Below, piece by piece: positions 1-64,000 of a DNA stretch of 64,000 nt (positions are counted from its first letter, which is position 1; each line of letters opens with the position of its first letter). The notes beneath the pieces were generated by a model. That model was given only the letters and a program-made list of their open reading frames with translations. It was not told the origin of the DNA and made no database searches. The position numbers and the translations under genes are program-made. Source of the stretch: Crocinitomicaceae bacterium (GTDB lineage Bacteria > Bacteroidota > Bacteroidia > Flavobacteriales_G > Salibacteraceae); contig PAVO01000041.1 in assembly GCA_002713215.1 (NCBI GenBank), forward strand, positions 1 through 64,000, written 5' to 3'.

Positions 1-67
1 AACTTCATTTTCACGGGTTAAATATACCCATTTTTACATGATCGAAATCATGGTATTTGCCGATTCT

Positions 68-2152
68 TCACATAACGGTGTTAACCGATAATTTGGTCTT
101 TAGTAATTGAGCGTTTACCGCACATATAATTGTACTAATTGCCATAAGTGCAGCTCCAAAAGCGGGAGTAATGATCAAACCAGGTATAAACCCGGTCGCT
201 AAGGGCAAAGCAACCAAGTTATACCCCGTGGCCCAAACCAGGTTTTGAACCATTTTTTGGTAGGTAGCCCTCCCAAATAAAATGATGTTGGCAATGTCTT
301 TTGGGTCACTATCTACTAAAACTATGTCAGCCGTTTCTGCTGCAACATCAGTTCCTGAACCAATGGCAATACCAACATCCGACTGTGCTAATGCTGGAGC
401 ATCATTTACGCCATCCCCTGTCATGGCCACAAATTCTCCTTTTACTTGAAGTTCTTTTATTTTATCTTGCTTTTGTTCAGGTAAAACTTCTGCCATGTAA
501 TTATCCAGATGAAGTTCTGAAGCAACCGACTGTGCTATGTTGTAATTGTCTCCAGTAAGCAATGAACATTTGATTCCTTTTTCCTGAAGAGTTTTAATGG
601 CCTCATAAGAGCTTTCTCTAATCTGATCGGCGAAAGTGATATACCCAATTAATTTCCCATCAACGATGGTGAAAATTTTAGTTTCTACTATTTCATCATG
701 TTCTTGAGGAGTCTCAATTTGTAGCCTGTCCAATAAAACACTCCCACCAACTTGTATCTTTTTGCCTTCCACTACACCACTTACTCCGATTCCCGCTTGA
801 TATTCAAAATCTGTAGCACGAGGATAATCAACCTTGAGTTCTTTCGCCTTTCGTAGCAAACCTTTTGAAATATGGTGTTCAGAAGAACTTTCCACAGCAC
901 TAGTTATTTTGAGCAATTCATTTTCAGAATAATTACGATCCAGTACTACAACCCTTGTAACCTCATGAGATCCTTTGGTTAGTGTTCCTGTTTTATCAAA
1001 AACTATTGTCGAGATTTTTCGGGCATTTTCAAAGGCCGTTCTGTTACGAATGAGTAAGCCATTTTTTGCGGAGATGCTCGTAGAAATAGATGCTACCAAG
1101 GGAATCGCTAATCCTAATGCATGTGGACAACATATCACCATAACGGTGACCATTCTTTCCAAAGCAAAGGAGATTTCTTCTCCAAGAGCTAACCATATAA
1201 AAAATGTTCCAAACCCAACAACTAATGCCACCACTGTTAACCATTTAGCTGCAACATCAGCTAAACGCTGGGTTTTTGATTTTTGTTTTTGAGCGGATTG
1301 AACCATCGTAATTACTTTCGACAAGTAGGTATCTTCTCCTATTCCCTTCACCTTAACTTTAACGACTCCACTGCCATTAATGGCCCCACCAATCACTTCA
1401 TCACCTTTCGACTTTCTTACCGGTTTACTTTCGCCTGTAAGCATGGATTCGTTTAAATTACTTTCCCCTTCTATAATAATCCCATCAGCAGGAACCTTCT
1501 CACCCGGCTTAATCAATATAATATCGTTTTGTTTCAGTTCGCTAACCTTAATCTTCATGATATGATCACCATGTACCAAATTAGCTTCGTTAGGCATTAA
1601 AGCTGCCAAGGCTTCCAGAGCCTTACTTGCTCCTAATACCGACTTCATCTCTAGCCAATGCCCAATTAGCATCACATCAATTAACGTTGCTAGTTCCCAA
1701 AAGAATGTTTTACCAGTAAGCCCAAAAATAACCGCCACACTGTAGAAATAGGCTGCTGAAATAGCAATGGCTATCAAAGTCATCATACCTGGTGCAATCT
1801 TTTTTAGCTCCTCGACTAAACCTTTTAAAAATGGCCATCCACCGTAGAAGAAGATGATACTCGCAAATGCAAACAAAATATAGTTATCTGCACTAAAAGA
1901 CCAATCGACTCCTATCCAACTTTGAATCATTGGAGACAAGAGCAGTACGGGTATAGTTAAGAGAGAAGAAACCCAAAATCGTTTCTTGAAGTCCTTTATC
2001 ATCATTTTATGATGATCATGATGAGAATGACCATCTCCGTGATCATCTGTTCTGTTCCCTCCAGGATGGTCGTGCATTTCATGATGACCTTCATGGTGAT
2101 GCGTTGTTTGGTTGTCATGTGTATGTTCCATTTCGTTAATCTTTAAATTCAT
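68..2152 (-). CDS. copB: CopB-type copper/silver-translocating P1B-ATPase
   Basis: A 694-residue heavy-metal P-type ATPase of the inner membrane that should use ATP to export Cu or Ag from the cytoplasm. The N-terminus (residues 10-50) is very His-rich with no Cys-based HMA domain. The actuator TGES lies near 239-242, the membrane metal site is CPH (342-344), the phosphorylated aspartate sits in DKTGT (D386), and a GDGVND hinge follows. CPH with a His-rich leader is the P1B-3/CopB signature, in contrast to the CPC of CopA. The ATG at 2152 overlaps the TGA of the decayed PRPP-synthetase frame upstream (ATGA), so the gene was probably translationally coupled to it. Metal specificity (Cu+, Cu2+ or Ag+) is inferred, not shown. 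Confidence 0.95.
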   Translation of the reverse strand: MNLKINEMEHTHDNQTTHHHEGHHEMHDHPGGNRTDDHGDGHSHHDHHKMMIKDFKKRFWVSSLLTIPVLLLSPMIQSWIGVDWSFSADNYILFAFASIIFFYGGWPFLKGLVEELKKIAPGMMTLIAIAISAAYFYSVAVIFGLTGKTFFWELATLIDVMLIGHWLEMKSVLGASKALEALAALMPNEANLVHGDHIMKIKVSELKQNDIILIKPGEKVPADGIIIEGESNLNESMLTGESKPVRKSKGDEVIGGAINGSGVVKVKVKGIGEDTYLSKVITMVQSAQKQKSKTQRLADVAAKWLTVVALVVGFGTFFIWLALGEEISFALERMVTVMVICCPHALGLAIPLVASISTSISAKNGLLIRNRTAFENARKISTIVFDKTGTLTKGSHEVTRVVVLDRNYSENELLKITSAVESSSEHHISKGLLRKAKELKVDYPRATDFEYQAGIGVSGVVEGKKIQVGGSVLLDRLQIETPQEHDEIVETKIFTIVDGKLIGYITFADQIRESSYEAIKTLQEKGIKCSLLTGDNYNIAQSVASELHLDNYMAEVLPEQKQDKIKELQVKGEFVAMTGDGVNDAPALAQSDVGIAIGSGTDVAAETADIVLVDSDPKDIANIILFGRATYQKMVQNLVWATGYNLVALPLATGFIPGLIITPAFGAALMAISTIICAVNAQLLKTKLSVNTVM

Positions 2153-2728
2153 AATTTTTTAAACTCATTTACAAGTAAGTCAGAAACATCTATCTGCTTA
2201 CTTCATGGGTTATCTCCATGCCTAATTTTTTCAAGAACAATGAAAGATGGTCTGGCATTTTTGACTAATTCTGGTACCCATTGCTTGTTTTCGCTATCAA
2301 GTCCCACCACTACCAAGTTTGCAATATTGTCACTTCCCTGATGTAGATAAGGATCAATAGTAACTAACGTTTCGACAAACTGTGAAATCAATAAATCTAG
2401 ATAGTTGGAAATAATCCCTTCTCCCGTATGAAAATTCTTAACTTGTTTCATATTAGCCAAATAGGGGGCAATTAAATAAGTATAATTCACTTCTAAGTCT
2501 TTGGCGCTTTGGAGAGTAAAAAAACAAGGACAGGTGATCATTATCCGGCTTATGGAAAGTATTAACCATCCCCACTCTTTTTCCTTTTGCATCTGATTTT
2601 AACCGAACGTATGTTTCACCATCTGTAAATTGTTGGATAGTGGTTTCTCCTGCTTCAGTACGAAGCTGCCCGGTCAGTCTCGCGGTAAGTTCCTCTTTTC
2701 CTGAAAGTGCAAAGAATATTGTTTTCAC
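2149..2728 (-). pseudogene. Decayed ribose-phosphate pyrophosphokinase (PRPP synthetase) relic
   Basis: Two overlapping frames together spell an N-terminal PRPP-synthetase domain: FALSGKEELTARL, then FTDGETYVRL, a HKPDND segment, IAPYLANMKQ, and VLEKIRHGD near the end. The frame breaks inside a run of seven A (plus strand 2518-2524); six would restore it. After HGDNP a TGA occurs at 2203, and the same frame then continues with IDVSDLLVNEFKKL to a TGA at 2149, resembling the family's C-terminal tail. The central and PRPP-binding parts are therefore deleted. The region between DPYLH and VVVGLDSE also looks shortened. The likely start is the GTG at 2728, just after the stop of the upstream dehydrogenase. 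Intact members are about 300 residues, so this cannot be functional even if the homopolymer is a sequencing error. Confidence 0.8.
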
Positions 2729-2732
2729 AGCA

Positions 2733-3812
2733 TTAAATTTTTGTCTGAGCTCGTATAATATCGATCTTATTCTGAGCCAGATACATTGTAAAAGTTTCAA
2801 AATCTATTATTTCTTCCATAAGTAGTAGACCATTTTTCTTTCCATTTCCATACACTGTTTCAACTATGTAGGAAGCAATAATAGCAGTAGCTCTCGCTTC
2901 TTTTTTTCCTTTTGCTAAAAATGTTATTTCATCTTTCTGCGTTATACATGATGTCTGTACAGAGAACATGTCAGATCCTAATGAGAATTTATCGAGCCAT
3001 TTTTTTACGTGAGAGGGGTTTAACCCAGAGATCCACTTTAGTATCCCAACTATTTTTGCGAGTCTCATTATCTCTGTAATAAACCTTGATCTAAATGCTA
3101 ATCGGGTTTCGGCCGCATCAATACCCCTATTTAATGCGATAATGTGTTGATCAGCTAAATCAAAACGATAGAATCTCCTTCCTCTGTTTTCATTTAACAT
3201 GGTTATTTTTTCGCAATCAGTATATGTATCAACTTTTTTTAATCCCTGTTGACTTACAATTGTAAATGATCTGTTGGCATAACTCAACATGAACCGAATG
3301 GCATCAAGCCCATGTTTATCACCTAATCCAAGAAGAACAAACGATTTTACTTGAAAGATGTGAGATGCCTTTTTTAATACCTCATGAGCAAATACTCCAG
3401 ACAAACCTGGCATTAACCCCACTCCCGGAATCAGTTTGATTTTTTTTTCTTCGGCTATTTTCTGGTAGGAAGCTAACCGTTGATATGCTGCATAAGAAGT
3501 GCCTAGTTCAATATAATTTACACGACTCGCTATACATTTTTCAACAAACAGATTGTCTTCTAAATATTCCACACAACAAATGACAGTATGAATCTCCTCA
3601 AAATTGACTTCATCTATACCGATACCTGAAAGATCAATACAAGCAGCAATTGCCTTAAGCTTACCCTTGTCGATAAATTTTTGTGCCTTCAATTCAGATC
3701 TTCCAGCGACAATAACCTTGTTCGGAAATATATTACCTAATTTTTCTGAAATCTTACTACCCACTGTACCGTAACCACCAACAATTAATATTTTATCTTT
3801 TGGCTTTTTCAT
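2733..3812 (-). CDS. Saccharopine dehydrogenase-family NAD(P)-binding protein
   Basis: A 359-residue protein beginning with a Rossmann motif, ILIVGGYGTVGSKISEKL, as in saccharopine dehydrogenase/trans-acting enoyl-reductase-like proteins (Sacchrp_dh_NADP family). The segment around NYIELGTSYAA and LIPGVGLMPGLSG fits the same fold. The real substrate is unknown; the family includes many enzymes unrelated to lysine metabolism. It starts at the ATG directly after the stop of a small upstream frame and ends 4 bases before the GTG of the PRPP-synthetase relic, so it is part of the same transcription unit that ends with the copper ATPase. In my experience such genes recur beside PRPP-synthetase and stress-protein genes in accessory islands; that is context, not proof of function. 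Confidence 0.8.
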   Translation of the reverse strand: MKKPKDKILIVGGYGTVGSKISEKLGNIFPNKVIVAGRSELKAQKFIDKGKLKAIAACIDLSGIGIDEVNFEEIHTVICCVEYLEDNLFVEKCIASRVNYIELGTSYAAYQRLASYQKIAEEKKIKLIPGVGLMPGLSGVFAHEVLKKASHIFQVKSFVLLGLGDKHGLDAIRFMLSYANRSFTIVSQQGLKKVDTYTDCEKITMLNENRGRRFYRFDLADQHIIALNRGIDAAETRLAFRSRFITEIMRLAKIVGILKWISGLNPSHVKKWLDKFSLGSDMFSVQTSCITQKDEITFLAKGKKEARATAIIASYIVETVYGNGKKNGLLLMEEIIDFETFTMYLAQNKIDIIRAQTKI

Positions 3813-4001
3813 TTAATTGGCACAATACTCTTTTGGGTGTTGTAATACTCCAGAGCATAAGTCTATTCCTGCTGCTTTATTTTCTGGGGTCTCCGCCAAC
3901 TTCGCTATTTTAGCAAGCTTTCTATTATCTACTTTTAGGTAGTCAAAGTACATATCTATATTGTAACATAGAAAATTGCTTAATAGCCCTAATAAAATCA
4001 C
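3813..4001 (-). CDS. Small protein of unknown function, start uncertain
   Basis: A 62-codon frame from a GTG, ending in LCSGVLQHPKEYCAN immediately before the dehydrogenase start. I do not recognise the family. The open frame runs further upstream to about 4089 and adds KTCVECGIEAILV, giving a CxxC motif followed by a continuous hydrophobic segment that could be one membrane helix. No ATG is present in the extension, so either the GTG is the start (which cuts the helix), a rarer codon is used, or this is the 3' part of a truncated gene. Its tight abutment to the next gene supports translation of at least the C-terminal part. Confidence 0.4.
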   Translation of the reverse strand: MILLGLLSNFLCYNIDMYFDYLKVDNRKLAKIAKLAETPENKAAGIDLCSGVLQHPKEYCAN

Positions 4002-4152
4002 GGAAATACACGCAGTAACTAATATTGCCTCTATTCCACATTCTACACAAGTTTTTGTGGTATGGGACTGGGCGTTGAGCCGAACCTTTTGTAGTCAGAA
4101 GGTAATGTCCTTCTCAGGATACAATAACAGTATTTTGGTGTAAAGTTATGTA

Positions 4153-5007
4153 TCATAATATTTTTCCTTGACACAAATCATTAGCTTCACTCATAATTTT
4201 GTGATGACGATTATCTTTTATACCTATTGTACTGAGTATATCATGATTTTCACAAATTTCCTTACATAAAACCATATTCTTTTCCAGTAGTTTTTGTTTC
4301 TCTTGTTTAGTTAAAGTTGTCAGACAAGTAACCGGATGCAATCCCGAAAAATCTATACGTTCTTTTAGACTGCCTTTTTTTGGGTAGTCCCAACCTATGA
4401 GCATTAATCCTGCACACTTACCGTATTGAATAGCATCACTCGTAAAGCGAGTATTTGTGAATATCCAACCTTGATGAAATTTGGTCTCGTGGCCAGGTCT
4501 TGATTTCCATTGCTTTTCAATATCTTTAAATCTAGATTGGATGTATAAAGGGATTTTTACATTACAATGTCTGTTATGTTGGCTGTGAAATTTACACTCT
4601 ACCATAAAATGCTTGGTGTCTTTTTCGGCAACCACATCAACTTCATGATTCACGCAATGCCCTTTAATAATTACGCCTACTTGAATATCAAACCCTTGAT
4701 GTCTAAGAATTTCACCTACAAATTTTTCAAATGGATAGCCGGTAGGTCCCAACTCCATTATTGCTTTTTTCAGCTTGTAGCGTGCAGCCGAAGGCCTGGC
4801 ATTTTTACGAAGAATAGAAAAGGCTTTTTTATAAATCTCTTTAGTTGAAATACCTTCGTATAAAGACTTTTCAACCTCCTTAACTACATCATTAATCAGA
4901 TCGTCTTTAGCTCCCGAGCGTTCCAGAGAATTCTTTAACCTTTTAACATCAAAAACAGTAGGTTCACCTGAATGCTTTGTAATGTTTATATTCTTCTTCG
5001 AAGTCAT
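4153..5007 (-). CDS. ATP-cone / PD-(D/E)xK nuclease fusion
   Basis: A 284-residue protein with an ATP-cone-like domain at residues 5-85, the nucleotide-sensing module best known from ribonucleotide reductase and NrdR. It is followed by a restriction-endonuclease-like (Mrr/PD-(D/E)xK) fold: GYPFEKFVGEILRHQGF, then EVD (D124) and VECKFH (E137, K139), which are the metal-binding and catalytic positions. A Cys/His-containing C-terminus follows. The likely role is nucleotide-gated DNA cleavage or processing, inferred from domains only. Its ATG overlaps the stop of the universal stress gene (4 bases), implying coupled expression. The 150 bases after it hold no convincing gene apart from the open extension described for the next small frame. 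Confidence 0.8.
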   Translation of the reverse strand: MTSKKNINITKHSGEPTVFDVKRLKNSLERSGAKDDLINDVVKEVEKSLYEGISTKEIYKKAFSILRKNARPSAARYKLKKAIMELGPTGYPFEKFVGEILRHQGFDIQVGVIIKGHCVNHEVDVVAEKDTKHFMVECKFHSQHNRHCNVKIPLYIQSRFKDIEKQWKSRPGHETKFHQGWIFTNTRFTSDAIQYGKCAGLMLIGWDYPKKGSLKERIDFSGLHPVTCLTTLTKQEKQKLLEKNMVLCKEICENHDILSTIGIKDNRHHKIMSEANDLCQGKIL

Positions 5008-5834
5008 TCACTAAAAATAGTTACGCTTAAAATCGGGAATGATGAGTGATTTACTAAACCCTCAGCAATACTAGGAGACAACATTTTCATAAAGCCTGTT
5101 TTACCATGTGTTGTCAAAGCAATCACATCTGCATTTATAGACTCGCTAAACTTTTGAATTCCCCTCCTTTCATTTAAAGCATTATAAATATTGATAGAGT
5201 ACGTTCCCCTTGAGCACGTTTCCAGAAAAGCTTTCATATTTGCTTCTGCTTCACCCGTTTCTTTAAAACGGAAAGGCACATTCACATTGAGCAAATGAAT
5301 TTGTGCTTTCATCAAATCTGCAAATTCAATGATTTTATGAAAAGGTTTGTGAACATCCTCCTCAAATGTGGATGCAAACACAATGTTTTTAATCTCAAAA
5401 GGTTGTTTTTCTTTTATAACCAACACCGGAGCCGGTGAATAACGCACTACTTTTTGGGTATTCGATCCAATTATTGATTTTAGTCCACTTATTCCGTGTG
5501 AGCCCATCACTACAAAATCATGTTCATGATGTTTAATGTGTGTGTCAATTCCTTCTCGACTTTCATTAAACGTCAAAAAGGTTTCGGCTTTTAAGCCTAA
5601 TTTTTGAGCTTTATTTTTGAGCTCTGATAATTTAGTTTTTGTCAGAGCAATTAGGTGCTTAGTCTCGGGAAACAACTTTTCCTTTTCTAGAGGTAATTTT
5701 ATCCAGTTTACCGGTGTGTCAAGTATATGCATAAAATGTATTTCCGCGTTAGCTTTTATAGCTATTTCCAGCGCAATGTTTTCGGCTGCTTGTGCGCAGT
5801 CAGAAAAGTCTGTTGGTACTAAGATTTTTTTCAT
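5004..5834 (-). CDS. Tandem-domain universal stress protein
   Basis: A 276-residue cytoplasmic protein made of two UspA-type alpha/beta domains. The first (about 1-145) opens with KKILVPTDFSDCAQAAENIA and ends with an ATP-type motif GSHGISGLKSIIGSNTQKV. The second (about 146-276) has a matching THGKTGFMKMLSPSIAEGLV. Such tandem Usp proteins bind ATP or other small ligands and respond to stress. The exact output is unknown. It overlaps the symporter gene upstream and the nuclease gene downstream by four bases each (ATGA), so all three are expected to be co-translated. Confidence 0.92.
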   Translation of the reverse strand: MKKILVPTDFSDCAQAAENIALEIAIKANAEIHFMHILDTPVNWIKLPLEKEKLFPETKHLIALTKTKLSELKNKAQKLGLKAETFLTFNESREGIDTHIKHHEHDFVVMGSHGISGLKSIIGSNTQKVVRYSPAPVLVIKEKQPFEIKNIVFASTFEEDVHKPFHKIIEFADLMKAQIHLLNVNVPFRFKETGEAEANMKAFLETCSRGTYSINIYNALNERRGIQKFSESINADVIALTTHGKTGFMKMLSPSIAEGLVNHSSFPILSVTIFSE

Positions 5835-7198
5835 TGTTCTATGCTTTGATTGTTTTTATATTCTTTATTCACGAGCGATTTCGGTATTGGCAGTTTGTTG
5901 TGCCATTTATCGAAAACGATACAAGCCGTTAAATCTCCCGTTACATTAATAGCTGTTCGGAACATTCCTAATATTCTTTCTACTCCAATTATGATAACTA
6001 TACCTTCAGTGGGGATGCCTGCTCCCTGCAATACGGAGGCAAGAATTACCACACCACCTCCAGGTATGGCGGGTGTACCAATTGAGGCAGCCACTATAGT
6101 AACCATTACTAATACGATATTCATTAAGCTCATCTCTAATCCGTAGGATTGAGCTATAAATAGTGTTGTGATACATTGATAAATTGCTGTACCATCCATA
6201 TTGACCGTAGCGCCTACCGGAATTATAAAATTGCTGACAGAGGGTTTAATCTTTAGCTTGTCCTCCGCTGTTTTCAAGGACAAAGGCATCACCGCAGCTG
6301 AACTGGTTGTTGAAAAAGCCAGGAGTTGTACATCACGAATCTTATTGAGAAAGTTGAAGGGATTTGACTTACCTAATGTCCCTACGATAATAAGGTATAC
6401 AATAAGAAGCAGTGACAATCCAAGCAGCACCACAATCATATACAATCCGATTCCTGTAAGCGAGCTTAATCCTACACTCGAACTCAATTGGGCCATAAGA
6501 CCAAACACTGCTAATGGCACTAATCTCATTGCCCAGTTTACCACAGTCATGCAGATTTCCTGAATAGTACTTAATAGCTTCATAATCGGTTGCTGCATTT
6601 GCTGAGATAAAGCTGTGATGGCAATACCAATGATGATGGTGAATATGACGATGCTCAGCATTTCTCCAGTTACCATCGAAGCCAATGGATTGTCTGGCAG
6701 GAGTTCAGAAATGGCATTAGGAATATCATTTAATCCGGGCAACGTTCTCTCCGGGGCATCCATGTTGGTCACAATGTCTTTGTGTTCGTCAATAGAAGCC
6801 TTATGAATTAAATCACCTGGGCGGAGAATGATAGTAATGAGTGTACCAATTGTAATGGAAATAATAGTGGTGAAAATAAAATAGACTACAACACCTAATC
6901 CCATTTTTCGAAGTTGTTCTTCATTGTTGCTTGTGATTCCTCTTATAATAGAAGCGAAAATCAATGGAATCATTATCATCTGCACTAACTTCAGAAATAA
7001 TTTTCCGGGCAATGCCAGCCAATTTCCAAGTACTTGCGAAATGTTCTCCGGAACCCAATTCAGGCCAGGACTAATTAGTACTCCTAGACCAACTCCCAAG
7101 AACAAGGCAATAATTACCTTTAACCACAATCGTTTTTCTACCAGTCTAAGCAGGTATGAATTAAGAGATTTAAGTGTTTTTATTTCGTAGTTAAACAT
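5831..7198 (-). CDS. Dicarboxylate/amino acid:cation symporter (DAACS family)
   Basis: A 455-residue inner-membrane transporter of the GltP/GltT/DctA fold. It carries the hallmark substrate-site segments STTSSAAVMPLSLKTAE and GATVNMDGTAIY, then IGTPAIPGGGVV and a C-terminal transport helix around TAINVTGDLTACIV. It should take up glutamate, aspartate or C4-dicarboxylates with Na+ or H+; the precise substrate cannot be read from sequence. The start is the ATG at 7198. The gene is first in a three-gene coupled set (symporter, Usp, nuclease), an unusual pairing of uptake and stress functions. Confidence 0.93.
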   Translation of the reverse strand: MFNYEIKTLKSLNSYLLRLVEKRLWLKVIIALFLGVGLGVLISPGLNWVPENISQVLGNWLALPGKLFLKLVQMIMIPLIFASIIRGITSNNEEQLRKMGLGVVVYFIFTTIISITIGTLITIILRPGDLIHKASIDEHKDIVTNMDAPERTLPGLNDIPNAISELLPDNPLASMVTGEMLSIVIFTIIIGIAITALSQQMQQPIMKLLSTIQEICMTVVNWAMRLVPLAVFGLMAQLSSSVGLSSLTGIGLYMIVVLLGLSLLLIVYLIIVGTLGKSNPFNFLNKIRDVQLLAFSTTSSAAVMPLSLKTAEDKLKIKPSVSNFIIPVGATVNMDGTAIYQCITTLFIAQSYGLEMSLMNIVLVMVTIVAASIGTPAIPGGGVVILASVLQGAGIPTEGIVIIIGVERILGMFRTAINVTGDLTACIVFDKWHNKLPIPKSLVNKEYKNNQSIEQ

Positions 7199-7213
7199 TT
7201 GTTTTTGTCTCTT

Positions 7214-7483
7214 TTAGCTTCGTCTGAAGTCGCATTTATAAGCTCCTCTGCAATACAATTTGTTATAAAGCGCTGTTGGCATCGATATAGCTACCAAACG
7301 TACCATGGCCCGGCTATCCACCGTGGAAGGACATTTAATTTCCTTCTTTAGTTGTCTGTACTTATGCCAATATTCTTTAATGGTTTCCTCTATCCCCTCA
7401 TGGTTGAAATATTGAACATGCATGCTTTGGATTGCTTTAGTCACCTGCATTTTGAACCAATATGGAATTAGCTTTAAAAACAT
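7214..7483 (-). CDS. Hypothetical protein, 89 residues
   Basis: I do not recognise this protein. It is basic, has two Cys near the C-terminus (YCRGAYKC), and a mildly hydrophobic N-terminus, but no clear signal peptide or membrane helix. The ATG overlaps the TAA of the DUF5676-type gene by one base, and the symporter follows after 15 bases, so it sits inside a tight co-directional run and is probably translated. Confidence 0.5.
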   Translation of the reverse strand: MFLKLIPYWFKMQVTKAIQSMHVQYFNHEGIEETIKEYWHKYRQLKKEIKCPSTVDSRAMVRLVAISMPTALYNKLYCRGAYKCDFRRS

Positions 7484-7764
7484 TATTGAGCGTTAGGTTT
7501 TATAGAGGCGTTATAAAAGCCAGCTATACAAGCTCCAATTAACCAGCTCAGTATAAATGTCTGGGCAACGCCAACTCCTGCTTCCCAGAGTGGTATTTCC
7601 AACCGTAAAATGGAAGATACATCCAGGCCGTGCAAAAGGCTGTTGAAGAATTTTACTGTACCATCATGCCCAACGGTAAGCATTAGAGTCATGCAGCCCA
7701 GGTAAAATAAAGCTCCTGTTAGACCAAATGCAAGTCCAAATTTTTTGACATTAATGTGATTCAT
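7483..7764 (-). CDS. DUF5676-like small membrane protein
   Basis: A 93-residue protein starting MNHINVKKFGLAFG, with two hydrophobic segments (GLTGALFYLGCMTLMLTV and the C-terminal GVAQTFILSWLIGACIAGFY). The opening and the arrangement match the DUF5676 family of small membrane proteins commonly found beside heavy-metal efflux genes. The ATG at 7764 is preferred over an upstream in-frame ATG at 7809 because it gives the family N-terminus and a short overlap with the preceding gene. Function unknown; probably inner membrane. Confidence 0.7.
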   Translation of the reverse strand: MNHINVKKFGLAFGLTGALFYLGCMTLMLTVGHDGTVKFFNSLLHGLDVSSILRLEIPLWEAGVGVAQTFILSWLIGACIAGFYNASIKPNAQ

Positions 7765-7975
7765 GCTTATTAGTTTTAGTGGTTCTAGAATGATTGTGGC
7801 TGTGCCCATCTTTATGCCCTGTGTGATGCATAGGCATTAATAAATGGCATGCAAACAAGACCATAATAAAAATGAATGTGGATACATTACCATTTATTCC
7901 TAATGCGGGAGCAAAAAATATCAGTAATAACGGAAGTCCACATCCAACAACCATCCATAATATGTGCTTTTTCAT
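7751..7975 (-). CDS. Small membrane protein with His-rich tail (DUF2933-like)
   Basis: A 74-residue protein from the ATG at 7975 (an upstream in-frame ATG at 8008 would add 11 residues). Two hydrophobic helices (WMVVGCGLPLLLIFF and VSTFIFIMVLFACHLLM) are followed by a tail rich in His (HHTGHKDGHSHNHS), a likely metal-binding end. The layout is that of the DUF2933 family of short copper-island membrane proteins; this assignment is tentative. It overlaps the DUF5676-like gene by 14 bases. Confidence 0.6.
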   Translation of the reverse strand: MKKHILWMVVGCGLPLLLIFFAPALGINGNVSTFIFIMVLFACHLLMPMHHTGHKDGHSHNHSRTTKTNKHESH

Positions 7976-8292
7976 ATCGCTAATATTTATTTCGTTATGT
8001 AAATACATGCTAAACGCGAATTACTACTTCAAATACAATAAAAGCACTGTCAGTTTCCTGTGCTCCTTTAGTATACCAATGCTTCTCATAATACTTAAAC
8101 ACCCAGAAACACTGGACTAGTCAATGTCAAGCTTTTCTTAAATATTCTTTACTTCAAACCGATCTCCACTACAAATGCTCAGCAAACTCTATTGTTCAGA
8201 CTTTGATTTTTTGCGATTAGTTTTTTTTGAAATCATTTCTGCTAATCCGTAAATACTGATATTTCTTTTGCCATGCTTCAACACTTATCTAA
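7976..8292. other. Gene-free stretch, possible relic of a C-terminus
   Basis: No gene with a start codon is visible. On the minus strand a short open frame between about 8118 and 8012 reads FKYYEKHWYTKGAQ and then ETDSAFIVFEVVIRV before a stop. It looks protein-like but has no start, so it may be the tail of a deleted gene. The promoter for the small membrane genes downstream must lie here, but I cannot pick out a convincing Bacteroidota -7 box. Confidence 0.3.
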
Positions 8293-8844
8293 TTATTCGT
8301 CCTTCCTTTTGAGGACTGTTTGTATAATTTCTACACGAATTTCATCATCCAAACCAAAGAGGTCAATGTCAAGGTTGATTTCCTTTAGATTTAGATGAAA
8401 TGTCATATTAAGAATACACGAGTACACATCTTCAAAAATGTGTTTCAGACGTCCTTTCCCGATTATGTTTTCATTATGGGGAGCACAAGTCAAGTAACCC
8501 TCCACTTCAAAATCCTGTGGGGGGTGACTTTGTGTCTGGACATATTCAATTCCCAGTTTTCCTTCATACACAAGTATATTTCCTTCTAACTCTTTCAGCT
8601 CTTTGTCCAGTGAATCAATACCAGTCCTTAATGTTGATTTATCCAGTCGCATTTCAAACCGTGCAGTCTCATAATTCAACAGTACAATCAATTCGTTACT
8701 TATTGCAGTAATGATAGAATCATTCCATACTCCGGTTATATGAACCGTGCCAATGGTCGAACTGTACACTTCCTGAGCCTTAACATTTGACGCAAAAGGT
8801 AAAAGCATAACCAGCATGATATTGAAGAATGTTTTACTACCCAT
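8293..8844 (-). CDS. Secreted protein, YceI-like fold suspected
   Basis: A 183-residue protein with a signal peptide cleaved after the Ala near KAQEVYSS. The mature part (VHITGVWNDSIITAISNEL..., LNYETARFEMRLDKSTLRTG, ending LNLKEINLDIDLFG) has the alternating pattern and theme of YceI/polyisoprenoid-binding-like periplasmic beta-barrel proteins, but I am not certain. It is the last gene before a gene-free gap and follows a decayed lipoprotein gene. A generic periplasmic hypothetical is the alternative. Confidence 0.5.
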   Translation of the reverse strand: MGSKTFFNIMLVMLLPFASNVKAQEVYSSTIGTVHITGVWNDSIITAISNELIVLLNYETARFEMRLDKSTLRTGIDSLDKELKELEGNILVYEGKLGIEYVQTQSHPPQDFEVEGYLTCAPHNENIIGKGRLKHIFEDVYSCILNMTFHLNLKEINLDIDLFGLDDEIRVEIIQTVLKRKDE

Positions 8845-8862
8845 TTTATTTGTATTTAGAGA

Positions 8863-9141
8863 TTAATTGTAACAGCTTATTTTTTCACTTTCCTTTATCT
8901 TATAAGACATACCCTCCATTATATGGTCGTGTTGCGTGGAATCATCATTCTCTAATATTTCATCGACTTATTGTTTGGAAAGATCATAGTTTTCAGAAAT
9001 TACATCCAGTGCATCTTCTTGTTGTTTAGGGTCTTTAAGCATTTCCGCTGGAGATGGGTGATAACTCTTGTTTTTGTGAGCAAGAAGTAAACACTAGAGT
9101 TGCTATTAAAAGCCCAAACACGATTTGATTGCAGGGTTCAT
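8863..9141 (-). pseudogene. Broken small lipoprotein gene
   Basis: Reading from the ATG at 9141, the frame begins MNPAIK. One lost base then shifts it: the next frame reads IVFGLLIATLVFTSC, a clear lipoprotein signal with lipobox Cys. One gained base shortly after returns to the first frame, giving YHPSPAEMLKDPKQQEDALD and ISENYDLSKQ. An in-frame TAA follows, after which VDEILENDDSTQHDHIMEGM continues to a stop at 8863. Two compensating frameshifts plus a stop make this a clear relic of a lipoprotein of about 92 residues. It lies between two intact genes of the metal island. Confidence 0.7.
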
Positions 9142-9168
9142 TTTATTGCTTTTGTATTAAATATTTAT

Positions 9169-9600
9169 TTAAAGATGATATGTTTTATGCATTTTCCGAA
9201 GATCTTCCATCTTATAATGACTTTCAATATTATGACCATGTTGATCATCGTCTTCACCGTCACCATGCTCGTCATTTCCATGTTTATGTTCACTTATCGC
9301 TGAATGATGATGGTCATCTTCTAAATTATTGTGGCTGTAATTATCATGATGCATTTCGTATGAATCATCAAATTCATGATAAATACTATCACAATACGCT
9401 TTAAAGTTTTTAGAACAATTATTTGATATGTTGTTACACCAAACCAGTGAGTCATTATACAGTTTGGCAGTTTCATATCCTTCTTCCATACCTTCTAGAG
9501 CTACTTTATCAGCCTCACTTAATTCCCTATTTAGATTGCTTTCCTTTTGGCAGCTAATTAGAATTAGCACACCAAACATTATTGTTAACATGTATCTCAT
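9169..9600 (-). CDS. His/Asp-rich lipoprotein, probable metal binder
   Basis: A 143-residue lipoprotein: MRYMLTIMFGVLILISCQKE gives a signal peptide with lipobox Cys17. The middle contains a four-Cys stretch (WCNNISNNC...YC), and the C-terminal half is packed with His, Asp and Glu (HHDNYSHNNLEDDHHHS, HGNDEHGDGEDDDQHGH). It should sit in the envelope and sequester divalent or monovalent metal. No named family is recognised. It lies 9 bases after the small haem lipoprotein gene, in the same run as the porin and cytochrome genes. Confidence 0.7.
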   Translation of the reverse strand: MRYMLTIMFGVLILISCQKESNLNRELSEADKVALEGMEEGYETAKLYNDSLVWCNNISNNCSKNFKAYCDSIYHEFDDSYEMHHDNYSHNNLEDDHHHSAISEHKHGNDEHGDGEDDDQHGHNIESHYKMEDLRKMHKTYHL

Positions 9601-9609
9601 AACTTATTA

Positions 9610-9876
9610 TTAATTAGCGGATTGTAGAAACTCGATTACCTTTTTAGTTTCTTCAGGCGTTAAGTTTGCTCTAACTTGCATGTGCATTGCTACGACATCC
9701 CATTCTAGATCCGAAAAAGTTGCCGGATCGGCTGGGTTATGACAACGGATACAAGTCTCACCCCATATTTGAGCTCCTGATTTTGAAGAAATAACAGCAG
9801 CTGTTTTACAGCTATTCAATGACGTACCTGCAACAAGAGCTCCTATTACAACGAGTATTATTATATATCTTTTCAT
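9610..9876 (-). CDS. Small c-type cytochrome lipoprotein
   Basis: An 88-residue protein with a lipoprotein-type leader (ALVAGTSLNSC) and one haem-attachment motif CIRCH, followed by the distal Met-containing segment VVAMHMQVRANLTPEE and a C-terminal helix VIEFLQS. This is a minimal class-I-like cytochrome c. It is expressed with a porin and a second cytochrome, so an electron-transfer role in the periplasm of the metal island is likely but not proven. Confidence 0.8.
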   Translation of the reverse strand: MKRYIIILVVIGALVAGTSLNSCKTAAVISSKSGAQIWGETCIRCHNPADPATFSDLEWDVVAMHMQVRANLTPEETKKVIEFLQSAN

Positions 9877-9893
9877 GATTATTATTTTAATTA

Positions 9894-11081
9894 TTAAAAT
9901 CCCATTGCCACGTGGATATAAAACATATTTTGAGTTATTGGAGTAGGAGCATCGTGTTCGCCCAAACCATCAGTAGTTTGGTAACCTAGTTTTAATACTG
10001 TTCTCCAGTCAAACCAATAGTTTAATCCCAATGCTGTTTGAGTAGGATTTTGTTCCCAAAGCGCGCCTTCGGGAGTTTGCAACGAACTGTACCTCCCAAC
10101 CAATTCTAGTTTGCGAAGAAACTCATTGTCTATCATTGAAGGGCGAATCGACAGTTGTACATAATACGAGTTACTTATATTATTGAAATCGTAAAAAAGC
10201 CCGGTGGTATCATCAGGAACAATGTAATTGGCGTCACTTATTTGGGAGTAATTATATTGACCTTTCAAATCAATCATACTTTTTAAGAAATTCACATTTC
10301 TTACCAATGAAAAATCAATAGCATATAAATTAGCTCTTACATTTTCATAAACTGATCCGTCTGCTCCAACTTTTCCAGTTAAACCAGAAAAACCTAACTC
10401 TAACATTCCATTTGAAAAAGGAAATACCCCAATTCTTCCTCCAACCGATTTATCTATATTGTTGTCTTCAAAATATCCGAATTTCAACATGCCTGCTTCT
10501 TCCGGTTCGTTAGTTCCATCTTTTAACTGAGGGCCATTAATGACATAAGCTTGATAGTTTATCTTAACACTCCCTGAATAAAAAGCTCCTCTTAATTCAA
10601 CCCCAACATCTGTAGTCGGGGCAATTCCATCATGTCCAAACCCAAGAGGTCTAGTTGCTAACCTATTAATCCATGCAGGATGCAGTTTTTCCATAAAAGT
10701 ACCAAATGGGAGTAAGAATTTCCCAGCACGAATTGTCATGTATTTATTCAATACAAAAGACATATTTGCATATTCAATCCCCCATTGAAATTTACCATCT
10801 TCAAACTCACCTTCAAATTCAGCTTCAATAAACAATCTATCAGATTGTTTATACATAAGTATGGGAGCTATTTTTCCAAAGTTAAATTGGTTCTTGCTTT
10901 CATCTCCTTCTGCTACATTTTCAAATCCTGTATGGTAATAACCTCTTAGCATAAATTTTGACTTACCGGGTTTTAAGCTTTGATAATTTTGCAATGCTTG
11001 CCTATCAATGGTACTTAAAGTATCCTGTGCTTGCACGGTAAGCACACCTACAGTCAAAATTGATAATATTATTTTTTTCAT
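9894..11081 (-). CDS. Outer-membrane porin
   Basis: A 395-residue protein with signal peptide MKKIILSILTVGVLTVQAQ. Beyond it lies a long series of alternating, aromatic-girdled strands ending in NMFYIHVAMGF, an outer-membrane beta-barrel C-terminus with final Phe. Segments such as RAGKFLLPFGTF and ELRGAFYSGSVKINYQAYVING are typical of phosphate-selective-porin-like or OprO/P-like Bacteroidota barrels. Substrate unknown. It starts 4 bases after the upstream cytochrome gene ends, so the two are surely co-transcribed. Confidence 0.8.
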   Translation of the reverse strand: MKKIILSILTVGVLTVQAQDTLSTIDRQALQNYQSLKPGKSKFMLRGYYHTGFENVAEGDESKNQFNFGKIAPILMYKQSDRLFIEAEFEGEFEDGKFQWGIEYANMSFVLNKYMTIRAGKFLLPFGTFMEKLHPAWINRLATRPLGFGHDGIAPTTDVGVELRGAFYSGSVKINYQAYVINGPQLKDGTNEPEEAGMLKFGYFEDNNIDKSVGGRIGVFPFSNGMLELGFSGLTGKVGADGSVYENVRANLYAIDFSLVRNVNFLKSMIDLKGQYNYSQISDANYIVPDDTTGLFYDFNNISNSYYVQLSIRPSMIDNEFLRKLELVGRYSSLQTPEGALWEQNPTQTALGLNYWFDWRTVLKLGYQTTDGLGEHDAPTPITQNMFYIHVAMGF

Positions 11082-11085
11082 GTCG

Positions 11086-11481
11086 TTACTTTTTAAGAGT
11101 TCTCATATAGTTAACTAATTGCCATCGTTGTTCCTCTTCCAAAATATTTCTATAGGATGCCATAGGAGCACGACCTTCTGTAAGTTTCCAATAAATAGCT
11201 CCGTCAGTTTGTGACTGAAATTTTTCGGTGGTAAAATTTGACGGTCGTGGATTCAAACTCATTCCTCCCATACCATCACCTTTTCCCGTATTTCCATGAC
11301 AGACAGTACACATTTGTTTATACAATTTTTTCCCCTCCACTGTGGCAGTCGTATTTCCTATAAATGGATTAGTTATTTTATCAGCACTTGCTGGAGCTTT
11401 CCATTCCCCATTTTGCTGAGATACTCCCAAAGTCAATGACAGAATCAGACCGGATGTTATAATTAAAACAGTATTCTTCAT
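11086..11481 (-). CDS. Periplasmic cytochrome c (c6-like)
   Basis: A 131-residue secreted monohaem cytochrome. A signal peptide is followed by GKKLYKQMCTVCHGNTGKGD (CxxCH) and the C-terminal axial region ITEGR-like LTEGRAPMASYRN with the sixth-ligand Met, then a final helix QLVNYMRTLKK. It is of the cbb3/c6 mobile-carrier type. Its ATG overlaps the TGA of a SHOCT-domain relic (ATGA). It is followed at once by a porin and a second haem protein. Confidence 0.9.
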   Translation of the reverse strand: MKNTVLIITSGLILSLTLGVSQQNGEWKAPASADKITNPFIGNTTATVEGKKLYKQMCTVCHGNTGKGDGMGGMSLNPRPSNFTTEKFQSQTDGAIYWKLTEGRAPMASYRNILEEEQRWQLVNYMRTLKK

Positions 11482-11692
11482 TTTAACTTAATTGTTATTT
11501 GTTTTTTTAATTCTTCGAATTCCGCCTTTGAAATTTCTTCATTGGCTAACAGCCTTTTGAGAATATCCAAAGGCGAACCTCTCTTTTTTCGTTAACCTGA
11601 GATGTCTATAACTCAAAAGAGAAAAAATCGTTTGTAAGACCCACCAAAATCAGCATTCCCCATAAGTGATGCCCATCATAGTGCCCAATAGA
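11478..11692 (-). pseudogene. Broken SHOCT-domain small membrane protein
   Basis: The C-terminal part reads GSPLDILKRLLANEEISKAE and then FEELKKQI, an unmistakable SHOCT oligomerisation motif. A TAA closes its frame upstream with no start. In the neighbouring frame the expected N-terminal part is found: GHYDGHHLWGMLILVG, then a further shift, then LLSYRHLRLTKK. The last shift lies in a run of six A (minus strand, about 11583-11588), where five would join LTKKRGSPLDIL. Two frameshifts and no credible start mark it as a relic. Its stop overlaps the cytochrome start, so it was once coupled to it. Confidence 0.6.
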
Positions 11693-11728
11693 TTCTGTTT
11701 TTAAAAATTAAATATTATGTTCTTTTAC

Positions 11729-11740
11729 TATACAAGTATA
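11729..11740. promoter_or_regulatory. 12-base palindrome, candidate operator
   Basis: TATACAAGTATA is a perfect palindrome in the AT-rich gap between the HMA-AraC regulator gene and the SHOCT relic/cytochrome genes. On the minus strand TATACTTG is one change from the Bacteroidota -7 box TAnnTTTG. It could be a promoter/operator for the cytochrome-porin genes, possibly read by the adjacent regulator. No matching -33 TTG is evident, so this is weak. Confidence 0.25.
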
Positions 11741-11785
11741 TACCTATATGAATCGCAGTAATTATCATATTGCAGTTTTTACTTA

Positions 11786-12394
11786 TCATATCTTGTCAAT
11801 TGGAATCCGTCTACTTACACCAATGTTTTTGTATTCCTTCATCGTCATGCCAGTCTCTCGTTTGAACTGTCTTGATAAAGCAGAGGGGTTTTGATAACCC
11901 ATTACGTAGGCGATTTCACTGAAGCTCAATTCGCCATTTTCAATCAACTCTTTTATCCGCTCAACTTTTAGCAATATGCCGTAACGTTCAATTGTTTTTC
12001 CAAATGCTTTAGAGAAGATTTTACTTAGATGGTCATAGTTATTTCTTAACTGTTTACTTAAATAATCCGAAAGTTTTTCCTGTTGATCGGTATTCCACAG
12101 ATAATTAATTATCCATCGTTTTGTTTGTTCAGCAAGAATACTTTCTCCGTCCCATATAATTTCAAACTCATTTTCTTTTATAATTTGTTCAATCAGGGAT
12201 TTACTAATTTTATCTGGATTATATTGGATCACTACCTTCCCAAGTTGTATTTCAATAACCTTTGCACCAGTGGCTTTTAGTTCTGTATTGAGAACCTTTA
12301 AGCAACGACTGCAAATCATTCCCTTTATTTTAAATTCTTGAGTAACCGAATTCATTTCCCTTGAGCTGTTTATATGATTGTGATATGTAATCAT
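11786..12394 (-). CDS. HMA-AraC fusion transcriptional regulator
   Basis: A 202-residue protein joining an N-terminal heavy-metal-associated domain to a C-terminal AraC-type DNA-binding domain. The HMA motif is GMICSRC (C28 and C31), followed by VIEIQLGKVVIQYNPDKIS. The two HTH motifs lie around ERIKELIENGELSFSEIAYV and YQNPSALSRQFKRETGMTMK. Established logic for the parts suggests a cytoplasmic Cu/Ag-type sensor that controls the island. An internal ATG at 12355 (MNSVTQEFKIKGM) is an equally good start. It lies 9 bases after the K+ channel gene. Confidence 0.9.
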   Translation of the reverse strand: MITYHNHINSSREMNSVTQEFKIKGMICSRCLKVLNTELKATGAKVIEIQLGKVVIQYNPDKISKSLIEQIIKENEFEIIWDGESILAEQTKRWIINYLWNTDQQEKLSDYLSKQLRNNYDHLSKIFSKAFGKTIERYGILLKVERIKELIENGELSFSEIAYVMGYQNPSALSRQFKRETGMTMKEYKNIGVSRRIPIDKI

Positions 12395-12403
12395 TTTTCA
12401 TTG

Positions 12404-12946
12404 CTAGTTTTTTAAATGCATTTTAGAAATATTTGAAAAAGCAAATACGACGATAAAAAAACTCATGAATGTTTCTGCCATTACCAACAGCTTTGCATAA
12501 ATAGAAATAGGAACTATGTCTCCATATCCAATTGTGGAAAAAGTAATAAAGCTGAAATAAAAGAAATCAAATAGCTGTTGAAGATAGGAAGATTGTTCTA
12601 TTTGAATTCCTGAGATAGAAAACGGTTGAACACCTTGTAAGCAATGATAGTCTAATGCAAATGACGCTATGGTTACAAAGATTAACACGAAAAAAGATAA
12701 AAACACACTTTGTAAGGAAGAAAACTCACGAAGGTATTCTTTGATCTTGCTAAGGCTAATCCAAATAATAGTGACCATCTTACCCCCTGAGGCCAAAAGA
12801 ATCATCCAAACAAAATAGTCTTTCGAGTGGTCGGTCGTACTCAAAACCCAATTATAAAGAATTAGGCTTAAGATTAAAGCCAAAAGAGGATAACGATTTA
12901 TAATCAATATTTTTTTTGGTAAAACCATTTTATTTTTCAGGTTCAT
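12404..12946 (-). CDS. Two-pore-type potassium channel (ion-channel family 2)
   Basis: A 180-residue membrane protein with four hydrophobic segments and the K+ selectivity filter TIGYGD at 138-143 between the last two helices (pore helix DFFYFSFITFST). No cytoplasmic RCK or cNMP domain follows; it stops shortly after the last helix. Its ATG overlaps by one base the stop of the M43 protease gene. The presence of a K+ channel within a metal island may relate to charge compensation or osmotic stress; that is conjecture. Confidence 0.85.
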   Translation of the reverse strand: MNLKNKMVLPKKILIINRYPLLALILSLILYNWVLSTTDHSKDYFVWMILLASGGKMVTIIWISLSKIKEYLREFSSLQSVFLSFFVLIFVTIASFALDYHCLQGVQPFSISGIQIEQSSYLQQLFDFFYFSFITFSTIGYGDIVPISIYAKLLVMAETFMSFFIVVFAFSNISKMHLKN

Positions 12947-15018
12947 TAATCCATAATCATCAACCGCACGAATTTTTCTTCTCTTTCTGTTCGTATTTTT
13001 ACCAAGTACATTCCTTGTTCAATATTGTTGGTAGTTAGAAAAATTTGATGATTACCTGCTTGTTTAACTCCTTCATTAAATTCGAGAATCAGTTTTCCCT
13101 TTAGATCGTAAATATCAATCTTCAAATCGTGTGCTTGTTGAAAAGTATATTCCAGAGTAATATTTCCGTAGGAAGGGTTTGGGTATAGATTAATGTCATA
13201 AAGTGATAACGAAACATCAGAAGTGCTTGTCGTAGCCAATGAACCGTCTCCGACATAAATATCATCAATATACAGGTTATTTCCCCCATCAGTTAGATTG
13301 ACAATTTTTAATTCCATGTATGTTTCACTTCGATAATTGTTAAGTGGTATGAAGGCTTTCTTCCATTGAGTAGAATCTGGAATAAAGGGAGTTGATTGTG
13401 TGGGGCCGGTGGCAAGAGCGTTTTGTCTTCTATTAAATACCCGGTTATAGTTTACCCCACAATCGGTTGACAACAGAACTAATAACTCGTCCGAAAATGT
13501 TGAGTCAGATTTGGCATAGGCCCATTTGAAACTCATAAATATGTTCGAATCCGGATGTGCTGTCGACAGATTGAAATTTGGCAATACTAATTCATCAGTA
13601 GAACCGTAATTGGTATTAATAAGATTATTGATTTTAATGGAATAATTTCCTGATACTGATGCCAAAGAATCTATTTCCCAGGTAACCCCTCCATCGTTAT
13701 TAACAACAGTGAGAAATAATGGCGGGTATATTCCTGAATCAAAATCTTCTTTATATGATAAAGCATCGCCAACTCCAGGAAGTTTAACGGTTATGTACCC
13801 TTGAACTTCTGTACTGTCCATACTGTTGCTGTCAGAAACTACTAGTTTGACGGAGTAGATTCCCGGAGTGCTGTACGTGACGGTGGGGTTTTGATTATTG
13901 GAACTTGCAGGGGTTCCACCAGCAAATGTCCATTGCCACGCGTTGGGTTGGTTTAATGATTTGTCCATGAAGTAAACACTATTGCCAATGCATATATTTC
14001 TACTTAGTGTTACAAAGTCAGCCGTTACTGGGCAAATAGTCGGGGTTATGTAGTTGCTATCACAACCAGTTGAAACAAGGTTTGAATATTGCCAAATTTG
14101 TTTACGAATGGTATCTAATGTTGCCTTAATTCTTAATCGTTGTCCATTGGTAAACATATTTTTACATGTATCGGGTGTATAATTCATGTAATTTTCTTTC
14201 TGGTCATTTAGGTCGGGAAAATCATTTGAACAGGTATTTAAAGTATCACAATTATAGCTAGGTAAAGATTGAGGTGGAGTGTCGCATACATAATCTCCAT
14301 CCGTGCACAAGTCTATCCCACATCCGTTATTAAAAGTGTGGTATAGGCCTAACCAGTGTCCCAATTCGTGTGATGCCGTTCTACCAATACTTGAAGAAGC
14401 CGAACCTAAGTTTCCAAATAGGTTATGTCTAACCACAAACCCATCTTCTTCAGCTGGTCCATCAGGAAATGAAGAGTACCCTCCCACATTACCATTAATT
14501 GATTTAACTGTATATATGTTTAAATACTTTTCGTTGTCCCAAAAACTCAACTCTTTGAGCATGGCTCTTTGATAGCTTTGATGATTTGTAAGGCTTGACT
14601 TGACCCGAACAATACCATTGGTACACCTGCCCTTCGGGTCAATTTTTGCTAAACAAAACCTAATTCTTGTGTCAACACCATTTCCATCACCATTGGTTCC
14701 CGAAATTTTTCCATAATCTTCATTCAAAATTTGAATCTGACTTTGAATTTGGGCTTCCGAAATATTTTCGCTTCCTCCATTATGTATAACATGAACTACA
14801 ACGGGAATCGTTCTGATGATATCTGAAGATTCTGCATGGGACTTCCATTCAGCTTGTTTAATAGCCGCTTGAATTTTTAATTCGGACAATTCAACATGTT
14901 TCCGGTTGTTTGTTGTGTGATCAAAAATGCAAGGGTTATCGCTTTCATCAACCTGAGAATACCCTGTTATCACATAAAAACACACTAAAATTCTTAAGAT
15001 TAAATTTTTCATTTGCAA
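12946..15018 (-). CDS. T9SS-secreted M43 (pappalysin-type) metalloprotease
   Basis: A 690-residue secreted zinc protease. After a signal peptide (to about residue 21) the M43 domain begins near IPVVVHVIHNGG and carries HELGHWLGLYH (zinc ligands H217, H221, H227; E218 catalytic) and a Met-turn in ENYMNYTPDTC. A PKD domain follows (about 330-410, core WQWTFAGGTPASS), then a jelly-roll/MAM-like domain ending IDDIYVGDG. The C-terminus is a type A T9SS sorting domain (LYPNPSYGNITLEY ... EQGMYLVKIR). It should be exported through type IX secretion and attached to the surface or released. Confidence 0.92.
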   Translation of the reverse strand: MQMKNLILRILVCFYVITGYSQVDESDNPCIFDHTTNNRKHVELSELKIQAAIKQAEWKSHAESSDIIRTIPVVVHVIHNGGSENISEAQIQSQIQILNEDYGKISGTNGDGNGVDTRIRFCLAKIDPKGRCTNGIVRVKSSLTNHQSYQRAMLKELSFWDNEKYLNIYTVKSINGNVGGYSSFPDGPAEEDGFVVRHNLFGNLGSASSSIGRTASHELGHWLGLYHTFNNGCGIDLCTDGDYVCDTPPQSLPSYNCDTLNTCSNDFPDLNDQKENYMNYTPDTCKNMFTNGQRLRIKATLDTIRKQIWQYSNLVSTGCDSNYITPTICPVTADFVTLSRNICIGNSVYFMDKSLNQPNAWQWTFAGGTPASSNNQNPTVTYSTPGIYSVKLVVSDSNSMDSTEVQGYITVKLPGVGDALSYKEDFDSGIYPPLFLTVVNNDGGVTWEIDSLASVSGNYSIKINNLINTNYGSTDELVLPNFNLSTAHPDSNIFMSFKWAYAKSDSTFSDELLVLLSTDCGVNYNRVFNRRQNALATGPTQSTPFIPDSTQWKKAFIPLNNYRSETYMELKIVNLTDGGNNLYIDDIYVGDGSLATTSTSDVSLSLYDINLYPNPSYGNITLEYTFQQAHDLKIDIYDLKGKLILEFNEGVKQAGNHQIFLTTNNIEQGMYLVKIRTEREEKFVRLMIMD

Positions 15019-15064
15019 TAAATTTAAAATCGATATGTATTAAAACTAAAATTCATCAACTGGA

Positions 15065-15499
15065 TCAAAATAAATCGTTTAATTCCCCAATTTGTTTTTT
15101 TGATAAAACTGCTTCGGGATGCAGTAATAAATATGATGATAAAGGCATTTTTCTTTCTCTCACTTGTTCTGTAATAGCTCTAAGTTTGTTACGTTTTCTC
15201 CGTTCGGAGTAATTACCAAACTCGCTAAAATTCAATTCTTCCTGCCCTTCTTTAATATGATAATCCATGATCAATCTAAAGGGTTGAACTTGGCTGTACC
15301 AAGGGTAATTGGTAAAGTTGCTATGACAATCATAGCAAGATGTTTCAAGGATATTCATAACATTATCAGGGACTTTATAAACATATCTAATGTCAGTAGC
15401 AGGAATACCTTCTTGCTTGTTTACATCAGCCGGGATAAATTGTATCCCGACCAATGCAACCAAACCAACAATCAAAAACCGTTTGAGTATTTTATTCAT
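15065..15499 (-). CDS. Haem-binding domain protein (Haem_bd family)
   Basis: A 144-residue protein with an N-terminal membrane anchor or uncleaved signal (FLIVGLVALVGIQFI) and a single CYDCHSN haem motif, followed by YPWYSQVQPFRLIMDYHIKE and RKMPLSSYLLLHPEA. These are signatures of the Bacteroidota haem_bd family (PF14376-like), periplasmic cytochromes of unknown partner. It abuts the DUF3347 lipoprotein gene without a gap, so they are co-expressed. Confidence 0.88.
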   Translation of the reverse strand: MNKILKRFLIVGLVALVGIQFIPADVNKQEGIPATDIRYVYKVPDNVMNILETSCYDCHSNFTNYPWYSQVQPFRLIMDYHIKEGQEELNFSEFGNYSERRKRNKLRAITEQVRERKMPLSSYLLLHPEAVLSKKQIGELNDLF

Positions 15500-16141
15500 T
15501 TATTCGATCACTCGGTTTATCTTTCCACACTTTGGCATACTACTACCCATATATGGATTGCTTATTTCTTCTATTTGACTGATCCAAATTGCCCCTTCAT
15601 GGTTGTTTGCCATTGGACAAAAGTCTTCATAAAGTTTTTGTGAAGTACCAATGATGGCAATCAGGTCTTTTACATCAGTACTCAATGAAATCAAATGCTC
15701 CCTTTGGTGGCCAATATCGGTAGCACTTTCTGTAATGTGCTCTGAGTTTTCAATGGCACTCTCTAGTATTTCGTCTACTTCTTTTTGTTCTTCGGCCGAT
15801 AACCCAACTCCTTTAAACGCGATTAAAGCTTGAACTAGCTTTTCAGAACTTTTTGCTGCTGATGACGCATCGTCTTTTACCAGCGATTCATTCATAGAAA
15901 AATACTTAGACAAAACTGGTGCTAAATCCCCTTTTAACTCGCTCATGTTTGAAGAAACATTTCTTTCATTCATGTCACCATGTTGATGATTCTTATGATC
16001 GTGTTCTATCCCTTCATGTTGCTCGTGCTCCATGTTGTCATGACTATTATGACCTTCTGAATTTTCGCCGTTTCCACAACTTGTGAGAAATAAGCCTCCT
16101 ACAATTGCCAGGGCAAAAAGTTTTGTGTTTTCCAATTTCAT
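15500..16141 (-). CDS. DUF3347 lipoprotein with His-rich linker
   Basis: A 213-residue lipoprotein: signal ending LFLTSCGNG, then a linker loaded with His (HNSHDNMEHEQHEGIEHDHK), then a DUF3347 domain. The latter ends in the family's Cys/Met signature FCPMANNHEGAIW and NPYMGSSMPKCGKI, which likely coordinates a soft metal. The same module forms the C-terminus of the CusB-like adaptor nearby, where the segment is YCPMANNDQGAEW. A Cu/Ag-binding envelope role is inferred. Confidence 0.88.
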   Translation of the reverse strand: MKLENTKLFALAIVGGLFLTSCGNGENSEGHNSHDNMEHEQHEGIEHDHKNHQHGDMNERNVSSNMSELKGDLAPVLSKYFSMNESLVKDDASSAAKSSEKLVQALIAFKGVGLSAEEQKEVDEILESAIENSEHITESATDIGHQREHLISLSTDVKDLIAIIGTSQKLYEDFCPMANNHEGAIWISQIEEISNPYMGSSMPKCGKINRVIE

Positions 16142-16152
16142 TTTTTTGCGTT

Positions 16153-16284
16153 TTAGAGTTTAAAAAATTTAATGATTACTATTATGGAGAGGGTTGCGAA
16201 AACAGTAAACCAAAAGATTCTACCTGTCCAAATCTTTACCTTGGAAGGTGGTTTCTGATTCCCTGTTTGACAGCAACTCTTCAT
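16153..16284 (-). CDS. Small Cys-pair membrane peptide (43 residues)
   Basis: A short gene starting MKSCCQTGNQKPPSKVKIWT, then one hydrophobic helix (IFWFTVFATLSIIVIIKFF) and stop. The vicinal Cys pair at residues 4-5 faces the cytoplasm if the helix is N-in. It lies between the HMA protein (15 bases upstream) and the DUF3347 lipoprotein (11 bases downstream), co-directional with both. The clean frame, ATG, tight spacing and metal-site Cys pair support a real gene that automatic callers would miss because of size. A metal-handing role is a guess. Confidence 0.65.
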   Translation of the reverse strand: MKSCCQTGNQKPPSKVKIWTGRIFWFTVFATLSIIVIIKFFKL

Positions 16285-16298
16285 ATGTTATTTACTTT

Positions 16299-16715
16299 TT
16301 AATGTTTGTGTTCGTGTTTGTGATGTTCATTATTACTTTTCGGTCTTTCGTACTGGCAACACCCCGGTAACCCATTGTATGCTTTTTCAGTAGCTCTAAC
16401 TTCATCCGTATCATAGCCTACATCAGCTATTTTTTGCTTGATTTCTTTCAGGGAAAGAACTTCTGCATCAAAGGTTACCTCTATCATTTTGGTTTCCTTA
16501 TTCCAGTCAGCTTTTTCTACACCTCTTACATTTTTGAGAGATTCTTCAATGGTTTTTTCGCACATTCCACAGTTGCCGTATACCTTAAAGGTTTCTGTTT
16601 TATGCTTTCGATTTACTATTTCCACACTACTTGAAGAACCTGCAATTAATGAGCAGTTAACTCCTATAAGTGCAATTGCGCTTGCTAATCCAATTTTTAC
16701 GATCGTCTTTTTCAT
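16299..16715 (-). CDS. Periplasmic HMA-domain metal-binding protein
   Basis: A 138-residue secreted protein: signal peptide (to about 25), then a heavy-metal-associated ferredoxin-like domain with YGNCGMCEKTIEESLKNV (C49/C52 pair region) and VEVTFDAEVLSLKEIKQKIA-type strands. A C-terminal extension follows with a CC pair (LPGCCQYERP) and a His-rich end (NNEHHKHEHKH). Periplasmic MerP-like or CusF-like metal shuttling to the efflux system is plausible. An 8-bp-stem hairpin (16763-16781) lies upstream. Confidence 0.88.
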   Translation of the reverse strand: MKKTIVKIGLASAIALIGVNCSLIAGSSSSVEIVNRKHKTETFKVYGNCGMCEKTIEESLKNVRGVEKADWNKETKMIEVTFDAEVLSLKEIKQKIADVGYDTDEVRATEKAYNGLPGCCQYERPKSNNEHHKHEHKH

Positions 16716-17033
16716 AATTTATTTTATTTTTTTGTGATTTTAATTTATTTTTAATGATTATGACCATCATTTAATGATGGTATTTTCTTTACTGGCTCTG
16801 TCACCATCAAAAGTGAAAGCCTTGCTTTTTCTTTTGCTCATAAGATTCCCCTCCTCCATTTTCATTAATCTGTTTGCTGAAAGTTGTTGTATTTTTTATT
16901 CAACTTTGCTTGAAGAAAATCTTCCTTTTTAACTTTTGAGGTACTCTGGGCTTGTAATTCACATGGAACTGTCCTGTAGAGATCAATGAGAGGCAAGAAG
17001 TATATTTGTGTTTTCATATAACGTTATATTTAG
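16716..17033. other. Decayed stretch between CusB-side genes and the HMA protein
   Basis: No intact gene. On the minus strand an ATG at about 17017 opens MKTQIYFLPLIDLYRT and reaches QAQSTSKVKKEDF before a stop after 49 codons, resembling the leader of a secreted HMA protein that has lost its domain. A palindrome ACCATCAT-TTA-ATGATGGT (16763-16781) lies closer to the HMA gene and could be a weak terminator or operator. Confidence 0.35.
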
Positions 17034-18344
17034 TTAGTTATTTGGAATAATAAACCGCATTGATTTTTCAACAGTATTTGCTTTCATTTTTACTATGTAC
17101 ATTCCTTGTTCAAGCTGTTTTACTGGCAAGAGAAATTGATGACTTCCTTCTTGCTTCATCCCTTCATTAAATACATGTATCAATTTTCCCTCTAAATTGT
17201 AAATCCCAACCTCCACATTCCCTTTCCGGTTGAGGGAGTATTCCAGTACACTGCTTCCATTAGTTGGATTGGGATAAATCCGGAAACCGTCAGTTTTAAT
17301 ATTCTCTGATTCAGATAGTCCCGTATTAACATTTGTAAAACTGAAAATATAAAGCCCGTTTTCTTCATCACTGGCAAGAATCTTATTTGTTCCCCAGAAT
17401 ATATAAACTCCAAAATTTCCTCCATAACCTGGGCCACTTAATAAAGAATCAGTGTCGTATTCCGCAGCAAGAAAGATATTTGTAGGATCAGCAATATTAA
17501 ATACCCGAAACCCAGCCCGGTAATATGACACAAAGGCATAATTTGCTTCCACATATAAATTGTGTACATAGGCATTGGGATCAGAAAAACTATCAACCAA
17601 TAATGGATTGGTAATATCAGAAATATCCCATACGGTAATGTCATTCTCATTTGGAGAAGCCAACTCATCACAGATAAAAAGATAATTACCATTTGCTGAA
17701 GGCCATCCGCTGTGATGAAACATACCTAATGATGGAACTGTTCCTAACGAAATTAATGTGTCCGGCTGACTAATATCAAATATTCTAGTACCGCAGTTGT
17801 CTGAAAAATCATACAGCAGTTGATTGACTATTGAAATATCATGCCCATCACACGTACTATCGGTATAAACGAGAGCTGGATTGAGCGGATCACTGTTTAA
17901 GTCAAATATTCGGATGCCCGGAGCAGACAGATACATATAACCACTATCGGAAATGGTGATATTATGCCCTCCAGGAAAGGAGCCTGACTGAACCGGACCG
18001 GAGGGATTGGTCAGGTCAATAATTTTCCCACTAACTGAAGGTGATTCAGCGACTACATAAGCATAATTTTTCCAGGTTTTTACATCAACGGCTTCTAAAC
18101 CATTACCGCTAATGGTACCCACCAGAGTAGGATTAGACGGGTCTGAAACATCGATAATACGTAATCCTGAAGTACTTGCACACAACAAGGCATATTGTTT
18201 ACCTGTAACGGTGTCTACATAGCCCCAAACCTCATGGATAGGTAATCCGGTAATCGATAATTTTCCAATTAGTGTAATGTTTTCCTGAGAAAAGCCAGTC
18301 AAAAATTGACTTATAAGGACACATGCAATTATTATCTTTTTCAA
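17034..18344 (-). CDS. LVIVD-repeat secreted protein with T9SS sorting domain
   Basis: A 436-residue protein of the choice-of-anchor-B/LVIVD beta-propeller type: repeated units such as LRIIDVSDPSNPTLVGTISG, IRIFDLNSDPLNPALVY, ITVWDISDITNPLLVDSF and FRVFNIADPTNIFLAAEY. Its C-terminus (FRIYPNPTNGSSVLEY ... EQGMYIVKMK) is a T9SS type A sorting domain. The start codon is TTG at 18344, supported by the signal peptide KKIIIACVLISQFLTGFS. It begins four bases after the CusB stop, so it is a fourth gene of the efflux operon; its role there is unknown. Confidence 0.85.
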   Translation of the reverse strand: MKKIIIACVLISQFLTGFSQENITLIGKLSITGLPIHEVWGYVDTVTGKQYALLCASTSGLRIIDVSDPSNPTLVGTISGNGLEAVDVKTWKNYAYVVAESPSVSGKIIDLTNPSGPVQSGSFPGGHNITISDSGYMYLSAPGIRIFDLNSDPLNPALVYTDSTCDGHDISIVNQLLYDFSDNCGTRIFDISQPDTLISLGTVPSLGMFHHSGWPSANGNYLFICDELASPNENDITVWDISDITNPLLVDSFSDPNAYVHNLYVEANYAFVSYYRAGFRVFNIADPTNIFLAAEYDTDSLLSGPGYGGNFGVYIFWGTNKILASDEENGLYIFSFTNVNTGLSESENIKTDGFRIYPNPTNGSSVLEYSLNRKGNVEVGIYNLEGKLIHVFNEGMKQEGSHQFLLPVKQLEQGMYIVKMKANTVEKSMRFIIPNN

Positions 18345-18348
18345 AATA

Positions 18349-20121
18349 TTATTTTATTTCCTGTTTCACTTCTCCACATTTAAGCATTGAAGCTCCGAAA
18401 TATGGATTTTTTATTTCTTTTTCGATACTCAACCATTCAGCTCCTTGGTCGTTGTTTGCCATTGGACAGTAATTAACAAATACTGGCCTGTCAACGGCCC
18501 CAAAGGTCTTAAACAACATTACCATTTGATCCGACATGTTTTTAAAGAGTGCTCTCATTTTTCCTATTTCGTTTGTGTTGCTTGCTTTTCTAAGCTCTTT
18601 TTCCAACGAATTACTATGCTTCATCCAAACATTATGTGCCTCCCCTTTAAATACACCCATATTTACTTTACTCAATACTATATTCATTTCTTTTGAAGCT
18701 GCGATAGCATTCTCTACATTATCATCTACAAGTGCATCTTTTAGCTTGAGATATGTATTCAATAAGGGTTTTAACTCTTCTTTCGCTTTGGGTCCAATGG
18801 AAATGCTTTTTGAATGAGCACTATGGTCGGTGTTTTGAGGCGTATTTCCACCTCCATGGTTGTGACCAGTCATAACAACCCCTCCTTCGGGATTCATCAT
18901 ACTTGGTTTACCTGCCAGTTGAGCGGCGGCATCTATACTAAATGTCCCGTTGGTAGCAATTTCTTCACCTGATTCCAACCCTGATAGGACAACATAACTA
19001 TCACCTAAAGCCGGCCCTAAGGTTACTTCTTTCATCATGAAACTTATCCCTTTTGTATTGGTGATTTTGGTATAAACAACCGAACGCTCACCAGTCCACA
19101 TTACCGCAGTTTTTGGAACAATCAATGCTTCCTGCTCATTATGAATTGGGCTTTCGATGGTTCCTAACACAAACATATCGGGCTTTAAACGCATACCAGG
19201 ATTGCTGATTTCCACACGAGCCGAAGCAACGCGAGTTTTAGGATTGATTACAGGATCTATAAACGATATTTTACCGTTGAAGATTTCTCCCGGAATTGAT
19301 TGAACAGTAAATTGAACTTTGTCTCTATTTTTTACCCAGGGTATATCACTTTCATAGACATCGAACAATACCCAAACCTTATTAAGGTTGGCCACCTCAT
19401 AAATGGTTTGACCTTTTTTAATGTAGTCGCCTAAGTTCACTTTTTTATTAAGAACAATCCCTGAAACATCAGCTAAAATGGGGAACTGTTCCTGAACAAC
19501 TCCACCTTTCAAAATTTGGTTAATCTGCTTTTCTGTGAGCTTCCAATTTTTCAATTTTTCGACGGCAGCTTGATACAACCTCGGTTGAGCTTCTTTGATT
19601 TTTTGAGCTTCAAATAACTCTTCCTGAGCGGTAACCAATTCAGGGGAATATACATGAGCCAATACCTGCCCTTTTTGAACTGACTCTCCGGTAAAACTCA
19701 CCATCAATTTTTCAATTCTCCCAGGAATATGAGATGATTGCGAAGTAACATTACGTTCATCAGCCTTAATCTTTCCATTCATGCGGACTTCTTTCACGGG
19801 CTTCTTTTTATAGATAATAGAAGTTTGCACATTTGCTAATTGCATAGCAGTTGGTGACATTTTTATTTCCATTGGATTATCGTCACTGCTTCCATCTGAA
19901 AGAGGAATTAAATCCATTCCGCAAAGTGGACATTGCCCGGGTTCGTTTTGCCGAATTTGAGGATGCATGGAGCAGGTCCAAATAGTATTTTCAGAATGCT
20001 CATGTTTGTTTTCAGCGACTTGTTCATTAGAAGAACCGCCAAATATTAACCAACCCAGAAATAACCCCAATACAAGTGTTCCCAGAGCGGTATAGATTGT
20101 CTTTTTATTTATGCTTTTCAT
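18349..20121 (-). CDS. cusB: CusB-like RND efflux periplasmic adaptor with YHS-type and DUF3347 domains
   Basis: A 590-residue membrane-fusion protein. After an N-terminal anchor, a heavy-metal-binding segment WTCSMHPQIRQNEPGQCPLC (about 49-68, Cys and Met ligands) precedes the barrel-sandwich hybrid (GRIEKLMVSFTGESVQKGQV) and beta-barrel domains (GKISFIDPVINPKTRVASAR). The C-terminal 150 residues form a DUF3347 module ending CPMANNDQGAEW and ASMLKCGEV. It links CusA to the outer-membrane channel and probably hands metal to the pump. Downstream of the OMF gene by 54 bases. Confidence 0.93.
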   Translation of the reverse strand: MKSINKKTIYTALGTLVLGLFLGWLIFGGSSNEQVAENKHEHSENTIWTCSMHPQIRQNEPGQCPLCGMDLIPLSDGSSDDNPMEIKMSPTAMQLANVQTSIIYKKKPVKEVRMNGKIKADERNVTSQSSHIPGRIEKLMVSFTGESVQKGQVLAHVYSPELVTAQEELFEAQKIKEAQPRLYQAAVEKLKNWKLTEKQINQILKGGVVQEQFPILADVSGIVLNKKVNLGDYIKKGQTIYEVANLNKVWVLFDVYESDIPWVKNRDKVQFTVQSIPGEIFNGKISFIDPVINPKTRVASARVEISNPGMRLKPDMFVLGTIESPIHNEQEALIVPKTAVMWTGERSVVYTKITNTKGISFMMKEVTLGPALGDSYVVLSGLESGEEIATNGTFSIDAAAQLAGKPSMMNPEGGVVMTGHNHGGGNTPQNTDHSAHSKSISIGPKAKEELKPLLNTYLKLKDALVDDNVENAIAASKEMNIVLSKVNMGVFKGEAHNVWMKHSNSLEKELRKASNTNEIGKMRALFKNMSDQMVMLFKTFGAVDRPVFVNYCPMANNDQGAEWLSIEKEIKNPYFGASMLKCGEVKQEIK

Positions 20122-20175
20122 TTGTTTTTCTTTTAATTTTCAATTGTTGAATGGAATTCACAAGCTCATTTCATC

Positions 20176-21414
20176 CTATTCTGTTTTTGAAGTGAGATTA
20201 TCCAGTTTAGCCAAAGCCACAAAAAATGCTTTAGTTGCGGTAGCAGTAGCTATTTGATATTGTAATAATTCTTGTTGCATTCGAAGGATTTCTTCAAAGT
20301 CTTTTCCTGAATTACTATAAGCTATCTCTAATAACGAAATGGCTTGTTTAGTGTTTGAAATTTGCACCTCGTACAATTCAATAAGCTGACGAGCTTTTTC
20401 CAATTCATACCATGCTATCTCATAATTTGAAACTAAGATGTTTTCGGTGTTTGTTTTATAATTTACAATGGCATCTTGTTTGAATTGTGCTTCTTTTGTT
20501 GCTGCTTTGTATTTTCTCCGATAAATTGGGATACTCATACTTACCATAGGCATAAACACATTCTTACCATTATCAGGTACTACCGCATCGGTTCGATCAC
20601 CTACAAAAACATAGTCCATTCCGATCCCAAACTTTGGCATACCTTGTTTTTTACTTAACCCCTCTTCTGCTTGAGCAGATTTCATTTTTAGGTCAAGTGA
20701 TTGCAATAGAGGGTGATTTGTCAATAAACTATCTTTGCGGTAATCTGTTGAAATTTCTATTAAACCGATCTCTTTTTCAACTTTAACTACAACCGAATCA
20801 GATCGGTTAAGCAGTTTATTAAAGTGAACATAAAGCGGTCGAAGTTGATCTTGTAACAATTTGATTTCTGTATCCGTGTTTTCAATCATGATATCAACAC
20901 GAATAACATCAACCATGCTACTTCTGTCATTCTTAAACCCTGTAGTTGCAAGTTGTTTGTAACTCCTTAAGATGGCTCTGTTTTCTTTTTGTAATCCAAT
21001 CTTTTGATTCACTTCGTAAATTGGATACCAACCAGATTTAACCTGCATGTAAAGTTCATTTTTCGCGTTTATGAACTCTTGATATTTAGCTTGTGCCAGT
21101 AATGCATGAACATTACCGGCCGTTTTGAGTGTCCCAAACCACGGAAACATTTGTGTTAGCCCTAGTTTAGCTTGTTGTGGTCCAACACGAGTTTCAACCG
21201 GACTGACAAAATATCCAAAAGAAAAGGTTGGGTCGGGCAAGCTATTGACCTGGGCCACCTTTTGCATAGCTGCTTCAAACTCTGCATATTTTGCTTTAAG
21301 CAAAGGGTTGTTCTCCGCAGCAATTTTTAAACTCTCCTCTAAAGATTGAGCACTAATGCTTGTACCCATACTACTTAAAAGGAGTGCCGTAATTATTAAA
21401 ATATATAGTTTCAT
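20176..21414 (-). CDS. TolC-family outer-membrane efflux channel (CusC-like)
   Basis: A 412-residue outer-membrane factor with signal peptide (ending SAQSL), and the two OEP helical repeats: EESLKIAAENNPLLKAKYAE with PDPTFSFGYFVSP near the N-terminus, and EISLLEIAYSNSGKDFEEIL-type sequence near the C-terminus. It provides the exit duct for the RND pump. The ATG overlaps the CusA stop by four bases, so translation is coupled; order in the operon is A-C-B. Confidence 0.92.
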   Translation of the reverse strand: MKLYILIITALLLSSMGTSISAQSLEESLKIAAENNPLLKAKYAEFEAAMQKVAQVNSLPDPTFSFGYFVSPVETRVGPQQAKLGLTQMFPWFGTLKTAGNVHALLAQAKYQEFINAKNELYMQVKSGWYPIYEVNQKIGLQKENRAILRSYKQLATTGFKNDRSSMVDVIRVDIMIENTDTEIKLLQDQLRPLYVHFNKLLNRSDSVVVKVEKEIGLIEISTDYRKDSLLTNHPLLQSLDLKMKSAQAEEGLSKKQGMPKFGIGMDYVFVGDRTDAVVPDNGKNVFMPMVSMSIPIYRRKYKAATKEAQFKQDAIVNYKTNTENILVSNYEIAWYELEKARQLIELYEVQISNTKQAISLLEIAYSNSGKDFEEILRMQQELLQYQIATATATKAFFVALAKLDNLTSKTE

Positions 21415-24400
21415 TTTGATTCCTTTTTAAGTTTATTTTCTTCTCTCCAACAATAAAGTACAGGTACAATAAAATAAGTGATGGATGCTACTATCATTCC
21501 TCCAAATGCCGGTATAGCCATGGGTATCATAATATCAGCTCCCCTACCTGTAGAGGTTAAAATCGGTAGTAATGCAATAATGGTCGTTGCTGAAGTCATA
21601 ATGGCTGGTCTGATTCGTCGTTGACCCGCTATAACCACCGCATTTCTGATTCCCACCAGGGTTATCGTTTTGTTTTTCTCAAAACTCTGATCCAGGTAGG
21701 TTCCCATTAAAACACCATCGTCCGTTGCAATCCCAAATAAGGCAATGAACCCTACCCAAACAGCGACACTTAGGTTTATCGAACGCATCTGAAATAAATC
21801 CCTCATACTAATATTAAATATGTCAAAACTGAAGAACCAATCTTGTCCATATAGCCATAGCATAACAAAGGCACCACTAAAAGCCATTGCAATACCAGTA
21901 AAAATCATTAAGGAGGTGCTTACTGATTTGAATTGGAAATAGAGTATTAAGAAGATGATTACCAATACCAAGGGCACAATGATAGCCAGCCGCTTTTCTG
22001 CCCGCACCTGGTTTTCATAACTACCTGAAAACTTATAGCTTACTCCTGAAGGAACGACCAAGGCCCCTTGATCAATTTTATTTTGGATAAATCGTTGAGC
22101 CTCTTCTACCACATCCACTTCAGCATATCCTTCTTTTTTATCCAACAACACATAGCCATTTAGGAAAGTGTCTTCACTCTTTATTACCTGAGGACCTCTT
22201 ACATATTCAATATCCACCAATTCTATCAGTGGTACTTGTACACCTGTAGGTGTTGAGATAAAAACCTTTCCTAGCTTATCCGGATCATCTCTTAGCTCCC
22301 TGGGATACCTAACCCGAACAGGAAAACGTTCTCTCCCTTCAACAGTTGAAGTAATTTGCACTCCGCCAATGGCAATTTCTATCGTTTGTTGTACATCTTC
22401 AATATTCAATCCATATCGAGAAATAGCATCTCGATTAATGTTAAAATGTAAATAGGGTTTTCCCACAATACGATCCGCAAAAACCGCTTCTGTTTTAACC
22501 GATGGAACTTCCTTTAAAATGGCCTCCAGTTCTAATCCAAACTTCTCAATGGTTTTTAAATCGGGCCCGAATACCTTAATTCCCATTGGAGCTCTCATTC
22601 CGGTTTGCAACATAACCAAGCGCGTTTCAATGGGTTGTAGTTTCGGAGCCGAAGTAACGCCTGGAATATTCGCCACTTTAACAATTTCATTCCATATATC
22701 GTTCGGTGAACGGATATGAGCTCTCCAATTTCTGAAGTATAATCCATTGGCATCAGGAATAAGCTCTTCTTCCGATATGCCCTGCTCCAAAGCCTTTTCA
22801 TTAGTAATAACATCTCCAGAGGTGAGTACAAAACGATCTTCTTTATCAACTTTAAACCGATCTCTACGCCCTTTTTTGTTAAGCATGTATTCAGGTTTAT
22901 AATTAATAATGTTCTCATACATGGATATGGGTGCCGGATCCAAAGCAGATTCAACTCTACCCATTTTTCCAACAGTAAGCTCCACTTCAGGAATGTTAGC
23001 TAACAACATGTCTAGTTGTTGAACAACAATCTTATTTTGTTCTACTCCAGCGTGAGGCATTGAGGTAGGCATTAAAAGATAACTTCCTTCATCTAATGCA
23101 GGCATAAATTCTTTTCCAAGTCCTGGTAAAGAATGGGACAAGCCAGCCCAAACAGAAGTAGTTCTAACATTAACCCCCACTTTATCAAGGCCCAATGCAA
23201 CAAATCCAAAAATGGAGTTAAAGCCCAACCAGGCGGTTGTACCAAACAACATAACGCTAGTAGGAATAAGCAAGAACTTAACTTTATTGGCTAAACACCA
23301 ATTCAGGATTTTCACATAGTATTTTTCAAGTGTATAAAACGCTACGAGAATGGTGGTTACGGTTGTTGCAACAAAGACAAAGTTCCAAAGCAATGATACT
23401 CCCGCTCCAAGAGGCATCCAATATTTAGCTAACAACCATACCACTGAAACAACTGTGATGATCAGTGCTAAGTTTTTTGTGAAGAAGTTTTGTTTTGGAC
23501 TGTATTCTGTAATGAACCATGCAGCACCAAAAGCCATTAACGTTAAACCTCCCCAAACGCTTTCCCATATTGCGATAATTAAACCACCAACGATCAACAA
23601 AACATTTATTAGCTTCCCTTTCGCATTTTTGTTGATTTTGATTCCAAATACCCAGTGAGCCAAGGTTGGCAATATGATTAAGGCTACAATTAAGGATGCT
23701 ATCAAGGCAAAAGTTTTTGTAAAAGCCAAGGGTCTAAATAACTTACCTTCAGCCGCTTCCATGGTAAACACGGGTACAAAGCTCACAATTGTAGTTGCCA
23801 CTGCAGTTACAATAGCAGAACTAACCTCTGCAGCTGAATTATAAATGGTATTGATTAACTTTTGTCCTGGCGAGGCTTCATCAATGTGTTTAATTACATT
23901 TTCAGAAAGGACTATTCCTAAATCCACCATGGTGCCAATAGCAATGGCAATTCCTGAAAGCGCAACAATATTTGCATCCACGCCAAAATAACGCATGGCG
24001 ATAAATACCATTAATACTGCTATTGGCAATAAGGAAGAAATAAGGATGGAAGCTCTTAAATTCAGCACCATCACAATAACAACTAGAATGGTAATAAGTA
24101 GCTCTAGTGAAAGTGCCTCTTCCAGTGTACCAAGGGTTTCATAAATTAACTGGGTTCTGTCATAAAAAGGAATAATGGTCAATTGGCTTTCTACGCCGTT
24201 AGCTAATGTTTTTTTAGGAAGGCCTGGTGCTATTTCTTTTATTTTTTCCTTTACATTATTTATTACATGTAGGGGATTAGATCCATACCTAGCAATTACA
24301 ACACCTCCAACCACCTCAGCTCCATCTTTATCTAAAACACCTCTTCTAGTAGCTGGACCAAGAGTAACTACACCAATATCTTTTACTCTAATAGGTACAT

Positions 24401-25211
24401 TGTCATGAACTGCAACTACTGCCTTTTCAATATCTTCCACAGATTTTACATATCCCAAGCCCCTAACTAGGTATTCTGCCTTATTAATCTCTATGGTTTT
24501 TGCTCCTACATCGCGGTTTGATTTCTTAACCGCCATCATTACTTTATGAAGCGGGATGTCATAGATTCTTAAAGCATCCGGATTCACATCTATTTGATAC
24601 TCTTGAACATATCCGCCGATAGAAGCAACTTCAGAAACACCATCGACGGCATTTAATCCATACTTTACGTAAAAGTCCTGAGCAGTTCGGATTTCATGTA
24701 AATCCCATCCCCCGGTTGGATTTCCTTCTTTGTCCCTTCCTTCGATGGTGTACCAATACACCTGACCAAGGGCAGTGGCATCCGGGCCTAATGCTGGTTG
24801 GACACCTTGTGGTAATAACCCCGAGGGGAGTGAGTTGAGTTTTTCCAGGATTCGAGAACGAGACCAGTAAAAATCTATGTCCTCTTTAAAAATGATAAAA
24901 ATACTGCTGAAGCCGAAAATGGAAGAGCTCCTAATTGATTTAACTCCAGGAATACCAAGTAAGGAAGTTGTTAATGGATAGGTTATTTGGTCTTCTATAT
25001 CCTGTGGAGATCGTCCCATCCATTGAGTAAAAACAATTTGTTGATTTTCTCCAATATCTGGAATGGCATCAACAGGTACCGGATCTGAAGGTAACATACC
25101 AATTTTCCAACCAAATGGAGCGGTGACAAGACCCCAGCAAACAAACAGTATTATTAGCAATACTGTTACTAATTTATTTTCAAGAAAAAATTTTATTATT
25201 CGATTTATCAT
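21411..25211 (-). CDS. cusA: CusA/CzcA-family heavy-metal RND efflux pump
   Basis: A 1266-residue inner-membrane RND transporter. It has the family N-terminus (FFLENKLVTVLLIILFVCWG), the docking segment DPVPVDAIPDIGENQQIVFT, the TM4 proton-relay motif AIAIGTMVDLGIVLSENVI, and matching GIATDDGVLMGTYLDQSF in the second half. Usual members are about 1030-1050 residues. Here an extra stretch of about 150 residues with several hydrophobic helices (around 530-680) sits after TM6, plus a loop insertion near residue 740-830 (RRDRFKVDKEDRFVLTSG). Substrate Cu/Ag is inferred from neighbours; divalent ions remain possible. Confidence 0.95.
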   Translation of the reverse strand: MINRIIKFFLENKLVTVLLIILFVCWGLVTAPFGWKIGMLPSDPVPVDAIPDIGENQQIVFTQWMGRSPQDIEDQITYPLTTSLLGIPGVKSIRSSSIFGFSSIFIIFKEDIDFYWSRSRILEKLNSLPSGLLPQGVQPALGPDATALGQVYWYTIEGRDKEGNPTGGWDLHEIRTAQDFYVKYGLNAVDGVSEVASIGGYVQEYQIDVNPDALRIYDIPLHKVMMAVKKSNRDVGAKTIEINKAEYLVRGLGYVKSVEDIEKAVVAVHDNVPIRVKDIGVVTLGPATRRGVLDKDGAEVVGGVVIARYGSNPLHVINNVKEKIKEIAPGLPKKTLANGVESQLTIIPFYDRTQLIYETLGTLEEALSLELLITILVVIVMVLNLRASILISSLLPIAVLMVFIAMRYFGVDANIVALSGIAIAIGTMVDLGIVLSENVIKHIDEASPGQKLINTIYNSAAEVSSAIVTAVATTIVSFVPVFTMEAAEGKLFRPLAFTKTFALIASLIVALIILPTLAHWVFGIKINKNAKGKLINVLLIVGGLIIAIWESVWGGLTLMAFGAAWFITEYSPKQNFFTKNLALIITVVSVVWLLAKYWMPLGAGVSLLWNFVFVATTVTTILVAFYTLEKYYVKILNWCLANKVKFLLIPTSVMLFGTTAWLGFNSIFGFVALGLDKVGVNVRTTSVWAGLSHSLPGLGKEFMPALDEGSYLLMPTSMPHAGVEQNKIVVQQLDMLLANIPEVELTVGKMGRVESALDPAPISMYENIINYKPEYMLNKKGRRDRFKVDKEDRFVLTSGDVITNEKALEQGISEEELIPDANGLYFRNWRAHIRSPNDIWNEIVKVANIPGVTSAPKLQPIETRLVMLQTGMRAPMGIKVFGPDLKTIEKFGLELEAILKEVPSVKTEAVFADRIVGKPYLHFNINRDAISRYGLNIEDVQQTIEIAIGGVQITSTVEGRERFPVRVRYPRELRDDPDKLGKVFISTPTGVQVPLIELVDIEYVRGPQVIKSEDTFLNGYVLLDKKEGYAEVDVVEEAQRFIQNKIDQGALVVPSGVSYKFSGSYENQVRAEKRLAIIVPLVLVIIFLILYFQFKSVSTSLMIFTGIAMAFSGAFVMLWLYGQDWFFSFDIFNISMRDLFQMRSINLSVAVWVGFIALFGIATDDGVLMGTYLDQSFEKNKTITLVGIRNAVVIAGQRRIRPAIMTSATTIIALLPILTSTGRGADIMIPMAIPAFGGMIVASITYFIVPVLYCWREENKLKKESK

Positions 25212-25288
25212 AGCAATTCAATTAAATGAAAAATGAGAATTTGACCATATATCGGCCAAGAGGATGAGTCATCCTCGCTATGATAATT

Positions 25289-25702
25289 CTATATCAGAAA
25301 AGTTTGGAAAGCAACTTGGAAATCACGAATCAACAACGGAGGTGCTAAACCATGATAAACTTTTTGGTGCCTAGAGAAATTGTTTGGATTAACAAAATAT
25401 ACGGGTTTTACAAATGTAAACTCTACATCATTAATATTGTTTTGCCTTGAAAGTTGGTAATCATGATCCGTATCAATTGAAACGTATAAGTTTTCGCAAC
25501 ACTTTTTAGCAAATGAAGCTTGTTCATCAGAACCGTCTGAAGTTGTTTCCTTTGATCCAGACATACCACAGTCGAGCGAGTGGTTTCCAAACCCTACTGC
25601 AACCTCTACAAACTCACCTTCACAAAGATGAGCGGCATAAGATACGTCGCTGCTACTTAATAGTAACAACACAGTAAGAATAATGGAAATTAACTTCTGC
25701 AT
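25289..25702 (-). CDS. HYC_CC_PP-family secreted protein
   Basis: A 137-residue secreted protein with a signal peptide ending SYAAHLC. The family name motifs can be seen: the AHLC segment after the signal, the Cys pair in FAKKCCENLYV, and a PP pair near the C-terminus (GLAPPLLIR). This short Bacteroidota family regularly precedes metal efflux genes; a thiol-based metal-binding role is suspected. It lies 77 bases upstream of cusA and is probably the first gene of that operon. Confidence 0.75.
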   Translation of the reverse strand: MQKLISIILTVLLLLSSSDVSYAAHLCEGEFVEVAVGFGNHSLDCGMSGSKETTSDGSDEQASFAKKCCENLYVSIDTDHDYQLSRQNNINDVEFTFVKPVYFVNPNNFSRHQKVYHGLAPPLLIRDFQVAFQTFLI

Positions 25703-25956
25703 CTTTGCAAAGGTATCAAATTAAAAAGAGTACAGCAAAAGCCATACCGACCATTATAATGTTTTTAACAATTATAACAATGGTCATTGGCAAATTGAAG
25801 ACAATGGTCAAGTTAGTTCAACTGGAGAATATGATAAGAAGGGTATTAGACTGGTATGTAGGAGCGTTTTAGAAGAGGATTCTAAATTCGGAATTTTCTA
25901 AATCATTTCTTTAGCGATCTTTAAGAGATATTACGTTCAATTATCGGAACAATTGA
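25703..25956. other. Intergenic stretch with a possible coding relic on the plus strand
   Basis: No complete gene. The plus strand between about 25724 and 25901 has two partial frames that read protein-like: HYNVFNNYNNGHWQIE, and after an apparent shift near 25800, SSTGEYDKKGIRLVCRSV ending at a stop. It looks like the C-terminus of a decayed gene opposite to its neighbours. The gap separates the metal island from the TonB/DUF4249 pair. Confidence 0.3.
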
Positions 25957-26754
25957 CTATTGTTGATATACTGATACATTAATCTCAATTTGATTAATCG
26001 CAGTAAACACCCCAAGACCATTTTCAATATTAGAAATTGGTTCAGAAAGACTCAATGAGCTCTGACCAATATTCTCATAAAAGTTCACATATTCTTCATT
26101 AAGTTTCATCACCGACAGCTTATACTTTCCAAAGAACAAAAAATGCCTTCGCGTGTCTAAATTGTAGCTGTTAGCGTTTGTTGGATCAGTAGAAACAACT
26201 CTGTATTTTGGGAACTCTTCTTCATTCAAAGACTCGTTTATTGGGTTATAGTCAGTTTCCAAATATTCTATAATTATTACATGATAATCATTGTTTGGGT
26301 TGTCCCATGTAACTAATGTTTTTGGCTGACTCCCGGGGGTTACGCTTTCAGGGATTCCTAATGCTAAGGGAGTAACCTCAACATTAACAGGAATGGTTGG
26401 AACGGTTGTACGGGCCACAATTTGATAAGACTGATAGTTAAACCTTAAAATATATTCTTGCCCTTCTTCCACATACACATTATTGTTGGAAAAAGAACCG
26501 GGTAAGGAAGAGTCTGGTACTAAAAGAAAAACCTCTTCTCTATTCTCAATAAATACACTTAATGAATCTAAATCGCCATTGGAAACTTCATCGGTTCCAA
26601 AAACCAAAACCTTCGATAAAGTAATTTGAGGATTGCTTCCTGCTTCCAATATCCCTTCTACCACTATTTCCTTTCTAACGGTATCGGCCGTTGAGTCCAA
26701 TTTTGAGCATCCAACGCTTAACAATAATAGTACAATGAATATTGTGTTTTTCAT
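25957..26754 (-). CDS. DUF4249 lipoprotein
   Basis: A 265-residue lipoprotein (signal LLLLSVGCSK) beginning its mature part with RKEIVVEGILEAGSNPQITL, the strand-turn pattern of DUF4249, with later elements YVEEGQEYILRF and TTVPTIP. DUF4249 proteins are nearly always encoded after a TonB-dependent receptor, as here (12-base gap), and are thought to be its surface lipoprotein partner in the way of SusD, although their substrate is unknown. Confidence 0.85.
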   Translation of the reverse strand: MKNTIFIVLLLLSVGCSKLDSTADTVRKEIVVEGILEAGSNPQITLSKVLVFGTDEVSNGDLDSLSVFIENREEVFLLVPDSSLPGSFSNNNVYVEEGQEYILRFNYQSYQIVARTTVPTIPVNVEVTPLALGIPESVTPGSQPKTLVTWDNPNNDYHVIIIEYLETDYNPINESLNEEEFPKYRVVSTDPTNANSYNLDTRRHFLFFGKYKLSVMKLNEEYVNFYENIGQSSLSLSEPISNIENGLGVFTAINQIEINVSVYQQ

Positions 26755-26765
26755 ACTGCTCTTCC

Positions 26766-29489
26766 CTACCTTAACGATATTGATAAATTGAGGCTAGGCA
26801 TAAACCCTAAAAGATTGACATTGGTTTCTATTAGTTCACCATTATCAATTTCGAACTCTTTATACCAGGTGTTTTGTCTATTATAAAGGTTATAAATGGA
26901 AACTCCAAAACTTCCCTTTGCAGTTTTGCCTACTTTAAATTCTCTATTTGCAGCTATATCCAGCCTGTGATAATCGGGATATCTCGAGTTATTCTTTTCA
27001 CCAATAGAGACAAAGTCTTGATTGCTTCCATCGGCCATTTGAACGGAATAACCTCCAATGGGCTCGGTGTACGGTTTACCAGTCGCATATATCCAGGTAG
27101 CCGCAAATGTCCATTTTCTGAACTTGTAGGTATTTACCACTTTAAATTCATGGGTAACATCATGACCAGCATAGAAAGGTATCTCTCCATAAATGGGGAA
27201 ATCATAAAGTACTTCACCGATAGTATAACCTAACCACCCATTATACTTCCCATGCTTTTTTTGAATTAAAAACTCTATCCCCTTGGCAGTTCCTGAGCCT
27301 GTATAGAAAAATTCATTAAAATCAACATTATTGAAGGATGGGGCAAATTGCAACAAATACTCTGACAACCCGTCTAATTTTTTGTAATAACCTTCAATAT
27401 CAAATACATACCCATTGGTTTCATACTTAGCTCCCAGAATGAAATGCTCTGAAAAACTAACAGGAATATTATCATCATTAGATAACAACCAGAAGTCTCT
27501 GCTACCACTTGAGATATCGTTTCTAATGATTCTATTGGTAAATTGATAATAGTGCCCCCAAGCTCCTTTTAGGTTGATATTGTTAGTCAATTTATAGTTA
27601 AAGGAAAATCGAGGTTCATAATAGTCTTTATTAGTAACATCGTAATAAGAAGCTCTAATTCCGGGAGTTAATGTTAATCTATTAAAGAGTTTAATTTTAT
27701 CCTGGAAGTATCCAGAAAATACGTTTCCAGTTTGTTGGCTTTGCTGAATTGTAATCGTGTCATTTAATGAATAGTTATACTCGATGTTGTAATATGAACT
27801 TTGAAAACCGGCTTCAATCGTATTATGCTTCCCTAGATTAATTTCATTGTCGAACTTGATAGAATAATCCTTGAGCAAATTCTTTTCAAAGGAGCCTCGT
27901 TTAAATTCAGTTACATCACCGTTCAAATTAGTTACAATACGGGTATTACTTATATCTCTTTCCGATGAATAATCTGACATAGATACCAGTAATTTGGAAT
28001 AATAGATTGGATTCCATTTTCTAGACCAGGCCGTACTCATTCCAAGGCTACCCCATTTAGTAACATCATTTACTCCACCGCTACTGGTAACTCCATTTCT
28101 CGATCGACTTACAACTCTGGAATTATCCAAGTTGTCCAATCCATTAAAAAGACTATAACTAATAATGTCCTTACTCGTTGGCTTATAGGAGATCTTTGCA
28201 TTGATATCATAGAAGTACGAAGATGGTGTAGTACTTTCCTGCGTCCTCCCTCCTTTTTCTGATGATGAAGTTGTTGTTGGTTCTGCCTCTTGTGCAGCAT
28301 TAAAGTCTTCAAAAATTTCATTATACAGAAAGCTCTTCCATGATCTTCTGGCGGCAAAGAATACAGTCACCTTATCTTTTATTGGAATCTCAGTGAACAA
28401 ATTGGCACTTAATAACCCTACTTCAGCTCCAAGATTAAAGTTCTTCTCGTTTCCGTCTTTTCCTACGATTTCCATCACACTTGATATTCTACCGCCAAAT
28501 TTGGACTCAAAGCCACCCTTATATAGTTGAACATCCTTAACCGCATTAGAGTTAAACGCGCTAAACATTCCAAACAAGTGATCCACATGGTACACCGTAA
28601 AACCATCATATAGAATTAGATTTTGATCAGGAGTTCCGCCTCTAACATACATTCCTGAAGAAGACTCGTTACTACCACTCACGCCAGGAAGAAGTTGAAA
28701 GGATCGAAAAATATCTTTTTCACCAGCACTTGGCAATTTTGACATTTCTTTTGGAGACATTTTTACCACACTCACTTCTGACGAGGAATACAACATTTCA
28801 TCATCTTTCTCAGCAGTAATGGCTACCTCTTGAAGATTAAGGGAAAGAGGCTCTACCAGAATTTTTAACGCTTGATAATTAAGGTTGGGGTTTAGGTATA
28901 TTTCTGTCTTTTTATAGCCAATGTAGGATACTATTAAGGTCGATGTATCGGTGGGAACGCCCACTATTGTGAAATAGCCATCATTGTTTGTGGTAGCACC
29001 CAAATTAAAGCCCTTCACAATTATACTGGCAAAAGGAAGGGACTCTCCTGTTTGTGCATCCTTTATAACTCCGGAAACAACAATATTGGTGTTACTAGCA
29101 TCTCCACTGTATTTTACATTAACAAATTCTTGTTTTGAGTCTTTAATAGATGAAGTGATGTAAATAATTCCATCATCATCTATTTGATAACTCAGTTGTA
29201 TCATATCCATACAAATAATTTCAAATGCGGTATTTACACTAACTCCAGAAAAACTGAATCTACCTTGATCGCTAAATTTCAACCCTCTAATTAACTGAGA
29301 ATCGCATTCAATTACCAAAGAATATTTTACTCTAAAATCATTGAATACCTGTGTTAATGGGGTCGCGAAATAATATTCATTAATTATAGTTTCTTCATGC
29401 GACTGCGCCATAACTGATGATATAAGTACAGAACACAGAAGACTAAAAATTATCCCTTTATGCTTTTTACGGAAAACAGGTCCTTTCAT
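26766..29489 (-). CDS. TonB-dependent receptor with STN and carboxypeptidase-regulatory domains
   Basis: A 907-residue outer-membrane receptor. After the signal peptide comes an STN (secretin/TonB N-terminal) domain (VFNDFRVKYSLVIECDSQLI, about 40-110), then a CarboxypepD_reg-like beta-sandwich (VVSGVIKDAQTGESLPFASI, about 130-215), a plug (SEVSVVKMSPKEMSKLPSAG ... GGTPDQNLILYDGFTVYHVD) and a 22-strand-type barrel ending LNLSISLR. STN domains usually signal to an anti-sigma factor, but no FecR/FecI pair is nearby; a divergent LytS/LytTR pair is. Substrate unknown. Confidence 0.93.
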   Translation of the reverse strand: MKGPVFRKKHKGIIFSLLCSVLISSVMAQSHEETIINEYYFATPLTQVFNDFRVKYSLVIECDSQLIRGLKFSDQGRFSFSGVSVNTAFEIICMDMIQLSYQIDDDGIIYITSSIKDSKQEFVNVKYSGDASNTNIVVSGVIKDAQTGESLPFASIIVKGFNLGATTNNDGYFTIVGVPTDTSTLIVSYIGYKKTEIYLNPNLNYQALKILVEPLSLNLQEVAITAEKDDEMLYSSSEVSVVKMSPKEMSKLPSAGEKDIFRSFQLLPGVSGSNESSSGMYVRGGTPDQNLILYDGFTVYHVDHLFGMFSAFNSNAVKDVQLYKGGFESKFGGRISSVMEIVGKDGNEKNFNLGAEVGLLSANLFTEIPIKDKVTVFFAARRSWKSFLYNEIFEDFNAAQEAEPTTTSSSEKGGRTQESTTPSSYFYDINAKISYKPTSKDIISYSLFNGLDNLDNSRVVSRSRNGVTSSGGVNDVTKWGSLGMSTAWSRKWNPIYYSKLLVSMSDYSSERDISNTRIVTNLNGDVTEFKRGSFEKNLLKDYSIKFDNEINLGKHNTIEAGFQSSYYNIEYNYSLNDTITIQQSQQTGNVFSGYFQDKIKLFNRLTLTPGIRASYYDVTNKDYYEPRFSFNYKLTNNINLKGAWGHYYQFTNRIIRNDISSGSRDFWLLSNDDNIPVSFSEHFILGAKYETNGYVFDIEGYYKKLDGLSEYLLQFAPSFNNVDFNEFFYTGSGTAKGIEFLIQKKHGKYNGWLGYTIGEVLYDFPIYGEIPFYAGHDVTHEFKVVNTYKFRKWTFAATWIYATGKPYTEPIGGYSVQMADGSNQDFVSIGEKNNSRYPDYHRLDIAANREFKVGKTAKGSFGVSIYNLYNRQNTWYKEFEIDNGELIETNVNLLGFMPSLNLSISLR

Positions 29490-29685
29490 TCAGCTAATTC
29501 ATTGAGAAGGCAAATAAATAGGGCTGATTTGGCATCTTCTAATTATTTCAACGAACGACCCAAAAAACTAAATGAACGAGTTAAGGAGCTATTCACGCAA
29601 TTTTCAATTGTTGATTTTATTCTGACTTTCGTTGAATATTATTCAAGTTTTAAGAAATACTGACTTTATTTGAATAATTATTGAT
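29490..29685. promoter_or_regulatory. Divergent promoter region between TonB receptor and LytS/LytTR genes
   Basis: This 196-base AT-rich gap must hold the promoters of the receptor (leftward) and the kinase (rightward). TTTATTTG, one change from the -7 box TAnnTTTG, occurs in each orientation (ending near 29510 and 29669), but I find no well-spaced -33 TTG. A binding site for the LytTR regulator would be expected here. Confidence 0.4.
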
Positions 29686-30765
29686 ATGGTAAACCATACT
29701 TCTAATACTAGAATTCTGCATCTATTACCCTGGACGTTGTATTTTGCACTTCTGGCGGTTACTTATTCCACTCATTTAACTTGGTTTACTTCAGTTGTAA
29801 AAGCCTTTGAAACAGTTTTGATACATGGTTTCTTGTTTTATTTCAATGACAAGTTACTGATACCCAAAATTGCTCTGAAGAAGAGTTACACCTTATACAT
29901 TTTTACGGCTTGTATTAGCATTCTTCTAATTGCCTTTATTCAATATCTATTAGAATTTGAAATGAATCTATCAGAAGGTATTGCAAGGGTTAATCGAGCA
30001 AGAGTAATTGAAAATGGAACAGGAATATTACCACGGAGTCATCGTGAAATAGCATGGTTGAAACTTGCCACAAGGTATTTATCACCAATCACTATAATAT
30101 TCCTTATAAGCACGTTGTACAGTGGTTTCATTAGAAAAAAAGAACAGGATGAAAGGGAACAGTCTCTCATCAACGAACGGATGCAATCGGAATTAAAAAT
30201 GCTGAAAATGCAGATTAATCCGCACTTCTTATTTAATTCATTAAACAACATATACGCTCTAGTATTAACCAATCATGAGAAAGCTCCGGATATGCTATTA
30301 AAATTAGCAGATATACTCCGATATGTTCTTTACGAGTGCAATGAAAAATCCAATAGTTTGGAAAAAGAAATAGATTATATAAACGACTATATTGAACTTC
30401 ATCGTTTAAAGGGTAGGGAAAAATATAATCTAATGTTTAATTACAACAAAGCCAATAAGGATTTACAAATAGCACCGCTACTTCTAATTTCCTTCATTGA
30501 GAATAGCTTTAAGCATAGTAACATTGAAAATAATACAGAAAGTTGGATAAAAATTAACCTATACAGTAAAGGGTCTAAAATTTTCTTTATGGTTAAAAAC
30601 AGTATTTCCAGCGATAAGAAAGTGAAAGACGGAACCCATGGCATTGGTCTTTCCAATGTAAAAAAGAGATTGGAATTGATTTACGGAAATCGCTTTAAAT
30701 TATTGGTAACTCAAAAGGCCGAGTCATATGAATCGGAGTTAATAATTGAAACAGATGAAGATTAA
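29686..30765 (+). CDS. LytS/YehU-type membrane sensor histidine kinase
   Basis: A 359-residue inner-membrane kinase: four hydrophobic segments in the first 150 residues, a short linker coil (QDEREQSLINERMQSELKML), then the His_kinase domain with the phospho-acceptor motif MQINPHFLFNSLNNIYAL and the HATPase region LISFIENSFKHSNIENN ... HGIGLSNVKKRLELIYG. It should phosphorylate the LytTR regulator encoded next, whose ATG lies 11 bases inside its 3' end. The sensed signal is unknown; its position opposite a TonB receptor suggests control of that locus. Confidence 0.92.
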   Translation: MVNHTSNTRILHLLPWTLYFALLAVTYSTHLTWFTSVVKAFETVLIHGFLFYFNDKLLIPKIALKKSYTLYIFTACISILLIAFIQYLLEFEMNLSEGIARVNRARVIENGTGILPRSHREIAWLKLATRYLSPITIIFLISTLYSGFIRKKEQDEREQSLINERMQSELKMLKMQINPHFLFNSLNNIYALVLTNHEKAPDMLLKLADILRYVLYECNEKSNSLEKEIDYINDYIELHRLKGREKYNLMFNYNKANKDLQIAPLLLISFIENSFKHSNIENNTESWIKINLYSKGSKIFFMVKNSISSDKKVKDGTHGIGLSNVKKRLELIYGNRFKLLVTQKAESYESELIIETDED

Positions 30766-31456
30766 GTGCCTTCTGGTTGATGACGAGTATTTAGGGCTGA
30801 CTGTTTTGGAAACACACATTTCTAAAATTCCGTTTCTAGAAATTGTTGATAAACGTACAAACCCGTTGGAGGCCATCGAAATAATTGAAAACAGAGGTGT
30901 TGATCTTTTGTTTTTGGATGTTCAAATGCCGGAAATATCCGGAGTTGATTTCTTGAGGAGCCTTTCTAAACAACCATTAACGATTCTGACTACAGCATAT
31001 GCCAATTATGCCCTTGAGGGATATTCTTTAAATGTTCAAGACTATCTTCTTAAGCCCATATCTTTTGAACGATTTGTAAAAGCCACTAATAAAGTACGTA
31101 CCCAATTTGAACTCCTACTTAACAATAGCAATTCAGATAAAGGAAAGTTTATATATGTAAAAGCAGATCACAAAATCCATAAGATCAATTGTTCAAAGAT
31201 TACCTATATAGAAGGGATGAAAGAATACGTAGCTATTTACGTAAAAGACGAAAAACGAATAATAGCCCTTCAATCATTAAAAAATCTACTAGAATTGTTA
31301 GGCTCTAATTTTATTCAAATTCACAGATCTTATATTATAAATAGGCTTTTTGTGAAATCTTTGTATGGAAATAGAATTGAAATTGAGCATAAACAAATTG
31401 CCATAGGTAAAACATACCTTAAGAGAGTAAAAGAAGAGCTTTTTGGATTTAAATAG
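30755..31456 (+). CDS. LytTR-family response regulator
   Basis: A 233-residue regulator from the ATG at 30755; a TTG nine bases earlier is less likely. The receiver domain starts MKIKCLLVDDEYLGLTVLE, with phospho-Asp in LLFLDVQMPEISGVDFL and the conserved Lys in QDYLLKPISFERF. The C-terminal LytTR DNA-binding domain runs from about 130 (FIYVKADHKIHKINCSKITY ... IQIHRSYIINRLFVKSLYG). It pairs with the overlapping LytS-type kinase. Confidence 0.93.
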   Translation: MKIKCLLVDDEYLGLTVLETHISKIPFLEIVDKRTNPLEAIEIIENRGVDLLFLDVQMPEISGVDFLRSLSKQPLTILTTAYANYALEGYSLNVQDYLLKPISFERFVKATNKVRTQFELLLNNSNSDKGKFIYVKADHKIHKINCSKITYIEGMKEYVAIYVKDEKRIIALQSLKNLLELLGSNFIQIHRSYIINRLFVKSLYGNRIEIEHKQIAIGKTYLKRVKEELFGFK

Positions 31457-31532
31457 CTGACCGTAAATAATAAATACTCGCTGAAATTTATCCTATTGTA
31501 TAAACGCTTCTACAATTAGAGGATTAATGGGA

Positions 31533-31712
31533 TCACTTCTCATTTTCACAAACCTCTACTCCACCACAAGTACAATTGGTACAACCACCGGTTCCCAAAT
31601 GATCGAAATGGTTTTTGGTCTTCATTTTGCGTGCAATCATTTGTACTACCACCCAACCCGCACAAAGTGCCGATAATGCCAAAACCGGTATGATGTATTG
31701 TATATAATCCAT
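31533..31712 (-). CDS. Small Cys-rich membrane protein at the end of the rnf operon
   Basis: A 59-residue protein: an N-terminal helix (MDYIQYIIPVLALSALCAGW, continuing VVVQMIARKM), then a soluble tail GTGGCTNCTCGGVEVCENEK with four Cys. Its ATG overlaps the TAA of rnfA by one base, so it is translationally coupled to the Rnf complex. The Cys pattern CTNCTCG...C could hold an Fe-S cluster or other metal. The layout recalls FeoB-associated Cys-rich membrane peptides, but here it goes with Rnf. It is short and easily missed; a longer frame overlapping it is a shadow. Confidence 0.75.
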   Translation of the reverse strand: MDYIQYIIPVLALSALCAGWVVVQMIARKMKTKNHFDHLGTGGCTNCTCGGVEVCENEK

Positions 31713-32299
31713 TATCCTCCCGAAAACAGGCCGGCAAATCCCATAAAACCCATGGATATAATACCGGCAATGATCAAATTTAAAGCAGCTCCCTCTATTA
31801 CCTTGGGAATATTAAGAATTCTGGTTTCTTCCCGAACTCCAGCAAGCAATACCAGCGCCAGGGTCACTCCTGCTCCCGCTCCCAGGGCATAAACCAATCC
31901 TTGCCCAAATCCATAGCCCTTGTTGGTTTGAAAAAGGGCTAGTCCCAAAATGGCGCAGTTGGTTGTTATTAGTGGAAGAAAAATTCCCAGGGCCTTAAAC
32001 AATTCAGGACTCACCTTTTTAATGGCCATTTCTACAAATTGTACCGTACTGGCTATTACAATAATGAACGAGATAAGCCTAAGATAAGGTGCATAAGGCA
32101 ATACCCAGGTATTGAGCACATAAGCACAAATGGAAGTAATCAGCATAACGAAGATATTCGCCAGTCCCAATCGAAATGCGGTTATAATTTTTCCTGAAAC
32201 ACCCAAGAATGGGCACAACCCAAGGAAATAAGCCAAAGTAAAGTTGTTGATCAGCAGTGCTGAAACGAAGATGAACAGTATGTTTTCGTTACTACCCAT
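31712..32299 (-). CDS. rnfA: Rnf complex subunit RnfA
   Basis: A 195-residue six-helix inner-membrane subunit of the ferredoxin:NAD+ oxidoreductase (Rnf/Rsx). Family signatures are visible: YFLGLCPFLGVSGKI near the start, with a Cys thought to share a membrane Fe-S cluster with RnfE, and TNCAILGLALFQTNKGYGFG later. RnfA and RnfE are inverted-topology homologues. Its ATG lies inside the end of rnfE (8-base overlap). Confidence 0.95.
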   Translation of the reverse strand: MGSNENILFIFVSALLINNFTLAYFLGLCPFLGVSGKIITAFRLGLANIFVMLITSICAYVLNTWVLPYAPYLRLISFIIVIASTVQFVEMAIKKVSPELFKALGIFLPLITTNCAILGLALFQTNKGYGFGQGLVYALGAGAGVTLALVLLAGVREETRILNIPKVIEGAALNLIIAGIISMGFMGFAGLFSGG

Positions 32300-32948
32300 T
32301 TATACGTTCATTTTCAGTTAATGCGTCCTGTCGCTTCTTTTTTCTGGCCTCGTACCAATTAAAAAAGAGCAACAAAAATCCCAATGCAAAAAAACCGCCC
32401 GGTGGTAGGATCATTACCACCCAGGGTTCGTAATTGGCTCCAAAAAGAGAAATATTAAATAACGAACCATTGCCCAACACTTCACGGATAATTCCAATAC
32501 AGAGCAAAGCGAAGGTAAAGCCAACACTCATTCCCAATGCATCCAATATGGAGCGTCCAACCGGGTTTTTACTAGCAAAGGCTTCCTGCCTACCCAGGAT
32601 AAGGCAATTGACCACTATTAGGGCAATAAATGCTCCCAGTTCCTTATGAATGGCTGGGGCCAAAGCGGCCAAACCAAAGTCGACAACCGTAACGAAGGTG
32701 GCAATGATAATGATGTAACTGGTAATTCGTACCTGCTTGGGGATTACGTTACGCGCAAGTGAAACCAGTATACTGGAACACAGCAACACAAAGGTGGTGG
32801 CCAGCCCCATAGCCAATCCGTTGATGGCTGAATTGGTAACCGCCAGGGCCGGGCACATTCCAAGTAAGGCAACAAAAACCGGGTTTTCGTTCCAAAGTCC
32901 TTTTACAAAGTCAGCTCGTTTCTGAGCGTTGTCTTCCAGATTACCCAT
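32292..32948 (-). CDS. rnfE: Rnf complex subunit RnfE
   Basis: A 218-residue six-helix membrane protein, homologous to RnfA: GLWNENPVFVALLGMCPALA near the N-terminus and VNCLILGRQEAFASKNPVG in the second half, the two Cys segments expected to bind the intramembrane Fe-S cluster. It is coupled to rnfA downstream and follows rnfG by four bases. Confidence 0.95.
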   Translation of the reverse strand: MGNLEDNAQKRADFVKGLWNENPVFVALLGMCPALAVTNSAINGLAMGLATTFVLLCSSILVSLARNVIPKQVRITSYIIIIATFVTVVDFGLAALAPAIHKELGAFIALIVVNCLILGRQEAFASKNPVGRSILDALGMSVGFTFALLCIGIIREVLGNGSLFNISLFGANYEPWVVMILPPGGFFALGFLLLFFNWYEARKKKRQDALTENERING

Positions 32949-32952
32949 TTAC

Positions 32953-33636
32953 CTACGGTTTTCCCAGTTTTTCCGATTCAACATAAGCTTCTATTAGTTT
33001 CTTCCATTCCTCCATGGATTTATTGAGCAATCGCACCACCGCCTTTGATGAAATGGTGGCACCAGTAATGGCTTCCACTTCATTGTCATTCGCTTTTTGT
33101 CCATTTTTTACAATGACAATTTCGGGTGATACCCGAAGGGCCTTAAAGTTTTCCTGAAAGGCCAGATCCTTAAAGATCTTATCCCCTAAACCAGGGGTCT
33201 CCTTGCTCTCTAATACCTCAAAACCAACTATTATTTCCTCGTGTGGATTATAACCATAGATCACTCCTATAATATCCTGAAAGCCAGGTTCGGCACCGGG
33301 TATAGCAAAACCTACAAATTCTTTGTTTTTATCATACCCCACAAAAACCTGCTTTACATCTCCCCCATCTTTTGTTTTGTCACCAGCTGGTTTCAAAACA
33401 CCATCTACCAGAACCAGTTCTTCGAATGAGTCGCAATTTGCCAACACTTTAAAAATGGCACGTTGCAATGCTTCCGCTTTGTTCTGCTCAATGAGGGGCT
33501 TGGTAAAAATGAAGGTCCCCACCAGTACAATACCAGCCAGTAATCCGGCAATGCCCAGGGTAATCACCAACAAAGCTGATGCTGGCTCTTTGGCTTCATC
33601 TGCCGCTCCTTGTTCTATTTCAGTTTCACTACTCAC
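32953..33636 (-). CDS. rnfG: Rnf complex subunit RnfG (FMN-binding)
   Basis: A 227-residue subunit with one N-terminal helix (about 20-45) and a periplasmic FMN-binding domain. The covalent flavin motif is TGAT at 191-194 (EVEAITGATISSKAVV). Segments ESKETPGLGDKI and FVGFAIPG match the family. The start is GTG at 33636. It carries electrons between RnfD and the rest of the pump on the outer face of the membrane. Confidence 0.95.
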   Translation of the reverse strand: MSSETEIEQGAADEAKEPASALLVITLGIAGLLAGIVLVGTFIFTKPLIEQNKAEALQRAIFKVLANCDSFEELVLVDGVLKPAGDKTKDGGDVKQVFVGYDKNKEFVGFAIPGAEPGFQDIIGVIYGYNPHEEIIVGFEVLESKETPGLGDKIFKDLAFQENFKALRVSPEIVIVKNGQKANDNEVEAITGATISSKAVVRLLNKSMEEWKKLIEAYVESEKLGKP

Positions 33637-33647
33637 TTCATTAATTC

Positions 33648-34655
33648 CTATTTGGCCTTCTCGTGCCCATAAGTTCTAATCTTCGTGTATTTATTAATCA
33701 ATGGTGTTGCTGCATTCATCAGCAGTATGGCATACATTACTCCCTCGGGCAGTCCACCCCAGTTTCGAATCAGGACTATAAGTAATCCTATTCCAATTCC
33801 AAATACCCAGCATCCCTTGGGCGTAAGTGGTGATGTTACCAGATCGGTTGCCATATAGACCGTACCCAATAACATACCTCCGGATAATATCATAAATACT
33901 GGAGAAGGATATCGTGCCGGATCAATCATCCAAAAAATACCGGAGAAAATGCTAACCGTCAATACAATGGATAATGGAATTCTCCAATTAATAATCTTGC
34001 GAACGAGTAAAAATATTCCTGCCAGGATCAATAGAATTCCACAGGTTTCACCCAATGAACCGCCTGTGTTCCCCAAGAGCAGATCCATGGTATCCGTACC
34101 CACCTGTTCAAATTTCATTTTGGCTAGGGGTGTCGCACCTGTGGCACCATCTATGTTTTTCCCCTGCATCATAGGCATGGCCAGGTTGGTTCCCCTTAAA
34201 CCAAAGAAGCGACCATCGGGTGGCGACCACGTGGTAATGGCTGTAGGAAATGCCGCCTGAAGAAATGCACGCCCCAACAATGCCGGGTTAAAGACGTTTT
34301 GTCCGAGTCCGCCCCAAATTACCTTTCCCATACCAATGGCAACTACACCGCCTAAAAACACCATCCAAAGTGGAAAGCCAGGTGGCAAGGTCAAGGCCAA
34401 AAGCAAACCGGTAATTAATCCACTGCCATCTTTTAGGCTTCTGGAACGGTCGCCCGACGTATTAAACACCCATTCGGTAAACATGCAGGAAAAAACTGAG
34501 GTTATGGTTACCAGTATAGCGGCTAATCCAAAGAAATAAAACGATACAGCCACTACGGGCATCAAGGTATAAACCACCAAAAACATAATTTTCGGTGTAC
34601 TGTCATCGTCCTTTAGGAAAGGAGCTGTGGAAATGGATAACTTATCTCCTATCAT
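33648..34655 (-). CDS. rnfD: Rnf complex subunit RnfD
   Basis: A 335-residue polytopic membrane subunit with covalently bound flavin; the attachment region DGATGATPLAKMK lies at about 169-181. Other family elements are DGSGLITGLLLALTLPPG and GGLGQNVFNPALLGRAFL. RnfD is a main candidate for the ion-translocating channel with coupling to Na+ or H+. The ATG overlaps the rnfC stop by four bases. Confidence 0.95.
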   Translation of the reverse strand: MIGDKLSISTAPFLKDDDSTPKIMFLVVYTLMPVVAVSFYFFGLAAILVTITSVFSCMFTEWVFNTSGDRSRSLKDGSGLITGLLLALTLPPGFPLWMVFLGGVVAIGMGKVIWGGLGQNVFNPALLGRAFLQAAFPTAITTWSPPDGRFFGLRGTNLAMPMMQGKNIDGATGATPLAKMKFEQVGTDTMDLLLGNTGGSLGETCGILLILAGIFLLVRKIINWRIPLSIVLTVSIFSGIFWMIDPARYPSPVFMILSGGMLLGTVYMATDLVTSPLTPKGCWVFGIGIGLLIVLIRNWGGLPEGVMYAILLMNAATPLINKYTKIRTYGHEKAK

Positions 34656-36001
34656 GCATTCTCCTCCATTTCTTTTTCACGTGCCCATTTTTCCCGAAGC
34701 ATTCCTTTGGCCACCCTAAAGCTTTGCACCAATGGTATATTGGAAGGACAAACAAACGAACAACTCGCACATTCAAAGCAGTCCATTACGTTGTAATCCA
34801 TCATTTCATCCCAGAGTCCTTTTTTGGCCAGAAGGCCCATCATACTAGGGTTTAGAAATATGGGACAAGCGTCCACACAGCGGCTGCACCGTATACAACT
34901 GTATTGGTCCAGGTCTTTTACCTCGTTGTTGGTTAATACCAAAATTCCGGAGGTGCCTTTTACCACCGGAGTATCAATGCTTTTTTGAACCACTCCCATC
35001 ATGGGGCCACCGAGTAATATCCGAACGGCATCCTGGGTAATTCCTCCACAAAGCTCTATAACATCCCTCATGGGAGTACCTATAGGCACCAATACGTTTC
35101 CGGGTCGTTTTATAGCTGTACCGGTAACGGTGACAACCCGTTCGGTTAGCGGCTTTCCTTTTCTGTAATAGTCGGATAAACAGGCAATGGTTCCCACGTT
35201 GCTTACCAGTACGCCCAGGTCCAGCGGTAATTTGCCACTGGGAACTTCTTTGCCCAAAATGGCGGTGATCATCATTTTTTCAGCACCTTGTGGATACTTA
35301 ACCTTAAGAGGCACTACCTCTACTGGAAAATCGCTTTTTTTAGCCTCCTCGGCCAATATCTCTATGGCGTCAGGTTTATTGGCTTCAATTCCAATATAGG
35401 CCTTCTCCGCACCTACAAATCGATTGAGAATTCCAATTCCGTCAATCACCTCTTTTGCGTGCTCCACCATTACCCGATGATCGGCGGTTAGGAAAGGTTC
35501 GCACTCGCAGCCGTTGAGCATAATGTAACGGCATTTCTTGTCTTCTGGTATTTTGAATTTTACATGAGCCGGAAATGCTGCTCCTCCCAGGCCAACGATA
35601 CCTGCATCCTGGATACTGGATATAAATGATTTGGTGTCCATTTGCTCAAAGTCAATGGGACTGCTCTCTCTAATTTGAGGACTAAATGGATCGCACTTGA
35701 TTTTTATTGCGGGCAATACCTTACCATTGGGATGTGGAAAAATATCAATATCCGAAACAGTACCATCAACCGGGGAATGCAATGCCACGGATATAAAACC
35801 TCCGGCATCTGCAATTTTCTGCCCTCGCTTAACCTGCTGACCTTTTACAACAATGGCTTTGCTCGGCGCACCAATATGCTGACTCAACGGTAGTGTATAT
35901 TCTTCTACAAAAGGCATTCGCTCAATAGAACAATGGTCGCTTAGGCTTTTGAACTCCCTGGGGTGAACCCCGTGTTTGAATGTAAGTTTCTTATCCAACA
36001 A
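34652..36001 (-). CDS. rnfC: Rnf complex subunit RnfC
   Basis: About 449 residues. It has the N-terminal barrel (TFKHGVHPREFKSLS), the NADH/FMN-binding Complex-1-51K-like segment (GIVGLGGAAFPAHVKFKIPE, ILNGCECEPFLTADHR-type sequence) and two [4Fe-4S] motifs: CIRCSRCVDACPIFLNP and CFECASCSFVCPSNIP. RnfC is the cytoplasmic NAD(H) site. No ATG is available; a TTG at 36001 lies directly after the TGA of the upstream 1235-residue gene and gives the family N-terminus, while a TTG at 36031 would overlap that gene by 29 bases. Confidence 0.93.
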   Translation of the reverse strand: MLDKKLTFKHGVHPREFKSLSDHCSIERMPFVEEYTLPLSQHIGAPSKAIVVKGQQVKRGQKIADAGGFISVALHSPVDGTVSDIDIFPHPNGKVLPAIKIKCDPFSPQIRESSPIDFEQMDTKSFISSIQDAGIVGLGGAAFPAHVKFKIPEDKKCRYIMLNGCECEPFLTADHRVMVEHAKEVIDGIGILNRFVGAEKAYIGIEANKPDAIEILAEEAKKSDFPVEVVPLKVKYPQGAEKMMITAILGKEVPSGKLPLDLGVLVSNVGTIACLSDYYRKGKPLTERVVTVTGTAIKRPGNVLVPIGTPMRDVIELCGGITQDAVRILLGGPMMGVVQKSIDTPVVKGTSGILVLTNNEVKDLDQYSCIRCSRCVDACPIFLNPSMMGLLAKKGLWDEMMDYNVMDCFECASCSFVCPSNIPLVQSFRVAKGMLREKWAREKEMEENA

Positions 36002-36002
36002 T

Positions 36003-39000
36003 TCAGTTTTTGCGTTGTTTGGAGAGTTCAACCAATTTGCTTCGGATTTTCAAACGAATTTCCTCTTGCTGCACCTGAGCCTGCTCGTGCAATTGGCTTT
36101 CGTAATCCGTCTTTAGTTGTTGCATTTCACGTTCATACTTTTCGGATAATTCGGCACTCACCTGTTGTTTGAGTTTCTTAGGAAACTCTGTGATCATTCC
36201 TGCCAGTTCGCGCCAGGTATTCCAATTGTCAGCGCATTTTTCGCATATGGAAATAATGTGTTCGGAAACGGAATACATTCGAATGTCCTTGTTCTGAATT
36301 CGAATAACAACAGGGGTTTTTCCTTTTCTTCCGCTTTCTTCCAACTCCAGGTATTCAGCTACCTGTACTCCATCGCTGCCTTCATATTTCTCAAAGTGTT
36401 TACCGCTTACCTTCATACTAAATGCCCAGTCGGCCCAGGTAACCCGATAATCGAGTTCCTTTGATTCTTCATCCAACACATAAGGCAATTTTTCGCTGTG
36501 CCAGGCTTCATTGGGCGATGGGTTTGATTCAAGATCGATAGAGCTTCCGAAAAAATCTGATTTGGGTTTGTATTTAATAAACGGAAACGCCCGACTTGAT
36601 AGAGCCAGCGCAGAAAGCTGTTTAAATGCCCCATAACCGTGGTGAAGACCTGCATTACTGGTGTGTAAACAGAAAAGCGCAGGTTTCGAGGAATGTAAAC
36701 CTTCGTGAAGGCCATCGAACATGTTGGAAGAAGAGCCCAAACTGCCTTGCATAACGTAGGCGTTCTTTTGTACAACAGCAGTCAATACACTTTCTGTTGT
36801 GGTAAAGGATCCATCTTCTGCGGTATCAATAATTACTAATTTAAAGGGATATTCACTGGCCAGAAGTCGGCTTGTGCCCTGCCTGTTTTGCTCACTTAAG
36901 GAATGGTGTGAAGCCACTATAAGCACGGGTGGGACAATTGCACGCTCTTCTTCGGTAAGGTCCTTCCAGCTTAAATTGGCGATTTCCTCATCGTGTTGGT
37001 GCTGATCGTATTTGTTCTTAACCTCCAATTTGGCCCTTCGCAGCAGTTTAATGTTATCGAGTACATACCGCAATTGACCAAGAAACACACCTTCTGCACG
37101 TTCTGCCAGGGATTCGTTCTTGTTGCATACTTGAACGGGTACCGTAAACACGTTAAAAGGAAAACTGTTAACCCAGCCTAGATTGTCTTCTGCATTAACA
37201 ACCATGCTGTATCGTGCTCTGCCAGTACCAGTTGGCCCCTCTTCAATCAGCCATTGCAAGCTTTTTAAATTGTCAAGCAGTTCAATCTTCCTTCGTACCA
37301 AAAAGGTGTCTATCTGCTTCATGAGCTCCCGATCTCCCAATTGCCCGATTACCTGGTCGAAAGGAGTCATTTTCCCACTGCTACCTCCCACAACCTCTTT
37401 TAAACTATCGAATTGGTCTTTGGGAAGTGCCTCTACAAGCATGCTATGAACATTTTCGTTCAACCCCTTGATCAAGGTTTTGACTTCCTTTACTTCTTCT
37501 ACAACCTGGGTTTGAGTGACGGATTCGGTCAGTGCCGTTACCAGGTGGAGTATTTGCTTGCTGGGAGCAGCTTCCAAATCTGCTGTTCCACCGGTCATTG
37601 ATAAGTAGAAGTTACGACTTAGTAGAATAGCGGCAAAAGAATCATAATCGGGTTCGCTGTGTAAGCGTTTAATGGTTTCACCACTTGTATCCGGGAGTAA
37701 TTCCCACAAATCGAATGACTTCTGAGTTTCATTTAATAACTCAGGAGTTTGAGTTGACATAACCAAAGCTTCATCTTTACAAACGTTGCTGCAAATACCA
37801 CAGCCGGTACAGGCTCCGGGGTCAATGGCCAGTGTAAATAGTTCTCCACTTCCCTGCTCCCTGGCCTCGGAAATCTCAAAAAATGTAGAGGTAATAGCTA
37901 CTGGTAATGAAGCAATCTCTTCCAGGATTGTTTTAAAGTCCGAAGTGATATTACTGGCTTTTTCCTCCGGCCAACCTGCTTGTTCAGATAAGGCATCAAA
38001 ACCAGATTGGAGAAAAGCTCCAACTTCAGTTTGTTGCTCACTGTTTTCGGAGATTTTAGTGGCCGTCATCTTCGCCAACATTTTTACAACGGGAGTAATG
38101 TGTATGGTGGTTTGGCCTTTTTTACCAGCAAGGGATGCTCCGGCTTTCATCAGTTCTTCCAGACTGATAACCAAAGGCGGAATGGCTGAATGAGGGCAGC
38201 TTACGAAACAATCGCCACAGCCGGTGCACTTATCGGGTATAAATTGGGGGATGCTTTCTCTTTGGCTGGAATAACTGGCAAGACTAGCAGAAGCCGCCGG
38301 TATATTATCCAATGCTTGGTAAGGATCGGCAACCAACTCCATGTGGACCCGGTCATCCTTAACTCCATAGAATATAGCCGTATCGTTGTAAAACCTCGAC
38401 AACTTCGTATATTCTGGTCCCTGATCTTTATAATGCCTGATGGTTAATGGGAGTTTTTTGGGGAAGTTCGTTGAAGAAGCATTTTGCCTGTTTCCGGTTA
38501 ACGACAAGGAAGATAAGTTTGGATATTTACGCTTTATATTTCCCAGAAGAACATCGTGTTTAGGAAAACTGCTTGAATTATGGGTAAACTCTATCCCGAG
38601 GTAAAACAAATCCTTTTTAGCTCCACTCATGTTTTCCACAGCAGCCTTTACATCACTTTTGTGGAGTTCGTTGTTGTATAAGCCACCCAGGAGTTTAGTA
38701 TTGCTATTGCTTTGGCGCAATAAAGCCAGTAATTCCAGAAAGAGAGGCGTTTTCCCCAATGCTCCGTTTACCACGTTTTCCAGAAGTGTCAGTTGTCGAA
38801 CTCCCTTCAATGCTTGGATCAATTCACTTTCAGGAAGTGGATTTACAACATTTAAATCTATACATCCAGTATTCAAGCGCTTGTCTGCTTGTGCCATTTC
38901 CTTAATACCCCCTGTTACCGTTTCGGAGGCCATACCCGTGGATATAATAATTTGACGTGATCCAGGTGAATTATAAGTGTCTATTGCAGAGTAATTTCTA

Positions 39001-39710
39001 CCGGTTAATTGATTGTATTCTTTAATTGCTTTTTTGGTAAGGTCCGGTGTGTGAGAATGGAAATATTCATTTTTAGCGGATGCTGAAAATGCTTTGAAAA
39101 GTCCATTCTTTTCAATGCCGTTTGTGGCGGGGAAGTTTAGGTTAAACCAGTTGGGGACACTTCTTCTCTTGTCTCCAAAAATCATTTCCTGGGCAGGAGT
39201 TGGTGTGTCGATCATTATTGATGGGGCTCCCAGGTAACTTGAGATCAATTCAGTTGTTGGAATTTCAGGGGCAGCTTTTTGGAATGAATCCGAGACCAAT
39301 ATTACTGGAACCAGGGCCAGTTCCGCAATTCTATGGGCAATTAGCGTAAAATCTGCCTGCTGCTGTTCGTTGGAAGCTAAAAGAATAACGCAGCCTGCTG
39401 CTGCTAAAGGCTGAAGATTGACCTGTGAGTTCGTATTGGTATGCACTACCAAGGCTATATGCTGCCGGGCGGCATTTGCTATGGCATTGGTATTCTTAGC
39501 TAAATCGGAAGACTCCACTTCAACGGCTATCCTTAAACCGGTTGAACACATGCCTATGGCCGTACTTATGTCGGTTGATTCAATTGACGTAACCGGGCGC
39601 CCAAAAATGTTAAGTCCTGCAGGCTTGAACTTTCCGGTACTGTATTGATACCCTTCGCAAACCCGGGATTCAATCTCTCTTATTGTCGTTCTATTCATCA
39701 ATGCCTTCAA
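36003..39710 (-). CDS. Giant PFOR-like Fe-S protein without a thiamine-diphosphate site
   Basis: A 1235-residue protein aligned by eye to pyruvate:ferredoxin oxidoreductase (PFOR). Residues 30-150 resemble domain I (LASNEQQQADFTLIAHRIAE), 210-330 the transketolase C-terminal-like domain (AIKEYNQLTGRNY). Two [4Fe-4S] motifs follow: C495-x2-C-x2-C-x3-C (CTGCGDCFVSCPHSAI) and C634-x2-C-x2-C-x3-C (CTGCGICSNVCKDE). Residues 800-1130 correspond to PFOR domain VI, but the GDG..N thiamine-binding motif is absent; the segment reads VLIVASHHSLSEQNRQGTSR. A basic coiled-coil tail ends it. It lies between rnfB and rnfC, so it is probably a dedicated electron-transfer or scaffold partner of Rnf. Confidence 0.75.
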   Translation of the reverse strand: MKALMNRTTIREIESRVCEGYQYSTGKFKPAGLNIFGRPVTSIESTDISTAIGMCSTGLRIAVEVESSDLAKNTNAIANAARQHIALVVHTNTNSQVNLQPLAAAGCVILLASNEQQQADFTLIAHRIAELALVPVILVSDSFQKAAPEIPTTELISSYLGAPSIMIDTPTPAQEMIFGDKRRSVPNWFNLNFPATNGIEKNGLFKAFSASAKNEYFHSHTPDLTKKAIKEYNQLTGRNYSAIDTYNSPGSRQIIISTGMASETVTGGIKEMAQADKRLNTGCIDLNVVNPLPESELIQALKGVRQLTLLENVVNGALGKTPLFLELLALLRQSNSNTKLLGGLYNNELHKSDVKAAVENMSGAKKDLFYLGIEFTHNSSSFPKHDVLLGNIKRKYPNLSSLSLTGNRQNASSTNFPKKLPLTIRHYKDQGPEYTKLSRFYNDTAIFYGVKDDRVHMELVADPYQALDNIPAASASLASYSSQRESIPQFIPDKCTGCGDCFVSCPHSAIPPLVISLEELMKAGASLAGKKGQTTIHITPVVKMLAKMTATKISENSEQQTEVGAFLQSGFDALSEQAGWPEEKASNITSDFKTILEEIASLPVAITSTFFEISEAREQGSGELFTLAIDPGACTGCGICSNVCKDEALVMSTQTPELLNETQKSFDLWELLPDTSGETIKRLHSEPDYDSFAAILLSRNFYLSMTGGTADLEAAPSKQILHLVTALTESVTQTQVVEEVKEVKTLIKGLNENVHSMLVEALPKDQFDSLKEVVGGSSGKMTPFDQVIGQLGDRELMKQIDTFLVRRKIELLDNLKSLQWLIEEGPTGTGRARYSMVVNAEDNLGWVNSFPFNVFTVPVQVCNKNESLAERAEGVFLGQLRYVLDNIKLLRRAKLEVKNKYDQHQHDEEIANLSWKDLTEEERAIVPPVLIVASHHSLSEQNRQGTSRLLASEYPFKLVIIDTAEDGSFTTTESVLTAVVQKNAYVMQGSLGSSSNMFDGLHEGLHSSKPALFCLHTSNAGLHHGYGAFKQLSALALSSRAFPFIKYKPKSDFFGSSIDLESNPSPNEAWHSEKLPYVLDEESKELDYRVTWADWAFSMKVSGKHFEKYEGSDGVQVAEYLELEESGRKGKTPVVIRIQNKDIRMYSVSEHIISICEKCADNWNTWRELAGMITEFPKKLKQQVSAELSEKYEREMQQLKTDYESQLHEQAQVQQEEIRLKIRSKLVELSKQRKN

Positions 39711-39714
39711 TTCG

Positions 39715-40620
39715 TTAAGACCTTTCGGTAACTATTATTTTTTCACCACTACTCATATTTGTTTCTACTCCCCCTAAGGCCAGGGTTTTTTCCCTGGGTT
39801 TTTCAAACTGAGCTTCACCTTCTAGCCAAACAATGGCATTGGTGGGACAGCGCATGGTAGCCAGCGGGGTAGCCAAATCATTGTGGTTGTAATTGATTAC
39901 GGCCAGGTTATTCTTTATTTCTATAACACCTTCTTCTGCATCTGCAACACACCTGGCGCAAGCAGTGCATGCAACGGAGCACTTCGACTCTGCCAGGTCA
40001 CCTTCAAGCAGCGAACGGCACTGAACGATTAGTTTTTGCTCAACCGGCATAAGCACAAACAACTCCTTGGGGCAAGCATCTACACAATCGCTACAAGCGG
40101 TACATTTTTCCGGGATAACCTCAGGAAGTCCGTTTGAATTCATAAACAGGGCATCAAAATCGCACGATACAGCACAATCGCCCAAACCCAGGCAACCCCA
40201 GGAACAGTCCTTAGACCCTCCGGTAACTACTGCTTCTCCTCTACACGTTCCAATTCCTCCTTTGTAATTGGCCAGGTTATGTGCTTCGTTTTTACCTCCG
40301 GCACACAGCAATCGAGCTACCCGCTTATTGGCCTCTCCGGCATCTACGCCAAGAAACTCTGCAATATTTTCAATGCCTTCGGGAGAGCTAACCGTACAAC
40401 CCGAAGGAACCAACTCATTAGCAATCAGCTTTTCAGCAAATGCTCTGCATCCGGGAACTCCACAAGCACCACAGTTTGTATTGGGAAGCATTTCTTCAAC
40501 AGTATCCAACCGGGGATCTTCATACACCTTCAGTTTTTTATACGAAACCGCCAGAATGACTCCAAACAGAAGTCCAAGTCCCGTAATAATTACTAGCGCT
40601 ATGATGATCTCGTTTGTCAT
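39715..40620 (-). CDS. rnfB: Rnf complex subunit RnfB
   Basis: A 301-residue subunit: an N-terminal anchor helix (IIIALVIITGLGLLFGVILA), a 4Fe-4S domain (C50, C53, C58, C75 in NCGACGVPGCRAF), then several ferredoxin-type clusters, including CLGLGDCAVSC, CTACSDCVDACPKEL and CTACARC. RnfB takes electrons from ferredoxin and passes them to the membrane. It is longer than minimal RnfB. It is flanked by the two PFOR-like genes (40 bases from the 842-residue gene, 4 bases from the 1235-residue gene). Confidence 0.93.
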   Translation of the reverse strand: MTNEIIIALVIITGLGLLFGVILAVSYKKLKVYEDPRLDTVEEMLPNTNCGACGVPGCRAFAEKLIANELVPSGCTVSSPEGIENIAEFLGVDAGEANKRVARLLCAGGKNEAHNLANYKGGIGTCRGEAVVTGGSKDCSWGCLGLGDCAVSCDFDALFMNSNGLPEVIPEKCTACSDCVDACPKELFVLMPVEQKLIVQCRSLLEGDLAESKCSVACTACARCVADAEEGVIEIKNNLAVINYNHNDLATPLATMRCPTNAIVWLEGEAQFEKPREKTLALGGVETNMSSGEKIIVTERS

Positions 40621-40660
40621 TCTTACCTGAGCAACCCGTTTTTATGAATTACATTCCCAA

Positions 40661-43189
40661 TTAATTAAACTTTTTGGCTCTTTCAATTAATGCGTCCAAT
40701 CCGGGTTCATTGTTATTGACTGGGTCACCGGGATGAATTATTCCTACCGGACATAATTCGGCGGCTTCCACCAATTCCTCAAAAGTTCCGGCATTAATGT
40801 CCGCTATGAATGCCATTTTATCGTCGTTGTAATTGAACAGGCTACCGTTAAGGTTGGTGCATTCGTTACAGGAAGTACAAAGTGCTGTATCAATGTAGGC
40901 TTCTGCTGCCATTGAAATTGCAGGGCTATCCGCTTCAGTAGGTACTTCCGGAGTATCTGATTCCTCAGACGCCGCAGGTTTTTCTATTGCCTTACCAGGA
41001 GCAGAACTCCCAGAGCCCGGAACAAAGGTTCCGGCATCCATATCCAGTAATACTGCTGAAAGGTTATCCATTGCCTGTCCTGCAGCTTCATCAACAGCAG
41101 CTTGCAGTTCTACCTGATGTTCGGCTTTTAACGCCTCCATCTTTTCAGCCGCAATAACCCCTAAAGATTCTTCCGCTTTTGCGATTGCATTTTTAACGTG
41201 GTAATTATTCACCCCGCTGCTCTCCTGAAGAAAACGCCAGAAATCCTGCCTTTCTCTGCACTTTAAAACCAAAGGCCAGGCAACGGCTACTTTTTTAAGA
41301 TGTAGTTTTTCATCGGCCATCCAAATGAATGGTACCTTGCCTACAGCCTCTTCCTTATCTAATTTAAGGTATTGGGCGAGTTCCAATAGGTTTTCATTCC
41401 AATAACACTGTTCTACATCCTGAAAGAAGGATGTGTATTTCGGAAGAAAGGTTGCAAAATCGGCATAAGTAAAATGAGCGGTTATCGTTTCATCCTCTTT
41501 TCCCTTTTGAGCAATAACCTCTTCAATTGGCCATACATTCTCCGCTTGAAAATTGTTATCAATATTGAATCGGCTACCCCAGTGGCTATTCATATTTCCA
41601 CTAAAAGTAAAACCTGGGTATTCCCGACCAGAAACCGCTGCACTAACCCACATGTATGAGTCTACCGGTTTTTTGCGAATACTGGACAACAGAAAAAATG
41701 CACCAGGTGAAGCAACCGTTAGTCCATTTTTCAATTCGTTGTACAACACCAAAGGCTTAATGGCCGTCGATTGACATACAAATGCATTTCTGTGGGAAAT
41801 TACAAAGGCACCCAGTTCCTGGTGATAGCTGAAATTGCTTTCAGTTTCAACACCGTTGCTTTTGTAAGCATCTTCTATATCATTTTTTAATACCAGTGAT
41901 CGAATGGGTATTCCCTTTGAAAGGATTTTAGAGAACTCACCCATTTCTGAGTCTGCTATGTACTCCTCGCTGGCGATGAGTACAAATGGAGGGCAAGAAG
42001 TGATTTCGTCTTCTGAAAAATCTCGCCATGTAAGGCTCTCGAAATATTCGTCGTGTACATCCTCCATATAACGACCAGCCAGTTCTAACTCAGCAATCTG
42101 AATTCCTACTATAACAAGAGTCCATTGTTCTATTTCTTGTTCAAAGGCTTTCTTAATGGTAGTATACCCTGCCCCTTTTTTGAAGCTCTTAATATTTACG
42201 TCTCCCAATAGCAATTTCCAATCGGGTGATTCGGGTGTCTTTTGGTCATCACCTATAAAAACAAAAGCCTTGTTTTTCAACAATTTGTCGGCTATTTCAA
42301 GTTTTGCAATCGTATCCTCAAGTCTCTTTTTCCTGGAAGCAGACATTTGTACTGCACCTGCATCAGGCAATACCTTTGAGACTTTTTCAAAGTCCAACAA
42401 CTCGGAAGCAAAAGATAAAGTTGATTCTAATTCCTTTGGGTCTTGCTCTTCCTTTTCATGGTCAATAGCCAACTGCCCCTGAAGTTTACATTTGAGCTTA
42501 AGAATTTTATCGGAAAGCTGCTGACTTCTTCTACCTGTTTCTTGCTGGAGCATAGCTCCAAAAATTTGAAAGCCTGCATTGGAATTGTACGGAACCAAAA
42601 TCCCATGGGTTGGAATAACTTTTCGTAAGCGTTTCAGGTGCTTGTCAAACTTTTTACCGTCATCACCTGGTATGCTCAACCTTTTTGCGAGATCGTCTAA
42701 GGCAGCTAGAATACAGGAATAAAATGTGGTTACTTCCCCACTTTTAGCCAAACTCTCGTCCACTGTCTTTACAATTCTGGCAATATTGTTTTTAAGAATG
42801 GAAGATTCTACACCCCCGGTAGCTTCGCTAACCGCTTCGGTAAGTAATTCCTGTAAAGACCTACAGCAGCTTTCATCTCCTACGACATCGGAGATCCAAA
42901 TAGGGTAATCACTTGCAGTAAAAGCGTCACTCTGGTATGGAAGAGATAATAATGGAGTGGAATTTTTAATTGATTTCTTGCTGTTACCGTTTCTAAAAAA
43001 GGATCGAATGCTCTTCCATGCCTTTTTCATTTCTACTTCATCGGCCGGCTCAACCTCTCTTAAAACCGGCACAGTAATATCACTAGTAAAATCGGATGAA
43101 ATGAGGGGAACATCTTCTGTCCCAATCACCTTTTGAATTTCCGGGGCATCCTCGATAAAAAAAGAACCAATATTTGTCGTGTCGCTCAT
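40661..43189 (-). CDS. PFOR domain VI-like protein with C-terminal ferredoxin
   Basis: An 842-residue protein paralogous to the C-terminal half of the 1235-residue protein: LTWRDFSEDEITSCPPFVLI here against LSWKDLTEEERAIVPPVLIV there, then FTYADFATF against VTWADWAF, and a matching coiled-coil tail. It too lacks a GDG thiamine motif. An acidic, Pro/Ser/Glu-rich linker (about 720-760) leads to a single-cluster ferredoxin: C771, C774, C777 and C813 (CTSCNECTN ... ELCPVG). The tethered ferredoxin on a flexible arm suggests an electron shuttle between KorAB (encoded just upstream) and RnfB (just downstream). Function is inferred; no close characterised homologue is known to me. Confidence 0.7.
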   Translation of the reverse strand: MSDTTNIGSFFIEDAPEIQKVIGTEDVPLISSDFTSDITVPVLREVEPADEVEMKKAWKSIRSFFRNGNSKKSIKNSTPLLSLPYQSDAFTASDYPIWISDVVGDESCCRSLQELLTEAVSEATGGVESSILKNNIARIVKTVDESLAKSGEVTTFYSCILAALDDLAKRLSIPGDDGKKFDKHLKRLRKVIPTHGILVPYNSNAGFQIFGAMLQQETGRRSQQLSDKILKLKCKLQGQLAIDHEKEEQDPKELESTLSFASELLDFEKVSKVLPDAGAVQMSASRKKRLEDTIAKLEIADKLLKNKAFVFIGDDQKTPESPDWKLLLGDVNIKSFKKGAGYTTIKKAFEQEIEQWTLVIVGIQIAELELAGRYMEDVHDEYFESLTWRDFSEDEITSCPPFVLIASEEYIADSEMGEFSKILSKGIPIRSLVLKNDIEDAYKSNGVETESNFSYHQELGAFVISHRNAFVCQSTAIKPLVLYNELKNGLTVASPGAFFLLSSIRKKPVDSYMWVSAAVSGREYPGFTFSGNMNSHWGSRFNIDNNFQAENVWPIEEVIAQKGKEDETITAHFTYADFATFLPKYTSFFQDVEQCYWNENLLELAQYLKLDKEEAVGKVPFIWMADEKLHLKKVAVAWPLVLKCRERQDFWRFLQESSGVNNYHVKNAIAKAEESLGVIAAEKMEALKAEHQVELQAAVDEAAGQAMDNLSAVLLDMDAGTFVPGSGSSAPGKAIEKPAASEESDTPEVPTEADSPAISMAAEAYIDTALCTSCNECTNLNGSLFNYNDDKMAFIADINAGTFEELVEAAELCPVGIIHPGDPVNNNEPGLDALIERAKKFN

Positions 43190-43232
43190 TTTTTCTATTC
43201 TCTAATTGTTGAAATTCAAATTATTGAACCAA

Positions 43233-44186
43233 TTAAATACCATACTTATCAAATTCGGCGTTTAGCATTGCTGTTTTTTCTTCCACTGTAACTCCCAGGT
43301 TATGCGCACCATAATCGTCGTAGTTTTCCTTGTTTTTGCCCTGGTAAAACAAGCCCAGGTAAATTTTTTCCTCACTTGCAGCCAGTTGCCTTGCACCATT
43401 AATGTCTGAAGGGTCATGAGGCGCAGAATGCTTAAACGTTTTCTCAATATCCTCTGAAACGGTGATACCGTTGTCGTCTTTTAGATAACAAATATTGTCC
43501 CTGTTGGAGGTTAGCTCATTCACCAACTCAGGCTGAAATATTGGACAACGTTGTAAAATGTGTACGAAAGAAAAACCCTTATGTGCATGGGCTGCCTTTA
43601 TGGTAGCATGCATGTGTGCAGGGTTCCAGTCAGCCGTCTGAGCTACAAAAGATGCATTTGCCACGCCAAGCGTTACCTGCATAGGATCAAGCGGTGGTAA
43701 AATGGATCCTCTTGGAGTGGTGTTGGAAACTGTTCCGATTCTCGATGTAGGAGACTGTTGTTTCTTCGTTAAACCATAGATTTCGTTGTTGAAGAGCATA
43801 ACGGTGAGGTTTACGTTGTACCGTATAGCATGAATCCAAGCCCCGGCACCAATGGAACAGCAATCACCGTCGCCGGTAATGACAAAAACATCCAAATCGG
43901 GTCTACGGTGTTTTATTCCACATGCTACTGGAAAAGCCCGACCGTGCAAGCCATGAAATCCATAGGTATTCATATAATGTGGAAATCGAGAAGAGCATCC
44001 AATACCGGAGACAAATACAGTTTTAACGGGATCGAGTTGTTCTTCTCTACACAATTTCTGTACACTAGCTAGTACTGCATGATCGCCACAGCCATCACAC
44101 CAACGGGCAATTCCCTTCTCGTAATCGTCTAGTACGTAATAATTTTCGGGTAGCTCAAGCGCTGCATCAGGTTTCAATCCAAACAT
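43233..44186 (-). CDS. korB: 2-oxoacid:ferredoxin oxidoreductase, beta subunit
   Basis: A 317-residue catalytic subunit. It has the cluster-binding RWCDGCGDHAVLASVQKLC (C30, C33) with GIGCSSRFPHYMNTYGF (C64) and a later RCP Cys, and the thiamine-diphosphate motif GDGD (105-108) followed by NNEIYGLTKKQQSPTS. The motif GLTKKQ..PT is typical of 2-oxoglutarate-type enzymes. With KorA it oxidises 2-oxoglutarate (or another 2-oxoacid) and CoA to acyl-CoA and CO2, reducing ferredoxin. It follows korA by 12 bases. Confidence 0.93.
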   Translation of the reverse strand: MFGLKPDAALELPENYYVLDDYEKGIARWCDGCGDHAVLASVQKLCREEQLDPVKTVFVSGIGCSSRFPHYMNTYGFHGLHGRAFPVACGIKHRRPDLDVFVITGDGDCCSIGAGAWIHAIRYNVNLTVMLFNNEIYGLTKKQQSPTSRIGTVSNTTPRGSILPPLDPMQVTLGVANASFVAQTADWNPAHMHATIKAAHAHKGFSFVHILQRCPIFQPELVNELTSNRDNICYLKDDNGITVSEDIEKTFKHSAPHDPSDINGARQLAASEEKIYLGLFYQGKNKENYDDYGAHNLGVTVEEKTAMLNAEFDKYGI

Positions 44187-44198
44187 AGGTCCTCTTGT

Positions 44199-46085
44199 TT
44201 ACTTGTTAATTCTTTGTTTTATCTCTCTCAGTACTTTTTTGGGCGACAGAGGTTGTCCCATTACGTTAGAATAGCAATCCACATCAACCAATGTTCTTGC
44301 TCTTAGTATCCAGGCCAATTGTGCATAACGTCTGTTATCTTCAGTTATGCCATCTGCATCGGCTTTGTCACTGTAATTGATTTCAATTGTCATTACCTTT
44401 TTAAAACGACTGAATATTTCTTTTAATCCAGGTTCTAACGGGCTTAAAAAGCGTAAGTGAATCGAAGACACTTTTAATCCCTCTTTTTGGGCTAAGCCTA
44501 CAGCCTCTTCAATGGAGCCGAGCGTTGAACCCCAACTCACTATGAGTAAATCACCGGATTCCTCACCATTAATAGTTGGTGGCTTCAACGTACGTTTAAA
44601 AGTGGCGAGTTTCTTACTTCTTAACTCGCTCGTTTTTTGGTTGTTATCTGGGTTATACGAAACTTTTCCTTTGGTATCGTGAGCCAAACCAGTAAGCGTA
44701 TAAATCCCACCAGACTGTCCTGGAATCGGGCGTTTACTCAATCCGGTTTCAGGGTCCCAGTTGAACGGGGTAACTCCCTCCTTCCAGGGGCTTTGATCTA
44801 CTGGTGGAGCAAACCAATCTCGTTGAATTTTAGGTCTTGCAAATGGTTGTTGACCCGTAGCCAGGTTAGCATCGGTCAATAAGTAAACTGGTGTCCTAAA
44901 GGAATCCGCTATTTTTCTAGCGAGAATTACAAAGTGGAAACACTCTTCAATGGTCGCCATTGCCATAACAATTTTTGGAGCATCTCCCGTCTGACCGTAC
45001 AAAATAGCTAGCAAGTCACTTTGTTCTACCTTGGTAGGAAGCCCTGTGGAAGGACCACCACGCTGAACATCGACAATAACAAGTGGAACTTCCGCCATTG
45101 CGGCTAGTCCCAAAAATTCAGTTTTAAGAGCAATCCCAGGTCCTGACGTAATGGTAACAGCAGTTTTGCCTGAATACGAGGAACCAATAGCAAAACCAAC
45201 AGCAGCAATTTCATCTTCGGCCTGATGAACAACGCCACCAGCAGATTCGAATACGTCGGCCAGATAATGCGAAGCAGAAGTAGCCGGAGTAATTGGATAC
45301 ATGGAACACACCTCCATTCCGGAAGCAATAACTCCCATTCCAACGGCTTCATTTCCATTCATTACAACCAGTTGCTCGTCCAATTCCATGGGAGTGATTT
45401 CATACTCGAAATCCAGGTTTTCTTTGGCCCATTTATATCCCGCATGCAGCAAGTCGATGTTGGAATTAATTATGGTATCTGATTTCTTTCTAAAGATTTG
45501 CTTGATTTGAGCCTCAGCTCTGCCAATATCCCGGGAATAAATCTCACAAAGCATACCGAGCACCCACATGTTTTTACCTTTCCGTGGGTTCTTTACCAGT
45601 TTAAGGCATTCCTTTTCCATTGGAACCTCAATGACCTCGTATCCCCTTTCATTGAAATCCTTTAAAGCTTCAGCGTAACTTTCTCGAATGCTATCTGAAG
45701 CCTCTTCCGCCCACTTACTTTCAATAAGCATTATAGTGCCCTCGGTATAAGCGCTCTGGTCTATTCTTCCGTAAGGCACCTGTTCATTAAACGCAACTAC
45801 CAGATTAGCCTCATTTCCCATGTTGGTTACCTTTTCGGAACCAATTCTAATTCTAATTCCGGAAGCACCCTCTCTAGTTCGTGCCGGTGGTTGAATTTCA
45901 GCAGGAATAATTTCTACGGTCCACACTCCATTTCCCATTTTAGCGGATATAGAGGCAAAACTTTGCCCACACTTTTGAGCTCCCTCGCCGGAGTCACTCA
46001 CAATTTCTACAATGTGCTCGCTTAGGCGAATCGCCTTATTCCCTTTTTGTGTGACCTTTTCTTTCAATTCAGTTGTTACGCTCAT
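44199..46085 (-). CDS. korA: 2-oxoacid:ferredoxin oxidoreductase, fused gamma-alpha subunit
   Basis: A 628-residue protein with the gamma domain first (about 20-200: SGEGAQKCGQSFASISAKMG) and the pyrimidine-binding alpha domain after it (from about 230: GNEAVGMGVIASGMEVCSMY, PITPATSASHYLADVFE, QAEDEIAAVGFAIGSSYSGK, TSGPGIALKTEFLGLAAMAE). This gamma-alpha fusion is the common aerobic KorA form. It pairs with KorB. It is the first energy-metabolism gene of the array leading into rnf; a methyltransferase gene lies 35 bases upstream. Confidence 0.94.
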   Translation of the reverse strand: MSVTTELKEKVTQKGNKAIRLSEHIVEIVSDSGEGAQKCGQSFASISAKMGNGVWTVEIIPAEIQPPARTREGASGIRIRIGSEKVTNMGNEANLVVAFNEQVPYGRIDQSAYTEGTIMLIESKWAEEASDSIRESYAEALKDFNERGYEVIEVPMEKECLKLVKNPRKGKNMWVLGMLCEIYSRDIGRAEAQIKQIFRKKSDTIINSNIDLLHAGYKWAKENLDFEYEITPMELDEQLVVMNGNEAVGMGVIASGMEVCSMYPITPATSASHYLADVFESAGGVVHQAEDEIAAVGFAIGSSYSGKTAVTITSGPGIALKTEFLGLAAMAEVPLVIVDVQRGGPSTGLPTKVEQSDLLAILYGQTGDAPKIVMAMATIEECFHFVILARKIADSFRTPVYLLTDANLATGQQPFARPKIQRDWFAPPVDQSPWKEGVTPFNWDPETGLSKRPIPGQSGGIYTLTGLAHDTKGKVSYNPDNNQKTSELRSKKLATFKRTLKPPTINGEESGDLLIVSWGSTLGSIEEAVGLAQKEGLKVSSIHLRFLSPLEPGLKEIFSRFKKVMTIEINYSDKADADGITEDNRRYAQLAWILRARTLVDVDCYSNVMGQPLSPKKVLREIKQRINK

Positions 46086-46120
46086 CTGATTCTATTAATG
46101 ATCCATTAATTATTTGTGCG

Positions 46121-46726
46121 TCATCGTTTTCTACAAAACAATACGCCTTTTCCAATTGGGATAATGACCGGATCTACTCGATCATCATCGAATGCTCGCT
46201 CAATCATGGGTGTGAGAATGTCGCTGTGGCTAATTGCATTATCTGCAATTAAAACCCCTCCTTTCTTCATTCGGGGAATTAAAATTTCATAGCACTCGGC
46301 ATATACATCCTTTTCTGCATCCAAAAAGCAGAATGCCACGTTGTCAAACGAATGAAGGATTTTTCGGGCATCTCCTTTTTTAAGTTTTACAAAATCACTT
46401 ATTCCAGCCTCTTCGAAGGTTTCGCTGGCTAACTTTTGTTTTTCTTCCAGAATTTCAATGGTAGTTAATGGGGTGTTCTTTTCCATACAAGCCAGCGAAA
46501 GCCACATGGTGGAATATCCCGCACTTGTACCTACTTCCAGGTAATTTCCTACGGGAGCCATAGAGGCCATTAATGAAATAAACTTTCCTGTTTCCCTTGG
46601 AATTTGTCTCATCCTCTTCAATAATGGAGTCCCATCCTTTTGGTCACGTTCGTCAATACGCTCCAAAAATTGCATTCGGGTAATTATGGATTGAGGAATT
46701 CTATCAAACATGTAGCGAGGTGGCAA
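46121..46726 (-). CDS. Class I SAM-dependent O-methyltransferase
   Basis: A 201-residue methyltransferase of the catechol/caffeoyl-CoA O-methyltransferase fold: motif I YLEVGTSAGYSTMWLSLA, the acidic residue after strand 2 (TTIEILEEKQKLASETF), CFLDAEKDVYAECYEILI and GGVLIADNAISHSDI with metal-binding residues. Small-molecule substrate unknown. It lies 35 bases before korA and reads the same way, so it may be the promoter-proximal gene of the array, although its function looks unrelated. Confidence 0.88.
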   Translation of the reverse strand: MPPRYMFDRIPQSIITRMQFLERIDERDQKDGTPLLKRMRQIPRETGKFISLMASMAPVGNYLEVGTSAGYSTMWLSLACMEKNTPLTTIEILEEKQKLASETFEEAGISDFVKLKKGDARKILHSFDNVAFCFLDAEKDVYAECYEILIPRMKKGGVLIADNAISHSDILTPMIERAFDDDRVDPVIIPIGKGVLFCRKR

Positions 46727-47171
46727 ATACTGTCTTGAAAATCTTTATTTAGCAATTTAACGAGCCATAAAATTAGAGGGCATGGTAATAATTTAATATG
46801 AGCCAGATCATATAAATACATGATTTTGTTATGGTTAGGCCGATTACCGACGCACAGTTCAAGGATAATGTGGGAATAGCCGTCATTCTAGGTTTGAAAA
46901 GGAACCTAGTGTTATTTCTAGATTCCTGCTTTCGCAGGAATGACGTTTCTTTTTAATTAAGTAGTATGTCTTAACCCACACTATTCTTTAATAGCGCCAT
47001 TGACGAAGTCAAAATTGATCAGCAATCAAAAATTCAAGCCTGTTATGTGGATCTCACATTCTACTGAAATTTTATTTCTTACCTGAGAAAAAAAGATCAG
47101 CACCAAGTATTAATAAAGAGATTATTTGGGTGAAGCATTTCCTTATTTTCGAGGTTCTAACTTGACGAGTT
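46727..47171. other. Gene-free divergent region between methyltransferase and sigma factor
   Basis: No gene is visible. The stretch contains a palindromic repeat element (46881-46945) and should hold the divergent promoters of the korA-rnf array (leftward) and of the sigma-factor genes (rightward). I find no well-spaced Bacteroidota promoter. Confidence 0.5.
46881..46945. repeat. Palindromic intergenic repeat element
   Basis: A 65-base element with nested inverted repeats. The ends CGTCATT / AATGACG pair; inside are CTAGGTT / AACCTAG (46888-46894 with 46903-46909) and TTCCTGC-TTTC-GCAGGAA (46923-46940). The end motif ATTCCTGCTTTCGCAGGAAT with TGACG is a dispersed palindrome found in many bacterial genomes, of the REP/MITE kind. 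Folded as RNA or DNA it makes two stems on a common base stem. Confidence 0.7.
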
Positions 47172-47219
47172 ATTAATTCAAATAAGGATTTCAATTCAAT
47201 TTACCGTTCTCATTGCGAT

Positions 47220-47696
47220 TTGGTATTTAACCTGGCATTGAATTACCTGCATTCGGTACAGGAAGCCGAAGAGCTCACCCAGGATGTTTTCGTAAAGGTT
47301 TTTCATGAAGTTGAAAATTTCCGTGGAGAATCTCAAATTAAAACGTGGATCTATCGAATTACCATTAACCTATGCCTTGACCGTATAAAATCAGCACAGC
47401 GGAAAAGACGATTCAGTTTGTTGCGATACATTAGCGATGGATTTGTAAGCATTCAACCTGCAGAGTTTAACCACCCCGGAATTCAATTGGAACAGAAAGA
47501 AGCCACTGAACTCATCTTAAAGGAGATTCAACAACTTCCGGGTAAACAACAAACCGCACTAATTCTCAAGTCAATAGATGGACTTTCTCAAAAGGAAATT
47601 GCAGAAATTATGGATATAAATGTAAAGGCGGTGGAATCTCTTCTATCAAGAGCACGAGCTAAATTGAAAACAAAATTGAAAAATCGCGAAGGATAA
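47220..47696 (+). CDS. ECF-type RNA polymerase sigma factor
   Basis: A sigma-70 family factor with region 2 (YLHSVQEAEELTQDVFVKVF, then FRGESQIKTWIYRITINLCL) and region 4 (LPGKQQTALILKSIDGLSQK, EIAEIMDINVKAVESLLSRA). The first possible TTG at 47220 truncates region 2.1. The same frame is open upstream from 47166 and reads NKDFNSIYRSHCDLVFNLAL, clearly the true N-terminus, but has no ATG, GTG or TTG; an ATT at 47172 is the best candidate start. It is followed by a membrane protein and a CpxP-like sensor, a CnrH/CnrY/CnrX-like arrangement. Confidence 0.88.
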   Translation: MVFNLALNYLHSVQEAEELTQDVFVKVFHEVENFRGESQIKTWIYRITINLCLDRIKSAQRKRRFSLLRYISDGFVSIQPAEFNHPGIQLEQKEATELILKEIQQLPGKQQTALILKSIDGLSQKEIAEIMDINVKAVESLLSRARAKLKTKLKNREG

Positions 47697-47728
47697 AATA
47701 AAATTCATCGTCTTAAGAATAAGATCAA

Positions 47729-48013
47729 ATGACAAACGAAAAGAACAATATTGAACAACTACTGGGTAAAATTGAAAAGGTCGATGCTCCTCCCTTTCTC
47801 CTAACCCGAATTGAAGCCAGGTTAGAACAAACTCAAGAATTGCTACCAAGACGATGGTCTGTAGCTTATTTGTCTTTGGCTGTGGTTGTTGTTTTATTCA
47901 ATGTATATGTAATTGTACAAAACAATGACAATCGATCCTCAGTGACCGAAGGGGCTACAGAGTTAGCCTCCAGTTTAAATATGAATACTTCTAACCAAAT
48001 CTATTATGAGTAA
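47729..48013 (+). CDS. Single-pass membrane protein, probable anti-sigma partner
   Basis: A 94-residue protein with a cytoplasmic N-terminal part (NNIEQLLGKIEKVDAPPFLL), one membrane helix (VAYLSLAVVVVLFNVYVIV) and a short outer tail. Placement straight after an ECF sigma gene, and an N-in single helix, fit a small anti-sigma factor, although no zinc-binding ASD motif is present. Its stop overlaps the following ATG by eight bases. Confidence 0.65.
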   Translation: MTNEKNNIEQLLGKIEKVDAPPFLLTRIEARLEQTQELLPRRWSVAYLSLAVVVVLFNVYVIVQNNDNRSSVTEGATELASSLNMNTSNQIYYE

Positions 48014-48476
48014 GACCAGACTTCTAAGCATATTGGTGGGCGTGCTGGTGGTACTCAACATAATAATGATGACCTGGGTAATGCTGGGCGGAAAACATCA
48101 TTACAAACATCCTCCCAGGCACAAAGAAGGGCCAAAACAAATGGTGATTGAAAGCCTTAATTTCTCAACTGAACAGGTTAAACAGTATGAATCGGCCATT
48201 AAAAAGCATAGAGCGGCAGTCTCTGACGTGGATCAAAAAATCAGAAGTAAGAAAAATGAATTGTATTCCCTTTTGAAAGAACCTTCTGCTCCGGAAAAAG
48301 ACTCCATTGTTGAAGAACTTACCCGGTTAATGATAGAAATGGAAAACATTCATTATGCGCACTTTGAAGAGATAAAAAGCATATGCGAACCTAATCAATT
48401 AGATGAATTTAATGACCTTACAGAAAAGTTAACCCGTATATTCTTACCACCTAAAGGTAGACGAGGGCCCAGATAA
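48006..48476 (+). CDS. Spy/CpxP-like periplasmic metal-sensor protein
   Basis: A 156-residue protein with a signal anchor (LLSILVGVLVVLNIIMMTWV) and a mainly helical periplasmic domain. A His-rich start (GGKHHYKHPPRHKEGP) is followed by LNFSTEQVKQYESAIKKHRA and long helices typical of the LTXXQ/heavy-metal-resistance (CnrX/Spy) family, e.g. FEEIKSICEPNQLDEFNDLT. It probably senses metal or misfolded proteins and controls the sigma/anti-sigma pair. Confidence 0.8.
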   Translation: MSKTRLLSILVGVLVVLNIIMMTWVMLGGKHHYKHPPRHKEGPKQMVIESLNFSTEQVKQYESAIKKHRAAVSDVDQKIRSKKNELYSLLKEPSAPEKDSIVEELTRLMIEMENIHYAHFEEIKSICEPNQLDEFNDLTEKLTRIFLPPKGRRGPR

Positions 48477-48507
48477 TTAACTATTCCACAGTTGAGGTTC
48501 TAAACAA

Positions 48508-49149
48508 TCAATCCAGTTTATTGTTAACGGCGAATTTAACCAGTCCGGCAGTGTTTTTACTGGAAGTCTTACTGAGTAAATTGCGTCGATGGGTTTCAAC
48601 GGTATGGATACTTATAAATAAACGATCTGCAATTTGAGATGTCGACAATTCTTCACAAATCAAGCTCAAAATTTCTTTTTCACGTGGGGTTAATTCCACC
48701 GGAAGGATTGACTGTTCAGATTTATAATTTCCAGCCATAACTTCATGGACATCATCTGCAAAATAGCTTTTCCCTCTACTAATCTTTGAAATTGCTTCTA
48801 ACACCTCCTCTTTTTCTGCTGTTTTATGCAAATAACCCTTGGCGCCTAATTGGATTGCATCTTTAATGGAACTGTAGCTTAGCCGCATGGACAACATAAC
48901 AATCTTAATATCAGGCAATTGTTGTAGTATGAGTTTGATTGCTTCCAATCCGCTCATTTCAGGCATGTTAATATCCAGCAACAGTATTTCAGGTTGCTGA
49001 GATCTTGAATCATTTAAAAATGCTTTGGCGCTGTTATATCCCTGAATTGATTCTATGAGTGGCTCCGATTGAAGCATGGTAATCAATCCTTGTTGAAAAA
49101 GGTTGTGGTCGTCAACAAGGGCAATATGAATTCCAGTTTCATGCATCAA
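48508..49149 (-). CDS. NarL/FixJ-family response regulator
   Basis: A 213-residue regulator: receiver domain with phospho-Asp in ILLLDINMPEMSGLEAIKL and the Lys region KGYLHKTAEKEEVLE, then a LuxR-type HTH (LTPREKEILSLICEELSTSQ, IADRLFISIHTVETHRRNLL). The start overlaps the end of the TPR kinase gene by 11 bases, so the two form a two-component pair. It converges on the metal-sensor gene. Confidence 0.94.
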   Translation of the reverse strand: MMHETGIHIALVDDHNLFQQGLITMLQSEPLIESIQGYNSAKAFLNDSRSQQPEILLLDINMPEMSGLEAIKLILQQLPDIKIVMLSMRLSYSSIKDAIQLGAKGYLHKTAEKEEVLEAISKISRGKSYFADDVHEVMAGNYKSEQSILPVELTPREKEILSLICEELSTSQIADRLFISIHTVETHRRNLLSKTSSKNTAGLVKFAVNNKLD

Positions 49150-50959
49150 TGTCTAAAATTACAATAGTTCCTCTCCCCGGCTGCGAGTCGATATGGTATT
49201 TTCCGTTTACAAACTCTACGCGAGAGCGAATGTTTCGAGAGCCCATGCCCTCCTGAACTTTATCAGCAACAAAACCAATTCCGTTGTCTTCATAAATCAG
49301 GTTGAATTCCTGATTGGTCCCATTGGTCCCATTGGTCTGAATACTAATAATAGAAGCTTTTGCGTGCTTAAGTGTATTGGATACCAATTCCTGAACAATG
49401 CGATAGACCTCCAAAGCCAATGACTTATCCAACTTATCGGTTTCTTCGTTTAAATAAAGTTGGAACTGAATTCCAGCTGATTTCTCAACGTTCTGTTTAA
49501 GTTCGGCAAGAGCCTGAATAAGGCCATGATTATTTACCTGGTCACTGGAAAGGTTTTCTGCAATTTCACGGACTTCTTTTACCGTTTCATCAATTAGTTC
49601 TACCTGGGGGTTCAGGTTTACGTCTTCTCTTCTTAAGGACAATTTTAAAGTTGCCAGTAAATTACCCACCCGATCGTGTAAATCCCGGGCTATTCTATTG
49701 CGTTCATGCTCCTGACCATTTAGCATTGCTTTGATGGATTCTGCTTCACTTTTAGCTTGAATTTCAGCCAATTGCTTCTCCTTAACCTCGAGTTTAATTT
49801 GACTGATGTAGCGTTTTTGTTGGTAAAAGCGATACCCAAAAGCACCGCTTAAGCTTACTATAAATAGTAAGCCAAATAGAACGTAATTCAATTGTCGACC
49901 GGCTTTTGCCTCCGCATTTGAACGAGCAGCCTTTTCCTCGCTAAGAATACGCGCTGCCTCATGTTTTTCAAGTTGATATTTGGCTTCTGTTTCTTGAATG
50001 TTTTTTTTGAGTTTTCTTTTATAAAGTAAGTCACTAACCATTTTATAATGGCTTTTTTGCTCTAAAGCCTTATTAGTTTGATTTGTCAAAATATAGAGGC
50101 TAGTTAAACTACTAGAAATATCCTTTTCTTCTTCAAGCAGTGTTAAACGTTGTGCAATCTTTAGTGCATTTATTAAGGTAAATTGAGATTTATCATAATC
50201 ATTATTCTCCATTTGAACGATACCTAACTTATGCATTACCCAAGCTTTTCCATTTTGATCATTTAATGTGTCCTGAATTAATAATACGTTTTTAATAGTT
50301 TGCTCCGCTATATCCCATTCATATCGTTTCATGTAGAAGTCCGCTAAATTGCACAACACATCTATTCGATCCTGATCTGAACATTGGTCCGAACTATCAA
50401 CGATTGCCAATGCCTTCATAAAATACTTCTCAGCTGAATCGAGTTTGTTTAAATAGGCAAAAATTGCTCCAAGACTGTTAAAAGCATTTTTTAATTGAGG
50501 GTCAGAACTTTGAGAAATACTTAAATCGATAGTACTTAGCCTTAAATTTACAATTGCTTTATCATATTGGTGCAAGGCATAATATAAATTTCCTAAATTG
50601 ATTCGAATATTACCCAACAACCTTGGGCTAGACAACTTTTTCCGATTATCCAAACTTTTTTGAAAATAATCTACGGCTATATCATAATCTCCTTTTTGCT
50701 GGTACAAAGTACCAGATACGCTTTGCAAGTTTGAAAGTGTAAGAATATCTGTAGGGTTCGGCAGCGATTTATATAAACTCAAGTTTAGTTTTAATCCACT
50801 GTCTACATCTATATATTGCAGTTTAAATGCATGAATATTTAGTTGATTAATGCTATCCAACAAAGGTTGCTGAGATCTTGAAGATAGGCATAGCAATAAT
50901 AATGCTAACAAATTAAGTATAATTGGTTTAGACAAAATATTGTAGGGATGAACATTCAT
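49139..50959 (-). CDS. TPR-repeat sensor histidine kinase (HisKA_3)
   Basis: A 606-residue membrane kinase: signal or anchor, five to seven TPR repeats (about 60-330, e.g. YDIAVDYFQKSLDNRKKL and YDKAIVNLRLSTIDLSISQ), a coiled coil, one helix (NYVLFGLLFIVSLSGAFGYR), HisKA_3 (HERNRIARDLHDRVGNLLAT) and HATPase (ELVSNTLKHAKASIISIQTN, GMGSRNIRSRVEFVNGKY). The first ATG (50959) lies inside a 16-bp hairpin that looks like the terminator of the upstream gene. A TTG at 50935 (LSKPIILNLLALLLL) is an alternative start that keeps the signal peptide. Confidence 0.9.
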   Translation of the reverse strand: MNVHPYNILSKPIILNLLALLLLCLSSRSQQPLLDSINQLNIHAFKLQYIDVDSGLKLNLSLYKSLPNPTDILTLSNLQSVSGTLYQQKGDYDIAVDYFQKSLDNRKKLSSPRLLGNIRINLGNLYYALHQYDKAIVNLRLSTIDLSISQSSDPQLKNAFNSLGAIFAYLNKLDSAEKYFMKALAIVDSSDQCSDQDRIDVLCNLADFYMKRYEWDIAEQTIKNVLLIQDTLNDQNGKAWVMHKLGIVQMENNDYDKSQFTLINALKIAQRLTLLEEEKDISSSLTSLYILTNQTNKALEQKSHYKMVSDLLYKRKLKKNIQETEAKYQLEKHEAARILSEEKAARSNAEAKAGRQLNYVLFGLLFIVSLSGAFGYRFYQQKRYISQIKLEVKEKQLAEIQAKSEAESIKAMLNGQEHERNRIARDLHDRVGNLLATLKLSLRREDVNLNPQVELIDETVKEVREIAENLSSDQVNNHGLIQALAELKQNVEKSAGIQFQLYLNEETDKLDKSLALEVYRIVQELVSNTLKHAKASIISIQTNGTNGTNQEFNLIYEDNGIGFVADKVQEGMGSRNIRSRVEFVNGKYHIDSQPGRGTIVILDIDA

Positions 50960-50970
50960 CCCTACAATAT
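50937..50970 (-). terminator. 16-bp perfect hairpin, terminator of the caspase cassette
   Basis: ATATTGTAGGGATGAA (50937-50952) is perfectly complementary to 50955-50970 with only two bases between. On the minus strand it is followed by TTTTGT. It lies 17 bases after the stop of the 130-residue gene. It thus looks like an intrinsic terminator, but it also contains the first ATG of the kinase gene. Confidence 0.7.
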
Positions 50971-50987
50971 ATAATTATTCGTACAGA

Positions 50988-51380
50988 TTATTGTTCAATT
51001 GTACCACCAATCTCATTAGAGACCTTGCCTAGAGTTTTTTCATGATGTTTAATGTCACCATTTGAATTTACGGCGACCATTAGCCCATTTGTATCCCCTT
51101 CTATATTATTTATTCTGTAGAAATCATTTGGCGACAATATAACTTCAGTACACCCCTCGTAAACGGCAATTTCATCGGAAACTCTAATTTTTACAACAAA
51201 TTGCCAATCCTCACCTAATGTATTGTAGCAAAACGTGTAAAGTGTTGAACCTACTGGAACATGTTCTTTCTTTAAAACTTGAATAAGCTCTGAGAAATGA
51301 TAATGTTCGTTATACAGTGTCAACCTAATCTTTATTAGTTGACCAACTCCCGCTTCTATTGTTTTAATATCCCAAGACAT
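50988..51380 (-). CDS. Hypothetical protein of the caspase cassette
   Basis: A 130-residue soluble protein with no signal peptide. It is rich in beta-strand pattern (VGQLIKIRLTLYNEHYHFSE, DWQFVVKIRVSDEIAVYEGC) and ends in a polar tail. I do not recognise its family. It follows the caspase gene by 11 bases and is the last gene before a strong terminator, so it is likely a substrate, partner or inhibitor of the caspase; that is inference from position. Confidence 0.6.
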   Translation of the reverse strand: MSWDIKTIEAGVGQLIKIRLTLYNEHYHFSELIQVLKKEHVPVGSTLYTFCYNTLGEDWQFVVKIRVSDEIAVYEGCTEVILSPNDFYRINNIEGDTNGLMVAVNSNGDIKHHEKTLGKVSNEIGGTIEQ

Positions 51381-51391
51381 ATTTGATTTAT

Positions 51392-52603
51392 TTAATTATT
51401 ATACAATTTAATTTTACCCTTTGTTAGCTGATGGTCAAGAACTTGTTGATGACGGAAGTCATAGATTAATATAACTCCATTTGATTTTTGCATTTGATCA
51501 ACTCCAACTAAATTGGTAAAGGTTATTTCTAGGGAGTTATTTTTTGACTTACTTGACATCTCCACGTAAATAATAGAGACAATCTCTGCCTTGATCTCAT
51601 TCATTTTTAAATATTCCTTGCAAGCCCCCTCCTCCATATGATCATATAAAAATGAGGGTGTCACAGTTGTAGCTTTGTAAGGAATTGTTGGATATTTTAT
51701 CATAGCTGTAACAAGGACATCCGATAATTCATTGGTTTTAATGATCCAGTCACTAACCATCATTTTCAATGATTCGGCTTTTTTATACGGATTAAAAGCC
51801 ACTGTATCCCTGAAAAAAGTCCCTGTACTTCGTTGATCTACCCAATAGGCAGGTTCAACCATATTGGCAAGTACATTATTTAGTAAATGTTGTAATTCAA
51901 AATAGTTTCCTTGGAAGGATGTTGAATCAAGTATAGCTAATAAATATTCTGAATAGAAGGTCAATTCAGTATTGGTTCCAAGAATTGAGGGTTTATCCTT
52001 TTTACTCGATGCATAATAAAATAAATCAGCATCAAACGTTGGGGGAATCTTCGGATTAACAAACAAATATCTATCCAATAATTTAGAGTAAAAGCTTTTA
52101 TTTTTATAATAAGCATTTTGTGGTAGAATTGGCATAGTGGTCAAAGCCATAGTTTTTATCAATGCATGCTGTGGTTCAATAATTCCTCCACTATAACAGG
52201 AATCTACAATCAATATGATTTTGAATTTGTTAGAAAATTGTGTAAGAGATTCCCTTATTTCATACTCAAGAACCATTCGGTCATAAAAACAAAGGAATTG
52301 CCAATTATCCTTGTCTTTTTTATTATCCCTTTTCTCCAGGTTTAAACCATGTCCAGAGAAGGTTATTAATAAATACCCCTCCTCCGTTTGAGATAGAGAC
52401 GCATATTGATCTAACCGTTTTTTTATATTTTTCCATGTAGCTCTTTTCCCTGTGATAAATTCTATTTGTTCATACCAATTATCCCGTCGTGCGAAATCAC
52501 AAAAGCTTTTAGCATTTTTATATGCTCTATCTAAGGGTTTGTTGGACTCATAATGTTGACCTTCAACATAATTTACCCCAACAAATATTCCATATCCTTT
52601 CAT
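51392..52603 (-). CDS. Caspase-fold (peptidase C14) protease
   Basis: A 403-residue cytoplasmic protein with an N-terminal caspase p20-like domain: GIFVGVNYVEGQHYESNKPL with LDRAYKNAKSF, catalytic His in TFSGHG (H85) and catalytic Cys in LIVDSCYSGG (C136). The rest (about 250-403) is not recognised; it may be a substrate-recognition or sensing domain. Prokaryotic caspases act in regulated proteolysis, cell death and antiphage defence. It sits between a predicted outer-envelope protein and a hypothetical protein, all co-directional with gaps of about 10 bases. Confidence 0.85.
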   Translation of the reverse strand: MKGYGIFVGVNYVEGQHYESNKPLDRAYKNAKSFCDFARRDNWYEQIEFITGKRATWKNIKKRLDQYASLSQTEEGYLLITFSGHGLNLEKRDNKKDKDNWQFLCFYDRMVLEYEIRESLTQFSNKFKIILIVDSCYSGGIIEPQHALIKTMALTTMPILPQNAYYKNKSFYSKLLDRYLFVNPKIPPTFDADLFYYASSKKDKPSILGTNTELTFYSEYLLAILDSTSFQGNYFELQHLLNNVLANMVEPAYWVDQRSTGTFFRDTVAFNPYKKAESLKMMVSDWIIKTNELSDVLVTAMIKYPTIPYKATTVTPSFLYDHMEEGACKEYLKMNEIKAEIVSIIYVEMSSKSKNNSLEITFTNLVGVDQMQKSNGVILIYDFRHQQVLDHQLTKGKIKLYNN

Positions 52604-52613
52604 ATTCTTTTAT

Positions 52614-54056
52614 TTAAAAATTATAACTCAATCCCAAAAAACCACCGGATTCCCAAACGTCCATAGTAGGAACTTCTCCATCTCCGGTATACAATCCACC
52701 TACTTCTAACCCGGATTGAAGCCTTTTTACTTTACCCAAGGCATATCCGCCGTTTAGCACAATCCGTTGTTTTCGTCCAACAAATAGATTAAGGCCTAAG
52801 AGGTACTGAATATTCCCTTCGGTATTCAATAAAGCACCAACCCCAAGACCACCGTTAATCCACGAGGTTGTTCTCCAGTAAAAGTGAGCCATTCCTCCAA
52901 TACTTACTAAAAAGTCGCCATTGTCCTTAAGCAGAATCCGTTTATTAGTTCCCTCGCTTATATCAATAATGCTGTCAGTAGTCACATAGTTTTGATCGCG
53001 GTAATAAGTGGTATCTATATAGGTTTCATCCTGGGTCAAAAACTGTTGGTCCTTTAGGGTTGTAAAAAACAACCCGGCACTTCCGTCAATCTTTACTCCT
53101 CCGTTGATTCTAACTTTTATCGGTTTTTCATCGGCGGATCGAAGTGCCTTCTCTCCTTCTTTAATTTCTAATTTTAAGTGCAATTCATCGTAAGTATCAG
53201 GTGCCGTAGCGTCGAATACTTGATAATTTTTAAGCCCCTTTAACTGATCATACTTATTAGCAGCCTTTGTATACGTTTCAACATAATTTTGATAGTCTTC
53301 TACTAGTAAGTAATCCTTAAAATCAGCGATGATATTTTCAGCGGCAGACTCAATGGACTCTTCTGTAAATGCGGCACCCAGGTGGTATAAAAGCTGCCGA
53401 TTAAGAAAACTCCAGTCTGCACGATAAACGCTTTCATTCCACATGGCGTTACCCTTGATTTCTTCTTCATAACTGTTGAGGTCTTCGTTTAATTGGGAGA
53501 ACAAAGAAGTCCAATACTGCAATTCCTTCTTTATGGAATCTCGTTGAAATAATATATCATCTCCAGCTATGCCATGCAACCCCTTGACGTGAACCTTATC
53601 CTCCTCTTTATCAACTGCATCACTGGTTGACTTTATGCTTCCCATGCCTATGGCCTCGCCTAATTCTGAGGAGATTTCAAATTGATCGTTATTATAGTAT
53701 TCCTTGGTCAACTTAATGCTATGAGTTATCGGATTCGAGTTTAAAACAATGACTCCCGTAGGAATTCTTGCCCTAGTAGTAAGCTTAGATGTTTGAACAG
53801 CATTTAAACCGGACTTATCAACCTTTATCATATAAGGGTCTTTAAGCTTTATGTCGTAGACCACAAATCGGGCTTTCCTCCCTTCCTTATAACTTTGTGT
53901 AACTTGTTGCAGTATTTCAGATGTACTCGATACACCTAGCTGACTTAGAGCCTCTAAGCGTTGTTCATAGGTTGGAAAAAATTGCCACGATTGGGCTTGA
54001 ATATCGAAAGTGAATACTAGGATTAGTGTGGATATTAAAAGTTCTTTTAGTTTCAT
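52614..54056 (-). CDS. Secreted/outer-membrane protein of the caspase cassette
   Basis: A 480-residue protein from the ATG at 54056 (an ATG three codons earlier is possible) with signal peptide LKELLISTLILVFTFDIQAQ. The middle is helical and acidic. The last 150 residues alternate as strands with Gly/aromatic turns (AHFYWRTTSWINGGLGVGAL, LNLFVGRKQRIVLNGGYALG) and end LGLSYNF, an outer-membrane barrel-type terminal Phe. No family is recognised. Immediately upstream of the caspase gene (10 bases), it may deliver an envelope signal to, or be a target of, the protease. Confidence 0.65.
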   Translation of the reverse strand: MKLKELLISTLILVFTFDIQAQSWQFFPTYEQRLEALSQLGVSSTSEILQQVTQSYKEGRKARFVVYDIKLKDPYMIKVDKSGLNAVQTSKLTTRARIPTGVIVLNSNPITHSIKLTKEYYNNDQFEISSELGEAIGMGSIKSTSDAVDKEEDKVHVKGLHGIAGDDILFQRDSIKKELQYWTSLFSQLNEDLNSYEEEIKGNAMWNESVYRADWSFLNRQLLYHLGAAFTEESIESAAENIIADFKDYLLVEDYQNYVETYTKAANKYDQLKGLKNYQVFDATAPDTYDELHLKLEIKEGEKALRSADEKPIKVRINGGVKIDGSAGLFFTTLKDQQFLTQDETYIDTTYYRDQNYVTTDSIIDISEGTNKRILLKDNGDFLVSIGGMAHFYWRTTSWINGGLGVGALLNTEGNIQYLLGLNLFVGRKQRIVLNGGYALGKVKRLQSGLEVGGLYTGDGEVPTMDVWESGGFLGLSYNF

Positions 54057-54135
54057 AGAATGCATTTATCTATATGTTTTCATGTGCTCTTTTATATTTA
54101 TTTCAACTGATTTATTCTGATGGGCCGGAGTTAAA

Positions 54136-54163
54136 CCGAGGTGCAATAAATATTGCACCTCGG
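54136..54163 (-). terminator. 12-bp hairpin after the 89-residue gene
   Basis: CCGAGGTGCAAT, a four-base loop, then ATTGCACCTCGG: a perfect GC-containing stem four bases after the stop of the upstream gene. On the minus strand it is followed by TTTAA, a short U tract. It may act as a partial terminator that lets the small upstream gene be expressed more strongly than the rest of the cassette. Confidence 0.75.
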
Positions 54164-54167
54164 ATTA

Positions 54168-54437
54168 TTAGGCTGGACAGATTTTATCCATTGTTTGTCC
54201 AAAAACTCTAATGATTTGCTTAATTGTTGGTGTAACAAAAGGAAGCTTAATTAGAATCAACAAGAGTGGTCTGATTTTCTTATATATCCGGCAAATGACC
54301 TTTAGTTTTTCATCTGCGGATAGACGTTCAAATGTGGTAGCCTGTTTTTCAAAATCGACTAAGCTACGCTCATCAGCTTCTACTTCCCTTATCTCCTTTG
54401 CCAAGGACTCGAATGAATTCTCTTCAAAATTTCCCAT
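54168..54437 (-). CDS. Small protein with hydrophobic C-terminal helix
   Basis: An 89-residue protein: an acidic, helical N-terminal half (ENSFESLAKEIREVEADERS) and a basic-hydrophobic C-terminal half (KKIRPLLLILIKLPFVTPTI, then KQIIRVFGQTMDKICPA). It has no signal peptide. It could associate with membrane through the second half. I do not recognise it. It precedes the caspase genes on the same strand, separated by a hairpin. Confidence 0.6.
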   Translation of the reverse strand: MGNFEENSFESLAKEIREVEADERSLVDFEKQATTFERLSADEKLKVICRIYKKIRPLLLILIKLPFVTPTIKQIIRVFGQTMDKICPA

Positions 54438-54681
54438 AATAATTGTTTTAATTAATAATGGATCAAAGGTGAATCGTTGTTAAACCATTGTTCTCATGGT
54501 TTTCCGTGATTCCAGTATAGTTGAAAGGGAGTATTTTGGTTGCTTGGATAAAAAAATGGTTCGGAATACCCCTTCCTGCTTTAAGGTAAGTACACCAAAT
54601 GAACAATTCTTGGAAACCGGATACAATAGGGGGAAACCCTATTTTCGATCATTGGTCAAAATAGGCGGTAGGAAGGAAGTC

Positions 54682-55158
54682 TTAAACCCAAAACCAGCCG
54701 TGACAACCGGCCACAGTTCCTGCAACAGTTAATAAGCTCAAAAGCAGTAGCGCCCAATGAGCCCTGTGCATAATTGCAAAGGTCTTTGCCGGATTCTTTT
54801 CGGCATAGGTTTTAAATAACTTATGCAACACGAGGGGTTCGAGTATAAAAAGTACTACGGTAAACAATACCCACACCAGGGTCATAGCATGAATCCACCA
54901 GTATTTGAAATCTAAATACCTACCCCACGCATCCATAACGTAAAGCATATAAAAGCCACTAATACCGGTTAATAGAGTTGTAACCTTGGCCTGTAAAGCA
55001 AAACGACCTTCTATTTGTTCAAAGGTCTTTATTTGGTCTTCTTTGGAAGCAAGTTTTTTAATTGCCGGAATAATCACAGTCGTTACCATAGCCACTCCAC
55101 CAATCCAAAGAACTACGGCCAATACATGCATAACCCTGGCTAAAGCAAAATCATTCAT
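54682..55158 (-). CDS. Four-helix membrane protein, CopD-like
   Basis: A 158-residue integral membrane protein with four helices and conserved His in the first (ARVMHVLAVVLWIGGVAMVT), third (WWIHAMTLVWVLFTVV) and fourth (MHRAHWALLLLSLLTVAGT) segments, as in CopD/DUF2269-type copper or haem b membrane proteins. The His placement suggests haem b or copper binding. The substrate is not known. A gene-free 244-base gap lies downstream before the small cassette gene. Confidence 0.65.
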   Translation of the reverse strand: MNDFALARVMHVLAVVLWIGGVAMVTTVIIPAIKKLASKEDQIKTFEQIEGRFALQAKVTTLLTGISGFYMLYVMDAWGRYLDFKYWWIHAMTLVWVLFTVVLFILEPLVLHKLFKTYAEKNPAKTFAIMHRAHWALLLLSLLTVAGTVAGCHGWFWV

Positions 55159-55186
55159 ACTTCATCCAAATTTAGAGAAGATTGGG

Positions 55187-55615
55187 TTAGTTTAACCTCA
55201 CATGATTGATGTCTCCCACAGGCAACCAATCATCCATATTGCCATATTCACTTCGATCAATTTTAAAAGGGTCCAGAGGCTCAACATCTTCAACCGTAAT
55301 CAATATTAAATAACGCTTACCTGCGAAACGCTTAAACATGGCCGGGTTAAGTTTTAATGCCACCTGGTTATTTTCAACCAACATAACTGATTCTTCTTTG
55401 GTTAGTTTATCGCTTTGTATTAGCTCCCGAATTCCGGCTTTAGCTTTAACCAAACCGTCTCCCTTGTTTTCAATGAAGTAAAGGGTGTCTTCTGAATTGA
55501 CTCTGCCATATGGCATTTTCCGCCCCATGGCTCCTCTTATTACCATGTTCTTTTCACCAGACAACAAGTTGTCCAATTCCTTCGCCTTGGCATCTAAATA
55601 AACAACGTGATCCAT
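55187..55615 (-). CDS. PUA/ASCH-like domain protein
   Basis: A 142-residue cytoplasmic protein whose start (LDAKAKELDNLLSGEKNMVI, then RGAMGRKMPYGRVNSEDTLY) resembles ASCH/PUA-like RNA- or nucleotide-binding folds in which a short basic loop precedes a strand with FIENKGDGLVKAKAGI. Assignment is by appearance only. It lies 22 bases after the acyl-CoA synthetase gene in the same direction. Confidence 0.5.
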   Translation of the reverse strand: MDHVVYLDAKAKELDNLLSGEKNMVIRGAMGRKMPYGRVNSEDTLYFIENKGDGLVKAKAGIRELIQSDKLTKEESVMLVENNQVALKLNPAMFKRFAGKRYLILITVEDVEPLDPFKIDRSEYGNMDDWLPVGDINHVRLN

Positions 55616-55636
55616 CTTTACTCTTAATTCAACTCT

Positions 55637-57694
55637 TCAGTGCTTCAATAATATCCTGGTATCAACTGCAGTGATCGCCTCCAGATTACCGAGTAACGGA
55701 TTAATATCCATTTCCTTTATTTCAGGGGCCAGATGAACCAAGGTTGAAACTCTACTTACAAAGTCCGCAAACAACTCCAGATTCACTCCTTCCCTACCTC
55801 TAACTCCTTCCAGGATTTTAAAGCCACTCAAACTGGTTATCATTTTCATGCATTCATCCGGCGATAAGGGTGCTAATCCCGATTTTACATCTTTAAGCAC
55901 TTCTATAAAAATGCCTCCAAGGCCACACAATACTAAATGTCCAAAGCCAGGATCGTGTTTTGCTCCAATGAATAATTCAATTCCTTCAATCATAGGCTGA
56001 ACTAGAACTCCTTTAGCTCCTTCTATTTGCATCAAACGATTAAAGTGGTACTCAAACCCGGGCTCAGTGGAAACGTTAAGTACAACACCGTTAACATCAG
56101 TTTTGTGAACTGGACCCATAACTTTCATAACCAAAGGAAAAGAAAGCTCTGAAGCCCTGGCTTTTAGTTCTGCATAATTATCACCACTAACTTCTGCAAC
56201 CCTTGTTACACCAACTGCATCAAGAAGTGAATTCACCTTATGGGGTGGTAAAAAACCATCTGCATTGCGACCAATGACCGATCGAATTGTATCAACATCA
56301 ATATTCTCCAGGTTTGGCTGGTAGACACTTGGTTTTTGTGTTTTATAAACGGCTGGTAAGGCCCTGCCCAATACCACTTCGTCTGGAAAGTTTACATTGC
56401 CCCTGGCCAAAAATCCCTGAATTTCTTTTTGCGCATTTATAACAGAAGGTAATACGGGATAAATAGGTTTGGAACAAATGTCCAATTTTACACTAAGCAC
56501 ATTGTACACATTCTCTACATCAAACAGGCCTGGGCTTCCAAACACTACAACCATGGCATCTATGTTGTCAAACTTGTGTTCGCAGAAGTCTATTATAATT
56601 CCCAGTTGTTCAGCCGTTCCAGTTGCTAAGAAATCAATTGGATTACTAACCGAAGACCCGGGATGCAAATAACCTAAAAGATTATCCGCTTCGGGCCCTT
56701 CTATTGGAGGGATTTCCAGACCACGACTGCTTAGCGCATCGCTTAGCATAACCGCCGACCCTCCAGCGTGGGTAATAATGGCTACATTTTTTCCGGTTAA
56801 GGGCTTGTAGTTAAATATGGACGCCACTGTCAATAGCCCTTCCCTACTACTGCAGTATACGATTCCGGCTTTCTTAAATAACGCTCTAACGGTAATATCG
56901 GAGTTGGCAATGGCTCCGGTATGTGAAGCAGCCGCTCGCGTACCGGCATCTGAACTACCCGCTTTAATAGCCGCTATTTTTGCTCCCTTACTTATTAGCG
57001 AAGAAGCGTGTTTCAATAGTTTTTGAGGATTTGATATGGATTCCAAATAGAGAAGTTTAATGTGCGGATCTTTATCTGAATCAAAATGATTATCCATGTA
57101 TTCCAAAACATCTTCTACTCCTGTTTGGGCAGCATTTCCGACAGAAAGTACATTGGAAAAATGAATGCCCAATGGTACTCCGGCTTCCATGATAAATACT
57201 GCCGTTGCTCCGGATGCCGAAATCAGGTCACAACCTTGTTGGTGCAACTTAGGAATAGGTGTAGTAAAAACTCCACGATAGTTAGCGTTTAAAACACCTA
57301 TGCAATTGGGACCTATTAAACAGCCTCCCACTTCATCAATAATATGAACAATGTCAGATTCAAGCTTTTTTCCAAGTGCATCAGCTTCTCCAAAGCCTGC
57401 TGAGATAATAATAAATGCCTTTGTTTTTTTGGATCGTGTAAGGGTTTGTACTGCCTCCAGGCAGTATTGAGCCGGAATGGCCAAAATAGCCAATTCTACT
57501 TCGGGTAAATCTTCAACAGTTGCTACACATTGAATTCCCTGAACTGTTGATTCCTTTGGATTTACAACATGTAATTGATGAGGATACTGGCCGTCAAGAA
57601 TGTTCTTCAATAACTTGCCTCCGGGCTTTCTTACATCATTGGACCCACCAAGTACAGCAATTGATGTAGGATTTAGCAGTTGTTCGTTAAGCAT
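55637..57694 (-). CDS. ADP-forming acyl-CoA (acetate-CoA) ligase, fused alpha-beta
   Basis: A 685-residue cytoplasmic enzyme starting MLNEQLLNPTSIAVLGGSND (the longer frame to 57745 is an in-frame extension). CoA-binding and ligase domains come first, with phospho-His in AASHTGAIANSDI; the ATP-grasp domain follows (LVMKVMGPVHKTDVNGVVLN, GIELFIGAKHDPGFGHLVLC, CLGGIFIEVL-like GLGGIFIEVLKDVKSGLAPL). It makes ATP from ADP and an acyl-CoA such as acetyl-CoA, or runs in reverse. Substrate range is not readable. It could use acyl-CoA from ferredoxin-dependent oxidoreductases. Confidence 0.9.
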   Translation of the reverse strand: MLNEQLLNPTSIAVLGGSNDVRKPGGKLLKNILDGQYPHQLHVVNPKESTVQGIQCVATVEDLPEVELAILAIPAQYCLEAVQTLTRSKKTKAFIIISAGFGEADALGKKLESDIVHIIDEVGGCLIGPNCIGVLNANYRGVFTTPIPKLHQQGCDLISASGATAVFIMEAGVPLGIHFSNVLSVGNAAQTGVEDVLEYMDNHFDSDKDPHIKLLYLESISNPQKLLKHASSLISKGAKIAAIKAGSSDAGTRAAASHTGAIANSDITVRALFKKAGIVYCSSREGLLTVASIFNYKPLTGKNVAIITHAGGSAVMLSDALSSRGLEIPPIEGPEADNLLGYLHPGSSVSNPIDFLATGTAEQLGIIIDFCEHKFDNIDAMVVVFGSPGLFDVENVYNVLSVKLDICSKPIYPVLPSVINAQKEIQGFLARGNVNFPDEVVLGRALPAVYKTQKPSVYQPNLENIDVDTIRSVIGRNADGFLPPHKVNSLLDAVGVTRVAEVSGDNYAELKARASELSFPLVMKVMGPVHKTDVNGVVLNVSTEPGFEYHFNRLMQIEGAKGVLVQPMIEGIELFIGAKHDPGFGHLVLCGLGGIFIEVLKDVKSGLAPLSPDECMKMITSLSGFKILEGVRGREGVNLELFADFVSRVSTLVHLAPEIKEMDINPLLGNLEAITAVDTRILLKH

Positions 57695-57787
57695 CTGTGA
57701 TTTTTTGCAAAGGTCTGCGAATATTCCTCCACAGAAATGATGCATATCATGTGGATCCGATTAATCGGATTAAGAGTATAAAAGAAA

Positions 57788-58306
57788 CTAGATTATTCTT
57801 CTAAGCGTATTTTCTTTCTTCACTATGTAATGCTTAACTACACCAACAATATGCATTACCAGTAACAACATCATTAACACAGACATGAGGCCATGTGGTT
57901 TTAGGGGTGCAATAGTGCCCCGCTCCATAATTGAATCCGGTGAATTAGTTGATAAGGCCTCTCCATACCCTCCTGTAATAAGAACACTAATGCCGCTAAT
58001 GCAAATGGCAATTATGAGGAAATAGAAAGTATTATGAATCCAGACAGCCAGTTTGTCGTTAAACTTCGATCCGGTTTTTATGTCTTTGGGTCGCTTGTGT
58101 TTAAAAAATAATATGGAGCGAACCAGCGTAAGAATAAAAACCGAAATTCCTAAAGCAGCATGAAGTTTAATAAGTCCCATTTTTTCAGTTGCTTCCATTC
58201 CTTCCATGATTTTACCAAGCGGAAATAAGGTAAGAATCAAAATGGCAGTAAGCCAATGAATAACTATGCTTCCTTTGCTGTATTTTTCACCTAAATCATT
58301 TAACAT
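57788..58306 (-). CDS. Cytochrome b561-family membrane protein
   Basis: A 172-residue four-helix protein. Haem-ligand His residues stand in the expected helices (SIVIHWLTAILILTLFPLGK, MGLIKLHAALGISVFILTLV, VWIHNTFYFLIIAICISGIS and LLLVMHIVGVVKHYIVKK). YodB/CybB-like cytochromes transfer electrons between quinol and periplasmic partners or superoxide. It is divergent from rof by about 130 bases. Confidence 0.88.
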   Translation of the reverse strand: MLNDLGEKYSKGSIVIHWLTAILILTLFPLGKIMEGMEATEKMGLIKLHAALGISVFILTLVRSILFFKHKRPKDIKTGSKFNDKLAVWIHNTFYFLIIAICISGISVLITGGYGEALSTNSPDSIMERGTIAPLKPHGLMSVLMMLLLVMHIVGVVKHYIVKKENTLRRII

Positions 58307-58438
58307 ACTCCTGGTAAATTACATTTATTTTAATAGATAAGTTTTGCCTTGACTTTAGATTAGATATCCAAAGTACAAAATATTATAAGCTTCTGGTTTT
58401 AAATTTGAAAACAAAATGATACTCAATAGATTTGTCGC

Positions 58439-58720
58439 ATGAATTCTGATAAAAAAACTCTGAGCACGGTTTATGTTCCCATTGACTGTAGCTTCCACGA
58501 TCAGCTCTTGGAATTGGCTACTTTCAGAAAAGAAATTGACATTATCTATATGGACACGAAAGGGCAAAACCAAAGCATTTATGATAGAATTGCTGACGTA
58601 TATATTAATAAAAGTAAGGAGGAGTTCCTAAAAACGAATTCAGGGTTGGAAATAAGGCTTGATCGAGTTGTTAAGGCAGGCGATTATAACAACCCATATG
58701 AATCGTGCTCGATTGACTAA
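58439..58720 (+). CDS. rof: Rho-binding antiterminator (Rof family)
   Basis: A 93-residue protein with YVPIDCSFHDQLLELATFRK, IIYMDTKGQNQSIYDRIADV and LEIRLDRVVKAGD, the strand and loop signatures of Rof/YaeO proteins that bind Rho and inhibit transcription termination. The known family is best studied in enterobacteria; function in Bacteroidota is inferred. It is monocistronic between two minus-strand genes. Confidence 0.82.
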   Translation: MNSDKKTLSTVYVPIDCSFHDQLLELATFRKEIDIIYMDTKGQNQSIYDRIADVYINKSKEEFLKTNSGLEIRLDRVVKAGDYNNPYESCSID

Positions 58721-58811
58721 AAAGTCCTTAAGAACAAACAGGGTATAACGCGGCCGGGCGCTTTTGAGAAAACTGGCCAATGCGTATAGCACATAATACT
58801 AATAACCAGTT

Positions 58812-60050
58812 TCAGTGCTGGATTATGATTTTTGAAACCTGCGTAGTCTTGGCATTGGCAGTTTGTAACCAATAAACTCCGGAAGGAAATGTTGAGACAT
58901 CTACAGTTAACCTTGATGCCTTGCTATACATGTTTTCAAGCATTAAACTACCGGTTTGATCAAATATCCGGATTTGATAGTCCATTTGTTCAGTTTGATC
59001 AAGATTCAAGATGATAAAAGAGTTGACTGGATTTGGAAATACCCTTATCTCCTTATAGTTACCGTTATCGCCCGGAATTTTTGGTAGAAAGGTGCTAGTT
59101 ACACCGGTTTCGTTTTTATAAATGGAACCTGACATGTTAACTACGTATAAATCACCGGTATTGGACAAGGCAATACCATTGAGGTATCTAAAAAAACTGG
59201 GACCCAATTTAGTAGTGTCGATTTTCCAATTAGTTCCCCCATCAGTAGTTTTAAGAACAACATCCCTTTCTCCGGTCATTGGATGTCCACCAACTACATA
59301 TCCCATATTCTCATTCAAAAAGACCACATCTCTTAGGTGAGTTTGGGTGTTGGGTGATTGTTTTACCCAGGTTACGCCCCCATCGCTTGTTTTTACTATC
59401 TCCCCTGGCCCACAAGCAAAACCAACTTTGTTATTCACGAAATAAATAGAATAAAAGAAGGAGGTACTTGTTCCATATACTTTTTTCCAGGTACTACCAC
59501 CATCAGTAGTTCGCACTATGTTTGGGCCAGCAACGAAGCCAGTGCTACCATCAATAAAATCTATTCTTTCGTTTGAACCCTGCCCAGTGTTGTTAAGTGA
59601 TGACCAGGTATTTCCACCGTCCTCAGTTTTAAGAAACGTCCCACCGTCTCCACTTATAAATCCTATTTTCGCATCAATAAAATAGACCTCAATTATACCA
59701 GTGGCGGTGTGATTTAATTTTATCCATGAAACCCCTCCATCGGCAGTCTTTATTACTGTTGATCCTCCTGCTGCATATCCAACCTTATCACTTATAAAGT
59801 GAAGACTATACAAGAGATCCGTAGTATTGGTTGTTAGTTTTGTCCAGGAGGCACCTGCATTTATGGTTTTAAGAACAACACCATTATCTCCGGTAGCATA
59901 GCCAATTTGATCGTTAACGAAGTCAACTGCATAGAGAGCGGAAGTGATTCCACTGTTATTTTTTTGCCACTGTGCCTTGGTCGAAAAGCCAAGTGTAAAC
60001 AGGAAGGTAAATAAGGATAAAACAAGTACTGTATTTCTTTTCAATTTCAT
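58812..60050 (-). CDS. Ycf48-like beta-propeller protein with T9SS sorting domain
   Basis: A 412-residue secreted protein from the ATG at 60050 (MKLKRNTVLVLSLFTFLF). It is built of repeats of about 42 residues with the BNR/Ycf48 pattern, e.g. VLKTINAGASWTKLTTNTTD, VIKTADGGVSWIKLNHTATG, FLKTEDGGNTWSSLNNTGQG and VLKTTDGGTNWKIDTTKLGP. The C-terminus (IRVFPNPVNSFIILNLDQTE ... PSGVYWLQTAN) is a T9SS type A sorting domain. It is exported and surface-exposed; role unknown. Confidence 0.85.
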   Translation of the reverse strand: MKLKRNTVLVLSLFTFLFTLGFSTKAQWQKNNSGITSALYAVDFVNDQIGYATGDNGVVLKTINAGASWTKLTTNTTDLLYSLHFISDKVGYAAGGSTVIKTADGGVSWIKLNHTATGIIEVYFIDAKIGFISGDGGTFLKTEDGGNTWSSLNNTGQGSNERIDFIDGSTGFVAGPNIVRTTDGGSTWKKVYGTSTSFFYSIYFVNNKVGFACGPGEIVKTSDGGVTWVKQSPNTQTHLRDVVFLNENMGYVVGGHPMTGERDVVLKTTDGGTNWKIDTTKLGPSFFRYLNGIALSNTGDLYVVNMSGSIYKNETGVTSTFLPKIPGDNGNYKEIRVFPNPVNSFIILNLDQTEQMDYQIRIFDQTGSLMLENMYSKASRLTVDVSTFPSGVYWLQTANAKTTQVSKIIIQH

Positions 60051-60173
60051 AACTAAGGTAATTTCTACCATCAAATACTTACCTGTTGCAAACAGGGTTG
60101 GACATTTTAGGTGTAGAATAATTATACGTAGCGTCTTTTTGATTAAACGTTGATAATCAGAACATTAAACCAG

Positions 60174-60917
60174 TTATATCCAGGAGAGTCGTCTTAATAC
60201 CTGCTCCCTCCTACGGACGGATACCGGAAGTTCAATTCCATTGGTAAGAAGCATTTTGTGCTGATTAGAACGACGGTAAGATTTGATCATATTTATATTG
60301 ACCAGGTGCGAGCGGTGGATTCGAATAAAACCATCGTTCTTAAGTTCGTTCTCAAATTCTTTCAGGGTTTTTGAAACCACTATTTTTCGTCCATCAATCA
60401 AGTAAAACAGGGTATAATTGATATCTGCTTCGCAACGAATTATATCAGCCTTTTGAATCACGTGAATGGCCTCGGCAGTTCGAATAACCATACGATCACT
60501 CGATGTTTTACTAATGGAATCCAACAACCCCTGGTGACTACGCAGAATTTCTTCCTTAAATAAGATTTGTTCTTTCGCTCGTTTAATACTTCTTACCAGG
60601 TCCTGCTCGGATACAGGCTTAAGCAGATAATCAATGGCATTAAACTTAAAGGCTTTGATAGCGTATTGATCGTATGCCGTAACGAAAACAATTTTTATTG
60701 ATTTCGATTGCATATTCTTCAACAAATCGAAACCAGAACCATCTCCTAAACGAACGTCTAAAAAAATGAGATCCGGATGGTACTTATTCAATACCTCCAA
60801 CGCGTTTTTAACCCCATTGGCTTCCGCAATGACCTTTACATCAGGTGAAGAATATTCAATCAACGATCGAATTGCTTTCCGAATTTTTCGTTCGTCATCA
60901 ACTATAAGTACCTTCAT
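60174..60917 (-). CDS. LytTR-family response regulator
   Basis: A 247-residue regulator: MKVLIVDDERKIRKAIRSLI, phospho-Asp in LIFLDVRLGDGSGFDLLKN, Lys in IDYLLKPVSEQDLV, then a LytTR domain from about 140 (MVIRTAEAIHVIQKADIIRC ... FIRIHRSHLVNINMIKSYRR). The ATG overlaps the kinase stop by four bases, so it pairs with the TPR kinase upstream. Confidence 0.94.
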   Translation of the reverse strand: MKVLIVDDERKIRKAIRSLIEYSSPDVKVIAEANGVKNALEVLNKYHPDLIFLDVRLGDGSGFDLLKNMQSKSIKIVFVTAYDQYAIKAFKFNAIDYLLKPVSEQDLVRSIKRAKEQILFKEEILRSHQGLLDSISKTSSDRMVIRTAEAIHVIQKADIIRCEADINYTLFYLIDGRKIVVSKTLKEFENELKNDGFIRIHRSHLVNINMIKSYRRSNQHKMLLTNGIELPVSVRRREQVLRRLSWI

Positions 60918-62800
60918 GACTTAACGTAATTGTAGAAAGTAAGCCGGACCAGGGTTCCTGATCTTTTCTCAGGATTCCATCCCAGGTTAATCACTTCCAG
61001 TTTATTATCCATTCCCTGCCAACGTTTGAGGTATGCTAGCCTATCCTTAATTAATTGCATTCCTCGAGGTCGCAAACTGTTGCCACTTTCGGCAGTATTT
61101 ATCCCCTTACCATTGTCCTCTATTTCCAGAATCAGTTGTCTATCGGCCTTCTTTACCTTTACGTGTACCTTACCTCCCGATTTCATTTCCCGAAGCCCAT
61201 GTTCTATCGCGTTTTCAATAAACGGTTGAATAATCATAGTAGGAATTTTGATCTGATGAGTCCGGAGCTCCCCGTCGACATCAATTTCGTATTTAAATTT
61301 CTCTTCAAACCGAAGTTCTTGAAGGCTTAGGTACAACTCCACCAATTTTATTTCCTGAACCAATGTTGTGAAATCGAGCGAGGAGTTCTCTAAAATCATT
61401 CGCATAAGGGTTGAAAAACTGGAAAGGTAATTTCCAGCTGTTATTGGATCATTCTCGAAAATCACTCCTTGAATCGCTCCCAGGGAATTGTACAAAAAAT
61501 GGGGATTAATTTGCGCCCTAAGCAAACGATGTTCAACTTCCATTTGTTTTTTTTCCGACTGAGATTTTGTTAGTCGAAACCGAATAAGGGCAATGGCAAT
61601 TATCGTTAGCAACAGAATGATAGCCAATATTAAAAGCCAGTTTCGGTATTCCTCTTTTACTTTGGCTAATTCAGCATTAGCCTTTAGGGTTTTTATTTCT
61701 TGTTCCTTTTTTTGAATTTCATATTTCTTTTCGAAATTGGCTAGTTCTCTTATTTTTTCAACGGTAGCCAACGAGTCTTTAAGGTTCATCCACAACCGAA
61801 GGTATTTGTTAGATAATTCATAGTCTCCATTTTGGTCGTAGTGCAATGAAAGGTTGTCGTAAGCAGAAGAATAGAACTTAAGCTGGTCATATTTCTTAAT
61901 CACTTCTAAAGCTTTTAAATCATAGTAAACTGCAGAATCTGGCTTTTGGCTGTGGGCGTAAACTCTTGCAATGGTTAGTAGCGTGATCACCCGAGTCTCT
62001 GAACCAATACAATCTACAGATTTACAACTCAATGCTTGTTTACAATAAGGAATGGCTTCAGACTGCTTGCCTTTTAAATCCAGAATTTGGCAAATAGCGC
62101 TATTCATTGATGCCATAAAATAATTTGCTCCTTCTCTTTTGGCCATTTTGAGCACTCTCTGGTAAACCACCAATGCACTATCGTACTTTTTCTCTATAAG
62201 AAAGATATCTCCTAGCTTAGCCAATGGAATCATAGATCGTGCACTATCTTTACGGTAGGTGTCCGTATTAAACGACTCTCTAAGAACCTGCCTGGCCAGG
62301 CCATAATCGTTTAGAAATACGTAGTTGGTTGATAAAGACAACAGCGCATCTGATTTGCCTTTCGAATCATCAATGCTGTCATAAATCCCGATCGATTCTA
62401 ATAGTTCTTGTATGGCTAAGGCATATTGACCTAAAGTAGAATGATATACCCCACCCGATATTTTTAATGCTTCGGCCCGATGGTACAGGTTTTCAGCAGA
62501 GTTTGCCAACTCTAAATACCTGGAAACGGTTAAACCCAAACTATCGAAACCGGACATTCTCTGATAACACCTACACAGTGTCCGTAGTCCTCTAAGTTGT
62601 ACTGCAGTATCATTTTGACTTTCTGCATACAACAGCAATTCTTTTGTTAGCAGCAAAGCACTATCCAAATCACTCAACCACAAAGACTGTATCTCAGTAT
62701 AAGCCTCTTCTACTCTTGCACTATCACAACCCTGGCTATGGAGGCATTTGAATTGCCCAATCAGTAGTACGATTAGAACTATACATTTTAAATTAGCCAT
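60914..62800 (-). CDS. TPR-repeat LytS-type sensor histidine kinase
   Basis: A 628-residue protein: signal peptide (GQFKCLHSQG), TPR-like repeats (about 60-340, e.g. GDIFLIEKKYDSALVVYQRV), a coiled coil (EIRELANFEKKYEIQKKEQE), one membrane helix (WLLILAIILLLTIIAIALIR), then the His_kinase domain (LRAQINPHFLYNSLGAIQGV) and HATPase (IQPFIENAIEHGLREMKSGG). It senses an unknown signal through a periplasmic TPR solenoid and passes phosphate to the overlapping LytTR regulator. Confidence 0.93.
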   Translation of the reverse strand: MANLKCIVLIVLLIGQFKCLHSQGCDSARVEEAYTEIQSLWLSDLDSALLLTKELLLYAESQNDTAVQLRGLRTLCRCYQRMSGFDSLGLTVSRYLELANSAENLYHRAEALKISGGVYHSTLGQYALAIQELLESIGIYDSIDDSKGKSDALLSLSTNYVFLNDYGLARQVLRESFNTDTYRKDSARSMIPLAKLGDIFLIEKKYDSALVVYQRVLKMAKREGANYFMASMNSAICQILDLKGKQSEAIPYCKQALSCKSVDCIGSETRVITLLTIARVYAHSQKPDSAVYYDLKALEVIKKYDQLKFYSSAYDNLSLHYDQNGDYELSNKYLRLWMNLKDSLATVEKIRELANFEKKYEIQKKEQEIKTLKANAELAKVKEEYRNWLLILAIILLLTIIAIALIRFRLTKSQSEKKQMEVEHRLLRAQINPHFLYNSLGAIQGVIFENDPITAGNYLSSFSTLMRMILENSSLDFTTLVQEIKLVELYLSLQELRFEEKFKYEIDVDGELRTHQIKIPTMIIQPFIENAIEHGLREMKSGGKVHVKVKKADRQLILEIEDNGKGINTAESGNSLRPRGMQLIKDRLAYLKRWQGMDNKLEVINLGWNPEKRSGTLVRLTFYNYVKS

Positions 62801-62976
62801 TGCAACAGTTACATTGCAAGGCTAGTGAATTATTTTGATGATATTCAATAAATCGATTTACGCTAAATCAATTTATATCATCGAAAAATAAAACTGGAAA
62901 GTGACGATGGAAAGTATATGGAGGCTAACCACCAGGGCTTGCTGTACTCCTTAATTAAATTATGTTTTATCGATTG

Positions 62977-63618
62977 TTAATATTCAATAGCATCTCCACA
63001 TTCATCCTTAGACGGATCAATTCCACACGTAGAGCTATCGTCTTTAAAAAACCAGTTAAATTTATTGCACTTTATCTTGTTGATTTTATCGTGTAATTCA
63101 ATGCCGATATTAGGTTCTGTAATCTCGCCATCCTTGAAATTTTTATTAAACCCGGGTAAGGAAAAGGATTCTACAATCTCGCTTCCATCCCTGGGAAACC
63201 GGTCTTGAGCAGCAGCTAAAACGCTGGCACCGCCTCTACCACCTGGAGATGTAGCCATCAAGAAAACGGGTTTTTCTCCAAACACTTTTCTCCCAGGAAT
63301 TCTGGATAACCAATCGTAGATATTCTTAAAGGCGGCACTGTAACTTCCATTATGTTCAGCCAGGGAAACCAGGAGCAAATCTGCATTATCAATGGCTGAA
63401 GCCAACTCACTTATTTTGTTGGGTATTCCACCATCGCGTTCCTTGTCAACACTAAAAATATCAACTTCAAAGTCATTTAAATCCAACAGCTCTACACTTG
63501 CGGGGTCAAAAAATGAACTTACATGTTTAACCAACTTTTTATTGATAGACTCCCTACTGCTACTTCCTGCAAAACCTACTATTTTCAAACCGTTGTTCCC
63601 CTTTAAAATCTCACGCAA
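62977..63618 (-). CDS. NADPH-dependent FMN reductase / flavodoxin-like quinone reductase
   Basis: A 203- to 213-residue flavodoxin-fold protein: LKIVGFAGSSSRESINKKLV is the N-terminal FMN-phosphate loop, LLLVSLAEHNGSYSAAFKNI and ATSPGGRGGASVLAAAQDRF are the FMN_red family's other flavin-binding loops. A short C-terminal extension carries two Cys (STCGIDPSKDECG). No ATG is available; TTG at 63618 or at 63588 is the start, the latter giving the family N-terminus. Electron acceptor unknown (quinone, azo compound, chromate or FMN). Confidence 0.88.
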   Translation of the reverse strand: MREILKGNNGLKIVGFAGSSSRESINKKLVKHVSSFFDPASVELLDLNDFEVDIFSVDKERDGGIPNKISELASAIDNADLLLVSLAEHNGSYSAAFKNIYDWLSRIPGRKVFGEKPVFLMATSPGGRGGASVLAAAQDRFPRDGSEIVESFSLPGFNKNFKDGEITEPNIGIELHDKINKIKCNKFNWFFKDDSSTCGIDPSKDECGDAIEY

Positions 63619-63813
63619 TGTTACTCCAATTTAACCAAATTAATTGACTCGGAATTGACACTAAATCTTAAACCATTTTGTTGAGTTTTTCAATTTTAAG
63701 AAAGTATTAAGATTTGGTGCCTTTAGCATTGGTAACCAACCGCTGGGAATAATTGTTCAGGCCGAATTTGTGTTCACTCCTATATTCGACACCAATTCTA
63801 AAAAATTTAAAAC

Positions 63814-64000
63814 ATGCGCTGGTCCATTATTCTATTTATGAGTTTGGTATTGTTCCATTCCAATTCTCTTTTTGCTCAACAAACACTAACTGCTACCACT
63901 CCTATGGTAAGCCCTAAGGCTTCAATTTCTCAAACTGTGGGAATTACTAAAATTGAAGTTATCTACTCCCGCCCTGCGGTAAGAGAGCGGCAAGTATGGG
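63814..64000 (+). CDS. DUF2911 secreted protein, partial (cut by window edge)
   Basis: The first 62 codons of a gene that runs off the right edge. A signal peptide (WSIILFMSLVLFHSNSLFAQ) precedes SPKASISQTVGITKIEVIYS and RPAVRERQ, the opening signature of DUF2911, a Bacteroidota periplasmic family of unknown function. The ATG at 63814 is the only start that includes the signal peptide. Confidence 0.8.
   Translation, partial: MRWSIILFMSLVLFHSNSLFAQQTLTATTPMVSPKASISQTVGITKIEVIYSRPAVRERQVW

Follow-up and report, generated by a model that had tools for sequence, protein, structure and literature searches.

Two PFOR-derived proteins without a thiamine site, encoded between KorB and RnfC, may form a ferredoxin wire from a two-subunit 2-oxoacid oxidoreductase to the Rnf complex

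Two large proteins of 842 and 1235 residues are encoded in one operon with KorA-KorB, a two-subunit 2-oxoacid:acceptor oxidoreductase, and the complete Rnf complex, which raises the question of what the two proteins are and what they do there. The operon lies in a 64,000-nucleotide stretch of Crocinitomicaceae bacterium DNA (contig PAVO01000041.1, hereafter the window). An earlier note made from the sequence alone had taken them for paralogous derivatives of pyruvate:ferredoxin oxidoreductase (PFOR), occupying the place of its domain VI without its thiamine motif. The operon runs on the minus strand in the order KorA-KorB-842-RnfB-1235-RnfCDGEA with neighbouring genes 4-43 bases apart or slightly overlapping, and both open reading frames are where the note had placed them, with RnfB between.

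44199..46085, minus strand: KorA, 2-oxoacid:acceptor oxidoreductase alpha subunit, 628 aa (TIGR03710, 521 bits, above cut-off)
43233..44186, minus strand: KorB, beta subunit, 317 aa (TIGR02177, 1.3e-69)
40661..43189, minus strand: 842-aa protein (A type), PFOR-derived, non-catalytic, with C-terminal ferredoxin
39715..40620, minus strand: RnfB, 301 aa (TIGR01944, 83.4 bits against a cut-off of 68.7)
36003..39710, minus strand: 1235-aa protein (B type), PFOR-derived, non-catalytic, with two domain-V [4Fe-4S] sites
34652..36031, minus strand: RnfC, 459 aa (TIGR01945, 542 bits, above cut-off)
33648..34655, minus strand: RnfD (TIGR01946, 335 bits, above cut-off)
32953..33636, minus strand: RnfG (TIGR01947, 1.7e-27, 96.7 bits, slightly below the cut-off of 102)
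32292..32948, minus strand: RnfE (TIGR01948, 238 bits, above cut-off)
31712..32299, minus strand: RnfA (TIGR01943, 6.5e-64, 216 bits, slightly below the cut-off of 229)

All six rnfABCDGE genes were thus matched, B, C, D and E above their curated cut-offs. An O-methyltransferase gene (Methyltransf_3, 46121-46726) lies immediately upstream of KorA on the same strand, and a divergent sensor histidine kinase and a response regulator, the latter of LytTR type by appearance, adjoin the 3' end of the Rnf operon (29686-31456). The gene at 55637-57745, about 9.5 kb from KorA, encodes a fusion protein resembling ADP-forming acyl-CoA synthetases (Succ_CoA_lig, CoA_binding_2, ATP-grasp_5), which could conceivably yield ATP from the acyl-CoA product. 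An AcrB/CusA-family pump, a CusB-like fusion protein with DUF3347 and HMBD, and an outer-membrane factor (17034-25211) make up a probable heavy-metal efflux cluster.

BLASTP aligned the two proteins with each other (E = 2e-20, 23% identity across 344 aa), and tblastn of the whole genome with both matched only each other. The short blocks from which the earlier note had inferred paralogy do align, and the match proved far larger: family profiles built from 57 A-type and 32 B-type proteins matched each other with probability 100 and E = 1.5e-64 over 666 columns that begin ahead of domain V and reach the tails.

The 1235-residue protein matched PFOR sequences of the PDB at 3e-24 across domains I-II and V, and the B-family profile matched PFOR at 2e-70 with domain VI included; against TIGR02176 the protein scored 110 bits, far below the curated cut-off of 911. 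Its AlphaFold2 model (residues 1-1190; pLDDT 81.4, pTM 0.82) had PFOR as best Foldseek match (4e-29) and was aligned to PFOR over residues 5-1172 with Z 21.7 and an rmsd of about 20 A. Judging from the model, this large rmsd presumably reflects the placement of the domains and the missing domain III.

38601..39698, minus strand: residues 5-370, domains I-II in degenerate form, with domain III deleted
37641..38423, minus strand: residues 430-690, domain V with a helical insert
38196..38228, minus strand: first [4Fe-4S] motif CTGCGDCFVSC (C495-C505), each cysteine in 30-32 of 32 relatives
37779..37811, minus strand: second [4Fe-4S] motif CTGCGICSNVC (C634-C644), each cysteine in 30-32 of 32 relatives
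36195..37640, minus strand: residues 691-1172, domain VI fold lacking both the thiamine and the proximal-cluster site
36903..36911, minus strand: lost GDG position, now S934-H935-H936

With the 842-residue protein, NCBIfam gave zero matches, Pfam matched only a single-cluster ferredoxin in the last ~80 residues (Fer4_13, 1.5e-7), and phmmer with the single sequence returned ferredoxins as the sole matches of meaningful score. No family directly matched its N-terminal ~200 residues. A profile of the 842 type (A3), run against PDB sequences, reached PFOR merely at E = 0.9, and its best matches were designed helical proteins. We rejected the latter as a coiled-coil artefact, because the fold search and hhalign decide for PFOR. 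The AlphaFold2 model (pLDDT 84.6) had PFOR as best Foldseek match (8e-7) and was superposed on Moorella PFOR with VIA Z 22.5 over 294 residues at 5.3 A, residues 94-659 of the model facing residues 691-1170 of PFOR, that is, domains V-VI. Domain I is entirely missing, domains I-III having been deleted. Since the match between the A and B profiles begins before domain V of B, the N-terminal ~200 residues are a domain V devoid of cysteines.

42593..43051, minus strand: residues 47-199, domain V remnant with zero cluster cysteines (hhalign of A3 against A4; cysteines in 0 of 57 relatives)
41210..42592, minus strand: residues 200-660, domain VI fold lacking both the thiamine and the proximal-cluster site (VIA Z and census)
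40727..40903, minus strand: residues 763-821, single [4Fe-4S] ferredoxin domain (C771, C774, C777, C813; Fer4_13)

A lack of any structural match to PFOR had been set beforehand as the outcome that would refute the earlier reading; both models found the match, and domains V-VI of the 842-residue protein and residues 691-1172 of the 1235-residue protein occupy the place that the note had assigned to them.

We then compared the two families with a long PFOR that has kept its catalytic residues (hereafter CAT; 1637-1732 aa). Besides the thiamine motif GDGAMYDIGFQN it has every cluster and, at its C terminus, the ferredoxin of the A type; it was found at L015:3436-8346, L017:8097-13007, L089:6542-11629, L094:6533-11728 and L099:6575-11614 (L numbers denote loci). 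CAT is an unnamed PFOR subfamily in the Rnf operon, with a TIGR02176 score of 415 bits against the cut-off of 911. CAT, A and B have in common helical inserts in domains V and VI that E. coli YdbK lacks or has in shorter form, implying that the three belong to one PFOR lineage. In a FastTree phylogeny of domain VI, which the earlier note had proposed as a check, A grouped with CAT (0.999), in agreement with the prediction from their common ferredoxin tail; B fell outside with weak support, the deep B-type nodes being weak (0.74) and the B-type root unresolved. From the sequences, A and B appear to descend from long, ferredoxin-tailed PFORs.

Some A-type proteins elsewhere retain domains I-III, making the PFOR ancestry direct for both families. 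The 1442-residue protein of L048 keeps all three (E = 5e-36 to CAT residues 41-616), and the extra N-terminal sequence of the L065 protein matches part of PFOR domain II; these long proteins may represent intermediate stages of truncation. Extra N-terminal sequence was seen in seven A-type proteins of 1268-1608 aa as called (L045, L048, L049, L056, L058, L063 and L065). Fusion of the KorB and A genes does not explain these long reading frames, because each locus examined has a separate upstream KorB and the extra length is domains I-III where tested. The B-type proteins, too, can be ranked by length: with domain III kept they reach 1593 aa, and where it is lost they measure about 1190-1310 aa. 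We regard the descent of both window proteins from PFOR, as dead copies, as near certain.

Next we took a census of sites in 6 catalytic (CAT), 32 B-type and 57 A-type proteins. It depends on MAFFT alignments of divergent sequences, and many of the loci are MAG contigs in which some reading frames are over-extended or frameshifted. The strict GDG-x24-34-N motif was found in 6/6 CAT, 0/32 B and 1/57 A, the lone A-type match being most likely due to chance. At the GDG position the 1235-residue protein has S934-H935-H936 and the 842-residue protein S-E-E, so that the claimed loss of GDGxxxN holds for both; the Mg ligands of this motif are presumably D963, T991 and N996 in D. africanus numbering. 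The diphosphate loop has 39 residues in CAT, 34 in YdbK, 23 in the 842-residue protein and only 11 in the 1235-residue protein. A full set of proximal-cluster cysteines in domain VI was seen in the six CAT proteins only, and neither window protein has any. Among the domain I residues, which we take to be Thr31, Glu64 and Arg114 of D. africanus PFOR (numbers anchored on our own alignments), the B type keeps Thr31 in 1/32, Glu64 in 4/32 and Arg114 in 11/32; the window protein has a gap at the first, a Glu aligned with the second and an Asn at the third.

These residues bear on whether the pair could still be thiamine enzymes with an altered pocket, which would also have counted against the earlier note. 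The Glu aligned with Glu64 and the presence of Arg114 in a minority of B-type relatives would suit such enzymes, but the former is rare among relatives and the latter absent from the window protein; the window proteins have lost GDG, Thr31 and all proximal-cluster cysteines, their diphosphate loop has been physically cut short, and the 842-residue protein has no domain I at all. No pocket of alternative residues was found, and we consider this reading very improbable.

The cluster sites outside domain VI behaved differently. The domain-V cysteines are present in 6/6 CAT, each of the eight in 30-32 of 32 B and in 0/57 A; in the window all eight, inferred to be cluster ligands, are present in the 1235-residue protein and none in the 842-residue protein. 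The four C-terminal ferredoxin cysteines are present in 6/6 CAT, 57/57 A and 0/32 B. Because the cysteines stayed invariant while the catalytic sites decayed, the cluster sites are under selection and catalysis is not. As far as cluster content can be inferred from cysteines, A and B seem to have decayed reciprocally, keeping complementary halves with 2 + 1 cluster sites. Lost catalytic motifs and deleted domains could be expected of decaying pseudogenes, but the frames are open, gene order and partners are conserved and the cysteines are invariant across many phyla, so that this explanation can hardly be entertained.

To see the company these genes keep, an alignment of four 842-type proteins was searched against 84,980 species genomes, giving 246 relatives, 80 of which were kept as loci. 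The hosts include Bacteroidota, SAR324, Alpha-, Beta-, Gamma- and Deltaproteobacteria, Myxococcota, Acidobacteria, Gemmatimonadota, Planctomycetota, Krumholzibacteria and others; the A type is rare within the phylum of the window (4/395 genomes). KorA and KorB lie directly upstream of A in every one of the 59 loci whose sequence reaches far enough (found by ORF calling in 52, by tblastn in 7); the last seven, apparently without KorB, were effects of ORF calling. The window order KorA-KorB-A-RnfB-B-RnfCDGEA is the commonest layout, and A followed by RnfB, B and RnfC was seen in Bacteroidota, SAR324, Gammaproteobacteria, Myxococcota, Acidobacteria and others. A second layout, found chiefly in Proteobacteria, has NfnA/NfnB-like genes ahead of KorA-KorB-A and lacks both Rnf and B (Nfn-like genes directly upstream in L061, L064, L067, L073, L074, L077, L080-L083, L086, L095, L098 and L100). 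Such loci probably encode a 2-oxoacid:NAD(P)+ oxidoreductase whose ferredoxin partner is again the dead PFOR. A Rhodopseudomonas study of benzoate degradation deals with KorAB and an Nfn homologue (PMC9973337).

Gemmatimonadota and a Phycisphaera MAG (Planctomycetota) have KorA-KorB-RnfB-CAT-RnfC without A. The Algoriphagus order is CAT-RnfCDGEA-FNR-RnfB-KorAB-A; here A occurs with CAT and without B, and is thus independent of B in places. The FNR gene, for a ferredoxin-NADP-reductase-like flavoprotein reminiscent of NqrF, lies between RnfA and RnfB in Algoriphagus-type loci (L015:12646-13635, L017:2723-3580). In L066 (Opitutales) KorAB-A has neither Rnf nor Nfn genes recognised nearby. Comparison of the layouts indicates that A accompanies KorAB, whereas Rnf is accompanied by B (or CAT).

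The KorAB of the window has an intact thiamine site. KorA has the domain order III-I-II and the YPITP motif; KorB has the thiamine site (GDGDCCSIG ... NNEIYGLTK), the cluster cysteines and a TPP_enzyme_C match at 2e-28. Two-subunit OFORs have domains III-I-II in the alpha and domain VI in the beta subunit; domain V, the intramolecular ferredoxin domain, is missing (PMC5020499). The window KorB ends in the tail EFDKYGI (elsewhere, for example, EFDKYAI), which in KorBs of A-linked loci (L015-L100 and the window) was found in 73/74 by a loose motif and 56/74 by a strict one; it is absent from 4 other KorB homologues of the same loci and, by eye, from the second KorB of the genome. This C-terminal region sits at the dimer interface in solved OFORs (PMC5020499), and the conserved tail, on sequence grounds, may be a docking site or a signature. 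The genome contains zero PFORs above the TIGR02176 cut-off, so the A/B pair serves no local PFOR. A second KorAB is also encoded, as is a 2-oxoglutarate dehydrogenase of the NAD-linked kind that scores above its cut-off, so that any chain built on the operon would be an extra route and not the sole one.

A and B supply three cluster sites that KorAB lacks, and they are encoded between KorB and RnfC; a wire is therefore the simplest reading. We think it probable that KorAB does the catalysis and that the dead pair links it to Rnf as a tethered ferredoxin wire, although there are no biochemical or interaction data and no complex model, and the Algoriphagus and L066 layouts count against it. KorA-KorB, the only working oxidoreductase of the operon, would oxidise a 2-oxoacid and pass the electrons to the single KorB cluster. 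The 842-residue protein would dock on KorAB via its PFOR-like body and present its C-terminal ferredoxin as a tethered acceptor, and the PFOR-like body of the 1235-residue protein would pair with it, the two perhaps forming a pseudo-dimer that resembles the PFOR homodimer. The electrons would proceed to the two domain-V clusters of the 1235-residue protein and on to RnfB/RnfC, and Rnf would reduce NAD+ and pump Na+ or H+. The whole chain would then be an energy-conserving 2-oxoacid:NAD+ oxidoreductase that releases no free reduced ferredoxin. The physical complex, the electron path, the docking partners, the direction and the substrate are all inferred, and gene order is no proof of contact.

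The earlier note had left it between structural and electron-carrying subunits. As structural or assembly factors the two proteins would hold KorAB to Rnf off the electron path while free ferredoxin shuttles; the bulk of their mass is dead PFOR body, and a scaffold needs no cofactor. That every A-type protein keeps its ferredoxin cysteines (57/57) and nearly every B-type protein its domain-V cysteines (30-32/32), with all catalytic sites decayed, makes this unlikely. The electron-carrying role is thus supported by conserved cysteines, but it has not been demonstrated.

If the pair is a wire, its direction has to be considered, since Rnf and OFORs run reversibly. Rnf, with the ion gradient and NADH, might drive electrons via the 1235- and 842-residue proteins into reductive carboxylation by KorAB, for example of succinyl-CoA to 2-oxoglutarate. 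The NAD-linked 2-oxoglutarate dehydrogenase of this genome already covers the oxidative step, and two-subunit KorAB possibly takes part in reductive cycles of Gammaproteobacteria (PMC6315080). Many hosts, however, seem to be heterotrophic, judged by their names only. We hold reverse flow, the chief alternative, to be possible but not favoured, and oxidation to be the more likely direction.

A bolder form of the wire is that KorAB, the two dead PFORs and Rnf make up an undescribed respiratory supercomplex, a single 2-oxoacid:NAD+ oxidoreductase ion pump whose sister form uses Nfn; this we offer only tentatively, as something short of an even chance. Were the supercomplex real, energy wasted by ordinary 2-oxoacid dehydrogenases would be conserved and low-potential electrons would be shielded from oxygen. 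An oxidation of central metabolism would be an energy-coupling site, even in hosts that, like this one, have the NAD-linked 2-oxoglutarate dehydrogenase, and direct feeding of Rnf by an enzyme, instead of by free ferredoxin, becomes testable. The pair also illustrates plainly how duplicated copies can decay in complementary ways, with the input ferredoxin in one copy, the relay clusters in the other and catalysis gone in both. For annotation there is a risk: the 842 type is unnamed in NCBIfam and the 1235 type could be miscalled PFOR, so that pyruvate:ferredoxin oxidoreductase could be ascribed in error to genomes like this one.

Our literature search found no Rnf-PFOR supercomplex and no dead or inactive PFOR subunit, which is weak evidence because subscription journals were mostly uncovered. 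A term search in the available text of a 2025 RNF/NQR review (PMC12174285) returned no oxoglutarate and no extra subunits of such kind. For tubeworm symbionts and Thioflavicoccus, korAB and Rnf genes have both been discussed (PMC6315080). The only possible prior trace in the literature searched comes from tubeworm-symbiont transcriptomics, where a 'PFOR-like' gene is mentioned alongside korAB. In the part of that Riftia-symbiont study available to us (PMC11636981), its expression changes together with, and falls along with, that of the dimeric korAB; there it is named from transcript data only, without domain analysis.

Among known systems, PFOR itself (NifJ, TIGR02176; PDB 1b0p, 6cin) shares the fold, the domain order I-II-V-VI (1235-residue protein) or V-VI (842-residue protein) and the domain-V cluster cysteines of the 1235-residue protein. 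The window pair differs from it in lacking the thiamine site and the proximal cluster, in the deletion of domain III from one protein and of I-III from the other, whose domain V is clusterless, in the helical inserts in V and VI, and in the ferredoxin tail of the 842-residue protein. The window KorA and KorB belong to the class of two-subunit KorAB (PDB 5b46, 6n2n); known KorAB delivers electrons to free ferredoxin, whereas here the genes are followed by that of a dedicated ferredoxin-bearing partner. The six subunit genes of the Rnf complex (RnfABCDGE) are all in the operon. Coupling of OFORs to Rnf through free ferredoxin is textbook knowledge, and described Rnf is fed by soluble ferredoxin; the window operon adds KorAB and two PFOR-derived genes. 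We know of no PFOR-built non-catalytic subunit in a respiratory complex, but the principle resembles that of the non-catalytic homologues found in such complexes, where an enzyme-derived subunit serves as scaffold and electron wire.
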